Of a DNA stretch of 64,000 nt, positions 1-64,000 are shown piece by piece. A model generated the notes under the pieces. That model had not been told where the DNA came from. It saw nothing but the letters and a program-made list of their open reading frames with translations, and made no database searches. The first letter of the stretch is position 1; the number at the start of each line of letters is the position of its first letter. Both the position numbers and the translations under genes were made by a program. Origin of the DNA: Carposina sasakii (Eukaryota; Arthropoda; Insecta; Lepidoptera; Carposinidae); NCBI GenBank assembly GCA_014607495.2, contig CP053170.1, forward strand, positions 558,001-622,000, given 5' to 3'.

Positions 1-94
1 TTTTATATCATATAAAGCTGTATTATTTCTTCTTGTCCGCAATATCAATAATGAAATATATCAATTCTACCCTGGGTTCACAATTTTCTTATTT

Positions 95-235
95 ATTAAG
101 AATGTTTGGAGTCATGGATGTTTATATAGTTATCTATGGGTATATATATTTACCGTTGCTTAGTACTCACGACACAAGACCTTAGGGCTCTTAGGTCTAG
201 GTAAATGTATTGTGTAGTCTGTAAATCAAGTAGTT
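95..235 (+). repeat. SINE tail fragment (family B)
   Basis: This stretch of the PNO1 intron matches the body of the tRNA-headed SINE at 7030-7290 and, in reverse, at 4495-4725: the same 'gtcatggatgttt', 'cgttgcttagtac', 'gacacaag' blocks occur in the same order. The tRNA-like head is missing, so it is a 5'-truncated or diverged copy. Boundaries are approximate. Confidence 0.6.
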
Positions 236-303
236 TGAATACCAATGGCATTTTAAGACATAAAGTGAGTGTACATTAATTGTATAAATATTTATCTTTT
301 CAG

Positions 304-1107
304 ATACACACCCTTGAAGGAAAATTGGCTCAAAATATTTACACCAATTGTGGAACATTTATTCCTTCAAGTCAGATTTAACACTAAAACAAGAAATGTG
401 GAAATAAAAGCGGGTCCAGAAACTAAAGATATATCTAACCTACAGAAAGCAGCAGATTTTGTTAAGGTAAAGTAATTTACAACAGATTTTACAGTTCTGC
501 AGTTAGCTGTGATACATCTTCTCTGTAACTAGTATGCAATTTCCCATTAATAATAATTTAAAGAGTACTTGCAGTCTTTTATAAACACATTCACTGCCTC
601 TGACAATGCATTTGTGTTTAGTTGGTTTTGAGGTGCTACCATCACTTTTTGTGTTACTTGCACTAGATGATGAACTGATGTTGGCATGCTAAGAAAATCA
701 GTGAGTAGCAAATGTGTTCACCACTACAATCTTTTTATCATTGAATCCTTTCTTTTTCCCAGGCATTTGTCTACGGATTTGATGTTGACGATGCATTAGC
801 CCTGCTAAGGTTAGATGACTTGTTTGTTGAGACATTTGAAGTCAAAGATGTAAAGACCCTCAATGGAGACCATCTCAGCCGTGCCATTGGACGATTAGCT
901 GGCAAAGCAGGCAGAACTAAGTTCACAATAGAAAATGTAACGAAAACCAGGATAGTACTTGCAGATTCTAAAATCCACATATTGGGCAGTTACCAGAACA
1001 TTGCTTTGGCAAGACGAGCCATTTGCAATTTAATTATGGGATCTCCACCTTCTAAAGTTTATGGTAACTTGAGAAATGTTGCCAATAGAGTGGCAGAACG
1101 GTTTTAG
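304..1107 (+). CDS. PNO1: PNO1 (partner of NOB1), last two exons, 5' partial
   Basis: RNA-binding KH-domain protein of the 40S pre-ribosome that assists the nuclease NOB1 in 18S rRNA maturation (family knowledge). Two exons are visible, 304-466 and 763-1107, joined in phase 0 over an AAG|gtaaag donor and a cag|gca acceptor. They encode 168 residues, the C-terminal two thirds of a protein of roughly 250 aa. The diagnostic blocks are RYTPLKENW at the start, the KH-type stretch [20 protein letters not shown] with its GxxG-like loop, [14 protein letters not shown], and the end PPSKVYGN...ERF followed by TAG. The first visible base (304) is the last base of an Arg codon, so upstream exons lie outside the window. 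No canonical AATAAA is seen directly after the stop, and a long foldback repeat starts about 35 bases downstream. The assignment is very secure. Confidence 0.95.
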
Positions 1108-1140
1108 TATATAAATATAGTATTTATTGTTTAATTTGTT

Positions 1141-1726
1141 CACTATGGGTGCGCCCACCACCGGGCCCTACACCCTCCACTGACCCTCGGATCTGATAAC
1201 TCATAATTGCGACAACAGGCACTTGCACTAACTACAATCGCCATGAGAAACCAGACCCGAGCACCTAGCATGCAAGACGATACATTGCACCATTCCGAAA
1301 TCAAAAACTAGATAAATAATCTACATATGTTTCGCCAACAACCGTGGCATCCTCAGGATTATAGAAATTAGTAAATTAGTAAACCACTAATTACTATGAA
1401 CCTCTAAAACCCAACACATTACTTACATCAGGTGTAATTTAATAACTAATTTACTAATTTCTATAATCCTGAGGATGCCACGGTTGTTGGCGAAACATAT
1501 GTAGATTATTTATCTAGTTTTTGATTTCGGAATGGTGCAATGTATCGTCTTGCATGCTAGGTGCTCGGGTCTGGTTTCTCATGGCGATTGTAGTTAGTGC
1601 AAGTGCCTGTTGTCGCAATTATGAGTTATCAGATCCGAGGGTCAGTGGAGGGTGTAGGGCCCGGTGGTGGGCGCACCCATAGTGAATGTTTGAACTTCCG
1701 AATTGTAACGCCTAATACAATTTCAT
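1141..1726. mobile_element. Long foldback (palindromic) transposable element
   Basis: Two near-perfect inverted arms of about 240 bases (about 1141-1395 and 1437-1684) flank a short loop. The outer ends read cactatgggtgcgccc and gggcgcacccatagtg. A tail to about 1726 (ending taatacaatttcat) is shared with the copy at 61109-61311. There is no coding capacity. Single-arm fragments occur at 10864-10953, about 59515-59624 and 61830-61935. This is a non-autonomous MITE or foldback family; the superfamily is not clear. Confidence 0.85.
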
Positions 1727-1910
1727 GTTTAATTTGTGTTTTAATTTTGGTATTTTACAGCTCTTTGCTTCAGTTTCAATTTAGCTCTTTATATACAATG
1801 CATTTTCTTAAAGTACCTTATTGTGTTTGTTATTTGTGGCTGTGTATTTATCTATGTCGTGCCTAGTCCCCCCTAGCGCACACCTTAATATGCACCTCAG
1901 TACTTCGACG

Positions 1911-2398
1911 CAAGGGCGTCGCCAAGGGGGGGCAGGGAGGGGCAGCTGCCCCCCCCTAGAGATTCTAAAAAAGTTGCCAAATATAATACAACCAAAGTCC
2001 TAAGTCTTTGAGTTGATTTGCTTGAAGTTCAAGCCTTGAACAATCATTCCCGTACATCGAAAATCGAATTCAAACTCCTTTTTATTTTATTTTTCTAATA
2101 AATGTTATTATAACTCATTTACAAGTTTTTTATTGTATAGTCAAGAGCTCGTGCTCGTGTAGCTTTACACATTAGACTCTGTACTGTCACAGAATATATA
2201 TGTATATAGTACTAAGATACTGTTATTACAATCGCTGTAGATGTAAGGCTCGTAGTAAAAGTGAAAAGTTTCATGTGCTGTCGACTTTACCTACAATTCA
2301 TACCTACTTTTCTCATTCATAGAGAATGAGAAAAGTATGAATTGTAGTAGGTAAAGTCAACTTGCCCCCCCCTGCGCCATCGGCTGGCGACGCCCTTG
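1911..2398. mobile_element. hAT-type MITE with perfect 8-bp target duplication
   Basis: The 13-bp terminal inverted repeats CAAGGGCGTCGCC and GGCGACGCCCTTG bound a 488-bp element. It is flanked on both sides by the identical 8-bp sequence CTTCGACG (1903-1910 and 2399-2406). An 8-bp duplication is the hallmark of hAT transposition. The interior has G/C-rich subterminal runs and an inner palindrome around 2280-2360. No transposase is present, so it was moved in trans. Confidence 0.9.
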
Positions 2399-2683
2399 CT
2401 TCGACGAGTATGAACTTTACAGCCACATAGAACAGACTCTTATACACTTTATGCCCAGTTCAGTGATCAGCAGATAAAAACTACTAATGGGGTGATTTAG
2501 AACTCATAAGTAGTTAAACAATAATTTATTTCTTATAAATAAATACTTATTTGGTAAATAACAAAGTAATGTGAATCATTAGCTGTGTTGCAATAATATA
2601 GTTTTGTGGCTGGGGTTGCCATTTGATTTCTTTGCAAAGTGGACAATGTGGTTGATTCTGAACGACAACTTTAAAGCTTTTTT

Positions 2684-2689
2684 TTTATT
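2684..2689 (-). promoter_or_regulatory. Candidate poly(A) signal of EIPR1
   Basis: On the minus strand this reads AATAAA, about 370 bases past the EIPR1 stop at 3058. It is the nearest canonical signal downstream. A-rich DNA produces this hexamer by chance often, so the call is tentative. Confidence 0.4.
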
Positions 2690-3057
2690 AATGTTTGATG
2701 CTGCCTTTCTTTAAAATTTGATCAAGATATACACCAATCAACTTTGTTCTTCAGAAAAATTGGCCTCAAGTGTGACAGAATCGATCACAATGTTGCACAA
2801 TAGCCGATTGCCTTTCTACACGCTCTGCAGGGCTACTGCCTAATTTGCAGCAGCAGAGCTGAAGCAATGCGATAGGGAAAATTGATATTGGGAATATTGA
2901 GTTTCGATGCTAGATAGTATCGATAACATCGGATAGTATCGATAGTGTAGATCATTTTCAAGGTCAACTAATTATAGTTCGGCAACATTAACCAGAGCGT
3001 GTGCAAAGACACTTACCCTCACACTTAAGAGGTATAAACACATCAGTTTAACAAGTT

Positions 3058-6000
3058 TTACAGCAGCAGCTTGTATTTAGCGTGTCGAGGCACGCGAGAG
3101 AGCACAAGCCGGGCGTCGTAGCTCAGAGACGCGAAGGTCCAGGGCTCCGCGGCGCTCCATTCTGCGCAATACACGCCGTCTTCGTGCTGCTCGTACGATT
3201 GCAGCACACCGTCCTCTAGACTAATTAATAAAAATCATTTATTACAGACCGAGATCTATAATTATGTGTGCTAATAAAAATTAAAAAAAAAAAATACAAT
3301 TAAATAGGAGAATCTGTTATTATTACGAGCATCATTATATTCCTGCCCGCCGGTTTATTTCGAAACTTATATTGCCGAGGATTTGGCGTTTGTTTTACGG
3401 CCGGCTGCCTGCCTGACGCCAACCTTTCTCTTCTGTACATGAAATTAATTCAGTGGTACAAACAAGCTCGTGACTGGGATTGAACCAACGCCTTTTGACT
3501 TAAAAGCGCACGTCTTAAGCATTAATCGTAATATTAAAAAAATAGTCGTAAGTCTCCCCAAACAACCCCAAACAGTGTAACAGTAATAATAGAATCATAC
3601 CTACGGTCTGTGAAACCAAATGTTGGTTTTGACATAAAGGAGAACTGCCTTTAGCAATTTCGTCTTTAGCTAATATAATGGGATAAGGGCAGGAACATGA
3701 TGACATGATGATGGGGAGGCCTACGACTAGCTATGTGATATTAGAAATAATATTTAAAAAATTGAATAAAAAAAATCCACCCGAGTGAGACTTGAACTCA
3801 CGACCTCTCGCATTCCGTGCTTCGCTCTAACCAACTGAGCTATCGGGTCAATTGACATGGATGACAAATTTGAGCTGGTCTTTACACTTTTAATTTAATA
3901 GCCATGTGATGTTTAAGAATAAGTGTGTGTGACTCACACAGGCGCCTGGTCATCCTCTTGACACACACTGGCAGCCGCCGTCAGTAAGGCGCGCGCGTCC
4001 GAGCTCCCAGTGAGGATTAGCTGCTCGTGGTACGTGTTGTAACGGACCGTCCACACCCTGAGGAGGATCGATTGTAATCGCTGGTTAGATAGGCAGTGTA
4101 CAGTGGTTTAAGGTAAACGACTTCGTCCGCGTGTCTGACCATTACACCCCGTGCGAAGCCGGGACTGTTCCTAGTTATACCTACATACTCGTATAAACCT
4201 TCCTCTTGAATCACCCTATCCATTTTTAAAAACCGCATCAAAATCCATTGCGTATTTAAAAAGATCTAAGCATACATACAGACAACGGAAAGCGACTTTG
4301 TTTTATAATACTCGTAGCTACTCGTATGTAGTGATTTTTTTATTAGAATATATATTTAATCGTGAAACCACTCCTAAATGGTGGTGGCCAGAACTGAATG
4401 ATCACAAAGAAGATCCCCCAGCCGCGTTTAGCATAACGGGTATAGATGCACCTAAATAATCAGTGGCAAGTTGCCCGAGAACCTTTTTTTTTATAGTATA
4501 ACACACTACACAACACATTAACCTAGTCCCACATTAAGATCCATAAGGTCTTGTGTCGTGGGTACTAAGCAACGGTATATAAATACATAGATAAGTATAT
4601 AAACATCCATGACTCTGAAACTAACATTGATATTCATCATATCAATGTTTTCCCCTACCGGGATTCGAACCCAGGACCTATAGTGTCGCAGGCAGGGTCT
4701 CTACCTACTAGACCAGTCGGCCGTCTTTAGCTTAGTCGACTTTTACGACATGCACGGAAGGAGATGGTAGCCGATGTATATTCTAGTGAAGCCCCGCGTC
4801 AGCACAGGAAGTAAAATAAAGTTTGATCTAATTAAATAAATAAAATTAAATAACCTGTGGGGTAAGCACGAACCTTTTTACGCGGCGTAACGCTAGCGAC
4901 TCGCTGGCAAAATCTATGGGAATTGACAGTTTGACGCTAGCGTTACGGACTATCGAGAGGTTCGTGCTTGCTTACCCCTCTGATACTTCGTGTTAATGTC
5001 CATTATAACGAGTGAGTACAAGGTTTTATTTGGATTTTCTGGGTTTTTCTAAATTAACATTTACCAATGCGAGTGGTCAGTCCTGCTGAATGTAGGCTCC
5101 CTGCCATTTCTGTAGTCCCATATGTTTAGTGCTGCGTCGTCACCGACGCTGGCTAGTTGGAACTGCCTAAAAAAAAGTTGCAAATATTTATAGAAATTTA
5201 AAAATACATGGAAGATGGTGTTCTTTGTATGACTTATTATAAGGCATCCCATAAGAAAGGTTTTTTGAAAGTCACACGGGAAAAATGGGGATTTTAAAGT
5301 TTATCCTTCAGGCCCATTGTAAAAATCGGCATTATAACAAGATTTATTTTTATAGGATCTAGGTACTAGAGAACGCCCGCAACTCCGTCCGCGTAGACTG
5401 CAGTAAAAAAATTGGGTGATACTCATCTGCATCCAAATCGGTTAAGCCGTTTCGGAGATTAGCGTGCACAAACAGTGATCAGAGGGGTAAGCACGAACCT
5501 CTCGATAGTCCGTAACGCTAGCGTCAAACTGTCAATTCCCATAGATTTTGCTAGCGAGTCGCTAGCGTTACGACGCGTAAAAAGGTTCGTGCTTACCCCA
5601 CAGTTATGTTTTATTATTTGTATAGAATAGATAGAATGCCTACTTTAGCTTACCTATTGGGATTGAAGTCGAGATCCCTCGCGAGTTGTTTGTGCGCGTT
5701 GTCGATCGTCCACGCCGGCTTGCCCGGTGTGCGGATGTCGAAGCACTTTATGTGCATGTCCTGAAGTACTGCAAACTGGAAATCGTCAATCAATTTACCT
5801 ATGTACCGTATAAAAAACACGCGAAGTCGTTTGCGTGGACTGCAGAAAAAGAAACAAAATGATAAAATTTTCAAGGAATTTTATGGATAAAAAATAGCCT
5901 ATAGAGCAGTGGTTCCCAAACTTTTTTTCTCATAGACCCCTTTCAAAATTAACTGGTTCTGGTGGACCCCCTACAGGCCTACACCACATAAAAAATTTAT

Positions 6001-9000
6001 TGTGAACGTCCATTTTTCACATCAACGTAGACCCCCATCGAGTCTCCTGTGGACCCCTAGGCGTCCACCTGGACCACTTTGGGAACCACTGCTAGAGTAT
6101 CCTTTCTCTCCTATACAAAAGTAGCCTACACTTAGATGTTCTTTCTCTCGTCACTTTCGGAAGCCGGCGGCAAGCCTAGAATGCTGCTGGCCTTTTGGGA
6201 AAGTCTGGTTTGATTGTGGACAGGTAATATGGTCGATTCCGGCAGTCACACTTAAACCTAAACGTAAAATTAGTTCTACCTGTCCTTTTCTCTCTCAGCC
6301 ATTTATGTTAAGAACGGAGAGAGATAGACCTGACATATATTAGGTTTAGGTTTAAGTGTGACTGTCGGAATCGACCATAATAAATATGTACCTACAATGG
6401 CTTTAAATCTCTAGGTTAAGTGCGGAGGCACCATTAATTTATTACGTAAGACGATTTAGGGAGGAGGAGAGGGGTCGAACATGTCTTATTTTTCTGACAA
6501 AAGGCTCGGCTTATTCTTATAATAGAGGGGATTGAAAACTAGCGAAGATAGTCTTACGTAATAAATAAATGGCGCCGGTAAACAACAAACTAACACCAGC
6601 AGTTAAATAGTCACAAACCTGTGTCGTGCCCTGCGGACTCCACCGGCCGGCGCTCAGCTTGAGCCGCGTCCGCGGGTCACAGGCGTGGCCCGAGAGGACA
6701 GCCCCCGAGTTCGCGTCACGCACACTCAACCCCCCCTCCTGCACTAGGGCCACGCGACTTGTGTCTGTGGGGTGCCATTCCGCGCTGCGAATCTCCTCTT
6801 CCGCCTTCTTTAACACCCGTGCACATTCGTAAGGTACGTCAACCGTCTTTATCGGCTATCTATTTGACGATTCATAATGATGATCACTCAAAGAAACGTA
6901 AGAAATGGAAGTGGCATAATGCTTTGTTGAATGAAAATTTTCCAACACAAGCATACGTGTTACTTCCAATTCATTAATTTTCAATGAGTGATGATCACTA
7001 TGAACTGTCAAAAAAGATAGCTAATAGGCCTGCAGGACGACCGATTGGGGTAGTTGGTAGTAACCTTGCCTGCCACGCCATTGGTCCTGGGTTCGAATCC
7101 CGGTAGGTGCAAAGTTTGATATGATGAATATCGATGTTTGTTTCCGAGTCATGGATGTTTCTATACTAATCTAGTATTTATGTGTCGTTGCTAAGTAAGT
7201 ACCTACCCAAGACACAAGCCCTTATTTGTGGTACCTTAGTGTGACTAGGTCAATGTGCTGTGAAGTGTGTGAATATTTATTATTATTATTTATTATCTAA
7301 ACCGAACTTGTACATCTCAACTATACCCTCAAAATTGGTCAGAAGTGGCACCATGTTGTTCTATCGGCCCTTGGTACTCTGCCTACCCCGTAAGGGATAA
7401 GGGCGTGATTATATGTATGTATGTATGTATTATCTAAAGCGGTGATAGCCCAATGGTTTAAACGTGCGCCTTCCAAGCGGGATGCGAAGGTTCGATCCCA
7501 GTCATGGCCTGTACCAATTTATTTAATGTACGGATTTTAATGTTGTAAAATTGTCACTAAACGTACGTAAAGCCGTGCGTGCGCTTGATCTCTCTCCAGT
7601 CGTGTCGGCTTTCCGTGCCATCGGACTATGAGACTGACGTATCGGAGAATGCGCACACACTTATGCACTATGACATCTTCTGCACCATGGAGAAGAAATA
7701 AAAGAGGAGTAGCGGCTAAGTATATTTTCATAGAAAAATAGTGTGCCGCGGAGCGGGGGTGAAGTATGGGACGAGGGGAGCATTGAACACTGGAGCCCTG
7801 CACATTTACATAGAAACCACCTTGTAGTGACCTAGTCAAACTACTTGCTCATTATCAATATGGTTCAAGATTGTTTTACCAGTGCAATTACTAATCGCTA
7901 GATGGCAATATTATACCACGTTTTAGTAAAAAAGTACCCTGATAAAAGCACTAGTGTCTTTGTAATTTTAATACGGTTAAATTTCGGAGCACAAGCGTCT
8001 GGTTACAGCTACTGCGTTACACTGGCGCTGAAGCTCCGCCCCTATCATGACGTCATGGCCTCACGATTGCCACACGACTCACTTCATAGTCCCACCTCCT
8101 CTTTTATACCTTCTTCATGTTCTGCACACTTGGCTAATGTCCGTTGACATTGGTCGCCATGACCGAAATATCTATCATTACTCTCAAAAACTACTTGACC
8201 AACAATAAAATTGGTAGATTACAATAGGGGAGATATGCACTGAGAAAGGATTTCAAGAAATCCCTACAGAGAAGTGAAACAAACTAATGTAAAAATAACT
8301 TACTTCTGGTCTTATGGTTATAAGCAGCTCCATATCCTCAGCATTTCTATTTTGTATAGCATTCAGGTCATCCATATCTTTAGGGATAACCTGCAAATAA
8401 GCACATACTGCCTAATAAACCTTCCCTAGCCAGACAAATAAAATATTTCATTCATTTATTCATAGCTCTTTTGAGGACCCTCCTAGCGAATAAATATTTT
8501 CATATGTTCTAGCGGTGTTTTTGGAATGGGTAAACCGCCCCCTGATTACGTAAAAGCAATAGCAAAGCCAAAGTCGCGCGTTCGCGATAAATTGAGAGTG
8601 TGTGCGTGCTTGGGCGAGGTGCGGGGCGCGGGAGGACGCCGAGCGCTCGTTGCGCGCACGCACACACGCGCGGCTTCGGATTTGCTTTTACGTAATCAGG
8701 GGGCCTCTAGGTACAACATGATCACTAAGGATATCCTAGAGTCACATTTACCATAGAGGGGCTAGATGTAAAAGATTAGTGATAAATTGCTCGCCCATTG
8801 CTTAAGACACATGACATGATATAATACACATGAGTTCCTTATTGGACTCTTACATGCATAGAAGGTGATACAGCTAATGGTAAAGCCAGTAAAATCAGCA
8901 AAGTTCTTAGCAATATAGGGTTAATTTTAAAACATCAATAACCTCGCAAGACTAGATAGCTACCATCATAAACAACAACAATACAGGGAATTGCATCTTC

Positions 9001-10190
9001 TACGAGTTTTGATCATTTGTCACATTTTACTTTCTTTCTTTAAACATTGTGCTGGAGATTTAGCTTTGTTTGCCGAGATTTGGCTAGTGTATGTAGTTTG
9101 GGATGAAAAATAATGTTGCCAATATGTAATTTAGAAAAGATAGGTAAAATTCGTCATCCGAGTAATTGATCATCCGGTAGCTCAGTGGTTAGAGCAACTA
9201 GCACGGTATGCAGAGGTCGTGGGTTCAATTCCCACTTGGGTAAAGAATTTTTTCCATTTCTTTATTAATAATTTTATAACATTAATAATTTAATAAAAAA
9301 TAAATATCAATTTAATATTACCTCTGAATGTTCTTAAGTCTGTACATTATACTGAGGGGCACGCGATCGCGAGCGTCAACCTTTTCGTATACCTACAAAT
9401 GGAACATAGACTTACAAATGTCATAACAGTACAATAAAGGCTTGGAAAATCATTTTTAATTAATGTATTGAGTTATGATAAAACTTGTAGAACAAATGTT
9501 ATTGTTTATGATTATAGCTATCCAGTCCTGCGAGGTTATTAATGTTTTAAAATTAACCCCGTATATGCTGTTTTATTTCTCATAAATACCTCAATAGTGG
9601 GTAGCTTGTAAATACTGACACCCATAGTACACTGGCATGTGTTGGGGTCATATGTGTTGTGCGTCGTCATCAGAGTGGCCGCATCATGAGGGGAGCAGCG
9701 AAGGTGCCAGATCTCTCCAATGTCATGTTTAAATACCTGAAAATGTTATATAGTGTTAATGTAGATCTTCAGCTGATGTACACAATAAGGAAGAATGTAG
9801 ATGAATGAGGGATTAGTTTATTCTGGTTATTATGTATAGCCTTAATTAATATTTTTGTACTTAGTTTGTATTTGAATTTGAATTTTTGAGCAATCTTACC
9901 TTAGTATGTAAGGCGCCGGTGTCTTCTTCCAGTTCAACGACATGTACTTGATTAGCGTTGGGCTTCAGAGTTTGTGTTCCGATTAGAAAACGAATAGCAT
10001 CCGTGTCGCCATACTGTGGCGACAACGCTCGGGTCTAAAACATAATTCGGTACTTATTAAATTCAGTATCAGTTGTCTACCTGTCTGGTCTTTAGGTAGA
10101 CTTTGAGGATAACAATAAAGTAGTAATCTGGATGCACAGAACATTTACCTGATGTTCCAAACCGTATATGATAGAGTTTCCTTCCTCCAT
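3058..10190 (-). CDS. EIPR1: EIPR1 (EARP/GARP-interacting protein 1, TSSC1), complete WD40 gene
   Basis: WD40-repeat adaptor that binds the EARP and GARP tethering complexes in endosome recycling and retrograde traffic (family knowledge). Nine exons, in transcript order: 10190-10149, 10034-9900, 9736-9590, 8390-8304, 6846-6619, 5775-5654, 5166-5065, 4057-3938, 3220-3058. Together they give 1,146 nt, 381 aa plus TAA, close to the roughly 387 aa of the human protein. Blocks recognised: [14 protein letters not shown] at the start, [22 protein letters not shown], the repeat [61 protein letters not shown], and the end [17 protein letters not shown]. All phases agree across every join. The acceptor of exon 5 (6846) has a poor pyrimidine tract and is the least certain boundary. 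Introns are full of SINEs and MITEs. The gene converges on PNO1 and diverges from the pacifastin gene. Confidence 0.93.
3760..3852 (-). repeat. tRNA-derived SINE (family A), minus strand
   Basis: On the minus strand this begins gacccgatagctcagttggttagag and carries a B-box-like gttcaagtctc, followed by an A/T-rich tail. It resembles a tRNA with A and B boxes but the anticodon arm does not pair. Related copies lie at 9140-9300 and 52900-53040, with a fragment at 27420-27480. It lies in the EIPR1 intron between exons 8 and 9's neighbours. Confidence 0.75.
4495..4725 (-). repeat. tRNA-derived SINE (family B), minus strand
   Basis: The minus strand starts with a tRNA-like head containing gactggtctagtaggtagag and the B-box ggttcgaatcccggta, followed by the same body as 7030-7290 (catggatgttt, cgttgctta, acacaagacc). 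It sits in an EIPR1 intron in the same orientation as that gene. Confidence 0.75.
4859..4978 (+). mobile_element. 120-bp MITE, copy 1 of an inverted pair
   Basis: This element starts ggggtaagcacgaacc and ends ggttcgtgcttgcttacccc, so it has terminal inverted repeats itself. A second copy at 5484-5599 lies in the opposite orientation. Both hold the internal blocks gctagcgttacg and attgacagtttgacgc. The pair flanks EIPR1 exon 5065-5166. Confidence 0.85.
5484..5599 (-). mobile_element. 120-bp MITE, copy 2 of an inverted pair
   Basis: Inverted copy of 4859-4978 with a few substitutions and small deletions. It reads ggggtaagcacgaacctctc at its left end and ggttcgtgcttacccc at its right end. Together with copy 1 it could pair across the EIPR1 exon between them. 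Confidence 0.85.
5907..6091. mobile_element. hAT-like MITE (CAGTGGTTCCCAAAC ends)
   Basis: The terminal inverted repeats are cagtggttcccaaac and its complement gtttgggaaccactg with one base difference. The ends resemble the common hAT motif family. The 8-bp flanks (ctatagag and ctagagta) match only partly, so the target duplication has decayed or the borders are off by a few bases. Confidence 0.7.
6231..6376. repeat. Palindromic 146-bp element
   Basis: Inverted ends ggtcgattccggcagtcaca and tgtgactgtcggaatcgacc enclose a short centre in an EIPR1 intron. It is non-coding and looks like a small MITE without a recognised family. Confidence 0.7.
7030..7290 (+). repeat. tRNA-derived SINE (family B)
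   Basis: The tRNA-like head has tggtagtaaccttgcctgcc and the B-box gttcgaatcccggtagg. It is followed by the family body and a (TATT)n tail near 7272-7300. Immediately after it, 7303-7415 is the reverse complement of the repeat at 20235-20345. It lies in an EIPR1 intron, opposite to the gene. Confidence 0.75.
7437..7700 (+). repeat. tRNA-derived SINE (family C)
   Basis: The head agcggtgatagcccaatggt with B-box ggttcgatcccagtc is followed by a body containing gatctctctcc, gtgtcggctttcc and catcggactatgaga. The same arrangement occurs at 55337-55650 on the plus strand and at 15813-16060 and 33105-33295 on the minus strand. Confidence 0.75.
8537..8704. mobile_element. MITE with GCCCCCTGATTACGTAAAAGCAA ends
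   Basis: The left end gccccctgattacgtaaaag is the complement of the right end cttttacgtaatcaggggg. The family is abundant here: 10681-10862, 28755-28976, two copies in 29405-29690, 51511-51625 and 56494-56680. Members differ in their centre; this one has a G/C-rich centre with short (CACG)-like runs. Confidence 0.8.
9140..9300 (+). repeat. tRNA-derived SINE (family A)
   Basis: It contains ccggtagctcagtggttaga (A-box like) and gtgggttcaattcccac (B-box like), then a tail with ttttccatttctttattaat. The same head and tail occur reversed at 52900-53040. It lies in an EIPR1 intron. Confidence 0.75.
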
Positions 10191-10680
10191 TGAGCGGAAC
10201 TGTGAATTAAGCTAAATACTACTTAATAATATGTGTCGTAAAATCATTTATTTTAGATAAATCGCACCGAAAACAGAGATTTGTGTTAAATAAAATTTTT
10301 GGTTTTGTTTTTTTTTTTTTTAATTTATCCCGAAGGAAAGGCAAGGGGAACTAAGCCCATACAGCCATTGTCTTAAGTAAATGATTTCTGAATTAATGAG
10401 GGATGATATTGATGATGATGAATGGAAACGTCGGGAAAATCCTCAGGAACAAGTGTAAAGTTAGTCAAAATGAAAAATTATTGCAGAAACAACTTACATG
10501 CGCCCATGAAGAGATCGTAATCCGGCTAAAGTTTCACTCGGCTTACCTGCGTATAAAACTATGCACACGCTTTTTGGTTTTGTTTACATCATATGACATT
10601 GACAATGACAGTTACAAATTCTAGTTTTAATTATATCTTGCATGGCATATATACTATGTCCATACTGCCACATAGAGGCC

Positions 10681-10953
10681 CGCCCCCTTATTACCTAACT
10701 ATGTAGTAAAAGCAAAGCGATAGAGAAAATTTTACAAAAATCGCTGATTGCTTGTCAAATTCGTATTACGTAAAATTAATTTCAAAGGAACTTTGACATT
10801 TCAAGGCGAATATTGTACAATTTTTGCTATCGCTTTGCGTCGGCTTTGCTATTGCTTTTATTGAATATGGGTGCGCCCACCACTGGGCCCTACACCCTCC
10901 ACTGACCCTCGGATCTGATAACTCATATCTGCGAAAACAGGCACTTGCACTAT
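10681..10953. repeat. MITE copy abutting a foldback arm
   Basis: At 10681-10862 there is a diverged CCCCCTTATTAC-type MITE. At 10864-10953 there is one arm of the 1141-1726 foldback family (tatgggtgcgcccaccactg). The two are directly adjacent. From 10954 to about 11060 a further repeat shares sequence with 25720-25830 (cataccttgtcc, acgataaaaacacgataatt). Confidence 0.75.
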
Positions 10954-11616
10954 AGGATGGCATACCTTGTCCGTTTCCATATATTATATATTATATTCTG
11001 TCGTACGATAAAAACACGATAATTTTGTAATAAATATGAGATAATTTCGCAAGTACGATCTGGCAACACTGCAGCCAGCAGCCCTCAATACTATAATATC
11101 CACATCATACATCAGTTAATCTCACTTCATGTCTCTTTAATTTTGCTAATCTCTTTATTCCATAAAAAATACAAATTATACAAACACAATATACCTATTT
11201 AAGTAAGTATACAAATACCTACTTACAAGAACGAACCTACTTGTGGAGATCCAGGAGATTTTATTCCAACAAACCAATACCTAACCTAAAGTAACTCAAA
11301 ACAGTTTTGCAGGGCATTAGCTATTATAACTGTACCAACCTTTTATTATTATTAATAATAATAAATAAATAAAATAAAAGTAGCCCCTGAATATTTACCT
11401 TACGGTAGCTACATCCGTGATGCAACTGATGTACTCGTACTTACTTATCCAAGTGAAGCCAGGGTCGGATTTAGGGGAGGGCAACCGGGGCAAAAGCCCG
11501 GGGCCTCCACAAACAGGGGGACCCCACAATAGAGATTTTCATGAGACACAAACAGTACTATTAACGTGTTTTCTTTTCATATTTTTTTTGGCTCTTTTAC
11601 CTTTACCTACAGTAGG

Positions 11617-12594
11617 TAGGGGAAGATTGGGTAATGGGGGTCACTTAAGCAAGAATTAGAATACAAAAGCTAAAAATTAACAAAAAAATTATTGCAACCG
11701 CCTCATAACAAAATTTACTTAATTAGCTATAATTTGAGATCAGTAATCATCACTTTGATAATCATCTTTGGGAAATATAAAAGTATTAAAAAAAAAACAG
11801 ATTTGACTCCCATTGCACTAAGTTACGGGTAATTGAGGTCACCTTGTGGGCAATGAGGATCATACAAAAATCTAACACAAATCGCGTCACGTCTGATACA
11901 GGGGTATCGTTTGATTCCTGGAGAATCTTGCTCTTTACTCTTTCGGTCCCCTTCTTCGGCACGCGCGTAATCTTGCTACACGCGTCAATGTGCATTTATG
12001 CAGAAAACGCAGTCTATTTACTCAACTTTGGATCCTAATATTTTAGAAACCAGACACTTCCCAGGTATGCTTCCATGAAGAAAAATGATCATGATGATGA
12101 GGAGATTCCATAAATTTGGGGAACGTTGACGACCAAAAATCACCCCGTATATTTTTCCTTTCCCCTATCTTTTTCTTTGGGTGGCGGTCACTAGCGGGCA
12201 ATGGGGATCACCCGATTCTCATTACCCACAAGTATTTTATGAAGAAAAAATAATAAACACAAAATATACATTAGAAAAACTCCGGATTTAAGTAGGAAAT
12301 CATTACACCAAATGTATAAGTAAGGGCGTAAAATAGTAACATACAAGTAGACCAATAACTATAAAAGTTACTGTATATTTTGCATCCGTAAAAATTTACA
12401 TCGGCGAGCCGCAAAAAGAAAACACACCTCTCATTCTCTATGCTGTCGCCATACCCACGCGGCACGCTCGCAGCGACAGCGAGGGGAACAGAGCGGGCAG
12501 GGAGGATCCTTAACGCATTTCTATTAGTGTTACTTTTGGAGATGTGTGGGTGACCACTATTACCCACTGACTCCCATTACCCGATCTTCCCCTA
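11617..12594. mobile_element. Nested element with TAGGGGAAGATTGGGTAATG ends
   Basis: The inverted ends taggggaagattgggtaat and ttacccgatcttccccta bound about 980 bases within the hAT element. The repeated phrase 'gg(c/t)aatggggatcac' recurs inside (near 11850 and 12195). A segment at about 11957-12152 is duplicated directly at 12848-13029. No transposase is recognised. Confidence 0.75.
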
Positions 12595-12645
12595 CTTAGT
12601 ACATACATGATTATATTATTCTTAAATATTATCAGAAATCATCTA

Positions 12646-13029
12646 TACAGGGTGTTTTTTTGTGGCCACCTTTAACGAAGGGTACGTATTCTATACATGA
12701 AATAAAGCAAATTTATGCCAAAAAAAATGCTGGGAAAAAAAATTTTTTTTTGAAATTTTTTTTAAATTCCTTGATCGTGCGAAATTTATAGTGTCTAGTG
12801 TTTATGTTAGTTTTTTATAGACAGATATTAATTATTTTTCGTGAAAAAATCCTGCTACGCGCGTCTATGTGCATTTATGCAGAAAAACGCAGTCTATTTA
12901 CTCAACTTTGGACCCTAATATTTTGGAAACCAGACACTTCCCAGGTATGCTTCCATGGAGAAAAATGATCGTGATGATGAGGAGATTCCGTAGTTTTCGG
13001 GAACGTTGACGACCAAAAACCATCCTGTA
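12646..13029. mobile_element. Nested MITE with TACAGGGTGTTTTT end
   Basis: It starts tacagggtgtttttttgtgg and ends ccaaaaaccatcctgta. A longer copy of the family lies at 58491-59024 in the other orientation. Its right half repeats 11957-12152. Confidence 0.75.
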
Positions 13030-13299
13030 GGTAATGAAAATAAAATAAATAATTAATACTAAAATTTAATTTTTAGATACTTAATTCTTGATTCCGATTA
13101 TATTTATTTATATATTTATGTTTGGTAGGAAGGTACCTATGTTTGTTAAATAATAACATGATCTACCTATGGTTTCACAATAAATTATTTATTGAAAAAC
13201 TCGACAAAAAAAAAACAATTTATTTGGAAAATAATTTGGGACAAGGGGCCTCCGCTCCTTTATTGCCCCGAGGCCTCCGGACCTCTAAATCCGGCCCTG

Positions 13300-14354
13300 A
13301 ATGAAGCCCTACGTCAGCCCAGGAAATTATAAGCCGGGATGCCATAATCAATTTTACAATTTACCACAGAGCGATATAGCTATAATAAGTAGGTAGGTAC
13401 TTAACTTATTACTCACAACGGGGTTACAAAGTAGGTTACCTAATTTCAATTCCTAGTAATTACTGATTGAAATGAATGGTTTCCGTTATGAGAAAAAAAA
13501 TAAAAATAATGTGTAATTTGAATCCCACGATACAAATAAGAGGAAATTTTTTATTTTTTTTATTTTGGTGTTTTCCCTGTGGATTTCCAGTGACCCTTCT
13601 AAATCAAAGCTACTGAACCCTCTGGGTAACAGTCCTCCTGTAAAGCTAGATTTTTTTCCATGATGAATCATATAAAGGCAATAACCAAGACCTGGCAGGC
13701 ATCACCCCTTCTTCATCTTTTTTATCTTTGAGTATAAAAATTAATAAAAGACTTGTTTCTGTAAATTTGAAAGATTTATAAGTATGTAGCCTTTGGAAGC
13801 TGTAAGTCGGCCTTGTTTGCCCCCTTTTTTTACAATTAGCTAGGCAAACATTTGACCGCCATCGACCGATGTTAAGCAAGATGCGGCCTAGGGTGGTACA
13901 TGTTTGCCTAGAAAGTGCCTATTCACTCTAGCTTTGAAGAGACCAATGTTGCGAACCCTGGTTTGCAAACTTTAAACACACCAACGTAATCTTGCACCAC
14001 TTTAAGGATTTGTGTCGTGATGGTCTCTTTTTTGGAAGTCGGTCAAAAATAACGAAAGTCGACCCGGCAACCGGCCGGGGCGCGCTCGTAAAATGTTTAA
14101 ATGCGAATTTTAAATCTGTATTTCCAGAAGCTCGTAAAAACTGCATAAAATCGCCAACGGAAGCTTTTGTACTTCGATCGTTTGAACTGTGGGCAGGAAT
14201 GCCGGCAAAATAAACAATTCCCCCGCTTTTTACTTACTTTGACGTGCCTAACTGTAGGTAGGTAGAATGTTGGTTTAAAAAAATATATTTGGCGGTAGAT
14301 TGTAAATAATCAAATATTTATGATTATATTGGTTACCTACCTACATTATTACAA
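13300..14354. other. Intergenic, no gene recognised
   Basis: Mostly A/T-rich unique-looking DNA. A more G/C-rich patch at 13930-14216 has a 73-codon open frame on the plus strand, with no recognised domain, no good start context and no splice partners. I take it as a fragment of an unrecognised repeat. Confidence 0.5.
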
Positions 14355-14597
14355 TCCTACTAATATTATAAACTCAAAGTTAGTGAGTATGGATGGATGG
14401 ATAGATTTTAGTTAGGTACTCATTCACGTAAAAACGACTGGAGCCATTTTAATAAAATTTGGTATGGAGATAGCTGACACCCTCGATTAACACATAGGCT
14501 GCTTTTTATTCCGGGAAAATATTTTTATCCCGGATAATTTCGACATTTTGTTTTTGTTTTTTCAGTCCACGCGGACGAAGTCGCGGGCGTCCACTAG
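14355..14597 (+). mobile_element. Non-autonomous Helitron of lepidopteran type
   Basis: It begins tcctactaatattataaac and ends with a hairpin (ggacg...cgtcc) followed by CTAG and a T, at 14594-14598. That matches the Helitron rule of a 3' hairpin plus CTRR. The internal block cgtccgcgtgga/cgaagtcgcgggc is common in moth genomes. Decayed pieces of the family recur, for example near 5370-5480, 18540-18600, 22860-22880, 28310-28495, 31855-31960 and 61390-61470. Confidence 0.75.
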
Positions 14598-15812
14598 TAA
14601 TACAATATTAAGAAAATTCCATGATACTCGTAGGGCAGCTATATTCTGATACGAGTATTCGCATAGCAAACTTGCAATGTCGTTTTAAACTAGGTAGGTT
14701 TTAAACTACAGCAAAATAACAAGATGACTCCAAACAAGATTTTAATTCGTCAAATTATTCTACGAAAGTATACGACTGGGCTGTACCTAAGATAATTAAA
14801 ACTACCAAGATACATTTTGCTGTTTGCAAAACAGGGCTACGTTCAATAATCGACTCAATTACCATTAATTACTGAGATGAAGCTATTCATAACAATTTGC
14901 AGAGTGCGCAAGAGTTGATTAAGGGTCAACGCGCAGAAGGCATGCGTACGCTACGTATGCAAATACTAAGAATGTGAGAATCAAATTCGATTTCTTGTAG
15001 AGATAATAATATAATGTGTTTGTTTATGTGTACATACTTATGTACTTATAGATTTTACGGTTTATTCAGAAGTTTCTGTTTCATATGGATCAGCATTAGT
15101 TAAGTATGGATTTGATTTTAACGAATTAAAATACAGACATTACAAAAACAATTGAGATTTTTGGGAACAATCTTGCGTAAAAAAGCTGAAATGAAAAAAA
15201 AAATGAAAAATAGTTTATTGACCATATTTACAATGCAGTTACAAATGGCACATACATAGATAGGAGTATTTTTATACCAAGCCTACTATAATAACACAAA
15301 ATAGATTGGTTAAAAGATAATTTAGCATTCATAAGTGAAACGTCGATGTCTGTAGAAGTATATAACTGTAGCACAGACATCGGCGCCCTCCATCGGTTAT
15401 ATTGTTATTATGTACAAAGTTATAGTTACGTAAGCCAGTACAACATTAATCAATAATATTTCCTCATTACACTATAGTAACCCTTCATTTACAAAGACCA
15501 ATATTTAGATAGTACTATACTACCTAGCTCTTTCGCTTTCACATTTTTTAGTATACCCACAGACTCTCACAGGCTACAGTGTGCCGTGAAGTCAAATTGT
15601 GTCGAGCCCCAGAGCAACACACTTTGTTTTGTCACAGGCCTGACTTTCCATGATAATTATCACGTACATCTCGAGTGACGATTCACGTCATAATTAAATC
15701 TGATAACATCATCGAAACTTGACGACCTTTTGATCTTCAATGGTTTCCTGATATATGAGTAACTCGTACTCTAAACATAAATATGGAGATGTTTTGAAGG
15801 CCTATGCCCTGA
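14598..15812. other. Intergenic, no gene recognised
   Basis: A/T-rich DNA with short direct and inverted repeats and no supported gene. Possible old transposon pieces are visible near 15190-15300 but are too diverged to name. Confidence 0.5.
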
Positions 15813-16060
15813 CATGATGATGATCTCCAACCGTATTTTCGGCCAAGGCGACCTATCTCTACGGAGATTGGCCAGGTACGCAGGAGATATTACAGTGCAC
15901 AAGTGTGTGCGTAAACACAGATGCACTATCTATTTTTATTTTTTATTTAGTTATTCCGTTACTCTCATAGTCCGATGGGACAGAAAGCCGACACGACCGG
16001 AGAGAGATCAGGCGCAGGACCAGGGCCCTGACATACACGTCTATGATACCTTCTGATGCA
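15813..16060 (-). repeat. tRNA-derived SINE (family C), minus strand
   Basis: In reverse orientation it carries the family C body blocks: ccgtattttcggcc, ctctacggagattggcca, cacaagtgtgtgcg, catagtccgatggga and gagagagatcaggcgca. It lies about 250 bases upstream of the first pacifastin exon. Confidence 0.75.
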
Positions 16061-16305
16061 GATCTATTATCAAAGCCCCTTAGTCTAGTGCGAACCACAA
16101 TGGAGTCACTTCTTTTTTGGGGGCGCACTAACTCTAAAAAGTGATACTTGTATTTAGCTAACTAATTATATTTTCTAAATTTCCTTCGGAGTTCCTGTGT
16201 ACCTTCATGCTTACACGGAAAGTCCAATACTTACATGTCAGTTGCGTAAGCCCAGCGTGTTTCTTCGATGACTGCGCGTCCAGCATTAGAAGCCGCAGAA
16301 GGGTA

Positions 16306-16311
16306 TCAGTT
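16306..16311 (+). promoter_or_regulatory. Candidate initiator (TCAGTT) of the pacifastin gene
   Basis: TCAGTT matches the arthropod initiator consensus and sits 79 bases upstream of the ATG at 16387. The sequence at +28 (tgacc) fits a downstream promoter element at four of five positions. No TATA box lies 30 bases upstream. This is an inference from short motifs. Confidence 0.3.
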
Positions 16312-16386
16312 CGATTCGGACTGCAGTGGCGGGCTGACCGTGGTCCGAGACGCCGTGTGTTGATGTTGTGACAAAAAGTTCGTGAA

Positions 16387-16447
16387 ATGAAGTGGCTAGT
16401 CGTTGTGAGCTGCGTGGTATGCCTGGTGCACCTTTCCGAAGCGGGGG
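16387..16447 (+). CDS. Gene 1 exon 1: signal peptide
   Basis: The first exon encodes MKWLVVVSCVVCLVHLSEAG: a Lys after Met, a hydrophobic core and an A-G cleavage region, a typical secretion signal. It ends in phase 1 at a gtatgt donor. The following intron is 15.4 kb, far longer than any other in the gene. Confidence 0.85.
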
Positions 16448-19400
16448 GTATGTAATTATCTTTATTTACTAATTTTCACAGCTTTTTAAAAATCTGTTGT
16501 CGAGTAAAACTTACAGTCAAGTACGAACTTGCTATAAAAAAGTTGCTACCCTCAGTCTAGTTTATTAGCGAACGTAAGCGACTTTGCGTGGACTAAAACT
16601 GCGGATAGCTTTATGAAATAGCTTATTCGATTATTCTGATACATAAAAGAAACATGACTGTTGATTATGCACAAATTCCATCATAATGTGATGGATTGTC
16701 TCTTCGTAACCTTTCACTGATAGTATTCTAGTAAGATTAATATCGTAGTGCTGCGTGGTGTTAGCAGAGTAGAATTGCTCTACCCCATGTCTACCCTTGG
16801 GTATCGCAAGAGGCGATTAAGGGTTTCCGGGAAGTGAGCAGCAGTGCCTCCCGTGTTGACAATGTAGTCCGAAAATCACACCGCGGTCACCAACCCGCTT
16901 GTCCAGCGTGGTGAATAGGGGCAAAAATTCCCCTATGGCATGACAGTAGCATTGTAACATGCCCTGGGGGAGACCTACGTGCAGCAGTGGACTGCAATAG
17001 GCTGATCGTAGTAATATACATAGTAAACTTCTATAAGTACAAAAATGTATAATGTTGAAAAATCGTTAACTAAACTTATTATTCAAACCTTAGTTTATCT
17101 AACAAATCTACCCTCATTTAAAAAACCTGAAGTTTGAAAAAAGTTCGTTTTTGTTTTTTTGTCTATTGGATGAAAGTTGGCATAGAGATGCCTTTTAAGT
17201 TCTGTCATTTCCATATTTCCCGGCAATTTTGAATTTGGAACTGTTCTATATTCGAAACTTTAAACTTTGAATCTTAAAACAGTTGAAAGTATTAGGATTA
17301 ATGCTATTGTTTAGTCACAGCGTCGATTGGAATCTGTCAGGTTACGTACGAAAATGAATCTTTCAGGGAAAATGTTCGTGCAATACTTATTTTTCTACAA
17401 CTTTAGAAGAGGCCTGACACAGCTTCAGTGTTTTGAAGAGCTGACATCTGTGTTCAGTAATCAAACCCCATGTCTGCGGACTGTCGAACGCTGGTATTTA
17501 GAATTCCAACGTGGACATACTAGTGTTAGTGACAAATCTCGCGAAGTGCGCCCAAAATCCGCCTTCACTGAAGATAACATCATTGCTGTGAAACAACTAA
17601 TTCTCAAAGATCATCATGTGACGTATCGAGAGATAGAGGCTCTATTATTAGGCATCTCAGGGCACAACCATTCAGATGATCTTGCATAAAGCGCTTGGTG
17701 TGAGAAAGCTAGTTTGCCGATAGATACCGCATCTGCTTTCAGACGATCACAAGGCGGCCCGCGTCAGATGGTGTAAGAAAACTCTGCAAAGGTTCAACCG
17801 AGGAGAGTCAAATCACGTCTACGACATCATCAGTGGTGACGAATCTTGGATCTATGCCTACGATCCTGATTCTAAACAACAATCTATATCTGGGTCTTTC
17901 AAGACGAGCCAAAGTTGACTAAAGTTGTTCGTTCTCGAAGCACTTCAAAGAATATGGTGGCCACGTGCGTTAGAAAAACCGGCCATGTTGCGACTATTGC
18001 ACTTGAAGATCGTTGAACGGTTAACGCAGAGTGGTATACCAGTTTATTTACCACAAGTCATCACCGAACTTCGAAAATCTAACTCAAAGCGACGCATCAT
18101 CCTGCACCACGACAACGCAAGCTCACACAGCGCTCGTCAAACGATTGAGTATTTGAAGCAGGAAGAAGTAGAAATTCTTGACCATCCTCCATACAGTCCT
18201 GACCTAAGGCCTAACGATTTCTTTACATTTCCTTAAATTAAAAAAAGTCTTCGTGGTCAAAGGTTCCAGTCCGGTGAAGAAGCAGTCGACGCTTTGAAGT
18301 CAGCCATTTTGAACACCCCCACTTTAGAGTGGAATAAATGTTATAATAACTGGTTTGAGTGAATGGAAAAGTGTATTAAGCTACGTGGTGAATACTTTGA
18401 AAAATAATAAAAGTACTATAAGGTTCTAGTTGTGTTGTTTTCTTCTAACGACAAAACTTAAAAGGCATGCCCTCGTATTACAGATAGATTATGATCTGGA
18501 ATAGGACGTGTGTAATTATCCCAGGGTAATATCCCCACTAATGCAGGTATAAATTTTTCTCTAGTGCAAGCAGACGAAGTAGAGGGTCGCTAGTCAATAC
18601 AAAACTCTTTAATTTAATGTAGATAAAATATATAGAAAGTGTTATATAAAAAAGTGTTGCTGTTTAAATTAATCCTACTACATAATTATGGAAAGTTTGT
18701 ACAACGGATCTTTGGATATTTTGTTAGTTTATCATGTTTAAACTAACGATATTGATGAAACTTGTCAAGAGTAACACATAGTTCTCATGGAAGAAGTCGC
18801 GGGCGTCTGCTCATATTCAAATAAGGACATTCAAGTACTTTGAATTTACAATCAATATCATAATTTTCTTAACACCTCTACTGGATTGAGTGGTTCATAA
18901 TTGATAAACTATAATTTTGTTTATTATACTCAAATTAATACGCCTTTACTTATATAAAACCTAATAACCCCATCCCACGGTGCGTGTCGGTGCGGGCTGG
19001 TCCGCGTCCGCCTACATTTATCACCACGGACCCAGACGCACCGAGACGGACGCGTCTGCATTACAATATCATGGACCGTAGGAACCCACCTTAAGGATAT
19101 TATTGTGTGTAGCTTATATGACTTTCGATAACATAATTATACTCGTACCTACGTATGTGACCTATCAAGTAGGTAGCTAGATTGTTAAGTTCTGTAAATA
19201 TAAGTAAGTATCTAAATTCGTCTTATTTACTGCAGATATACATCTGCACATACATCGGTACAATAATTATTAGGTAATTTTGATGTATATACAGGGTGTA
19301 ACAAAAAGGGTATGTTAAGCGAAAAGCTACGTAAATAGCCCACTGTAGAGGACCTATCTACAAAATTTGAGACTCGAAATCACATTTTTATTTTTCAAGA

Positions 19401-22400
19401 TTGTATGAAAATTTCTGAGATATTTAAAAATTCTCCATACTATCGGGAAAAATAAACATGTGATTTCGGGTCTGAAATTTTGTGGATAGATTCTCTATAG
19501 TGGGCTATTTACATAGCTTTTCGCTTAACATACCCTTTTTGTTACACCCTGTATATTGAAGGTAACGTTTACGTTTTACCTTTTACATAGAGGAATAAGT
19601 TTTAAAAGTCGTATTAGTACGTGTTATGCCGTTAAATTTTAATTTTAATCATATAAGTAAATAAATATGATGAATCAGTGCAGTTTCTTGTTGAATAAAG
19701 CAATATTTTACAGTCAAAAAATAAAAATGAACCAAGTAACTCCATCTATGATGATTTTTACTTCCCTGCTTTGGCTTACAAGGAAGAACACTCTTGTCTT
19801 TTATTCCTCTATGCCTTTTACGGCTATAAACTATTATTAATGTCACATAACTTAAGAAGGTCTAATAATAGACGAACCCTAACCAATGAGTACCTACCTC
19901 TTTCGTTATCCCATTTTAATTAAGTACTTTAAAAACCTCAAAACACACGTTAATAATATACCACATAGGTACCTACTTTATATTTATTCAAGTTTTAACG
20001 TTTTTCGAAATTTTATTTTATATGGATGGTGGGCAAAAAAATTGAGTCAATTAATCACATGCATGGATACATGATGCATGAAAACCAAGCATATGAAGAC
20101 ACATGCCTACGTCATTTATATCGTCAAGGTGTAACAAAGTCGAATATGTTTCTTTTGTATAATATAATAATAGGTAAAGTTATTGGACAAAGATGTCTAA
20201 TGACTATTTATTACATACACACATACATATAATCACGCCTTTATCCCTTACGGGGTAGGCAGAGCACCAAGGGCCGATATAACCACATGGTGCCACTTCT
20301 GACCAATTTTAAGGGTATAGTTGAGATGTACAAGTTCGGTTATTATTACATTACATACATATATAAATATACACACGGCTGTGTTCCCGGAATGGGGTAG
20401 CCAGAACTGCAGGATCGTAAAGGAGACCCCATAGCCACCTTTAGCATAGGACCAGCTAAATTTAAGTAAAACCTGTGAGGTCTGAAGTACAGGCCTATTT
20501 ATAACATCAAGAAAATGGCCTCGTGCCTACTGATACTATTAATGTATTTTTAGCAAATATTGCTCTCCAATTATAGAAATTACATTTATAGCGTGCAATA
20601 AATAAACTTGTAGGTATGATAAAGGGTAATGGCGGATGTGAGGGTGGCCCTTAGGTTGTGCCCTTTGCTGATAACTTTTGAAGTTAATCTTCTATACATA
20701 AAATTGTAACGGATCGATGTTTGTGCACGCTAACGTCTAAAACGGCTGAACCGATTTTCAGGAATAAAAAAATTTAATAAAATAAAATGGGGGGTGCAAG
20801 TCTAGAATACACGATGACTGATAAACCGATTTATCGAAATTTAGTCTGTCCAAATACGATAAATATAGCCGCCATGTTGAATTTTGTATAGTGACGTTAC
20901 GATATCGTATTATACGATATCCATGATGCGTGGTCATGTTAGGGGGGCTGATACATAGAATAATAAGTTCTCTTTACGTCGGACTCATTATTCTATAGCC
21001 AAATATTAGGCGTAGGTAGCTCTTTGTTTTGTATTTAGGAGAAGTAGGGCAACACTAAGAAACGGTTTTCCGAAATTCTTGCAGCAACGGAAAAAAACGG
21101 GAGCTTCATAGATACGGAAAAACTTGTCTTATGATGATGCATGGAAATTAATTAAACTTTACTAGGGTTGGGCGTTACAAATTAAATTATTATCGATAGC
21201 GTTATCGATATTTTTGTAAAAAATCGCATGAGTGTATTCGTTTTCCTCTTTTGAATAATAGGGTGAGGGTCTGGATAAGATTTGTTTGGCTTTTTGCGAT
21301 TTTGTTATCACAAGTGCAGATATCTTATACTAGAGTGCGTATACTTCATTTTTATGATGGCGCTAGTTACTATGTTAATAACTACATTATCTGTGTCATT
21401 GCATACAAAAATGTTAGTTCCGAAATCAGACATAAGGAGTTATACTCTGAAACGGAGTTTAGTGGATACCCGCCACTTTGTCTGAGTGTACTTCAGGAAA
21501 GATATGTTTCTGAGAAAAAAAGCCCTACATATAAGCTTTTTTAAATAAATGGACTGTCCAACACAAAAATAATGAACCAGCTAGTTCTCGAGATTAACGC
21601 ATTCAACCAAACAAAGAAACTCTACGAGTTTTACAATTCTCGTATATTAAAACGTAGCAAAGCGCATGTCAGTAGTAGGTATTATTATATGTACACATGC
21701 AATTTTTAATAATTCAAGCCTAGACCTTGACGCTTTTACCTTTTTTATTTTCATGCTTGACACGTCCAATAATAGAGACTCTTGCAATAGATCAATCAAC
21801 ATTATAACAATAATGTTATTGTCACCGTGGGAACCCTATTTTCCTTATTGCCAAGCTCATGCATATTACATAGATACATCTATTTATATCAAATAAGCAG
21901 GTTTTTCCTGCATATAGATGGTGTTGGTGCATGTCACAAAAACGTCGAGATTTTACGTAAACGTATAATTAATTCTAGCATAATATTTACTTTTATTGAA
22001 TGATTAAGGCGTAATCTCTTGAAGTGACCCTATCAATATCATATTCCTTTCCTTTTACCTTCCTTATCTTCTCCTTCCTCTTGTTTCGCGAACTGGCCGG
22101 CGGCGGCAGTGGCAGCGCAAGTGGCCGGGCGCACCAGGGGTCGACTAGCCCGGCCCGCGTCCCCCCAGCCAGCCGAATCTTTCCCTTCCCAGATGGGTCA
22201 GACTCTTTGACCCATGTGGCCCCCTTTAAGGGTCACGCAAGTTACCGGCGCGTTGTTGCGCGCCGAGAATATTGCCCGGGCACGGGAGTCGCACCAAGGC
22301 CCGCAACCCAGGGCGCATTTTTGTACCTAGGACATAGAGGAATAATTCCTCTATGTCTAGGACATAGAGGAATAATTCCTCTATGTCTAGGACGACCCAC

Positions 22401-24580
22401 GTCCTACATACATATACATACATACATAATAATCACGCCTCTTTCCCGAAGGGGTAGGCAGAGATCACGGATCTCCATTTGCTACGATCCTGACACGCCT
22501 CTTTCGCTTTATCTACTTTCATGATATTCTTCATGCACGCTCGTCGCTTTAGGGTACTCTTGACCTGACCTTTCTTTAGAATTTCACCAATTTGATGACC
22601 CACGTCCTACCAATATAAAATTTATACTTTTTGAGTATATATTTAACTTGATATTTTACATGTGAAAAGAAGATCCCTAATGATCCCGCAGTGTTGGCTG
22701 ACTCAATTCGGGAAGTCAGCCTTGTATGTGTATTACACATTATGTTTAAGTGAACATGGACATGTAATATGGATGTTAGACTTTCACCCAAAAACTAGTG
22801 AACAGGTTTTATTGAGACTTGGCAGTGATTTAGCTTATACATCAGACTAACACTGAACAAAATCGCGGGCGTCCAGTATGATATACCTACTTACGTCACA
22901 TGAATCTGAGTAGCACCACATAGCGCGCCATAATGATTATAACCTAACCATCTTAACCACAAGTTCTTACGAAACGACTGTAAAACATAGGTTCATTGCA
23001 TTTTTATCATTTTTATCGAGTTTCGCATGACCTCGACGAGCCAGAGGAAGTATTATCAAAGCAGATTATGCCGAGCCGTCGGAACTAATGAGAAAAAATA
23101 ATTATTAAATAACATAGAACTACCTAATTAATGGTACGCTAACGTGTGACCCGAGTGTCGCAAGCGCTCATATTTTAAATATCTATGTAGATAGCTTTGC
23201 CGCGTGGTGCCAGCAAAGTAGAGTTTTGTACCACCCAATGCCTGCCCGTGGGTATCGTACGACGCGATTAAGGGTTTCCGAGAGGTGGACAGTAGCGCCT
23301 CCCTTACTGAAAACATAGTCCAAAAACATAGGCAAAACCCCCCATGGCAGTAGCTTTGTGGCGTGCCTTGGGGGAGGCCTTCGTCCAACAGTGGACTGCA
23401 ATAGGCTGAAGACATGTAGAAAGCTGTAGGCTGTTTTTAAATTATATAGCTTATGCGTCATCATTTTTACTACTTTTCAGATTATAACATATGTAGATAG
23501 ACATGAATGTATTCCCGAAATGAGCTGGCCAAAACTGCAGGGTAAGGGAGATCCCGCAGCCGTGTTTAGTATACTTAGATGATGCTAACGATCAGTGACA
23601 AGTTGCTTGCTTATCGCCTGAGAGAACGCTCGAGTTATTTAATTGACTCTTACGACATGCACGGAAGTATATGCAGCTTATATGTATTTTAGTGAAGCCT
23701 CGCATCACATTATAATATTAATTATGTATCTACTTGATAAAATAATGGTTAAACTTTAGTATGTACCAGTTATGATAGTAGGTAATATATTTTCCTGTAA
23801 ATTTTAATAATATCGATATCATTTACTCGTACTGCACATCACTAAAATCTTAGTAGTTATTCGATTAATGGATTGTGCAGAAAAAAAATGAAAGTTTTAC
23901 TAAACTTGGACCATGAAAATAAAGTTACGCCTCATCTCGTTTATCAATAACAAGCGGCCGCTCACGACTTCGTCCGTGTGAAACCTGTGCTAAGCATGGA
24001 CAGAACCCTAGTTGTATAAACCTTCCTGTTGGATCACATCATCTATTAAAAAAAACCGCATCAAAATCCGTTGCGTACTTTTCAAGATCTAAGCATACAT
24101 AGGGACAGACAGCGGGAAGCGACTTTGTTTTATAAATTTGTAGTGATGATGAAGCTGTTGGAGTACAAAGTTTGAAGCAATCGTGTGCCTGTGCACGCGC
24201 AGACCGTATAAACTATCGCCCCTACGCCGATAGCATGCTATCAGTCATTCATTCATACATTATTATTATGTATGATGTCATCTGCTTTGTACACGGACTG
24301 GCTTGCCCTCTCCGTAACACGCAGATAAATAATATTCTAACAAGGTATTAATAAATTAATTAAGTACATGAAAGTAGATGAAGCGAAAGAGGTGTGTAAG
24401 GACCGTAGCAAGTGAAGATCCGTGATCTCTGCTTACCTCTTCGGAAAAGTGATTTTTATATACCTATGTATATATTAATCCGGAAGGACCGTGGTTGTAG
24501 TGACTGGATGGCAAAAACGGATTTTCGAGCCTTGTGGCGTGCTCTGGGGCACTATGTCCAGCAGTGGACTGCAATAGGCT

Positions 24581-24637
<57 letters not shown>

Positions 24638-27600
24638 GAAAGAGAGAGAGAATAGGTATTTAATTACTTACTTTACAAGTAATATAACTAATATACCGCC
24701 ATAGGTCCTAGCGTTGATTGGTACCTAGATACTTATAAGTATGTACTCGCGACCGCCCGCGACTTCGTCTGTGTTATTTTTATTAGCTTATGTGTTACCT
24801 AGTCTGTTGTAAAGCTAAGTAAATGTCAAATTTCATCAATGTTATTTCAGTAGTATTTGCGTAAAAGAGTATCTAACAAACATCCAAACATATATTCTCA
24901 CAAAATATACAGGGTGTTTGTGACAGCCAGGCAAATATTGATACCATGACATCAGACCATGATTCTGAAGCGGAAAACACTGAACATTATCGCAGAAAAA
25001 TTCCAAAATTTTCTGACATTTTCTTCATATTTTCAGGAAAAAAATTGTTTACTTTGTTTAATTAGGCCGTAGATAATGACTTAAAAATAAAACTTTAACC
25101 AAAAGATGATTTTCAAAAATAATTTGCCCTCATAAAAGTTTAAATAACTGATCAACCCTAATGGAGAGTCACAAGTGATCCAAAAAACAGCAATGTGGCA
25201 CACAATAACTAGTAAGCCCATTTAACTAGTCACAGGATCGCCCGATACAATTGGCGCGGAGAGCAAAGATTACTGATAATCAAAAATATTTTTTTCTGCG
25301 AGTAATAACTTATTACTAATCTTTGCTCTCCGCGCCAATTGTATCGGGCGATCCTAATAACACTGTCGTATAACTCAACACAATGGTACTTGTTCAGGAT
25401 TTCCGTATTTGCCTGGCTGTCACCCACACCCTGTATAGTTAACAACAACTAAATAGTGTATTCTGAAATTTCAACATAAATTAAAAATGTGGGTCGAAAA
25501 ACAAACAATTAGCATATCCTGCTCCTGTATGAACCGTGTCTTGACTCAGAATAATAAAGTGTAGAGAGTGTAAATTTGGGATTGACTAAACTTAAAAATG
25601 TGTGACTATAACAGAGTCACTGAGGCCCAGCGTTGCCAGATGCACGATAATTATCGTAGATCCACGATAATTTTGAGTGCCATGCCATAAAAATTTAAAT
25701 TAGGTATCGCACGTTTAGGATTGGATACCTTGTCGGGGGGGGGAGTAGGATTTCATACCTTGTCCATATATTCTATAATGCGATAAAAACACGATAATTT
25801 TGCAACAAATATGAGATAATTTCGCAATGTACGACCTGAGCCTTAGCGAGACCGTAAAAGCCAGTATGTAATCCGCACGTATAATCGTATAATCCACATA
25901 ACCGTTGGATCTCAGAAAACTAGTTGCATCATTTTTTTATTTTAAAGAGTAACAAACATCCAATTATAACTATTTTCATGCCCCATTTTTTTGGTATACA
26001 ATAAGGATTAAGCTATTCTGTACACTCTATATCGTAATAACCATCAAATATTATGTACTTAAAAGCAATATAAGTCGCAAGCGAACAGCGCACTCTATAG
26101 AGGTAGGTATATATTGTTGTTACTCTGAGTGTACCGTTATCTTTACGCAAATTCTCTTCTACTGGTTTTGTATGGACGTGCTTTGCATAAGGAAAACATT
26201 AACCACTGGCCGTAAACAAACAAGCGGGTTTTTTTAACCTCCGCCGCAAAGAGAGTTGTGTTTAAAATGAGTAGTAGGTAGCTGGTACATATGTAGGTAC
26301 TTTGAGCTGATTTGTATTAAGTTCTAGCTACCATCAACTGTTTTAAGAACACAGCCATGTATACAGGATGTAACAGAAGGTGTAGATTAAGGAACCTATC
26401 CACAAAATTTGTAACTTGAAAGCACATGTTTATTTATCCAGATAGTATGGAGAACTCCTGAAAAACTCAGGAATGTTTATACAATCTTGAAAAATAAACA
26501 TGTGGTTTTAAGTCGCAAGGTGGATAGATTCATTGACTATGACTATGCCATGGGGACAACAATACGTAAAACTTTAACTGCCCGCTGACAGCGACAATAA
26601 ATTTTTTTGACTTCCCGTTGGCCCCATGATGGAGACAAAATCACGGGGCCAACGGGAATACAGGGGACTATTCACATGGCATTTAGCTTAACCTACCCCT
26701 TCTGTTGCAACCTGTGAATGTAGGTACAAGTGAAATACCTAGTGTATTTATTTTTATGTCCCCAATTCTTAGTATTCTTACCATACCGAGTAGTTCAACG
26801 CGTAATATTACTGGGATTTTTTTCTCCAATACACTTACTCATAACAGAACTTCGCGGATGCTTATATTTTTCCTATTAGTCCTACTATAAAAAGTAACAA
26901 TCATACATAGACATCGCTATTAATAGACAAAACGAAATAATAAATAGAAATACATGAATTAAATCTCTATAAGTAAGTAACCTTCCTAACAGCCAATTTC
27001 AATAATTGCTCTCGAGAGATTTTTTGCATATATCAGATTTAATTTTCAGTTCACATAAAATTTTAAATTGGGAATAAAAATATCCGAGATTCTGTTTGAT
27101 CTCCAGTATTCAAATTGGCTAGTATATTAAATATCATACGAATTAAATAAGCTGGTTTGACGTGAAAATGCAACAGAAACAAACTCTTTTTGTTAGTAAA
27201 TTAGTAGGTACATAATAATGGCTATTTAGAAAAATCGACAAAAATATACTCAGGAGGTACTTATTGATAAAAATCTTCCGTGAATTATCTTAGACTTAGT
27301 AAGAAGCTACTCGTTTGCAGGCATAAGTAAGGGGTCAATGTCCTACTCCGTGTCTAGCCCAAGTCCTAAGTACCCAAGTAGGTAAAGGTGCACCTTACGT
27401 AGGGCTGACCACTTATAAAACAATTTATAAAATTATTAATAAAGAAATGGAAAAAATTCTTCTTCACCGGGAATCAGACAATTTATATCAGTTTCGCATT
27501 TCAAAATCGTCTTGTATATTTGTTTTATTAAATCCGAAATGACGTACAAAATACCTAAACCTGTTGAGAGTGCACGGGAGCAGTAAGAAAGTATATATTC

Positions 27601-30600
27601 CCAATGGCATGATATTTTTTTTTCTTAAGCGACCGAAAACATATTAAGAATTAGACATTCCGAATTGGAAACCTCCGCAAGTAACGATATACAGGGTGTA
27701 ACAGAAAGGGTATGTTAAGCGAAAAGCTATGTAAATAGCCCACTATAGAGAACCTATTTCCAAAATTTGAGACTCGAAATTACATGTTTATTTTTCAAGA
27801 TTGTATGAACATTCCTAGGTTGTTCAGGAATTCTCCATACTCTTTGGAAAAATAAACATGTGATTTCGGGTCTGAAATTTTGTGGATAGGTTCCTTTTAA
27901 TGTCCCTTTTAATGAGCTATTTATAGGTATGTAGCTTTTCGCTTAACATACCCCTTTTGTTACACCCTGTATTTAACTACAATGTTACATGTTAGTACCT
28001 ACATTAACTAATAGCTTAGGCCACATGACCTCATTTAACAAAGTAAATTTTTATATTGTGCTTATAAAATATTAATTAATCACTTAAAAAAAACAACAAC
28101 AATAAAAAAATAACCAATGTTACAGCCCTAGAATATTATTGAGCGAAATATCTGGTTATTCCAGTGCAGGGGAAAACCGCTAGTGTTCTTACTTAAGGTT
28201 ATACAAGGTCTGCTATGCTGTATGATAGTTCTTACATTACAGAAATATAAAGAGGATAATACGCAGGTACTGGCCGGCGTATTTTTAATTTGCATACTAA
28301 TTAAAGACAAGCGGCCGCCCACGACTTCGTCCGCGTGAAAGGGCATTACACCCTACAGGGTGGGTCATATATAGCCTATAGCCTTCTTCGATAAATGGAC
28401 TATCTAACACTGTAAGAATTTTTCAAATCGGACTAGTAGTTTTTGAGATTAGCGCGTGCAAACAAACAAACTCTTCGGCTTTATAATGTTAGTAAAGATA
28501 CCTGTGCTGATGCGCGGCTTTACTAACATAAGTACATCAGCTGCATCTACTTCTCTGCACGTCGTTAGAGTAGACTAAGGATAGAATGGTCAGATATGTC
28601 CATTTGAAGGACAAATATGTCTCTATAATCTTGATCAAGTTTTAGAGAAAGACAACATAATCGTCAGTTAGTACTTCGAAGAGCTCTCTCAGGTGATGAG
28701 CTAACAACTTGCCAGCTTGTTACTGACCTTTTAACCACCCAACAAACTTACAAGTATTACCTAACTAGCAAAAGCAAAGCGAAAGCGAAAATTGTACAAA
28801 AATCGCTGATCGCTTATCAAATTCGTATTACGTAAAATGAATTTCAAAGGAACTTTGACATTTCAGGGCGAATATTGTACAATTTTCGCTATCGCTTTGC
28901 TTCGGCTTTGCTGTTGCAAATTTGGTAATCAGGGGGCGGCTTCGGCTTTGCTATTGCTTTTACGTAATCAGGGGGCCGAATGGTTGATCTGTAATAATTA
29001 TAAACATATGTTTATTATGACAAGGTAGGTAGATAATTAACGGTTTTGGACGCTAAATAGTAATAATAAGCACGGAAAAATTGCAGATTTTTATTACAAT
29101 TCGTGCTAAAACTGTTGCGAATTGCACACTTATTTGTTAGTTTAATTGTTCTCAGTACAACCCTGGATCAACTAGGTACCAGCCTTATCTCATTACTATA
29201 GGGTCGTCGCAATATGGTTTCTTTCTAAATTGCTAAAGATTTCGCATTATTTTATAGCATGACTACCTTGGGAAGGCTCTAGTTTAGTTTTGTAGTGATG
29301 ACTGATAAATGATTATACTGATGATGAATGGTGATGAAGAAGATGTCCTTGACGTATCTATTAATGGCGAATCTTGAGTGATCTTCAACCCTGTTATTAC
29401 GTAGGTACATATAGCAAAAGCAATACGGTAGGTTTACGTAACTTGCAAACGCAATGCCAGTTAATGCGACGGCAAATGTGTGAGTGAGAATTTCACCCAC
29501 TCACAATTTTCATCGCATTGCCTTTGGCTTTGCTTTTACTAGGTAAGTAATCAGGGGGTGGATAGCTATAATGAAATTATAGAAAAAATATTTGCATTGC
29601 CATTGCAATGCGAGTATGAATTGTACAATTTTATTGCCATTTAGTTGTATAGTATTCCTATCGTTTTGCTTTTACTCAATCAGCCTAGTGAAATACGCGC
29701 GATATTTATTTATGTTTATTACAGTTATATGTATGTTCTTACTTAGAATAATTAGTTAACTACGTAAATAAACATTTAATTTCAATGATACAGATTTGTT
29801 TATCGTTTTCCTCGTATTAATAGGTTTATCTTTGAATTTAAAACAAAATTATGCATAATTAGATAATTATTACATTGGATTTTCCGTGGGAATTACTCGT
29901 ACATATAAATATTTACATAAACCAGCCCATACTACTTTATAATATTTATAACTATTATAATTTTCGATTATAATATGAAGTGATAGCTGATAGCTACTAC
30001 TCGTAGTTTTTTAAAACTAGCTATAATATGGCGTGCGACACCATGACATAAAGTCGTTCGTTGTTTTGAAAATTGCTAAAAATCTAGTACAAGTTACGTA
30101 ATAGCCCTACTGGATGAAAAGTGTTTTTTTTATCATGTTCTGTACCTATGCAAAGAGTAGATAGTTACGGTGTAATAAACAACAAAGCTCTCTTTCGCAG
30201 TTATAATAATAAATAATAGAATTATTAAATAATAATAATATTATGATTATCGAATAGGTACTTTATAACTCATGACTAGGTAGGTGTAATGTACCATTAA
30301 AATGACTCGGCATTAAATACTCATAAGGTTAATAACCGGTCAACATATTTTTAAAGGTACCTAACATGAAGTTCAGAGCCTCGATTCTCACTATCCTCGA
30401 CATATGTCTAATGTGCAGCATTCCCAATACCCAGCTGATCCATAAGTCGCTGGTTCATATCCGGCTCGAAGGACCATGTGCAGCGTATTGTTGATGTTAA
30501 GGCTTGCTAGTTGCATGAAGGCGCGGTAAAAGAAATTAAAATGCAGGAGCTTCATTTATTGCGTGTATTACAAACGAATGGTACACATAGAGAGAAACGC

Positions 30601-33600
30601 TATAGATAGTTATCAAATCAAATCAAAATCAACAACAATCCCAACAGTTTATACTCGACTTATTTGTCCATACTAATAAAATTGCTACATTAGAAAAAAG
30701 TCGGGGTTCACATCCTTGCCTGAATACATATTCCCCATGAACATCTTGCGGTCTTCCAAGTCGAAAGTGAATCCGTTTCTTTTAGGCAAGCGCGCTCCAT
30801 CTTAGACTGCAACGGTGCTTACCATGAGGCGCGTTGTGGTCAAGCGTAAGCCCATTTAATATAAAAATAAAAATAAATAAACATGTATGTTAAAAACGGA
30901 TTTCATCAGACCCAAGTCAATAAATCGTCCATCTAATTCTTAGATAGCTATTAATAGGCCAGCAATAATTGGTAAGGTCATCGAGTCACAGGGCAATCGA
31001 CGTGTTCGATCGGAATTGTGTCGAGTCGATCGTGTGTCGCTGGCAGGCTGTGAACCCATCTGAACCCAGCCAAGGTTCCGCACTGCACTCGCTGATGCGG
31101 GGCTTCACTTGAATACATCAGCTGCATCATAGCAATAGAATCATGCGGCCTGTCAAGCCTATTGTTGGTTTTGCCATAAAGAAGAACTGACTTCAGCAGT
31201 TCTCGGGTTTCGTCTTTAGGCGACCATAACTGTTATTAAATTACTCCTTGGTGGCCATAAAGCCCCGATACGCCCCGATACGCCTACTTATGCTTGACAA
31301 ACCGTAACAAATCGCACCTTGGGGTGGGGACCGTTGCTAGACAAAAATTTTGCAAAGCTTTCTTTTTTTTGTTTAAATTCACCTATTTTTTTGTGTTGTG
31401 TTTTTGTGTTGTCTCATTTTAAGGTGCGAACATAGAAAGTGAAAAAAAATCTGCTGTTCCATACATTTCAGTGCAGTAATTATTCGAGATTGTATGGAAC
31501 AGCTGATTTTTTCACTATTTAGGAGTTGGTCCCATAGTGATAGTTGTTTCTTTTTACCTACCTAGTTTCGTGTCAAAAGATAATCACTGATTTTGAAAAG
31601 ACCTTATATAAGGACGTATATAGGAATGGTGAAAAGGGAAGCGCTACCGGTCCACCGGGCCACTCGATATTATTTGGCCCTTGTATATTCCAATCATTGT
31701 GTGTAAGTACTTCTATAGCGCGTTCTAGCTACTTAGTCCAAATGGAGCTTAATATGTGAACATTCTACTAATAGTCTTTCTAATAATGTCCTTTTCTTTT
31801 TTCCAGTGCTGGCTACAAAATCCAAGCCCGACTCTACTGTTAAACTAATAGGTGTGTACATGAAATTTTTAATTGTAACCAAAAATGGCTTAACCGATTT
31901 TAATTAAATTTGCTGTGTGTCTGGGAGGTTCAGGGTTGGTTTAAACGCTTTACTTTTTGTGATTCCAACAAGCTGTTGACGGACCACAAGTTTTAACTTT
32001 ACTTGTAGATATTACAAATGTGAAAGTTTGTGAAACTCTGTCTGTCTATCGCGCTGTCTGTAGTTTCGGAACTAACATTTTCGGTACCTATGCACTTACA
32101 AATAGTAACTAACGTAATCATCAAAAGGAACTGTTTGGTGAAACGCATTGTACATAATATGTATTATCATATCTGTGATAATATGCAGCGGTCGCAGTCT
32201 TGTATTTATATATTTTTTCTATACATTACAGAGGATTCCGACGATGGAGTGTTAAAGAAGGGTCGAGACTGCGAACCAGGCACAAAATGGATGAACCGCT
32301 GCAACAGCTGCTTTTGCACGGAGCAAGGACTGGTTTCCTGCACGAAGAACGACTGCCCCGGCATGGAATCTGGTAAGGATCTTTTCATAGATAGACTGGC
32401 AGTCTTAATGTAATATTAAGCATACCTATCCTCATACTTCACATTCTGTTTTTCTACTCGTATTAGTTTTAATGTTTATAGTCGCTAGTTAGGTCCTCCC
32501 GGGATTTTCTATACTTTGTTTTTCATTTTTCTGGTCGCCTCTGTGATCCTGGCTCACAGGAGTTGCAGAGGTACGAATGAGTGGTGGGCCAATCCTAGTA
32601 AGACTGGCAGGCTGATTTTGTAACTTGCAAACGGCTCGAGCAGATCCCATGCGTATGCGTAGACGGCAAGCGGTGTGTCCTGTCTCATATAGTAGACGTC
32701 CACGCATACTACGCATCCGATCTGTTCGAGCCTTAAGCGTCCACTGGCACTGCCACTGGGGCAATCCCGGCCAGGGCTATTACGTTGCTTGCAAAAGCAA
32801 TGCGATCGCGAAAATTGTGAGTGTGTGATGCATGCGTTGGGCGCCCTCCGGCCAATGGACCGCAGACTTAAAGAGGACGGCTGGTAGTGACTGGATGGCA
32901 AAAACGGGAGATCGAGTCGTGTGGCGTACACTGGGGGAGGCCTACGTCCAGCAGTGGACTGCAATAGGCTGACGATGACAACGACAACGACGATGCATAT
33001 GTGTCGTCCTCCCACGCCTTCAATTCACCCCGTTGCAAGTTGCAAGTCACGTAAATTCCCTGCCGATCCTTAGCAAAGATTTATGAAAGTTAACTTTTTA
33101 TGACACACATGATGATGATGACCTCCGACCGTATTTCGGCCACCAATCTCTACGGAGATTGGCCAGGTACGCAGGAGATATTATAGTGCACAAGTGTGTG
33201 CACAAACACAGATGCACTCTCTATTCCGTTACTCTCATAGTCCGATGGGACGGAAGCCGACACGACCGGAGAGAGATCAGGCGCACATATAAGGTCTAAA
33301 TACATTGTTGTTAATTCTTGATTGTGTGTATTTTACAGTAGAAGAAGTGCTGTGCGCTGAAGATTCCGAATGGAAGAAAGACTGCAACAGCTGCTGGTGC
33401 CTCGGCGGGATAGCTCAATGTACCAAGATGGCTTGTGGAGGTCAGTAGATTTTCCGTTGACTAAAAACAAGAAAATTACCTATGTTGTTTTCCGCGACAA
33501 CGCAATGTTTGGAGGTATTTATGCATTTCTCCACTTATGATTTATTTTATTTATTTGAATAAGGCTTGCCAACAACATAAATATCATTATTAAAAACATT

Positions 33601-36600
33601 ATTTGAGAAAATATTCTGATACATATATCTCTTACAGGCTAGCACAACATTACTAAATTAATTCAATAATACAATAAATAATTTCAATGCAAATAAAGAA
33701 AACATGCTTAATAAATCAAATTATACTTAAATTAAAATACATACATCAAATGATTCTTAAAATACCTTATGGCGGAGTTCAGATCACCCCTTACTACGTG
33801 AGGCTTTCTGTAGCTAACATAAAGTTGGTGTGTAATTTGAACTCCTCCGCCCTACCTTGGTAACTTTGAGAATAACTTGGCGTTACTTTATTTTTGTTAG
33901 CCTTACAAAGACCACAAGTAACTCTTAGTTGCCCAATTGTCAGAAAATGAGTTTAAAAATCTAAAAGGAATTGGCGACAGACATATACAAAATAATTATA
34001 CGTAACAATATAAAACCTGTTTTTCTAATTGCAGTTATAGAGTACGTAGACATCGACGCGTACCTAGCTAATACATCTAAAACCACAACAGAAAAAATCC
34101 CTGCCGCGAAGCCAGAAGTAAAAACGGAAAATTCACTTAGTAATACAAAAACTAAGGCCGTAACTGCAGGTATGTTATATCTGTAGTATACTTTTGATAC
34201 TGGTAGAGTTCCACATAGAGTTAAACCAAACTTTAGAATTTTCTTGCAATGCACAGTTAAACCGAAAATACAATTTATAGAAACTTGCAGGGCTAACCCA
34301 CTACTAGCAGAAAATGCGTAAATATAGATTAAAGTTGTACCAAGAATTAGCACACACGACTTCTCTTTCTGTTTATGTAAACAAAACATAAGGAGCGGCG
34401 TGTATGCTAATTCGTGGTTTAAATAAAGCCAGATTTAGTAATTTGCTGCAAGTAGGTCCTAAATTATTCAGTTCTAAAAACTCAATCTCAATCTAAAAAT
34501 TTTCACAAATGACCTTGGAAAACCTTCCTTTCCTTAACAATCTATTTTGAAAATAATATAGGGACTTGAAATGTTAAAAAATAATAAAGTAAGTAGATAA
34601 AATTTTGACTATTTTAGTAACATTATTTTAAGTTGCTTTTTCTTTGTGATGTTACTACTCGTATATGGTCATAGTTAATTGCTACACGAGTATAATAGAT
34701 TCTATTCTTTTCGTGTTCGTTTTTTTGTTAGGTATATTGGTTAGGTATTTTATTTTATACTTAAGTATATAAAGAAGTTTCCGTATGGTGCTAGGATGCA
34801 ACATTTTCAGTTTTCCATACTTTTATTCCAGCAATAGAATACATTAACGAAGAGAAAGCTGGATTACCTAAAACTTCCACTGAAATTCCCCAAACCACTG
34901 AACTGTTCAGTGACAGATCTTCAACAAGTAAGTTATCGTTATTATAGGGTTGTGGTGTCAAAGTTTTGGGCCTTAACTAGTTTCTTTTTTCTTCTTTAAC
35001 TTTTCCTTCACTTTTCTCTACTGCTGCTTGGTTTCCATCGCTTATTCGGTAAAGGACTATTGGTGATGGCACTCTTATCTTGTACCTTTAAGATTGACAC
35101 AAATGTACCTTTTTATGATGTTGGTAACTTCAATACCATTAGGTTTGGTCATTGCAATAAAACATTAATTTCTGTTTTAACTTTACCTTGGAAACCACCC
35201 TCACTTGAGGACGTTGACTTTATGTCCTTGGCACAAGAATGTTTCCGGGTAAGTCCTTGTTGAGGAAGTAATCTGGAAATTACTGCTGTTTATGCTATGA
35301 GGTAGCCATTCCTTAAAGAGAAGAGCAAAATTCTACTCTATGTCTAATTGCATGTTTCGCTAGGTATTGAGTCAGGTTTTCGTTCAGATGCTATTAGATA
35401 CTTATTTTTGGAACTCTTTCAATTTCCGGCTTATTATAGATCATCTTTCATTCAGTAGTTGTAGTTATAGTTTAGGTTTCTTCTAGTTCTTGAGGTACAA
35501 AGCACTCACAGACGAATAGTTACTTATTAGTTATAATAAAAAAAATATTAAACTGAATTTTGGGAGAAAATATACTAACATAAAAACTCACGACGATTTA
35601 TGAAGGACATAGTATGTTCATCCTAATTCTTCGTAAAATGAGATGGCTTGTCATACTTTGCCAGGCGATAAGCCCGTTATTATTTTAGGTCACGTGCCAG
35701 GTGGCCCTCCACGGGATCTACCAGATGTCCCCCCAGCGACCAACGTGCCAGATGTTCTTCCTCCAAGCTACGAACAAGATGTTGCTCCGGGCTACGACTT
35801 AGATCTGCCACTTCCTAGCAACGTATTAGATCCTGCTCTTCTTAGCAATGAAACAGATATTACCCCGAGCAACTATTTAGACGTTCCTCCAGCTACTGAA
35901 ACGGATATTACTCCAGATATGGAGGTGGATGTTGCACCTGGGATTGAGATAGATGTCGCTCCTGATAAAGATCTAGACCTTGTTCCTGGAATCGAGCCAG
36001 ATGTTCCTCCCGCAACTGAAACAGATATTGCTCCAGGTGTGGAGGTGGACGTTGCACCAGGAATTGAGATAGCTGTCGCTCCAGACAAAGATCTAGATCT
36101 TGCTCCTGGCATCGAGCCAGATGTTGCTCCAGCAACTGAAACAGACATTTCTCCGGGTGTGGAGGTGGATGTTGCGCCAGGAATTGAGATAGATGTCACT
36201 CCAGATAAAGATCTAGACCTTGCTTTTGGCGTAGATCCAGATGTTGCTCCAGCCACTGAAACAAATATTGCTCCAGGTATGGAGGTAGATGTTGCACTTG
36301 GAATTGACACAGATGTCGCTCCAGATAAAAATCTAGACCTTGCTCCAGGCATCGAGCCAGATGTTGCTCCAGCTATAGAAACAAATATTGCTCCGGATGT
36401 GGACGTGGATGTTGCACCAGGAGTTGATTTAGATATCGCTCCAGATAAAGATGCAAATCTTGCTCCTGGCGTAGATCCCGATGTTGCTCCAGCAACTGAA
36501 ACAGATCTTGCTCCGGGTGTAGAAGTCGATATCGCTCCTGATCTTGCTTCTAGCGTAGAGCCAGATATAGGTATAGGTACAAATATGAACGTTGTTCCAG

Positions 36601-39600
36601 GGGTGGAAGTGGATGTTGCACCAGAATCTGAAATTAATATCGCTCCAGACAAAGATACAGATAATACTCCAGCCATAGAGTACGACGTCGTTCCAGGCAC
36701 AGTGTTGGATGTTTCTCCTGGATTAAAGCCAGATATTGCTCTAGTTTACAATGAAAACCACTCTACTACAACAGAAAACCCTTCTTTTACTTCGACAAAA
36801 AATCCAGACGAAACCTCAGCAATCAAGCCAATGGTACCTCCAACCAAAATACCAGGTGTTATTTCAGAAATTGAACCGTCCATTACATCGTCAGATGATC
36901 AAGTTACACCAGTTAATGCTTTATCGAATCCAGTCGATATTTTAGAAACTAAGCCAGCCATACCAGAGGTAATTTCAGACACCAAGCCTTTCATAACTCC
37001 GGACAATAATGATGTTATTTCAACTATCGAACCTGACATCATTGCAGGCATCAAGCCAACCGATGTTCCAAACAAAAACCCTATTGTGCCGGATATAGCA
37101 CCACTTAAAGAGCCAGATTTGCCTCCTCTTAGTGTCGAAACAGATCTTCCCCTTCCAGTCATGGAACCAGATATCGACCCAGATATCGCTTTAAACAACG
37201 GGTTAGATAAACCTGTAGAAAGTAAGCCAGATCAACCTCTTCCTGACAATGAAGCAGATCTTCCTGTACCTGAAAATGAGCCAGATGTAGCCCCCGACAT
37301 GGATCCAGACGTCGCTCTTGGTAATAAACCAGATATAGCTCCAGGAACTGAAATGGGTATCGGACCGAGTAAAAATCCTGATGTCACTCCTGGCATAGAA
37401 TCAGATATTGCTCCAGAGGATTCAAATATTCTATCAGGTATAACTTCAGATGACTCCTCGATCAACACGCAAGGTAGCCAAATAGGGGACAAGCTTGATG
37501 TTATTTCGGGGGATAAATTGGACATTATTTTGGATAACAGACCATCAATTACTCAGCCGAATGAAGGAGTTGTTGTGTCGAATGACAACATAGTTATTTC
37601 TCCAGATAAAATCGACAAACTGAACGAAAATAAGCTTGATGTCCAAAATAAGTCAGTCATCCCTGTAAATAATAAGTCTAACGTCACATCAAGCGATACT
37701 ATATCAGACCCCATTTCTGGAAATAGACCAACTGGGGATATTCTGGATGATAGACCAATAGTTGCTCCAATTGACAAACCAGATGTTGCTTTAGATAAAG
37801 TATTTATGGTCGCTTCGACTAACGACTCAAGTACTCTGGGTGATATGAACAACATAGACTCCATTGTTGTCATGAAACCGCATGTCAACCAAAACAATGA
37901 TAATACGAACGTTAGTCAAAATAGTATCCCAGTCATTGTGCAAGATAATGTGCAAGATAATTTTTCCACTATAACAGGCAACATATCAGACATCGTTTCA
38001 GACGATATCCCGGGTATTTTACTTGCAAATGATAAACCAACAGTTAGTTTGAATGATAAGCAAGATATTGTTCCAGATGAAGTTACTAGTATTGCGCCAA
38101 GCAATATCACTATTTTAACTCCAAGCGTTATACCGTTAAAAAAACCTGGAAATACATTAACAGTCGGTACGAGTTACAAGCCAAATAATATTACTCCAGA
38201 TGTTATAGAAAATAAGCCAATTGTAGCTTCTGTCATCAAAACAGAGGTTATCCTAGGTGACAAACCTTTTGTCGTTCCAGTCATCAGTCAGTCAGCAGCG
38301 GCAGCCGGTTCAGACTACGTATTTAATGCTACGGAAAATAAGGAACCATCTATTTCTATTGGAATAGTGTCAAACGTTGCTCAAATCTTCGATAATGCCC
38401 CAGCTAAACATCCAGATATTCCACCTGCCGGCGCCGAGCCCGATGTTGCACCTGATGTTGACTCAGACGCTGCTCCTGACGTCGACGCTATTTTTGCATT
38501 TGAAAATAAGCCCGCTGTACCCCTTTCTGTGATTAAACCAGATGCTCCTCTTGCGGATATAGCTCCGGGTTACGAATCGGATGTTCCGCCAGGAAAAGAA
38601 TCGGATCTTTCACCGGCAAGTGCCGACCTAGATATCGCACCAAACAACAAATCAGATCAAGCTATTCCTGGCATTAAACCAGATCTTCTTATTGCAGATA
38701 CACTTCTAGGAAATGAATCCGACTTTACTCCAGGCAAAGAGCCGGATATTCCTCCCGCGAGCGTTAAGCCAGACGTTGCACCGGACGTCAACATGGAATT
38801 TTCTCCAGCCATAGAGTTAGACAACCAAGCAGGCATTGGAGGAGGTAAAAAGCCAGACGTTCCAAACAATAACCCAGCAATTAATTTGGGTGATAATCTG
38901 AACAACATGTCGTCATCCGGCACCGAACTAGAGGTCATGCCGGGTGAGAATACACTGGTCAACGCTCTGGGTAATAATTCAGATGTCATTCCTGGAAACA
39001 ATCAAGTGAGACCAGGAATTGATACAGGCAACCCACAGAAAGTTGTACTTGATCAAGGACCATCAGTGGTAACCGGTAGTAAGCCAGAGGCAACCCCGAA
39101 TGATAATGTTAATAAACCATCCATCGCTTCCTACGACAAGCCAGAGTTCGTTTTAAATAATAACCTAACGGTCACTTCTAGTATCAAGCCATTAATAGAA
39201 CCCAGTAATAACCCAGTAATAGCTACACCAAATAACAAGACAGATGTGTCTTTAAATAATAAGCCAGGAGGCTCACCAAGCAACAAGCCAGCTGTCACTC
39301 CATGGTATAAACCAACAGCTTCACCGATTAATGAAGTAGTAACAGCACCGAGTAAGCTGACTAATAAGCCAGGAGTCTCACCAAGCAACAACCCAGCAGT
39401 CACTCCGTGGTACAAACCAACTGCTTCACCGATTAATCAGCCTACAGCATCATCGAGTAAACCGACTAAAAGGCCAGGAGCATCTCCAAGTAACAAGCCA
39501 GCAGTCACTCCATTATACAAACCAACCGGTTCACCCCCTAACAAACCAGCAGCAACACCGAGTAAGCCAACTTATAAGCCAGGAGCGTCTCCAAGTAACA

Positions 39601-42600
39601 AGCCAGCTGTTACTCCATGGTACAAACCAACAGCTTCATCGACTAACAAACCAGTAGCAACACCGACTAAGACGACTAATAAGCCAGTGGTTTCTCAGAG
39701 TAAACCCACTAATAAGCCTGGAGCCTCTCCCAATAATAGGCCAACTGCCACTCCCTGGTACAAACCAGCAGCATCATCGAGCAGGCCGACTAATAAGCCA
39801 GGAGCCTCTCCAAGTAACAAGCCTGCAGTCTTACCCAACATAAGGCCAGGTCCAAATGACAAGCCAGGATCTACTCCAGACCACATACCACCATTCGCCT
39901 TAGACAATAAGCCGACCATACAAACAGAAAATGGTCAAAGTCATCACGCTTACAACTGCCACCAAGGATACCACTACCATCATCCCCAAGGCCCGCATTT
40001 TCACTATGATCACCATCATCCTTATGACCACCACCACCACCATTACGATCACCACAATTATGATCACCACCATCATCCGTATGACCATCACCATTCTCCC
40101 TATCATCACCAACATCATCCTTATGATCACCACCATTCCTATGATCAACATCATTCCTATGATCAACATCACGGCCATAATTACGGAACTCATGATCATG
40201 ACCAAGGCTATCACCACCAACAAAACGACTATAATCATAATAAGTACGATCACCATAAGTATGACTACCAACAAAGAAACCAAGAGACGGTATATAAAGA
40301 TGATGATTCTGATGCCCCATCAGATACTCGTATACAGCCTAATGATTATACGGATTATCAATTCATCTTTCCCTTTCCTCATCCTCGAAAATCAGTATAG
40401 TAACATTTGCTTCATCTTTACGCAACATTGCTTCTTGCCATAAATTATTCCCTATATCATTGAAGTGGCAACAGGTTAAAATGAAGTCGTTAAAGTAGTA
40501 AATCACAGTATGTAATACTCATACAAATTATAAATAGACTATGTAACATAATACTCATGTTAGTTTGTAAGTCTTGCATTGTTAATTTAAATGTGTCTGT
40601 ATAAAATGATGATAAAATGTTACTTTCTCAGTTTGTCATTTGTGTTTTGTTCAACGTTTGTTATAGGGTAATAAAATTTAACTTTTCAATTGTGTAATTG
40701 TGTTTTTGTATTAAGTTCACTTTCTTTTTAGTATACTATTATAAGCACATATTATTAAGTATATTAAAACTTAATTAGCCCTCAAAATTTTCTTAAATTG
40801 CGCAATAGAGTTATGTAGGTATTTGATGGGGGAAAATAGAATTATTGCAATTTAATAATAATAAATTGCAATGTTGAAGAGTTTTTGTGGGCCAACTTAT
40901 TAATATCTAGATGTGCTAGTAACTTGTAAATAGCTTCAACTTTCTTAAGCACTTCCAAATCTGCATACGTCGCAAAGGGTTAGGGTAACAGGTAAAATGG
41001 AATAAATTATGGTAAGTTTAAAACTTTGTATTCATGAAATTGGGTTTCGAAGGTGTGGCTTGCCGGTTATTGGGTGTGTAAAATAATATTCAGATGGTGA
41101 GAGATTTTCATTTTCATTGGTATCACAAATTATCGCATAGAATAGCAGGTATTTTCTCTTCTTTGAGTGAGCGTTTTCCCGTTTCCGAATCTTTGTTATA
41201 TAGACTTGTTGAATTAAAATGTTAAATACTTTTTCTTAAATCTTTACTTCTTGTATTTCTTAAATCTGGGTAGATCCAAAAGACCGTGGCTGTATTCCCT
41301 TTTTATCATGATTATTTCTGTAACCATTCATGTTTGTACCAATTTGATGATACTATACTATACGCCAACCCTCCTGGCACGCAGTCATAGAATATGACAG
41401 CGCGTGCCAGGAGCATTGGCGTATAGTATAGGATATTTTTTTTGGCTTAGTCATACGGTTATATCGCTGCTTATTTAGGTCCGTGACTGTTTTCACAAAA
41501 AGGATCTTTTCATATAACTTTAAAACCGAAAGTGAAACACCCCTTATGTATTTAAAATATTGAGAAACTACAGCTTTACAATTTAATTCACCATTGTAGA
41601 TTAGCTAGCATGGCTTCAGTAAAGATTATCACCATGCTTATTATTTCCAAATTAGATTATAGCAGCTTCGCATTGTTATCTTACTTTACTCATGTAAGGT
41701 CCGTAATTTCTTCGATATTGAAAGTACAGTCGATTGTAATGATACTATCTGAAATTTCAATCGAAATTATCTTCTTCAGCTGTCTTGCTAAGTTTATTAT
41801 TTTAATGGTGTCTGGCTGGACTTTCGCATTAGGTGGCGGCAGCTTGTGCTCGCTGCGGTCGCAGTTAGCTTAAATAACTTTAAAAATTAATTGTAGTTTA
41901 TTTGTTTCAGCTACAGCTCTGAAGGAACAGTCATCACAACAACCACTGTCCAAAGGCGGAAACACAGAAGACAGAATCGTTTTTGTAAGTTAAAACCTTT
42001 ATATTACTTTATATTTATTATATTATTATTATATTACTCTGTTTATTTTGATGCGTTTCTGTTGATGTTATTTGTTTCTCGTTTTTTATTAGTAACAGTA
42101 AGGAACATGCAAAAATACAATTTTAGGCTCTATCAAGGATCAAGTTCTATTTAATGAAATACGTTGGAATTAGGACGATTTTTTGCATGGTCCTTTCTTA
42201 ATTGCCAATCTTCTACTTCAGCAATAGTCTACGAACTAACATCGTATTACGAAATACACAGTTGCCAATAAAGTTAACTTGTAAAACTGCAAGCTTAGTA
42301 ACATTTTGCAAAGATATACCTACGGCAAACGCGATTTAGAGAAAAATAACTTTTATTTGGCAATAGATATCTTTTTTATTGCTTGATTAAATGTAAAACG
42401 TATATGGAAAGAAATAAGTTGTATTGTAAATTATCTCAAACTAAATTTATTTGTTTATTTCTGAGATATTGTTTTTTTTCCGAAGCCTAGTAGGTATTGG
42501 TTATTCGTACAATTAATGTTTTGGACACAACTAATATTTTACATATTTAGATGCAACAGTGATAATTTTTTTATTGTGATTTACAAGCACTGGGCATTGG

Positions 42601-45600
42601 TAGCACTACTCGTATTATAAGGTAAGTAATTAAAGCACTTTATTTCAATCGCTTATCATTAGATTATTTATTATAATTGTCACAAGCATCGCACATGGAA
42701 TGGCACCATTAAATTACTAAATCTTCAGTAATCTAACTAAATTAGTTTATTTTCACATAAATTTTAGGTGCAATATAAAGGTACCTACAATATTAAATAA
42801 TTAACTTAATTTAATCCTTAATTTGACTATCATAATATAGGTATATAGTCTATTGCACAAACCTATTGATGAAGCTAATCAAAATATATTCCAGGATAAC
42901 CAAGAAACCTTTACTGACATAACAGAAAACTCAGAATTAGAAGATGAAATCGATGATTCTATAGAGGAAAACGTCGTAGAACAAGAACACAATAACATTG
43001 AAGAAGCAAATACAACAGAAGCCGTTATTGAGACAAGAATGCATAAAGTGATAAAAAGAGCAGCATCATGCAAACCAAATCAAGACTTTTTGTCTGACTG
43101 TAATGTTTGCAAGTGCTCTAATGATGGTCATAGTTACTCGTGCACACAAAACGAGTGCATGGAGGGTGAGAATACTAATAAAGAAGTAGAAGTGTTTATG
43201 GAAAATGAGGTGAGCTTATTTACATATACAAATATCTGTGTTCCTTAAACGGTAGCTAGAACTGCAGGTGCCTTTAGTAAAATATAAGGTTTTACATTGT
43301 TTTATTCTAATGCGGAATCACAAAAACCGGTCGGGTTTATCTGGATACCGCTTACATTTTAGGAGTTGTACAATTATGGTCTTATATGTGTGGTTATGTC
43401 CATCATCTGTCATACACTTACAATAGGACTTTATAAGCGAGGCATTATAAGTGACTTTATGGCATATAGGAGGTATATAACATACCGGTATGTTTGTTCT
43501 CTGTGACAAATCAGTGACAAATTGCCAGCTTATTATCTGATAGACCGTCTCTAAGGAGTTGAGAGATGAGTGCTCAAATAATGCTCTTTGTTGAACTACC
43601 TGATGAATAGTATTACATTCTTATAGTTATTTTCATTTAATATAACTTAACTTTTACCTTAGGTATTGGCATGATGTTGTACTAAGGGTTTGTATGTTTT
43701 ATTTAAGGGCGTAGATCACATCGAAAGGCATTCAGTATGCAAGCCTAGATCTACCTTCGTGATTGGCTGCAACACGTGTTACTGTAACTACGACGGAACG
43801 GATTATGATTGCACCAATAAGCCGTGCCCTTTGCCCAAAGATGTTGAAGTCTTCCATGAGTTGAGGGTAATGTAGCATCAAATAACATGTTGTTTTAGCC
43901 AAAGCCTACCTATAAATGAACTTGATGCTCTTAGGCAACAAAATTGTATCGATTTTACACTAACATAAACTTGTTAATTTTATGTTTCAGGAAATGAAGT
44001 CTATTATCCCTTACACCAACAAGAATGTCACGAAGACCGAATCCCACACCAAATTATAGAACATCCTTAGTTATTTATACTTTAATAATAAAATTACTGA
44101 AAAAAATTGTTTGCCCTGTTTGCCTTTTACTTACTTTAGTTTAAATCATTCATGTTTTTCTTTTTTTTCCTAGAGGACAGATTTTTCAAATGTGGTCAGA
44201 TAGCCTATATGAAGAATGATGCTGTGTGTCTCTAAAACTTGATTAATCAAGATAAAGACAGCATCAACTTTATCCTTCAGATAGGTTATCTGACTATTGG
44301 ATGAATCGGCCCTTACTTATTCCCCTTCCGTTATTACTCGTAATAACATACTTACTTGACGAAATAAGTACCAACGTGTATTCGTGAAGTAAATTCTTGT
44401 TTAAATTCTATCGACAAATATTTTTTGCTTTAGAATGAAAAGTCTGCTGTAAAGAACGCGACGAAAAAAGTAGTTTGTGTTGCCAATCGCATGTTCATTA
44501 AGGACTGCAACACTTGCTGGTGCAACGAAGATGGAACGCGTTTCTATTGCACTAGAAGAGTCTGCATCCCTGAGTTATCTGAAACGGGGATAGATGAAGA
44601 GGTTGAGGAACATTTGTAGTTATTGCATGTCTTAACAGAAAGGGACGGTGGAATAGATTACTAGATGTAAGTTCGGGTTGTAGATACAACTTAGCAATGA
44701 TAAGAAGGTTTTATAGGTATTAGGGAATGAGAGCTATTTAACAAACTTAAAATAATTCTCCGGAAATTGGGTGTAAATATTAGGTGCTAAAATTTAATAT
44801 CTTTTTCTATTATACGGGGAAGCTTGGAATGGCATTGGTTCCATTTCCTATTTTGTTTACCTATGAGCTATGAAATAGGAGAATATATGAAAGTTAATAA
44901 TTGTAGATGCTTGATAATGATGAACAAGCTTTATGTAAATAGAGGAAAAGGCTTATAAATGAAAAAATATAATTTGCTAGTGAAGTTCACATTGCAATGC
45001 TAACGCTGGCCCTTACCAACACTCTATGGATATAATATTTGGTAAGATAAAGATATCGATCATGGTAATTTATTTAAATATTGGTGCTGGGTTGAAATAG
45101 ATATTGTCAATGTTGTAAAAAAGCTGTAGCACCTAACAATGGAAATGTAGTCGAAGTTATTCCTATAGTTTCAGCATGATCTTCGTATATTAAAGAAGGA
45201 GTGTCGCCCAGACGAAGTGTTTGAGATGGATTGTAATACTTGTCGATGCAACTCGGATGGAAAGTCGTTCTCCTGCACACGAAGAGCTTGTATGGAGGAA
45301 GAAGAGGGCAAGGTGTGGTGTGTTTTTAAGTCGTTTCGTCTTCTGGTGTTGGTTAATTCTTGTTTCATTTCCTTCTATCTAGGTTTCAGTGTGTTTAGTT
45401 CTGTGTCTTTAATATTTATATCGGCATCCGCCCTTAATTCTTTTATATTTTCTCTGTTCTGATCTAGACCATTTGATTTGTTTTAGTAAGCAAGATGTGT
45501 AGAGGTTTCTACTCGAATTCTAATATCATCAACCCACACTTTATATTTCCTCACTTTTTCACTCTATCACTTCATTAGAATTTAAAACAAAGTAGGTAAC

Positions 45601-48600
45601 ACGTATATTGATTCTTATTTTTTCATTGTTTGTTTCAGGATAGAGCTGAATATAGAGCCAAAAAAGGCACGTTGATGAGAAGCAAACGCCAGGCACAGGT
45701 AATTGATGTTTATCGTAATGAATTTGCCACACATACAGGGTGTGACAACAGGGATTTGTTAGGTGAAATGTTATGGAATATGGATATAGCCCACTATAAA
45801 AAACCTATCCGATTAAACTACTTGAAATCACAAGTCACAATCGAAAATTGTATCCTGCGATGTTCAGGAATTTCTTCAATTCTCCAAACTACATGTGATT
45901 TCGGCTATATATCTGAATATTTTTGATGACTCCCATGCTTGCGTCCAGTAGGAGCCTCCGAAGACATGCCTGCCGGGCCAGGAGTTCCGGATGGACTGCA
46001 ACAAGTGCCTCTGCAACAACGAGGGTCGGTACTTCTCGTGTACACGCAACGACTGCAGTAAACCAAACGGGAACGGAAATGGGGGCGTCAGACGGAAACG
46101 AGGTAATTCAATTTCTGAAGCTATTTACTATATGGTGAAATATTTGATGATTGTTTATTAGATTTTTTTATTTAAGTCTATAGGGCTATTGTATTTGGCA
46201 TCGCTGTAATGCCGTCAAGTCCGTGCAATTTAAATAAACAAATTGTGTAAGTTTATTGTATACTAGCATTGTTAATAATGTACTAATCTGGGGATAGATA
46301 GAAAGGGCGGTAATGTATTTTAATTTAGTGCATGATATCCAAGGCTTAATATACGAATATGTAAGTTTATGTTTAGAGTATTCCGCCTGCACATCATACA
46401 CACAAACTTTGGAATCATTTTTTTAAAACCTTTTATTATTCTGTTTTCCCTTGATGATGAATTATTTTTTTAAATTAGCCAATCTTCTTTATGTTTAATA
46501 AACTGTATGATATTGTTAAGTTTAATAAAAATAATACTAACTACAGTTGCTTCTTTATCTTCTTCTACTTTATGATCTTACTTTATTTTCTGTTCTTGGG
46601 CATTACTTGGATTGAACCTAAAATACTTTTCACTACCAAAGTTTTGGTTTTCAAGTTATTGGGAAATTGATATTAAAAATTGTAATTTTCTACTTTACCA
46701 TGCCCTACAAGTTGAAAGATTACTGTATTACTTATACATATATTTATTTAATTTTTTTTTAAACTTTCAATGTTCTTATTTTTCTCATATATATAAACTG
46801 TGCCATTGAATTACATTTACAGTAAGCAGTAAGCAATATTTTTTGTCATCGAAAATTTTCTACTCGCGCTAAATCGAAAATTTTCCTTTTTCCGTATGTA
46901 TGTTTATAGCTTATTTTTTATTCTATAACAATATTATTATTTATATTTTAGATACAGCATGTGAAATATCACTAAAGATTTATTTTATACGTTATTTGCT
47001 AGGACCACGTATACATTTCTCGATATGATGACAAAAACCAAAACATGTACATAAAATATATTTTGGTTCTTCGTTTCCCGGTAGTTAGTACAGTAGATAC
47101 TTGTGATGTTATTTAATTAAATTATTATGTGTAGTTTTAAAATCTTAAGTTCCTTAAAATGTGTTTAGTTATATTATTAGTTAGTTGTTTCATTCTTGTG
47201 TACCCAAAGAAAATGTGTAGTAAATACTTACGTGTAGAAAGACAACGTTGTTTTTTAAAAACCTCGTATTCTTTACATCAAGAATATTTTTTTTCTATGG
47301 AAGCACCCCTGGGAAAACACGGGTTTCCAAGATATTGAGATCCAAAGTTATATTAATATTCGCATTTTTTTACATAAATGTATCTGAGGGACAATTCTGG
47401 AAAATTTTTGAGCCGAAACGCAACCACTAACGAACCGTTTACGAGACACGGTGCGAAGCAATATATACTTACCGCTTGAGTAATAAGCGGTCGCGAGCGT
47501 GACAGAATAGAAACAAATATCTGTCTCGTGCTGAAATGTGTCTAATTACGTCACCATAAAGTAATTATTGCTTTGTTCTGAGCGTCTACGACGGTTCCGT
47601 TACGACTTCGTTCCAACTCGAGACTTTTCGAGAATTGCCCCCCTGGAATCGATTTACAAACATTTATTTCAAAGATACCATGTCAAAATGTTTGTTTTGT
47701 GTTTTAATAAAATTTCATTTTTTTTTCATAATTTCTTGTCATTTCCCAGAGTTGGTTCCATAGAAAAAAATGATCGTAACCATACACAGAATACTCGTAC
47801 GTGGTACTTATTAAAAAATCAACGTTGTCTTTTTACATCCTGTACCACATTTAACTTGAGTTGCACATATAAACGTCCGGGCAGCGGTTAACTCCTTTAC
47901 AGATGTCACGGAGCAGGTAAAAGTGGAGTGTGCCCCGGGCAGCGTGTTCGACCGCGGCTGCAACGTCTGCAGCTGTTCCTTGAGCGGCCACGAAGCCACA
48001 TGCACCTCAAGACCCTGTCCCGTACCGAACAATCAGGACAACGATATCAATTCCCCAAGTAAGTATCTGCTGATCGGCAAGATAGATGTAGGCCGCTTCT
48101 AATCGCAGTGGAAGTAGACTATGGGGCAGTCTATGTTAAGCAGTGGACTTTCTATGGTTGTGATGAATCTACAGGGAATTGCCATGAGTTGCTTTGAGGA
48201 AAGGATATTAGGTCCGTGCCTCGTGTTAGGTGAATTTGGCAAAGGCTATTGAACCCCAGATTACTGGAATGGTATCTGGTGGATATGTAAATGTAGGAGT
48301 GTAATCGGTTCCGAAAATAATGTTTATGGAAATTGGATGAAATAACCACTCTATTTATTTAATTGTTTTCGAATAAAAGGTGAAAGATGAATAAATAGTT
48401 CAGCTATTATTTATCATTGCATTAAGTATGAATAGACCTTTTTTAACAATCTTAACCGAGTCCCACGACCGCACAGGCTTTAGCCTTCATCAGCGCCAGC
48501 AATTTAACTTACTATTTTAGGCTGAACTATTTTATATCTCTAGTTCCAGACGCCGACGAAAATTTCCGCTGCAACCCAGGGGAGCAAACTAAGCGTGACT

Positions 48601-51600
48601 GCAACGACTGCACCTGCTCTGCCGACGGCAAGAGCACCTTCTGCACGCTGCGTCTCTGCGACGTGGACGTCACCGGCGGCCTCTAGGCCATTAGCTAGCA
48701 GGTTACATGCAGTACCTGCCATGGCATTAGAGCCATCAGCATCATTGACGCCATATACTATTGGATTTTCTATTCATCTTTTGATGATCAGTTCAAAATT
48801 GATGTGGTGTTTTGCTCTTATGGCGATTTTGCCAACTGTACTTTAGGTTAATAATTCTTGAGTATTTTTTTACTGTGTTTTTAATTAAGTAATAAGCAAT
48901 GATTGTGGCATCAACTGTGTATTTTTATGGTCAATAAGCAATAACTAAAGGCATTTTGAAACTTCAACAATAGTTTTACATTCAAATCCAATAGATTACT
49001 CACTCGATTTTTTTTAACCTATTTCTGCTCGAGTCAGAATTCTTATTATAGTACCTATAATATTTTATGAAAATAATAATTTATGGTTTTATTTTTGACG
49101 ATCCCACATAGACTTTGATAGTGTCTCTTAGGAAATAATAATTGCATTGACTTGTACGTACCTCAATGGTATTTTTTCGATTCTATAGAAACAGGATAGC
49201 GCACATCTACTTTTTATTTATATTTCCATTATAAATAATAGTGCTACAATACCTACTTTCCTATTTCCACCTAGCTTGTACTCTGTAGAATCTGAACAAG
49301 ATTATCCTCAACACTTTGCTATTACTATTTAGTATAATTTTTTGTCTCTAGCTTTTAAGGTGTGTGTACTTTGTAAGAATGCTGTGACTGCAACAATATG
49401 ATGTATGACTGAATTATTTTTAAAATCATCTTTTAACGCGTCATTTTATCATCATTTTCGTCGTCATCAAATGTATTATTGTGATCATTTCACTTTTCAT
49501 CTAATTGTAGATCATTCATTCATCTTTTAGTGTAAGTTTTTGTGAAAGTGGTATGGTTTGCATGTGACTTTGAATTTTGTATTTTGTAAGTACATTTGGT
49601 ACTTTTACGTTTTTTGTATTAGAAGCATTAGAAGTAAGTGAACTTAAATTGAGAAATAAATAATTACACATGAATAAATGACTTTGAATTCCTCTGAAAT
49701 TTGTTTGATTTTGACCTTATCCTGAACATTTCCCGGAAAAAGACAGTCGACTAAGGAACGCGGAGGCGCGTCCACTGGCAGGCAATGAACCAGCAACTTG
49801 TCACTTTTACATCTGACCCTGCTATACTAACGTATTGTTCTTTACATATCTATACATATAAACTAAAAGCCTCTAATATCTTATAAGTATCCATTTGTGA
49901 AATAAAAAACAAAATAAGTAATAAAAATCGATATGTAGTTAGTTTATTTGTACATGTAGAGGTATATTCGATAATATCCATATATGAATCTAAATTAAAT
50001 TGAGCAATAAAGCCATTGATTAAGGTTCCAATTGATTTTTCATTTAATCGACTATTTTATAGCACATTTACGGCCATGACCTTGTTTGTAAACTAATGTT
50101 TGTTTTCTATTTGGAATAATGAGCGTGTATAGTTTTGTATTTCTATTATGTTTTTCGTTATGTATTTTATATGCCCATTCATTGTTATGTAAGTATTTGT
50201 GAATTATATTTGCTTTACTCGCTGTACTGTAGTAAGAAATCCTTTGCTATTAAACATTAAAGTTTGCGAGAATGTCAAGATGTTTGGATATTTGTTATTC
50301 TTTCACATAAAAACCACCGCCGAACGGATTTTGATAAAACTTATTATACTTAACATACTTTTTAGCTAATATAATACATTTTTATCAGTAGTAGAGGAAT
50401 TAAGGTCACCTGCATAAAGATTAGTTGGCTTTATATAATATAATTGCCAATTGGCCATGCTAATGGATCAGATAATCTCAGGCAATAAGCTAACAAAGTT
50501 GTCAATGATCATTTACATCTGTCCCCATAATACTAAACGTGGCTACGGGATCTCATTTACGACCTTGCAGTTCTGGCTACCCCCATTTCGGAAACACAGC
50601 CGTCTGTATGTATAAGTATATAAAATTGCATCTTTGTGTCCATCAGTGGCATCCAAGAGATGTGTGCCAACATCGGTGGTGAGGAAGAAATGCATGACCT
50701 GTATTTGTGGAATGGACGGAGTGTACTACTGCAAAGACAATTGCCTTAAAAAAAACGGTACAAGTAAGTATTGTATACAGGATGTGTGTGACAGCCAGGA
50801 AAATATTGAGATACTGAACAAGTACCATTGTTTTTTAATTTTTGATTTGATTATACGCAATGTTTGCTTTCTGCGCCAGTTGTATCGGGCGATCCTGTAA
50901 TTAATTAAATGGGCTTTTCGGTTATTGTGTGATACATTGCTGTTTTTTGGATCACTTGTGACTCTCCTTTGGGGTTGATCAGTTTTTTGAACTTTTTTGA
51001 GAGCAACTTTTTTTTTTAAATCATCCATAAGTTAAAGTTTTGTTTGTAAGTCATTATTTAAGGCTTACTTAAACGAACCACACTATTTTTCCTATAAAAA
51101 TGAGAAAAAAGTCGGAAAATTTCTGAATTTTCCTGCGAAAATTTTCACTGATTTTCATCTCAGAATCATGGTCTGAAGTCACCATATAAATATTTGCCTG
51201 GCTGTCACGAACACCCTGTATACATAGTAGGTGTTTCTAGGAAACAAACTTTTCAATGAAGGGTCACCATTTGAGACATTTTGACACTGTGAGACTTGTT
51301 GATAAAAAAAAATGCTACACTTAACTTGTTACACTTTTACCTACATAATGTGATTGTTACAGTTCGATAATTACCTACTTTTTAGGGGCTCTTTGAGTAT
51401 CGGCATAAAACAAACATTTTCTTCTATATGAGGTTTAGCAGAGGTGTCGGTACTGCCCCTGCTCGCCTACAATTCAACACCCACAGGGATATTACCTAAA
51501 TTACAGTAGAAAAGCCGAAGCAATGCGATAGCGAAAATTGAGCGCGTTTGAGCGTTCACCCCGCGCTCACACACTAAATAAAAAGCATTGCTATCGCTCT

Positions 51601-54600
51601 GCTTCTACAATTTACGTACCAGCCTAGCCTGAAGCTATTGAAGAGTTTATTTCATCAAAAGGTCCTAATAACTACATTGGAATCTACAGTTAACTTAACT
51701 ACAGTCCACACATCAATTATTATTATTTATATATTATACCTAATACCATCAAGCAATGTTTACAAATTGTAATTGAATCCCTGACCTGGCCAAGGTCGCG
51801 GGCGTCGGTTGGATGCAGGCTGGCTTCCGACCGGTCGGAGTGGAGGTTGTTGGGGGAGGCCTATGTCCAACTGTGGACTTCCGAGGGCTGTAAATGATGA
51901 TGATCATGAAATTGAACCCCTATTTTAAATTTTTCATTTTCTCTAGAATCCATACTTTTTTCAGTAAAAGAAGCCTATTCGGGTGGTGGAAAAGAGTGCG
52001 ATCCATTACGTCTTTATCGATCCGATCGTCTATTCTGCAACTGCGATGCTACAGGGCAGTGGCTTTCTTCGATGTGTAGGCAAAAGTTCAACTCCATTGC
52101 GGCATTCAAAGCACCTGTAAAAAAGGGGCCTTACAGAGAAAGCATTCCGTGTACACCAAAGTCATTGTATCTCATCGATTGCAACGTCTGTGAGTGCGGC
52201 CTCAACGGCATCATGGACCACTCCAGCTGCACCGACCGACAATGCGCCAAAGCTAGCAAGGCTGACAAATGTCTATATGGGGACGTTGTCAAAACTGACA
52301 CGGAGTTATGCTCGTGCAGCGAGGTTAACTACTACGTCGATCGTCTCTGCATCAAAATAAATTCGCTGTCCGTTCAGAATATAGCAAGATCGGCTCTTGC
52401 CAGGATAATTGAGCAACATGGATTTATAAAATCAGCACCCAATAAAACAGAAACGTGTATAAAGCATAGAGTATACCAAGTTGATTGCAACCAATGCCAC
52501 TGCACCGATCACAATACGCTGCGATGTTCCCGACATGAGTGCCTTCCGGAAACCAGGCGTTTTATTAAAAATAAGGACTTTGATTCATTGCCATCACTCC
52601 AAAACCGCTTTGAGGATTGTCACCCAGGACATAAATATAAGTTTAAGTGCAACACTTGCATTTGTTCTTCAAAGAGGATCCCTTCTTGCACTTCGATGGT
52701 CTGTCTTGAGGATCTTGTTGATAGTAAGTAAAGTTATGGTATAGAAGCTGTAATTACCACGATCTGCTGTTTTATTTACTTAGGATTATTATTATTATAA
52801 GTAGGTGCATGTATAAGAATGGAAAAGCGGGACATATCTGTCTACCATTTTGCTCTCAACCATTTGATTGGAATAACTGTAATGTTACTAATAAACATAA
52901 TGTAAAATTATTAATAAAGAAATGGAAAAAATTCCTCACCCGGGTGGGAATCGAACCCACGACCTCTGCATTCCGTGCCAGCGCTCTTACCACTGAGCCA
53001 CCGGGTCAATCACTCGGATGACGAATTTCACCATCTCTTTTTTGAAATTACATTATTGGAAACGTTATTTTTTCATCCATAATGTACTTGAAAATGCAAT
53101 ACTCGTTTTTTTACAAACTTTACTGACGCTTTGAGCTGAAGTCGAACCTCATTTTAGGCCCTATTAAATAATATTTCCTAAAAATTATATTTAAAGACTT
53201 ATCTACATATTACATAGGGCGAATTAGTCAGGACCGCGGGTATCTGTTAGGTACAGACCGCTTCCAACAGGTCTCAGTGGAGGTTGTCAGGGTTTCAGCA
53301 GGGAACTTAATGCCTAAAATGATGATTATTAATAAAGACAAGTAGACTGTGAAAGAAAGTGTACAACGGAAGAGTGGATGGAAGGGCTGGAAAGGGAAGA
53401 CCTCGCCGGACCTTCACCGATCGAATTGGTGAAATTCTAGAGAAAGGTCAGGTCAAGAGTACCCTATAGCGACGCACGTGCATGAAGAATATCATGAAAG
53501 TAGATGAAGCGAAAGAGGTGTGTCAGGATCATACCAAATGGAGATCCGTGATAATAATAATAATAATCTTTATTTAACCTTAACTTTTACTACTATTACA
53601 TAATTATTATATTTATGCAAATAGTTTTATAATTACACTCACTGACAACTAAACTAGGCTGAGCCTGTATCTTAGATGCTAGTTACTTCCATACGTTTAA
53701 ATTAAAAGAATGTTACCGCGCACGGTTTGACTACATAAATTGTGGAGTTAGGCAACTTTTTGTGGTAGTTAACCAACCTTAGGTACTTATACAAATTAAT
53801 TATTTATACCAATACTGGTTATACTTAAATACTAATATAGATCAATAACATAAAGAAGGAAATAGTTTGTCTGTCCGTCCGTCTGTCACGCAGGGCTATT
53901 TAACTTTTTGTGATAGTTCCATGAAGTGATCTCTGCCTACCCCTCCGGGAAAGAGGCGTGATTTTTATGTATGTATGCATGTATGTACAATGATATTAGT
54001 AATATCTATAGGTTCCAGACAGTTATGCAACTAGTAGGAAAAATAAACGCAAGTACTTTGCCATCTCAAGTGATGTGGAAATTTTAACGCTGCTAAGTGA
54101 TATAATAGTTCCAGTAGGTATAGATAGCTATTTGCATATTACCATCTGAGAGGTCTGATACGAGTAGATATAGAATACAAGACAGCACTTGATCTGACCA
54201 GTCTCTCGTTTCCTCTCGTCTAGGTAAAGAGAACACTACACAGGTGTTCTCAGAATGAGTCTGTATTTGCTCTCTCCATTAGAAATAACACAGGTACCGG
54301 TGCTTTCAACAGAGGTAGCAAGTCATCAGTTATTCCAATATTGCTGTGTGGGAACAAAGGACAAATTAAGAAATATTTCCTCATTTTTTTTACAGCCAAG
54401 GCGGCATTGAGAGATTTACCTGAACTCATTGAAGGAGAGTCTTGCGTAGCTGGACAAAAGTACAAAAGGGACTGCAATATTTGCGAATGTAGATCAACCT
54501 ACGAGCTTGTATGCAGCCAAGATGTTTGCCCGTCCAAAGATAATGAAGATCCTTTCGAAGAAACCGAGAGGCTGGCATCACGGACCACAAACTGTACACC

Positions 54601-57600
54601 TGGAGAGGTCTCCAATAACTTAAAAAACTGTGAATGGTGCTACTGTAATGTACATTTGGAGCAGCGTTGTGTAAAAAAGCAATTTGTTGAGTGTGACGAT
54701 ACAGGTAATGCACTGAAAGAAAAGAGCCGGAGGTGTACGTATATCGTATCTCAAGCCGTGTATGCACGAGCATCAATGAATAAGAATATAGTGGATACGA
54801 ACATGGAACGGGATGGCGGAGGTCGGGGGGAGGCCCTCTGCCCCAGCTAGGGGATAAGTCAAGAATACGAACATCAAAAAAAAGTTTTTGATGACAGAGT
54901 TCTTGTAATCGTCATTAGTTCATGTGTACACGGCTATAACACGGCTATATCTCTTTAGAGCTGCTCATTTCATAATACATTTCTGTTTTAGTTCTGAACC
55001 CAAGGGCACCTGTCGAATTAGATCCAGCAATGATCAGTGATAATGAAACTTTACCAGTGTTACCATACTTGTTCTCTCCCTGTAGACCTGGAAACAAGTA
55101 TCAGGTTGATTGTAATAAATGCATTTGTAATGATGAGGGGAATCTCTTATGCCAGAGGAATTATTGCTTTAGCTTTAACGACGCTCATGCAAGGGATGCT
55201 TACAAAATGTCAGGTAGGTAATTTTTAAGAATACTCTTATAGGAATTGTTTATGTATAAGTTTATACTTGGCATCAGGCAGATAGCCGGCAGTAAAACAA
55301 ACGCTAAATCCTTAGCACTATGAGTATCCAAAGAAGATAGCGGTGATAGCCCCGTGGTTAAGACGTGCATCTTCCAAGCGGGAGGCGTAAGTTCGATCCC
55401 AGTCACGGGCCTGTTGCAAAATTGTCACTTAGCCCGTGCCTCGGAAAGTACGTAAAACCGTTGGTCCTGCGCCTGATCTCTCTCCGATCGTGTCGGCTTT
55501 CCATCCCATCGGACTATGAGAGTAACGGAATAGAGAGTGCATCTGTGTTTGCGCACACACTTGTGCACTATAATATCTCCTGCATACCTGGCCAATCTCC
55601 GTAGAGATTGGTCGCGTCGAAATATGGTCGGAGATGATCATCATTCAAAGAAACCCTATTGTGCCGACCCTATAGATAATTAGATGAGGACAGGAAGATG
55701 ATGATCTTCTGATAAATTTGGTTAAAAAGTTAAGCCATTCACATGACTCAAATGCTTTCAGGCGGCATCGGGTTAAAATTGTTCTTTAGTTTGGATGCAA
55801 CATGTTGAGTATTTCCCGCTCTTTATAGTTATATCGAGCTGATACTTCATCACCGATCCCGGGATTGTATTCCTTATTACCGATGCACATAGTCTTTTTA
55901 ATTCCAAAGTGCTAATATCATGTATTTGTTGCCCAAGGAACCAGTTGCCGCGCCGGAGAGGTTATTTTCTACAATTGCATAAGATGCGAATGTTCTAAGA
56001 AGAAGATGCGGTGTAATGCGATACCTGGCTGTAGGACGCAGTCTGAGGAGATCCTGGTGAAATCGTACCAGGCCCAAGGCATGTCTCTAGACATATCTGG
56101 ATCGTATGGAGCGAGGACTAAGGAGTGCATTCCAAATTCGATCTATAGGTATGTGGCTGCCGTTCATTTTAACGTTAAAAAACGTTAAAAAAAACGCTGA
56201 AAGAATTTGTCAACCCTGTAGTCGCGCCGGCAGAGCAATATAAACTATGTGAAACATGATAATGTAGATTAATATATACAATGTTAACATATACATATAA
56301 TGTTAATAAAGTCATATACGATGACTTAAACAGGGCGGCTGGTAATGACTGGATGGCAATAATAGGATATCGAGATTTGTGGCGGCTATGGAGAGGCCTA
56401 CGTTCAGCAGTGCAATATGCTGATGATGATGATGAACATATACAAGGAAGTGGATTCAAAGTAGCAGCTATACATTGCACGCTAGATGCTCAGCCCCCTG
56501 ATTACGTAAAAGCAATAGCAAAGCCGAAGCAAAGCGATAGCGAAAATTGTACAATATTCGCCTTGAAATGTCAAAGTTCCTTTGAAATTCATTTTACGTA
56601 ATACAAATTTGACAAGCAATCAGCGATTTTTGTACAATTTTCGCTATCGCTCTGCTTTTGCTGGTTAGGTAATAAGGGGGCAGATCTGGTTCCTTGCCCC
56701 GACCGTAGTTGACTGTAGTTCTAGCCTGTGATCGTGACCTTGAGGTTTTAGGTACGAGGGCTAAGGTAGGGGAGTAAGTATATGGAATATATATGGAACC
56801 TGTGGTGGGGGAACACTTGCTGGAAATACCAGTGTGTATCTATTTTCATTTTAGGCTGGACTGCAATAAGTGCTATTGCCAAAAAGACGGGTCCCTGAGG
56901 TGTACCAAAATGACTTGTCTAAATTACAAGCAAATAGACGGTCTGCGGAAGCTGAGGAATCGACTGGAAGGTCAGTCTTGAAGACAAGTCTTTCGAGAAG
57001 ATTAAGATATAAGCATTATTCAATAAACCTTTTTTATGGGTTGCATGTTTAATTTACTTCTGAATACTTATTATACACCTACTTATATCATTATACCCTT
57101 ACCACATGGGACTTATAAGGCGAACTGGTGAAGTAGGTGTGCAATTTGCACACTTCGGTCCAATCCAACCTTTTAAGGGAATAATGGGCGTGACTACCTA
57201 CATGTATATTAAGAACAATAAAGTCGACAATTAATAGGATTTCCAAGAGTGTACTGGAAACCAAATACAAATAAACCTTTGATCGAATAAACCATAACTT
57301 CGTTGAATTCGAATGCGCACGCGGCCTTTTTATTGAGCTTAAAAAAGTTCCTCATAGTCCATGAGAAACGATGTTAGGTCTGGGGGCTGGGGGCTTATCG
57401 CCTGACCCAAATGTTGGTGACTTTCAGCTCATAATATCAGTAGGTATTATAAGTTAACCACTACAATTATCATAATCGTCTAACTGTACCTGCTCAAAAT
57501 CATACAGATTTTTGTACTTAATTATACCTACCTAATTAGAACTAGAAGTTAATTAGGCAGGTAATCTAGGTGCCGATCAAACTTTATGGGTTTTATCTTG

Positions 57601-60492
57601 GTTATTCCGTGGTGCGAATTTAGGAGAAATGCCCATATATTGTGCTATATATTTAAATACAGTTATTATAGTTACGTTATTTAAATTCGGTAAGTGTATG
57701 TAGGACCCCAATAATGACCTAAAACAACAGATAACTCACATGGCCCATTTTTCTTCTAATAACTTACTTACTTTCAATGGTGCATATGTCAACGCCATCT
57801 TTAGGAATAAGTGCGAAGGTTGGTCAATCAACTTTTCTTATGTAAGTAGGTAATGATTTTTTGTGTGTTGGCCTCTAATTTCCTCTGTGTCTCAATAATG
57901 TTATTAAATCTAAACCCATGACCCTACAACTAGTGCGAAGATGCTATTATATTTTTTTATTCATAATACTGCTAACGTTTCTCATCACTCAGGCAATGCT
58001 GATTCCCGTGATTTGCCTGTAATACACCCAGGCCATCCATGCAAAGAAGGACAAGTCTACCGATCGGAATGTAACACATGTCTTTGCGGGCCCAAGAACA
58101 CTTTGACCTGCACAACCATGGCTTGCATCAAAGGGGTCGATTACGAACGATCATCACAGTCTAACACAGAGAGAAAAGTTAGAACGAAAGATGTAAAAAG
58201 GCAGGGAAACACAAAGAAGTGCAAGCCAGGAATGATCGAAGATAAGCTGTCAACTTGCCAGATTTGCTACTGCAACTTCTTGTCTCAGTTTCACTGTAAC
58301 ACGCTTACTCCTCAACAGTGTAAGGAGAAGAAGTTAAGATGTAAGTTAACACTATGAAGGTATCATAGAAAGTTAAAATATAAGTTATCATAAAGTGTAG
58401 CATCATAGCAAGAAGTGCGCAAGCTTGTGATGTCGTCCATAGAAAAAAAATGGCCACTTCCTCCTTACCTCTATCGTGGCCAATACGATATAAACAGGAT
58501 GATTTTTGGCCATCAACGTTCCCGAAAACTACAGAATCTCCTCATCATCACGATCATTATATGTGAGAATGGTTTTTACGCAACTTTCAATCGACATAGA
58601 TCCTAAACGGTTGGTCGAATTGAAAAATGTTGAGAGAATCTTAATAATGAATTTTAAATACCTATTCAACGATACCCCACTCGATATAGTTTGTCGACTT
58701 TTTTTTTTCATTTTCACAAAATGGCGTCCGGTAGTCGCCATATTGGATTTTCACTAACGTCATGTCTTTAGTGACACTCCCCGGAGTAAGAGGAATCGAT
58801 TGACGTATGAATCATAAAATAGGCCGGGGCGTTTGGTCTCTGTAGTGCTTCAAAAGAACATACATACATACATAGGCTGTTAAACACCATACCATTCCTT
58901 TGCATAGCGCAGTCGGGTAAAAAAATTTACATCGTTTCCCAGCATTTTTTGGCATAAACTTACTTTATCTGATCTATAGAGTACGTACCCTTCGTTAAGG
59001 GTGGCAACGAAAAAACACCCTGTATTACCAGTGTTTCAACAGTTTTAAAATATTTTCAGTACACAGTGCAACAAAAACAGTGGATGTTAATCCAATGTTC
59101 CACGCGGCCGTGCAAGATTTGCCTACCCTGCCAGACTCATCTTCAAAATGCGAGCCTGGCCGCAGCTATCAAGTGGGATGCAACAAGTGCTTCTGTTCAC
59201 ATGATGGGAATCTGTTGTGCACCTTGATATACTGTTTAAGCTTTACAGATGTACACGAGAGGGATTCGATAAAAATGGCAGGTATGTTGTAATGAGGCTC
59301 TGATAAAATTCACGACGGTATGTTGGTTGGATGAGGCTGACACGGCGTCACACGTGCCTGCGCTTCAGGGTATGACATAATGAAGTTACATGCTTTGGGA
59401 AATCTGCTCAGCACTGCGGTGAATCCATCTGCATTGCCTATGTCTCAAGTCTCAGCAATCACTTTGTTGATGCAAGAGCATTTATAGATTTATTTAAGGT
59501 AATGTAAGATGGTCGAATCTGGTTTCTCATGGGTCAGATACTGGGGTCAAAGAAAGGTGTAGGGCCTATTTGGTGCGCAAGCACTAGTTATAGATTTGAA
59601 CTCCCTAACGCAAGATACAATACTAAAGCTATTTTCTATTATAACCAAGGGACACCATGCCGTGACGGAGAAATCGTAAAGTACAACTGCATAGAGTGTC
59701 AATGCAAATTACACCTCATGACTTGCTCTGCCGTAAAAGATTGCGTGACTTACGTTGAGGAGAACCTTATAGCAAAGTACAAGAGCAAAGGAAAGGCTTT
59801 GGATCTTCAACCTCATGAAACCCATGACTGTATACCCGATGTTATTTATAGGTAATATAAGAAATAAGTGTAGATCAAGTATTATTACTAGTGTGCTAAT
59901 CTCTATTATGACGCTGGGCTTTAAAAGAATACATCAGCTGCATTGGTTACGGCATTACAATTTTATTTTAGCCTGCAATTTTACATATGTGTGCCGGAAA
60001 ATAAACGTTTCTTTCTTTCATCTCTTTCCGTTCATGTCGTAAGTCAGTCTTACGAATTCGGGGGCGTTCTCTCACTCCATTGGCTGGCAACTTGTCACTG
60101 ATCTTTTATATGCTAAACATGGCTGCAGGATCTCCCTTCATGGTCCTGCATTACTCGTTACCCCATTTTGGGACCATAGCAGTGTATGTATGTATAAACT
60201 TCAATCTTAAATTGTTACATGATGTTACTTTATCCATTACTTACGTCGCGAGATCTTGACAATCCCCCAAGGCGTCATTCAGAGGACAACATTATGTCAA
60301 ATTGTTAGTACACCTCGATTCCCCATTTTTAGCTTTCACTACAACTTTTTTCTATTTTTCAGGCTTAAATGCAATAAATGCTACTGCCAGAAAGACAGGA
60401 CCATGAGGTGTACCACGATGACGTGTCTGAATTGGTCCGAAACGGAAAGTGTGAATAAACTGAAGGGCAAATTAGAACATCATGGACTTTGA
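16387..60492 (+). CDS. Multidomain pacifastin-type serine protease inhibitor precursor (gene 1), longest predicted form
   Basis: Secreted precursor of small six-cysteine inhibitors of the pacifastin light-chain family, which act on trypsin- or chymotrypsin-like proteases in haemolymph (family knowledge). The longest form joins 16387-16447, 31807-31851, 32232-32372, 33339-33440, 34035-34169, 34832-34927, 41911-41984, 42841-43209, 43708-43866, 44434-44601, 45175-45312, 45639-45698, 45952-46102, 47903-48058, 50647-50763, 51965-52723, 54396-54734, 54992-55213, 55938-56148, 56855-56970, 57993-58340, 59060-59281, 59650-59851, 60363-60492: 4,521 nt, 1,506 aa. All joins are in phase. It has a signal peptide and 24 domains of pattern C-x9..12-C-N-x-C-x-C-x..-C-T-x3-C. 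Alternative terminal exons end shorter forms: 40400 (1,771 aa), 44059 (416 aa), 48686 (665 aa) and 56981 (1,209 aa). The weakest join is the donor at 44601. Splitting into several genes is possible, but only one signal-peptide exon is seen before 61690. Confidence 0.8.
16745..17010 (+). repeat. Moth interspersed repeat ending in gcagtggactgcaataggctg
   Basis: It carries the blocks gggtatcgcaagaggcgatt, aagggtttcc and gtggactgcaataggctg. Other copies or 3' ends lie at 23195-23411, 24484-24584, 32873-32985, 51781-51905, 53225-53300 and 56330-56435. It is probably a retroposon, but the class is not established from sequence here. Confidence 0.6.
17185..18475 (+). mobile_element. Decayed mariner element with D34D transposase pseudogene
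   Basis: The ends share atgccttttaagtt(c/t)tgtc as inverted repeats, next to TA dinucleotides, and the length is about 1.29 kb as in mariner. The transposase can be followed in broken frames. The N-terminal DNA-binding part with VERWYLEFQRGHTS is at about 17354-17689. The first catalytic Asp is in ISGDESW near 17835. The last block, HHDNASSH...HPPYSPDL.PND, is near 18110-18230. The last two acidic positions are 34 residues apart, the mariner signature. In-frame stops and shifts near 17690, 17725, 17915 and 18235 show it is dead. It lies in intron 1 of the pacifastin gene. Confidence 0.88.
18476..19289. other. Intron 1 segment, repeat fragments only
   Basis: It contains a Helitron-like end near 18540-18600 and 18780-18810 and a G/C-rich imperfect hairpin near 18970-19090 (ggtgcgtgtcggtgcgg). 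No exon is supported. Confidence 0.5.
19290..19553. mobile_element. Palindromic MITE (tacagggtgtaac ends)
   Basis: The ends tacagggtgtaacaaaaagg and ttttgttacaccctgta are inverted, and inverted similarity runs through most of the element (gcgaaaagct / agcttttcgc). A close copy lies at 27690-27971, a diverged one at 26362-26716 and a truncated one near 45734-45935. Confidence 0.85.
19554..22330. other. Intron 1 segment, repeats and unassigned DNA
   Basis: A repeat at about 20225-20345 (cacgcctttatcccttacgg) is the reverse of 7303-7415. Another family (ggaatggggtagccagaact) lies at 20390-20500, with relatives near 23515-23600 and 50540-50600. A G/C-rich block at 22090-22310 is open in one frame but shows no recognised domain. 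I see no exon. Confidence 0.5.
22331..22387. repeat. Two tandem perfect 27-bp palindromes
   Basis: GACATAGAGGAAT, one central A and ATTCCTCTATGTC form a perfect palindrome at 22331-22357. It is repeated identically at 22361-22387 after TAG. Each can form a hairpin, as can the pair. A half-site (catagaggaataa) also occurs near 19585. Confidence 0.9.
22388..24583. other. Intron 1 segment, dispersed repeats
   Basis: A repeat at 22430-22610 (cctctttcgctttatctac, cttcatgcacgctcg) is the reverse of 53385-53550. A moth interspersed repeat lies at 23195-23411 and decayed Helitron-like pieces near 23960-24135. No exon is supported. Confidence 0.55.
24584..24651 (+). repeat. (GA)n microsatellite
   Basis: A nearly pure GA repeat with one interruption (aaatagaa), directly after a retroposon 3' end (gcaataggctgac). 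Microsatellites seeded at retroposon tails are common in moth genomes. Confidence 0.9.
24908..25435. mobile_element. MITE (tacagggtgtttgtgacagcc ends) with inner palindrome
   Basis: The ends tacagggtgtttgtgacagc and ggctgtcacccacaccctgta are inverted. Inside, an almost perfect inverted repeat around 25240-25355 carries ggatcgcccgatacaattgg at both ends. A related copy lies at 50776-51220. Confidence 0.82.
26362..26716. mobile_element. Diverged palindromic MITE copy
   Basis: It shares gtaacagaagg(tgtag), ggaacctatccacaaaattt and the mirrored right half with 19290-19553. It is enlarged by an inserted segment near 26575-26665, which itself contains the inverted pair cccgttggcccc / ggggccaacggg. 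Confidence 0.7.
27690..27971. mobile_element. Palindromic MITE copy
   Basis: Close copy of 19290-19553, with the ends tacagggtgtaacagaaagg and cccttttgttacaccctgta. It carries a short local duplication near 27888-27910 (cttttaatg repeated). Confidence 0.85.
28755..28976. mobile_element. MITE of the CCCCCTGATTAC family
   Basis: Contains the subterminal blocks caaagcgaaagcgaaaattg, its reverse complement and cttttacgtaatcaggggg, with a partial duplication of the right end. Two further relatives lie at about 29405-29555 and 29570-29690. Confidence 0.75.
28977..31806. other. End of intron 1, no exon supported
   Basis: Besides the MITE relatives at 29405-29690, this stretch has A/T-rich DNA, a region near 30350-31240 with scattered G/C-rich retroposon-like pieces, and at 31430-31577 a segment shared with the start of the second pacifastin gene (62148-62282). 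No exon with correct phase is seen. Confidence 0.5.
31807..31851 (+). CDS. Gene 1 exon 2: short N-terminal linker
   Basis: A 45-nt exon between ttttttccag and gtgtgt. It completes the split codon (G|TG) and encodes VLATKSKPDSTVKLI with a terminal split base. It is phase 1 on both sides. It holds the mature N-terminus just after the signal peptide. Small exons are easy to misplace, but signals and phases fit. Confidence 0.65.
32232..32372 (+). CDS. Gene 1 exon 3: pacifastin domain 1
   Basis: An acidic lead is followed by a complete six-cysteine domain: C-EPGTKWMNR-C-NS-C-F-C-TEQGLVS-C-TKND-C. In the family the reactive bond follows the second residue after Cys5, so P1 is predicted to be Lys, favouring trypsin-like targets. 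Phase 1 on both sides. Confidence 0.88.
33105..33295 (-). repeat. tRNA-derived SINE (family C), minus strand
   Basis: In the intron before exon 4 this carries the same body blocks as 15813-16060 (ctctacggagattggccagg, cacaagtgtgtgc, catagtccgatgggac). Upstream at 32765-32985 there are MITE and retroposon 3'-end fragments. Confidence 0.7.
33339..33440 (+). CDS. Gene 1 exon 4: pacifastin domain 2
   Basis: Encodes C-AEDSEWKKD-C-NS-C-W-C-LGGIAQ-C-TKMA-C. The predicted P1 is Lys. Phase 1 on both sides. This domain and domain 1 are the only two that accompany the giant repeat exon in the predicted 1,771-residue form. Confidence 0.88.
34035..34169 (+). CDS. Gene 1 exon 5: Thr/Lys-rich linker
   Basis: A cysteine-free linker beginning VIEYVDIDAYLANTSKTTTE, with later Lys/Pro/Thr. 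Phase 1 on both sides. The opening motif (V/A)IEY(V/I) recurs at the start of the next exon, which suggests the two exons arose by duplication. Confidence 0.75.
34832..34927 (+). CDS. Gene 1 exon 6: second linker, branch point for isoforms
   Basis: Begins AIEYINEEKAGLPKTSTE, is cysteine-free and ends ACA A|gtaagt in phase 1. Two downstream acceptors fit: 35665 (A|GC, Ser), leading to the repeat exon, and 41911 (A|CT, Thr), leading to the remaining inhibitor exons. This makes it the branch for the most divergent isoforms. Confidence 0.75.
35665..40400 (+). CDS. Gene 1 alternative terminal exon: 1,578-residue repeat protein tail
   Basis: One uninterrupted 4.7-kb frame ending in TAG. Zones in order: acidic octapeptides of form x4-D-[VIL]-A-P in a 40-residue higher-order repeat, six units from 35892 to about 36611; degenerate Asp/Asn/Lys/Pro-rich sequence to about 38400; octapeptides again to about 38860; a Pro/Lys/Ser/Thr zone with TPWYKPTAS in a 35-residue repeat at 39232-39900; a His/Tyr-rich zone at 39942-40283; and a short mixed tail ending FPHPRKSV. 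It has only one cysteine, in the His zone. The acceptor chosen is ttgccag|GC at 35665, which fits the phase of exon 6; the ATG at 35643 is upstream of it and probably intronic. An independent gene without a signal peptide starting there is the alternative. No family is recognised. Secretion and an extracellular scaffold role are inferences. Confidence 0.8.
35892..36611 (+). repeat. 120-bp coding tandem repeat (40 aa, five octapeptides)
   Basis: Units begin at 35892, 36012, 36132, 36252, 36372 and 36492, exactly 120 bases apart. The first residues of each unit are ATETDI(A/S/T)P, AIETNIAP or ATETDLAP. Each unit holds five octapeptides ending D-[VIL]-[AT]-P. The last unit degenerates after its second octapeptide. 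Confidence 0.95.
39232..39900 (+). repeat. 105-bp coding tandem repeat (35 aa, TPWYKPTAS)
   Basis: The Trp codon of TPWYKP (Leu in one copy) lies at 39303, 39408, 39513 and 39618, exactly 105 bases apart, and then at 39756, 138 bases on. Between them run SNKPA and TNKPGASP blocks. The sequence is basic, unlike the acidic 40-residue repeat upstream. Confidence 0.95.
39942..40283 (+). repeat. His/Tyr-rich coding low-complexity zone
   Basis: A run of His with Tyr, Asp and Gln in motifs such as YDHHH, PYDHHH and SYDQHH. On DNA it is a CAT/CAC/TATGAT-rich simple sequence. Such zones bind divalent metals or switch charge near neutral pH in other extracellular proteins; that role here is inference. 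Confidence 0.92.
40670..40675 (+). promoter_or_regulatory. Poly(A) signal of the repeat-tail isoform
   Basis: AATAAA 270 bases after the stop of the repeat exon, followed by T/GT-rich DNA (ttgtgtaattgtgttt). This supports a transcript ending here. Confidence 0.65.
40676..41910. other. Intron after the repeat exon
   Basis: A/T-rich DNA. A hairpin at 41355-41432 pairs actatacgccaa and cctcctggcacgc with their complements and may be a small palindromic element. An 87-codon open frame at 41610-41873 has no recognised features. Confidence 0.5.
41911..41984 (+). CDS. Gene 1 exon 7: linker of the inhibitor-only branch
   Basis: Encodes TALKEQSSQQPLSKGGNTED and a few more residues without cysteine. 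It is entered in phase 1 and left in phase 0 at ttttg|taagt (GT at 41985). This phase change means the following exons up to 45952 are all phase 0. Confidence 0.68.
42841..43209 (+). CDS. Gene 1 exon 8: acidic lead plus pacifastin domain 3
   Basis: A strongly acidic stretch with many Glu and Asn is followed by HKVIKRAAS, with a Lys-Arg that could be a processing site, then C-KPNQDFLSD-C-NV-C-K-C-SNDGHSYS-C-TQNE-C. The predicted P1 is Gln. Phase 0 on both sides with donor gag|gtgagc. Confidence 0.85.
43708..43866 (+). CDS. Gene 1 exon 9: pacifastin domain 4
   Basis: Encodes C-KPRSTFVIG-C-NT-C-Y-C-NYDGTDYD-C-TNKP-C with the acidic tail VEVFHELR. The predicted P1 is Asn, unusual for an inhibitor of trypsin- or chymotrypsin-like enzymes. 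Phase 0 on both sides. Two acceptors follow in phase: 43991 (terminal) and 44434. Confidence 0.87.
43991..44059 (+). CDS. Gene 1 alternative terminal exon after domain 4
   Basis: After ttatgtttcag the frame reads EMKSIIPYTNKNVTKTESH and a few residues to TAG. It has no cysteine. An AATAAA lies at 44087-44092, 28 bases past the stop. Good acceptor, correct phase, a stop and a poly(A) signal together indicate a 416-residue isoform with four domains. Confidence 0.7.
   Translation, partial: EMKSIIPYTNKNVTKTESHTKL
44434..44619 (+). CDS. Gene 1 exon 10: pacifastin domain 5, with internal donor or stop
   Basis: Encodes C-VANRMFIKD-C-NT-C-W-C-NEDGTRFY-C-TRRV-C; the predicted P1 is Arg. The frame runs to TAG at 44617-44619. 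To continue to exon 11 it must be left at 44601 through GAG|gttgag, a weak donor, which keeps phase 0. No clear AATAAA follows the stop. It may be internal, a terminal exon, or skipped (43866 also joins 45175 in phase). Confidence 0.75.
   Translation, partial: NEKSAVKNATKKVVCVANRMFIKDCNTCWCNEDGTRFYCTRRVCIPELSETGIDEEVEEHL
45175..45312 (+). CDS. Gene 1 exon 11: pacifastin domain 6
   Basis: After agtttcag the frame reads HDLRILKKE and then C-RPDEVFEMD-C-NT-C-R-C-NSDGKSFS-C-TRRA-C and an EEEEGK tail. The predicted P1 is Arg. Phase 0 on both sides; donor AAG|gtgtgg. Confidence 0.83.
45639..45698 (+). CDS. Gene 1 exon 12: furin-site linker
   Basis: A 20-codon exon (phase 0) encoding DRAEYRAKKGTLMRSKRQAQ. 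RSKR is a consensus furin-type cleavage site, as expected for a precursor that is cut into single inhibitors. The following intron contains a truncated copy of the 19290 MITE family. Confidence 0.75.
45952..46102 (+). CDS. Gene 1 exon 13: pacifastin domain 7 and second furin site
   Basis: Encodes C-LPGQEFRMD-C-NK-C-L-C-NNEGRYFS-C-TRND-C, with P1 Arg predicted. It ends with GVRRKR just before a phase-1 donor, another furin consensus. The acceptor must be cagtag|GAG, because using the earlier ag would put a stop in frame. Exons 12 and 13 thus bracket domain 7 with two furin sites and would release it as a free peptide. Confidence 0.82.
46103..47902. other. Intron, no exon supported
   Basis: A/T-rich 1.8-kb intron. 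Near 47250-47760 there is a diverged segment with several short open frames but no recognised coding content. Confidence 0.5.
47903..48058 (+). CDS. Gene 1 exon 14: pacifastin domain 8
   Basis: Encodes C-APGSVFDRG-C-NV-C-S-C-SLSGHEAT-C-TSRP-C; the predicted P1 is Ser. Phase 1 on both sides, ending CCA A|gtaagt. It can join 48544 (terminal, A|TT) or 50647 (A|TG). Confidence 0.86.
48544..48686 (+). CDS. Gene 1 alternative terminal exon: pacifastin domain T
   Basis: Encodes C-NPGEQTKRD-C-ND-C-T-C-SADGKSTF-C-TLRL-C, then DVDVTGGL and TAG. The predicted P1 is Leu, as in the locust chymotrypsin inhibitor type. Together with the upstream exons it gives a 665-residue isoform. A 1-kb 3' UTR follows, with AATAAA at 49655-49660 and 49673-49678. 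Confidence 0.83.
49655..49678 (+). promoter_or_regulatory. Paired poly(A) signals for the 48686 end
   Basis: Two AATAAA hexamers (49655-49660 and 49673-49678) 970 bases past the stop at 48686, preceded by T-rich DNA. Confidence 0.6.
49679..50646. other. Intron before exon 15
   Basis: A/T-rich DNA with part of a dispersed repeat near 50440-50620 (agctaacaaagttg, gtggctacgggatctc). No exon is supported. Confidence 0.5.
50647..50763 (+). CDS. Gene 1 exon 15: pacifastin domain 9
   Basis: Encodes C-VPTSVVRKK-C-MT-C-I-C-GMDGVYY-C-KDN-C. The usual Asn after Cys2 is Met, and the Cys5-Cys6 loop is one residue short, so inhibition is doubtful. Phase 1 on both sides, with gtaagt donor. A MITE (50776-51220) begins 13 bases after the exon. 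Confidence 0.78.
50776..51220. mobile_element. MITE (tacaggatgtgtgtgacagcc ends)
   Basis: Relative of 24908-25435; the right end reads gcctggctgtcacgaacacc and ctgta. It lies 12 bases past the donor of exon 15. Another MITE of the CCCCCTGATTAC group lies at about 51511-51625 and a retroposon 3' end at 51781-51905. Confidence 0.78.
51965..52723 (+). CDS. Gene 1 exon 16: five fused pacifastin domains, two lacking one disulfide
   Basis: A 759-nt exon, phase 1 on both sides (A|TA entry, GAT A|gtaagt exit). It holds five domains. Domains 2, 4 and 5 have all six cysteines: C-TPKSLYLID-C-NV-C-E-C.., C-IKHRVYQVD-C-NQ-C-H-C.., C-HPGHKYKFK-C-NT-C-I-C... Domains 1 (starting CDPLRLYRSD) and 3 (starting CLYGDVVKTD) have four; the positions of Cys2 and Cys6 are Arg and Phe in the first and Thr and Asn in the third. 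Predicted P1 residues in the intact ones are Asp, Arg and Ser. It is the only large multi-domain exon here, so introns were lost or the domains fused. Confidence 0.85.
52724..54395. other. Intron with SINE and retroposon pieces
   Basis: Family A SINE on the minus strand at 52900-53040 (cccgggtgggaatcgaacccac), retroposon 3' ends at 53225-53300, and the 53385-53550 repeat (gtgcatgaagaatatcatga) that is the reverse of 22430-22610. No exon is supported. Confidence 0.6.
54396..54734 (+). CDS. Gene 1 cassette I, exon A: two pacifastin domains
   Basis: First: C-VAGQKYKRD-C-NI-C-E-C-RSTYELV-C-SQDV-C (P1 Gln predicted). Second: C-TPGEVSNNLKN-C-EW-C-Y-C-NVHLEQR-C-VKKQFVE-C, with a seven-residue Cys5-Cys6 loop instead of four. 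The donor chosen, GGT|gtacgt, matches the position used in cassettes II and III (GAT|gtaagt, AAT|gtaagt); an earlier gtaatg at 54705 is possible but breaks that parallel and removes nothing essential. Phase 1 on both sides. Confidence 0.8.
54992..55213 (+). CDS. Gene 1 cassette I, exon B: one pacifastin domain
   Basis: Encodes an LPVLP lead, C-RPGNKYQVD-C-NK-C-I-C-NDEGNLL-C-QRNY-C, then FSFNDAHARDAYKMS. Exactly 222 nt, as are its two counterparts at 59060 and 62887. Predicted P1 is Arg. Phase 1 on both sides. Confidence 0.87.
55337..55650 (+). repeat. tRNA-derived SINE (family C)
   Basis: Full-length plus-strand copy: head agcggtgatagccccgtggt, B-box agttcgatcccagtc, body with ctgatctctctccgatcgtg and end near ggtcggagatgatcatcat. 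Confidence 0.8.
55938..56148 (+). CDS. Gene 1 cassette I, exon C: one domain and the start of the next
   Basis: Encodes C-RAGEVIFYN-C-IR-C-E-C-SKKKMR-C-NAIPG-C, a helical-looking linker, and then the first cysteine of the next domain in ECIPNSIYR. It is entered in phase 1 (G|GA after cccaag) and left in phase 2 (TATAG|gtatgt). The same design occurs at 59650 and 63384. Confidence 0.85.
56494..56680. mobile_element. MITE of the CCCCCTGATTAC family
   Basis: Left end gccccctgattacgtaaaag; right end taggtaataaggggg; inside, gcgatagcgaaaattgtaca is inverted. It sits in the intron between cassette I exons C and D, beside a retroposon fragment (56330-56435). Confidence 0.8.
56855..56981 (+). CDS. 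Gene 1 cassette I, exon D: end of the split domain, with stop or donor
   Basis: Encodes R-LD-C-NK-C-Y-C-QKDGSLR-C-TKMT-C and a basic helix. The predicted P1 is Lys. At 56970 the sequence GAAG|gtcagt is a donor that joins cassette II in phase 1. If not spliced, the frame adds GQS and ends at TGA 56979-56981, with AATAAA at 57022-57027. Both outcomes look usable. Confidence 0.82.
57022..57027 (+). promoter_or_regulatory. Poly(A) signal after cassette I
   Basis: AATAAA 41 bases past the TGA at 56981. The same spacing pattern is seen after cassette II (60522). It supports a 1,209-residue isoform. Confidence 0.65.
57028..57992. other. Intron between cassettes I and II
   Basis: A/T-rich DNA with no recognised repeat or exon. 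If cassette I ends transcripts at 57022, this is intergenic for those transcripts. No signal-peptide exon is visible here, unlike before cassette III. Confidence 0.5.
57993..58340 (+). CDS. Gene 1 cassette II, exon A: two pacifastin domains
   Basis: First: C-KEGQVYRSE-C-NT-C-L-C-GPKNTLT-C-TTMA-C (P1 Thr predicted). A basic linker has VKRQ, a possible dibasic site. Second: C-KPGMIEDKLST-C-QI-C-Y-C-NFLSQFH-C-NTLTPQQ-C with the seven-residue loop. Phase 1 on both sides. Confidence 0.85.
58491..59024. mobile_element. Long copy of the 12646-13029 MITE family
   Basis: Left end taaacaggatgatttttggcc with gttcccgaaaactacag; right end cgttaagggtggcaacgaaa and caccctgta. Both match 12646-13029 in reverse. 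It fills most of the intron and ends 36 bases before exon B of cassette II. Confidence 0.8.
59060..59281 (+). CDS. Gene 1 cassette II, exon B: one pacifastin domain
   Basis: Encodes a QDLPTLP lead, C-EPGRSYQVG-C-NK-C-F-C-SHDGNLL-C-TLIY-C, and then LSFTDVHERDSIKMA. It is 222 nt, phase 1 on both sides. Predicted P1 is Leu where cassettes I and III have Arg. Confidence 0.87.
59515..59624. repeat. Foldback-element remnant upstream of exon C
   Basis: Decayed single arm and tail of the 1141-1726 family: tctggtttctcatgg, gtgtagggcc, tttgaactccctaacg, atacaatac. It ends about 25 bases before the exon at 59650. Confidence 0.65.
59650..59851 (+). CDS. Gene 1 cassette II, exon C: one domain and the start of the next
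   Basis: Encodes C-RDGEIVKYN-C-IE-C-Q-C-KLHLMT-C-SAVKD-C, the linker with NLIAKYKSKGKALDL, and HDCIPDVIYR. Entered in phase 1 after ataaccaag, left in phase 2 at TATAG|gtaata. Confidence 0.85.
60363..60492 (+). CDS. Gene 1 cassette II, exon D: final exon
   Basis: Encodes R-LK-C-NK-C-Y-C-QKDRTMR-C-TTMT-C, a basic helix and EHHGL before TGA at 60490-60492. Unlike cassette I, the corresponding donor is destroyed (AAG GGC), so this is the true end of the gene. AATAAA lies at 60522-60527. Predicted P1 is Thr. Confidence 0.87.
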
Positions 60493-60521
60493 TTGTAACA
60501 TATCAGATGAAATGGAAGGCC

Positions 60522-60527
60522 AATAAA
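60522..60527 (+). promoter_or_regulatory. Poly(A) signal, end of gene 1
   Basis: AATAAA 30 bases past the final TGA, overlapping a second AATAAA-like run (aataaataa) and followed by ttttgttttgtg. Confidence 0.75.
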
Positions 60528-61608
60528 TAATTTTGTTTTGTGTATGCTAATTTTATTTTATAAGTTTTTATTTAGTTTCACCTGTCCCGTTGTCTGTAAC
60601 CAAATCTTGCAAGTTAAATTTTATCACTTTCCCGATTTCCGATGGAGCCGAAATTTTTCATGCATGTATAAATCGGATGACAATGCAATATTATTATGAC
60701 ATAGAGCTGATCTGATGATGGAGCTGGAAGGTAGCCACAGGAACTCCGTAATTAAACGATGCAACCCCATCGAGTTTGGGCTCTTTTGGTTACCATGAGT
60801 TGATTTTATTAACAAATGATAAAAGCTTGTTTAAAAAAAAAGTAAAGTTTTTAGATACCAAATCCCTGTTAGTAGATGTGTTAGGTAATTCTTTTTGACA
60901 GTGGGTAGGTGCAAATAGATCTGATATGCCCTCTACGCTGTGATGAACTAGCAAAACTTTTCACAGATTATTTACATCTGTCCCCGATCTCCTAAACGTG
61001 GCTGTGGGATGTCGATTAAGATATGATTTGGAAACACAGCCGTATGTATGTATGTATGTATGTATATATGTATGTATGTATATATGTAACATGTACTTGT
61101 GTATTTCTCTATGGGTGTGCCCACCACCGGGCCCTACACCCTCCACTGACCCTCGGATCTGATAACTCATAATTGCGACAACAGGCACTTGCACTAACTA
61201 CAATCGCCATGAGAAACCAGACCGAGGGTCAGTGGAGGGTGTAGGGCCCGGTGGTGGGCACACCCATAGTGAATGTTTGAACTTCCGAATTGTAACGCCT
61301 AATACAATTTCATTTGTGTATTTCTGTTTTAGCACCAGTTCTTTGAAGTATTTTTTTTTATCTGTGGCTATCCAATTCAGTGACTGTGAACGCCAGCGAC
61401 TCCGTCCGCGTGAACTGCAAAAAAATAAAAATTATCCGGGATAAAAACATTTTTCCGGGTCTAAAACTGCATTACTGCATAGGAGTAATGCAGCAGAATT
61501 GCCATGAAATCATAGAGTAGATTGCATCCATTGTGAAAGCGAGATAGATATAAGTAGTGTAAAGCGATGTCTCGTTTACACGAAATAAACAACCCTGCTG
61601 GTTACGCT
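60528..61608. other. Intergenic region between the two pacifastin genes
   Basis: About 1.1 kb. It holds a (TATG)n microsatellite at 61041-61087, a shortened foldback element at 61109-61311 and a Helitron-like end near 61390-61470. Confidence 0.7.
61109..61311. mobile_element. Foldback element, shortened copy
   Basis: Copy of 1141-1726 in which the inner parts of both arms are lost. The left arm ctatgggtgtgcccaccacc meets the right arm at ccagaccgagggtcagtgg, and the conserved tail to aatacaatttcat follows. Confidence 0.85.
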
Positions 61609-61614
61609 TCAGTA
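61609..61614 (+). promoter_or_regulatory. Candidate initiator (TCAGTA) of gene 2
   Basis: TCAGTA 76 bases upstream of the ATG at 61690, with an A/T-rich run (gaaataaac) about 28 bases before it. This resembles the spacing seen for gene 1 but rests on short motifs only. Confidence 0.3.
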
Positions 61615-61689
61615 ATCTTTGTTTAACGATCACTTTATGGCTAGCACTGATTGTTTTTCTAAGTAATTATTCTCTAAAAACTTTGAAAA

Positions 61690-64000
61690 ATGATCGTCGT
61701 GAGCCCTACATTCAGATATATTGTTCTTGGCATCTTATTTATGTCAGGTAAGTATACCTTTGTCTTCATTAGGAGGTTACAATGAATTCTTGAGATATTT
61801 AATTGTATCAGGTGTCACTATTCGGTTATGGTTGCATGCTAGGTGCTTGGATCTGGTTTTTCGTTGCGACTATAGTGGCTTGTGTTCGTGACCATGAGTC
61901 GGCAGATCCGAGGGTCAGCGGAGGGTGTAGGGCCACCGATCCCTCGATGGGAATTCTTAGGAGTTGATTAAGTACATTAAAATACTTCAGCTGCATCTAC
62001 CTCCGTGTATGTCGTAAGAGTCTACTAATGAACTCAAGGACGTCCGCTATGCCAACGTGGCTTTAGAATCTCCATTGTGATCCTGCAGGACTGGCTACCC
62101 TGTGGTAACATAGCCGTATATAAAATGTTTTCAAAATTAGATTATGAAAAGAAATCAACTGTTCCATACATTTCAGTGCAGTAATTATTCAAGATTGCTG
62201 ATTTTTTTCACTATTTCGGAGTTGGCCCCATAGTGAAAGTTGTTTCTTTTTACCTATCTTGTTTAGTGTCACAAGCTAATGTTTCAGTTACTGCACAAGA
62301 AGATGAGCAACCAATTATGAGTAACATTACTCCTGGAGGACCTTGTGAAGAAGGAAGAGCGTACAATATGGACTGCAACATGTGCTTCTGTGGAGCCAAC
62401 AACTTTCTGACATGCACCCAAATGGCATGTTTTGACGGGAACCGCCGAAAAGGATCCAAGAGTGGGAGAAAAGATCTGGCTGGTAGTAAATGCTCTCCGG
62501 GGGAGATTCGGGACCATTTGCCTGATTGTCAGTTCTGCTATTGTAATTTCAGGGGTACATTACTTTGTATGATATTGGAAAAAATCAAGTGCAGGAAGAG
62601 GATGTTGAAATGTAAGTGATCGTATTTTTTAGCAGGGCTGTTGCGACAAATCTTTTTGTACATTGTGATGATCACTGAGATTCTAGAAATGGAAGCGAAC
62701 GGAAGGGAGTTTTCCTGAATTTTCTTCAGATAATTACACTTCCATTTAGGTACTGGATATAATATATTACCTTCAGCTAATATTACCTATCATATTATTG
62801 TGGGCCAAGTCTCATATACAAGTTATAAGCATGGAGATCAGAATAGTTTTTCTCAATCTTTGTATATGGTTTTCTTTTATTTTCAGTAACTAAAAACTCT
62901 GACTTCATCGACATCTCTCCAATGTTCGAAGAAAATGTTGAAACGTTACCGATCTTACCCCATTCCGCGGCTGAATGTGAGCCAGGAAAGAGCTATCAGA
63001 TCGAATGCAATAGTTGTTTTTGTTCTTCCGAGAAAAACCTGATCTGCACCAGAATATACTGCTTTAGTTTACACGATGCGCATGAGAGGGATGCTTTCAA
63101 ACTATCAGGTGAGCTGATCCCCTGGCCACCATGAACGATCAGTATTACTCGTATTCCCAGTTCAGATGCCGTTGCAAAAAGGCGTGGAGCGACATTTCGT
63201 TTGTACAACAAAGTTGAGTAACTTGAAAGAACTGGGTCACCAGGTATCATTAGCATTAAGAGAACTTAGGATATCTAGCTATCATCAATTCACCAATCAC
63301 AACGTGTTCTTATATATGCATGCAGTGATTAAGTTTATTGGTCTAGTTCTCTAATGAAAACGCATTGTAATTCATTTTTCAAGGAGCTGCTTGCAAAGAA
63401 GGTGACGCGATAAACTATAACTGCGTAGTATGCAAATGTCAGAATGGAGTTTTAGATTGCGATGCAGAATATGATTGCGTGACTGCTACTGAACAGAAAT
63501 TTATAGAAAAATATCTGGAGAATGGGAAGACCTTAGATGTTCAGCCAGATGAGAGCAATTGTATTCCCGATGCTATATATAGGTAGATAGCAGTTACTTG
63601 TGATTTTTTACACGTTTGAGAAACTTGACTTGGTAATTGTGCAATTTTCGTAATGGCATTGCTATTACTTTGCTTATGTAAGATATCGTAATCAGCCTAC
63701 CGAGAGGCTTAATATAAAAGTTTTTGAGCCTTTTTGAGTCCTCACAAACCTGATAAGATTTTAAGCCTCGTTGGGGATTGTAATATTAGGGCTCTTTGAG
63801 AATTATACTTTTAAAGCTCGCTTAGTATTACAATATTTAATTTGCCTAGTTGGAAATTATTATTTTTTAATTCATCACTTTTTTAAGGACTGCTAAGTTT
63901 TAATTTTTAAGACGTGTTCAGCCTTAATTTTTGAGGTCTAATAACTACTGTTTCAGGCTCGACTGTAACAAATGCTACTGCCAAAAGGATAGGACTCTAA
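61690..64000 (+). CDS. Second pacifastin-type inhibitor gene (gene 2), 3' partial
   Basis: Five exons are visible: 61690-61747, 62267-62611, 62887-63108, 63384-63582 and 63957 to the window end. All phases agree (1, 1, 1, 2). Exon 1 encodes a signal peptide, MIVVSPTFRYIVLGILFMS. Exons 2 to 5 are cassette III, parallel to cassettes I and II of gene 1. Exon 2 has C-EEGRAYNMD-C-NM-C-F-C-GANNFLT-C-TQMA-C and C-SPGEIRDHLPD-C-QF-C-Y-C-NFRGTLL-C-MILEKIK-C. Exon 3 (222 nt) has C-EPGKSYQIE-C-NS-C-F-C-SSEKNLI-C-TRIY-C. Exon 4 has C-KEGDAINYN-C-VV-C-K-C-QNGVLD-C-DAEYD-C and NCIPDAIYR. Exon 5 starts R-LD-C-NK-C-Y-C-QKDRTL. It is probably secreted. It likely arose from gene 1 by tandem duplication and gained its own first exon. 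Confidence 0.87.
61830..61935. repeat. Foldback-element remnant in gene 2 intron 1
   Basis: Shares gcatgctaggtgctt, ggatctggttttt and gcagatccgagggtcag with the arms of 1141-1726. It is diverged and single-armed. Confidence 0.65.
62148..62282. repeat. Repeat shared with 31430-31577, overlapping the gene 2 exon 2 acceptor
   Basis: Matches 31430-31577 along ctgttccatacatttcagtg, cagtaattattc, gctgatttttt, ggagttgg.cccatagtga and gttgtttctttttacct. The match runs past the exon 2 start at 62267 by about 15 bases. Confidence 0.75.

Follow-up and report, generated by a model that had tools for sequence, protein, structure and literature searches.

The window (the whole 64,000-nucleotide stretch of DNA analysed) contains a putative gene in which two pacifastin-type inhibitor domains are followed by a giant, repetitive terminal exon. 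We tentatively propose that this gene encodes a secreted inhibitor that stays whole, fused to a cross-linkable extracellular polymer; such a tailed precursor is best read as a new variant within the known pacifastin family. The computed basis of this proposal comprises the open frame, its constraint, the repeats, the in-frame exon chain, the domains, and the lack of dibasic or RxxR sites between heads and tail. The predicted features are listed in Table 1.

Table 1. Predicted features of the candidate tailed gene and its surroundings.
Feature	Position	Strand	Details
Possible transcription start and 5′ UTR	16308..16386	+	initiator-like TCAGTT (A+1 at 16308), motif scan
Exon 1, leader MKWLVVVSCVVCLVHLSEA	16387..16447	+	donor GGG/gtatgt, phase 1; hydrophobicity and splice scores
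Exon 2, short linker	31807..31851	+	phase 1-1; acceptor 9.2 bits, donor 7.7 bits
Exon 3, pacifastin domain 1	32232..32372	+	loop CTKNDC, P1 Lys; Pfam PF05375 E=2e-10; PDB sequence matches
Exon 4, pacifastin domain 2	33339..33440	+	loop CTKMAC, P1 Lys; Pfam PF05375 E=3.7e-10
Exon 5, Thr/Lys-rich linker, begins VIEY	34035..34169	+	in-frame, phase 1-1; donor 10.2 bits
Exon 6, Thr-rich linker, begins AIEY	34832..34927	+	in-frame, phase 1-1; donor 9.0 bits
Exon 7, giant terminal	35665..40400	+	1,578 residues and stop; acceptor 2.6 bits
Acidic array	35880..36520	+	120-base repeat, about 5.3 copies; Tandem Repeats Finder, period tests
Basic part, Lys/Pro/Ser/Thr repeats	39255..39869	+	105-base unit, about 4.1 copies in 39257-39687
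His/Tyr-rich end	39918..40250	+	111 residues; 37.8% His, 14.4% Tyr
AATAAA polyadenylation signal	40670..40675	+	motif, 270 bases past stop
Possible skipping exon, phase 1-to-0	41911..41984	+	splice-score scans; may be chance

A preliminary description of this DNA had proposed a giant frame with an acceptor in the right phase, a stop and AATAAA at 40670, and all of these were recovered. The giant exon (phase 1) forms the end of an open frame of 1,587 codons (35637-40400, + strand) closed by TAG at 40398-40400. First-order Markov shuffles gave longest frames with a mean of 130 codons (maximum 175) for the whole window (30 runs) and of 112 codons (maximum 234) for the giant exon (500 runs), and the length of the observed frame is far beyond chance. 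Two repeat arrays of the exon gave pN/pS values of 0.43 and 0.48, indicating an excess of silent changes; equally low values were obtained in only 2/1000 and 7/1000 neutral simulations, respectively. This leaning towards silent changes among the repeat copies makes translation of the frame probable, and the giant exon looks coding and constrained.

Splicing of the model from the leader exon to the giant exon gave a product of 1,771 residues, the figure put forward earlier, of which the giant exon contributes 1,578. All six introns are in phase 1, so that the six upstream exons are in frame with the giant exon, which is counted here as exon 7 and not, as previously numbered, exon 6. The phase-1 acceptor ttgccag/GCG at 35665 fits the phase-1 donor CAA/gtaagt at 34927, and the matching phases point to a 34927-35665 splice. 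The acceptor is modest (2.6 bits, within a range of -2.4 to 9.2 for 24 scored acceptors), and the six donors score 7.7 to 10.2 bits. A scan for leaders and donors found no leader-like ATG with an above-threshold donor between 34927 and 35665. Exon 1, a good hydrophobic leader, was the single candidate within 15-31.8 kb at the thresholds used; it is linked to exon 2 over a 15.4 kb intron by phase and motif alone, and the product would be secreted. The motif scan placed TCAGTT, an initiator-like motif, 79 bases 5′ of the leader ATG, and a further TCAGTT at 16240. A rival start for the gene is an ATG reading at 32183 that continues directly into domain 1.

Judged by sequence, both head exons fall within the pacifastin family (PF05375) of six-cysteine inhibitor domains, with scores of 40.6 and 39.8 bits (cut-off 27.9). 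An AlphaFold model of domain 1 (pLDDT 76.8), built from 19 paralogous rows, was compared with known structures using Foldseek (157 matches at E<=10); the best 22 of the 50 rows listed were pacifastin-type inhibitors, the best E-value among these rows being 7.6e-3 and none reaching E<=0.001. Domain 1 is accordingly modelled with the pacifastin fold. In the window, 20 pacifastin domains were found and 19 aligned (one was omitted); the six Cys are invariant in 19/19, a partly circular result, as the search pattern itself demanded Cys. The two Lys-P1 domains expected at the head were confirmed, and the P1 Lys of both suggests trypsin-like targets.

Dibasic pairs occur in the 1,771-residue product only at residues 44, 95, 1019, 1255, 1462 and 1768. 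Near the heads, one KK precedes domain 1 and the pair at residue 95 is inside domain 2; the scan detected no dibasic site between the two domains or from domain 2 to residue 1019, and neither a dibasic nor an RxxR site between heads and tail. Together with the in-frame exon join, this supports the earlier suggestion that inhibitor and tail may form one chain. Dibasic sites, common but not defining, are present in nearly 90% of insect multi-domain pacifastin precursors, according to the part of a 2009 family survey cited here (PMC2689174).

The tail had been described as acidic, then basic, then His/Tyr-rich. This order was recovered, with uneven acidity: residues 194-1390 carry a net charge of -153 over 1,197 residues, with weakly acidic stretches at 791-1090 (-18 over 300) and 1291-1390 (-2 over 100). 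Residues 1391-1595 are basic (+26 over 205) and residues 1612-1722 form the His/Tyr-rich end. The unit of the acidic array comprises 40 residues, i.e. five octapeptides x-x-D-[VIL]-A-P-x-x. Period tests revealed an 8- and 4-residue proline spacing across most of the tail, and since the acidic and basic parts share it, they look like one expanded unit whose charge has drifted. The tail is Pro- and Asp-rich and has one Cys. The sole match in a Pfam scan of the giant exon (E<=0.1) was the PT repeat model, with a score under the cut-off of that model; no chitin-binding domain was found.

The assembly, cross-linking, protective role and tissue of the tailed protein are ones that we infer. At the head of the uncleaved chain would stand the two inhibitor domains, for which the P1 Lys predicts action against trypsin, and Thr-rich linkers would connect them to the low-complexity, proline-spaced tail of 1,578 residues. 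The long acidic and short basic parts could drive association of chains through their charges, the His/Tyr tip could be bound into extracellular material by quinone or laccase cross-linking or by metal binding, and the heads may shield this material from trypsin-like proteases. Repeats can also expand without any material role, and the His runs equally fit metal storage. A bolder and doubtful reading is that of a self-protected biomaterial: a single chain would combine inhibitor heads with a disordered polymer of patterned charge and a tip for His/Tyr cross-linking, and would thereby make the material resistant to digestion during assembly; silk, cuticle, egg or spermatophore could be the material concerned. 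If true, one secreted chain would unite protease inhibition with a structural polymer, a different solution from the separate cocoon inhibitors described for Bombyx (PMC4393245) and one on which digestion-resistant protein materials could be modelled. A further implication would be that a small inhibitor gene gained a large new part by short-repeat expansion in its last exon.

Precursors of this family had been described as normally consisting of inhibitor domains and short linkers. According to the survey passages cited, every precursor then known had a signal peptide and one or more inhibitor domains, though one Nasonia and one Trichoplax gene include stretches without an inhibitor domain (PMC2689174). 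The insect precursors, such as Bombyx BmSPI71 (2 domains), BmSPI72 (4) and BmSPI73 (13/11), have a leader and six-Cys domains, to which the six-Cys domains and the putative leader of the tailed gene correspond; the tailed gene differs in its added 1,578-residue repetitive tail and in lacking dibasic sites between domains and tail. In the accessible open-licence literature no pacifastin with a comparable tail was found. BmSPI73 is present in Bombyx cocoons together with many separate protease inhibitors (PMC4393245). A caddisfly silk-protein table includes a pacifastin protein, the Limnephilus pacifastin domain-containing inhibitor PDCPI, which has 23.4% Thr, 13.2% Cys and 9.8% Lys, unlike the Pro/Asp-rich tail found here with its one Cys (PMC11092239). 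For the His/Tyr tip, similar His-rich runs and a model are offered by moth-scale cuticular proteins rich in His (e.g. BmorCPR152): in Bombyx scales, a cuticular protein with 45% His is cross-linked into films by laccase2 (PMC8062583). The text cited mentions no inhibitor domain for these proteins, and the giant exon differs from them in having no Pfam chitin-binding domain.

The region 16-63 kb of the window is read as a tandem pacifastin array with the tailed gene at its head; paralogous clustering is reported for pacifastin genes of some insects. Three sets of inhibitor exons further along have candidate leader exons of their own, at 50119, 57629 and 61690; these were chosen from 34 candidate ATGs (lower-threshold scan), with outside support only for 50119. 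Exon 51965-52723 of a later gene resembles a pacifastin protein of Vanessa cardui, LOC124540254 (P0002, 318 aa; 101/246 aligned positions identical), which does not match the tailed gene. One long transcript across all inhibitor exons of the window was also considered, and is weakened by the Vanessa protein and the three later leader candidates.

Tailed relatives were sought in a protein collection whose moth coverage is apparently thin. None was found for the giant exon at E<=0.001 among the 7,988 candidates scored, or for head residues 1-240 at E<=0.01 among 570 length-matched candidates. These nulls are weak, because even the clearly pacifastin protein of 51967-52722 yielded just three relatives, including a single named protein from a butterfly. 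Prokaryote genome contigs are an improbable source; there the giant exon gave 16 pattern matches, and in viral contigs the 51967-52722 protein gave 2; none of either was confirmed.

The earlier inhibitor-plus-polymer reading is partly supported by the coding, constrained frame, the in-frame join and the lack of dibasic or RxxR sites; it is refined here to one drifted unit, and a reading with an alternative terminal exon is added. It is unlikely, though worth weighing, that the head exons have two alternative continuations, the giant exon (polymer-tailed form) or, bypassing it via 41911-41984, the next pacifastin exons (many-headed form). The skipping exon is open, entered in phase 1 and left in phase 0, and would join the heads to two exons in phase 0, at 42895 and 43708. 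Against this, its donor at 41984 scores weakly (4.5 bits), the acceptor at 42895 scores poorly (-0.1), and the next gene could begin with an ATG exon in phase 0 at 41610, whose donor scores 8.1 bits. The candidate leaders of the three later exon sets likewise argue against skipping, whereas the place of the tailed gene at the head of the putative array leaves room for it, as do reported splice variants of insect pacifastin genes (PMC2689174) and the two domain numbers, 13/11, given for BmSPI73 (PMC3278429).

It is very unlikely that the giant exon is part of a different transcript that has a start of its own. The in-frame ATG at 35643, upstream of the acceptor, yields no hydrophobic leader (MACHTLPGDKP), and although a hydrophobic ATG reading at 34665 could be a leader downstream of the inhibitor domains, its phase-1 donor at 34731 (3.8 bits) scores below the six model donors. 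A non-functional or drifting low-complexity expansion ending an ordinary two-domain inhibitor, with which the searches for tailed relatives agree, is very unlikely in view of the 1,578 stop-free codons and the silent-change bias in both arrays. Distinctly unlikely as well is a version of the favoured reading that is specific to one tissue: a polymer made by males for the spermatophore or seminal plug, with heads that would curb seminal trypsins. A study of the reproductive tissue of Ostrinia females, which covered the bursa copulatrix, lists three pacifastin-precursor transcripts as up in one strain (PMC4007636); BmSPI71, on the other hand, is tied to the tailed gene by domain number only.

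Intron 1 of the gene model may hold extra exons. The open frame 22015-22521 gave no Pfam match; the candidate exon within it (22193-22453) was omitted from the model, without proof, as it covers a 30-base tandem repeat. This candidate is open, in phase 1-1, has strong splice scores (8.0 and 7.5 bits), and is shared by 4/7 candidate rows for the intron.

A giant open frame of 4.7 kb had been claimed in the preliminary description, and an uninterrupted frame of 1,587 codons is indeed present at 35637-40400 (+), covering the proposed terminal exon (exon 7, the giant exon). Shuffled sequence falls far short of this: the mean longest frame was 112 codons when the exon was shuffled to first order (500 runs, maximum 234) and 130 codons when the entire window was (30 runs, maximum 175). 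The main tandem arrays within the frame are an acidic 120-base repeat (first array) and a basic 105-base repeat (second array). Comparison of their in-frame copies (five and four, respectively) gave Jukes-Cantor dN/dS values of 0.37 and 0.39 (two registers) for the first array and 0.42 for the second, with differences commonest at third codon positions (63, 34 and 105 at positions 1, 2 and 3 in the first array; 34, 31 and 59 in the second). The raw pN/pS ratios of 0.43 and 0.48 compare with neutral means of 0.89 and 0.94, and values as low were reached in 2 and 7 of 1000 simulations, respectively, which presuppose a star history of the copies. Taken together, the frame length relative to the shuffles, the dN/dS values, the third-position excess and the low pN/pS ratios provide good sequence-based evidence that the giant frame is translated and constrained.

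Coordinates of predicted and candidate features in the window
Feature	Position	Strand	Remarks
Predicted exons, tailed gene	16387-16447, 31807-31851, 32232-32372, 33339-33440, 34035-34169, 34832-34927, 35665-40400	+	
First array in giant exon	35879-36520		120-base unit, 5.3 copies
Second array in giant exon	39257-39687		105-base unit, 4.1 copies
Candidate start of second gene	41610		phase-0 ATG exon
Candidate link exon	41911-41984		phase 1-to-0; would join head of tailed gene to second gene
Further pacifastin domains	43069-63108	+	18 domains by pattern search
Candidate leader ATG	50119		phase-1 donor 6.5 bits; in-phase inhibitor exons follow
Candidate leader ATG	57629		phase-1 donor 9.0 bits; in-phase inhibitor exons follow
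Candidate leader ATG	61690		phase-1 donor 12.9 bits; in-phase inhibitor exons follow
tRNA match	3777-3849	-	above Rfam gathering score
tRNA match	9171-9243	+	above Rfam gathering score
tRNA match	52936-53007	-	above Rfam gathering score

The seven predicted exons of the tailed gene, separated by six introns all of phase 1, join in frame to give the claimed product of 1,771 residues. The first exon would encode the leader MKWLVVVSCVVCLVHLSEA and was the sole phase-1 leader candidate across 15-31.8 kb at the thresholds applied; a TCAGTT motif, a possible insect initiator, lies 79 bases before its ATG. The AATAAA reported after the giant-exon stop was located 270 bases downstream. Counting against this model, only phase agreement links the leader exon to the rest over 15.4 kb, a frame opened by an ATG at 32183 continues into domain 1, the phase-1 donor of a hydrophobic reading at 34665 is weak, and 22193-22453 is an open phase 1-1 stretch with good splice scores. 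This stretch was omitted as an exon because it overlies a tandem repeat. A 30-base tandem unit (2.2 copies, 100% match; inverted repeat within, by eye) occupies 22327-22393. The proposed first intron also contains a broken mariner-like transposase remnant (17315-18236; two open pieces, HTH_48 and DDE_3 matches).

Domains 1 and 2 (exons 3 and 4) both match Pfam Pacifastin_I and carry Lys at the inhibitor residue P1, in agreement with the earlier description. Domain 1 resembles solved pacifastins by sequence and predicted fold, and pacifastin-type entries made up 16 of the 18 matches of a profile built from 19 window domains. Since no dibasic or RxxR sites occur from domain 2 to residue 1019 (nor between the domains), the inhibitor domains may, as far as cleavage at such sites is concerned, remain attached to the tail.

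The described order of an acidic, then basic, then His/Tyr-rich tail was borne out by charge sums and composition, but its acidity is not uniform. Residues 194-1390 are acidic overall; the net charge is strongest at 194-560, where it reaches -74 in 367 residues, but weak at 791-1090 and 1291-1390. Residues 1391-1595 are basic (+26 over 205), and His (37.8%) and Tyr (14.4%) are abundant in residues 1612-1722. The tail has a single Cys and 18 N-x-S/T sites, and the only Pfam match of the giant exon was the PT disordered repeat, below cut-off. Across residues 191-1771, Pro-Pro pairs at lags 8 and 4 numbered 101 and 85, compared to 32.4 (z=14) and 31.2 (z=11.9) in block shuffles, each count being reached by 0 of 1000. 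Lag 8 is strong in the acidic array (z=12.7) and present in the tail middle (536-1090; z=6.0), lag 4 is strong in the basic part (z=11.1), and spacing is weak at 1091-1390 (best lag 9, z=3.6; lag 8, z=2.1). As Pro spacing recurs across the acidic, middle and basic parts, the tail can be read as a single short unit that was expanded, its charge diverging later.

In passages of the survey PMC2689174, pacifastin precursors consist of a leader and inhibitor domains, a Nasonia and a Trichoplax gene having some stretches without an inhibitor domain. No tailed member was found in searches of open-licence papers, covered at most in passages, and no tailed relative in protein searches, where moth coverage is apparently thin. 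The tailed gene would add a polymer-like tail to inhibitors of the familiar pacifastin type.

The inhibitor heads may stay on a long chain of charge-patterned, proline-spaced type, which, with its His/Tyr tip, would suit an extracellular material. Excerpts of published work describe films formed from a Bombyx His-rich scale protein with laccase2 (PMC8062583), and list pacifastin proteins in caddisfly silk (PMC11092239) and Bombyx cocoons (PMC4393245). A spermatophore role is kept open by the two-domain Bombyx precursor BmSPI71, described in part of its source as male-exclusive during metamorphosis. The scale, silk, cocoon and BmSPI71 parallels link the tailed gene to no particular tissue. The second gene may begin with the phase-0 ATG exon at 41610; alternatively, the head of the tailed gene could be spliced into it via the candidate link exon, in which case the giant exon would be an alternative ending.

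When both strands were scanned by pattern, 20 pacifastin domains emerged, each of them on the + strand. The tailed gene holds two; the other 18 lie at 43-63 kb and have varied P1 residues (Q, N, R, S, L, K, D, T). These 18 may represent about four genes, the last perhaps extending past the window end. A lower-threshold leader scan (31-63.9 kb) yielded 34 leader-like ATGs. The exon at 51965-52723 is identical to Vanessa cardui LOC124540254 at 101 of 246 positions, and the latter starts with a leader and separate first domain (by eye), like the layout at 50119; this butterfly match points to a lepidopteran source. The candidate leaders with in-phase inhibitor exons and this likeness suggest a tandem array of pacifastin genes; clusters in other insects are mentioned in part of PMC2689174. 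The domain at 50661-50744 is divergent, with a loop (CKDNC) shorter by one residue, and is possibly inactive. Within the second gene, a short candidate terminal exon at 43991-44092 (EMKSIIPYTNKNVTKTESHTKL plus stop; AATAAA at 44087) is a possible alternative ending.

Leader-like readings at 1554 (+), 1271 (-) and 61836 (+) are alike (beginning MLGARVWFLMAIVV twice and MLGAWIWFFVATIV once) and perhaps represent an interspersed repeat mimicking a signal peptide; a 26-residue piece of the 61836 reading had no Pfam match. The three Rfam tRNA matches are candidate tRNA genes or tRNA-derived repeats.
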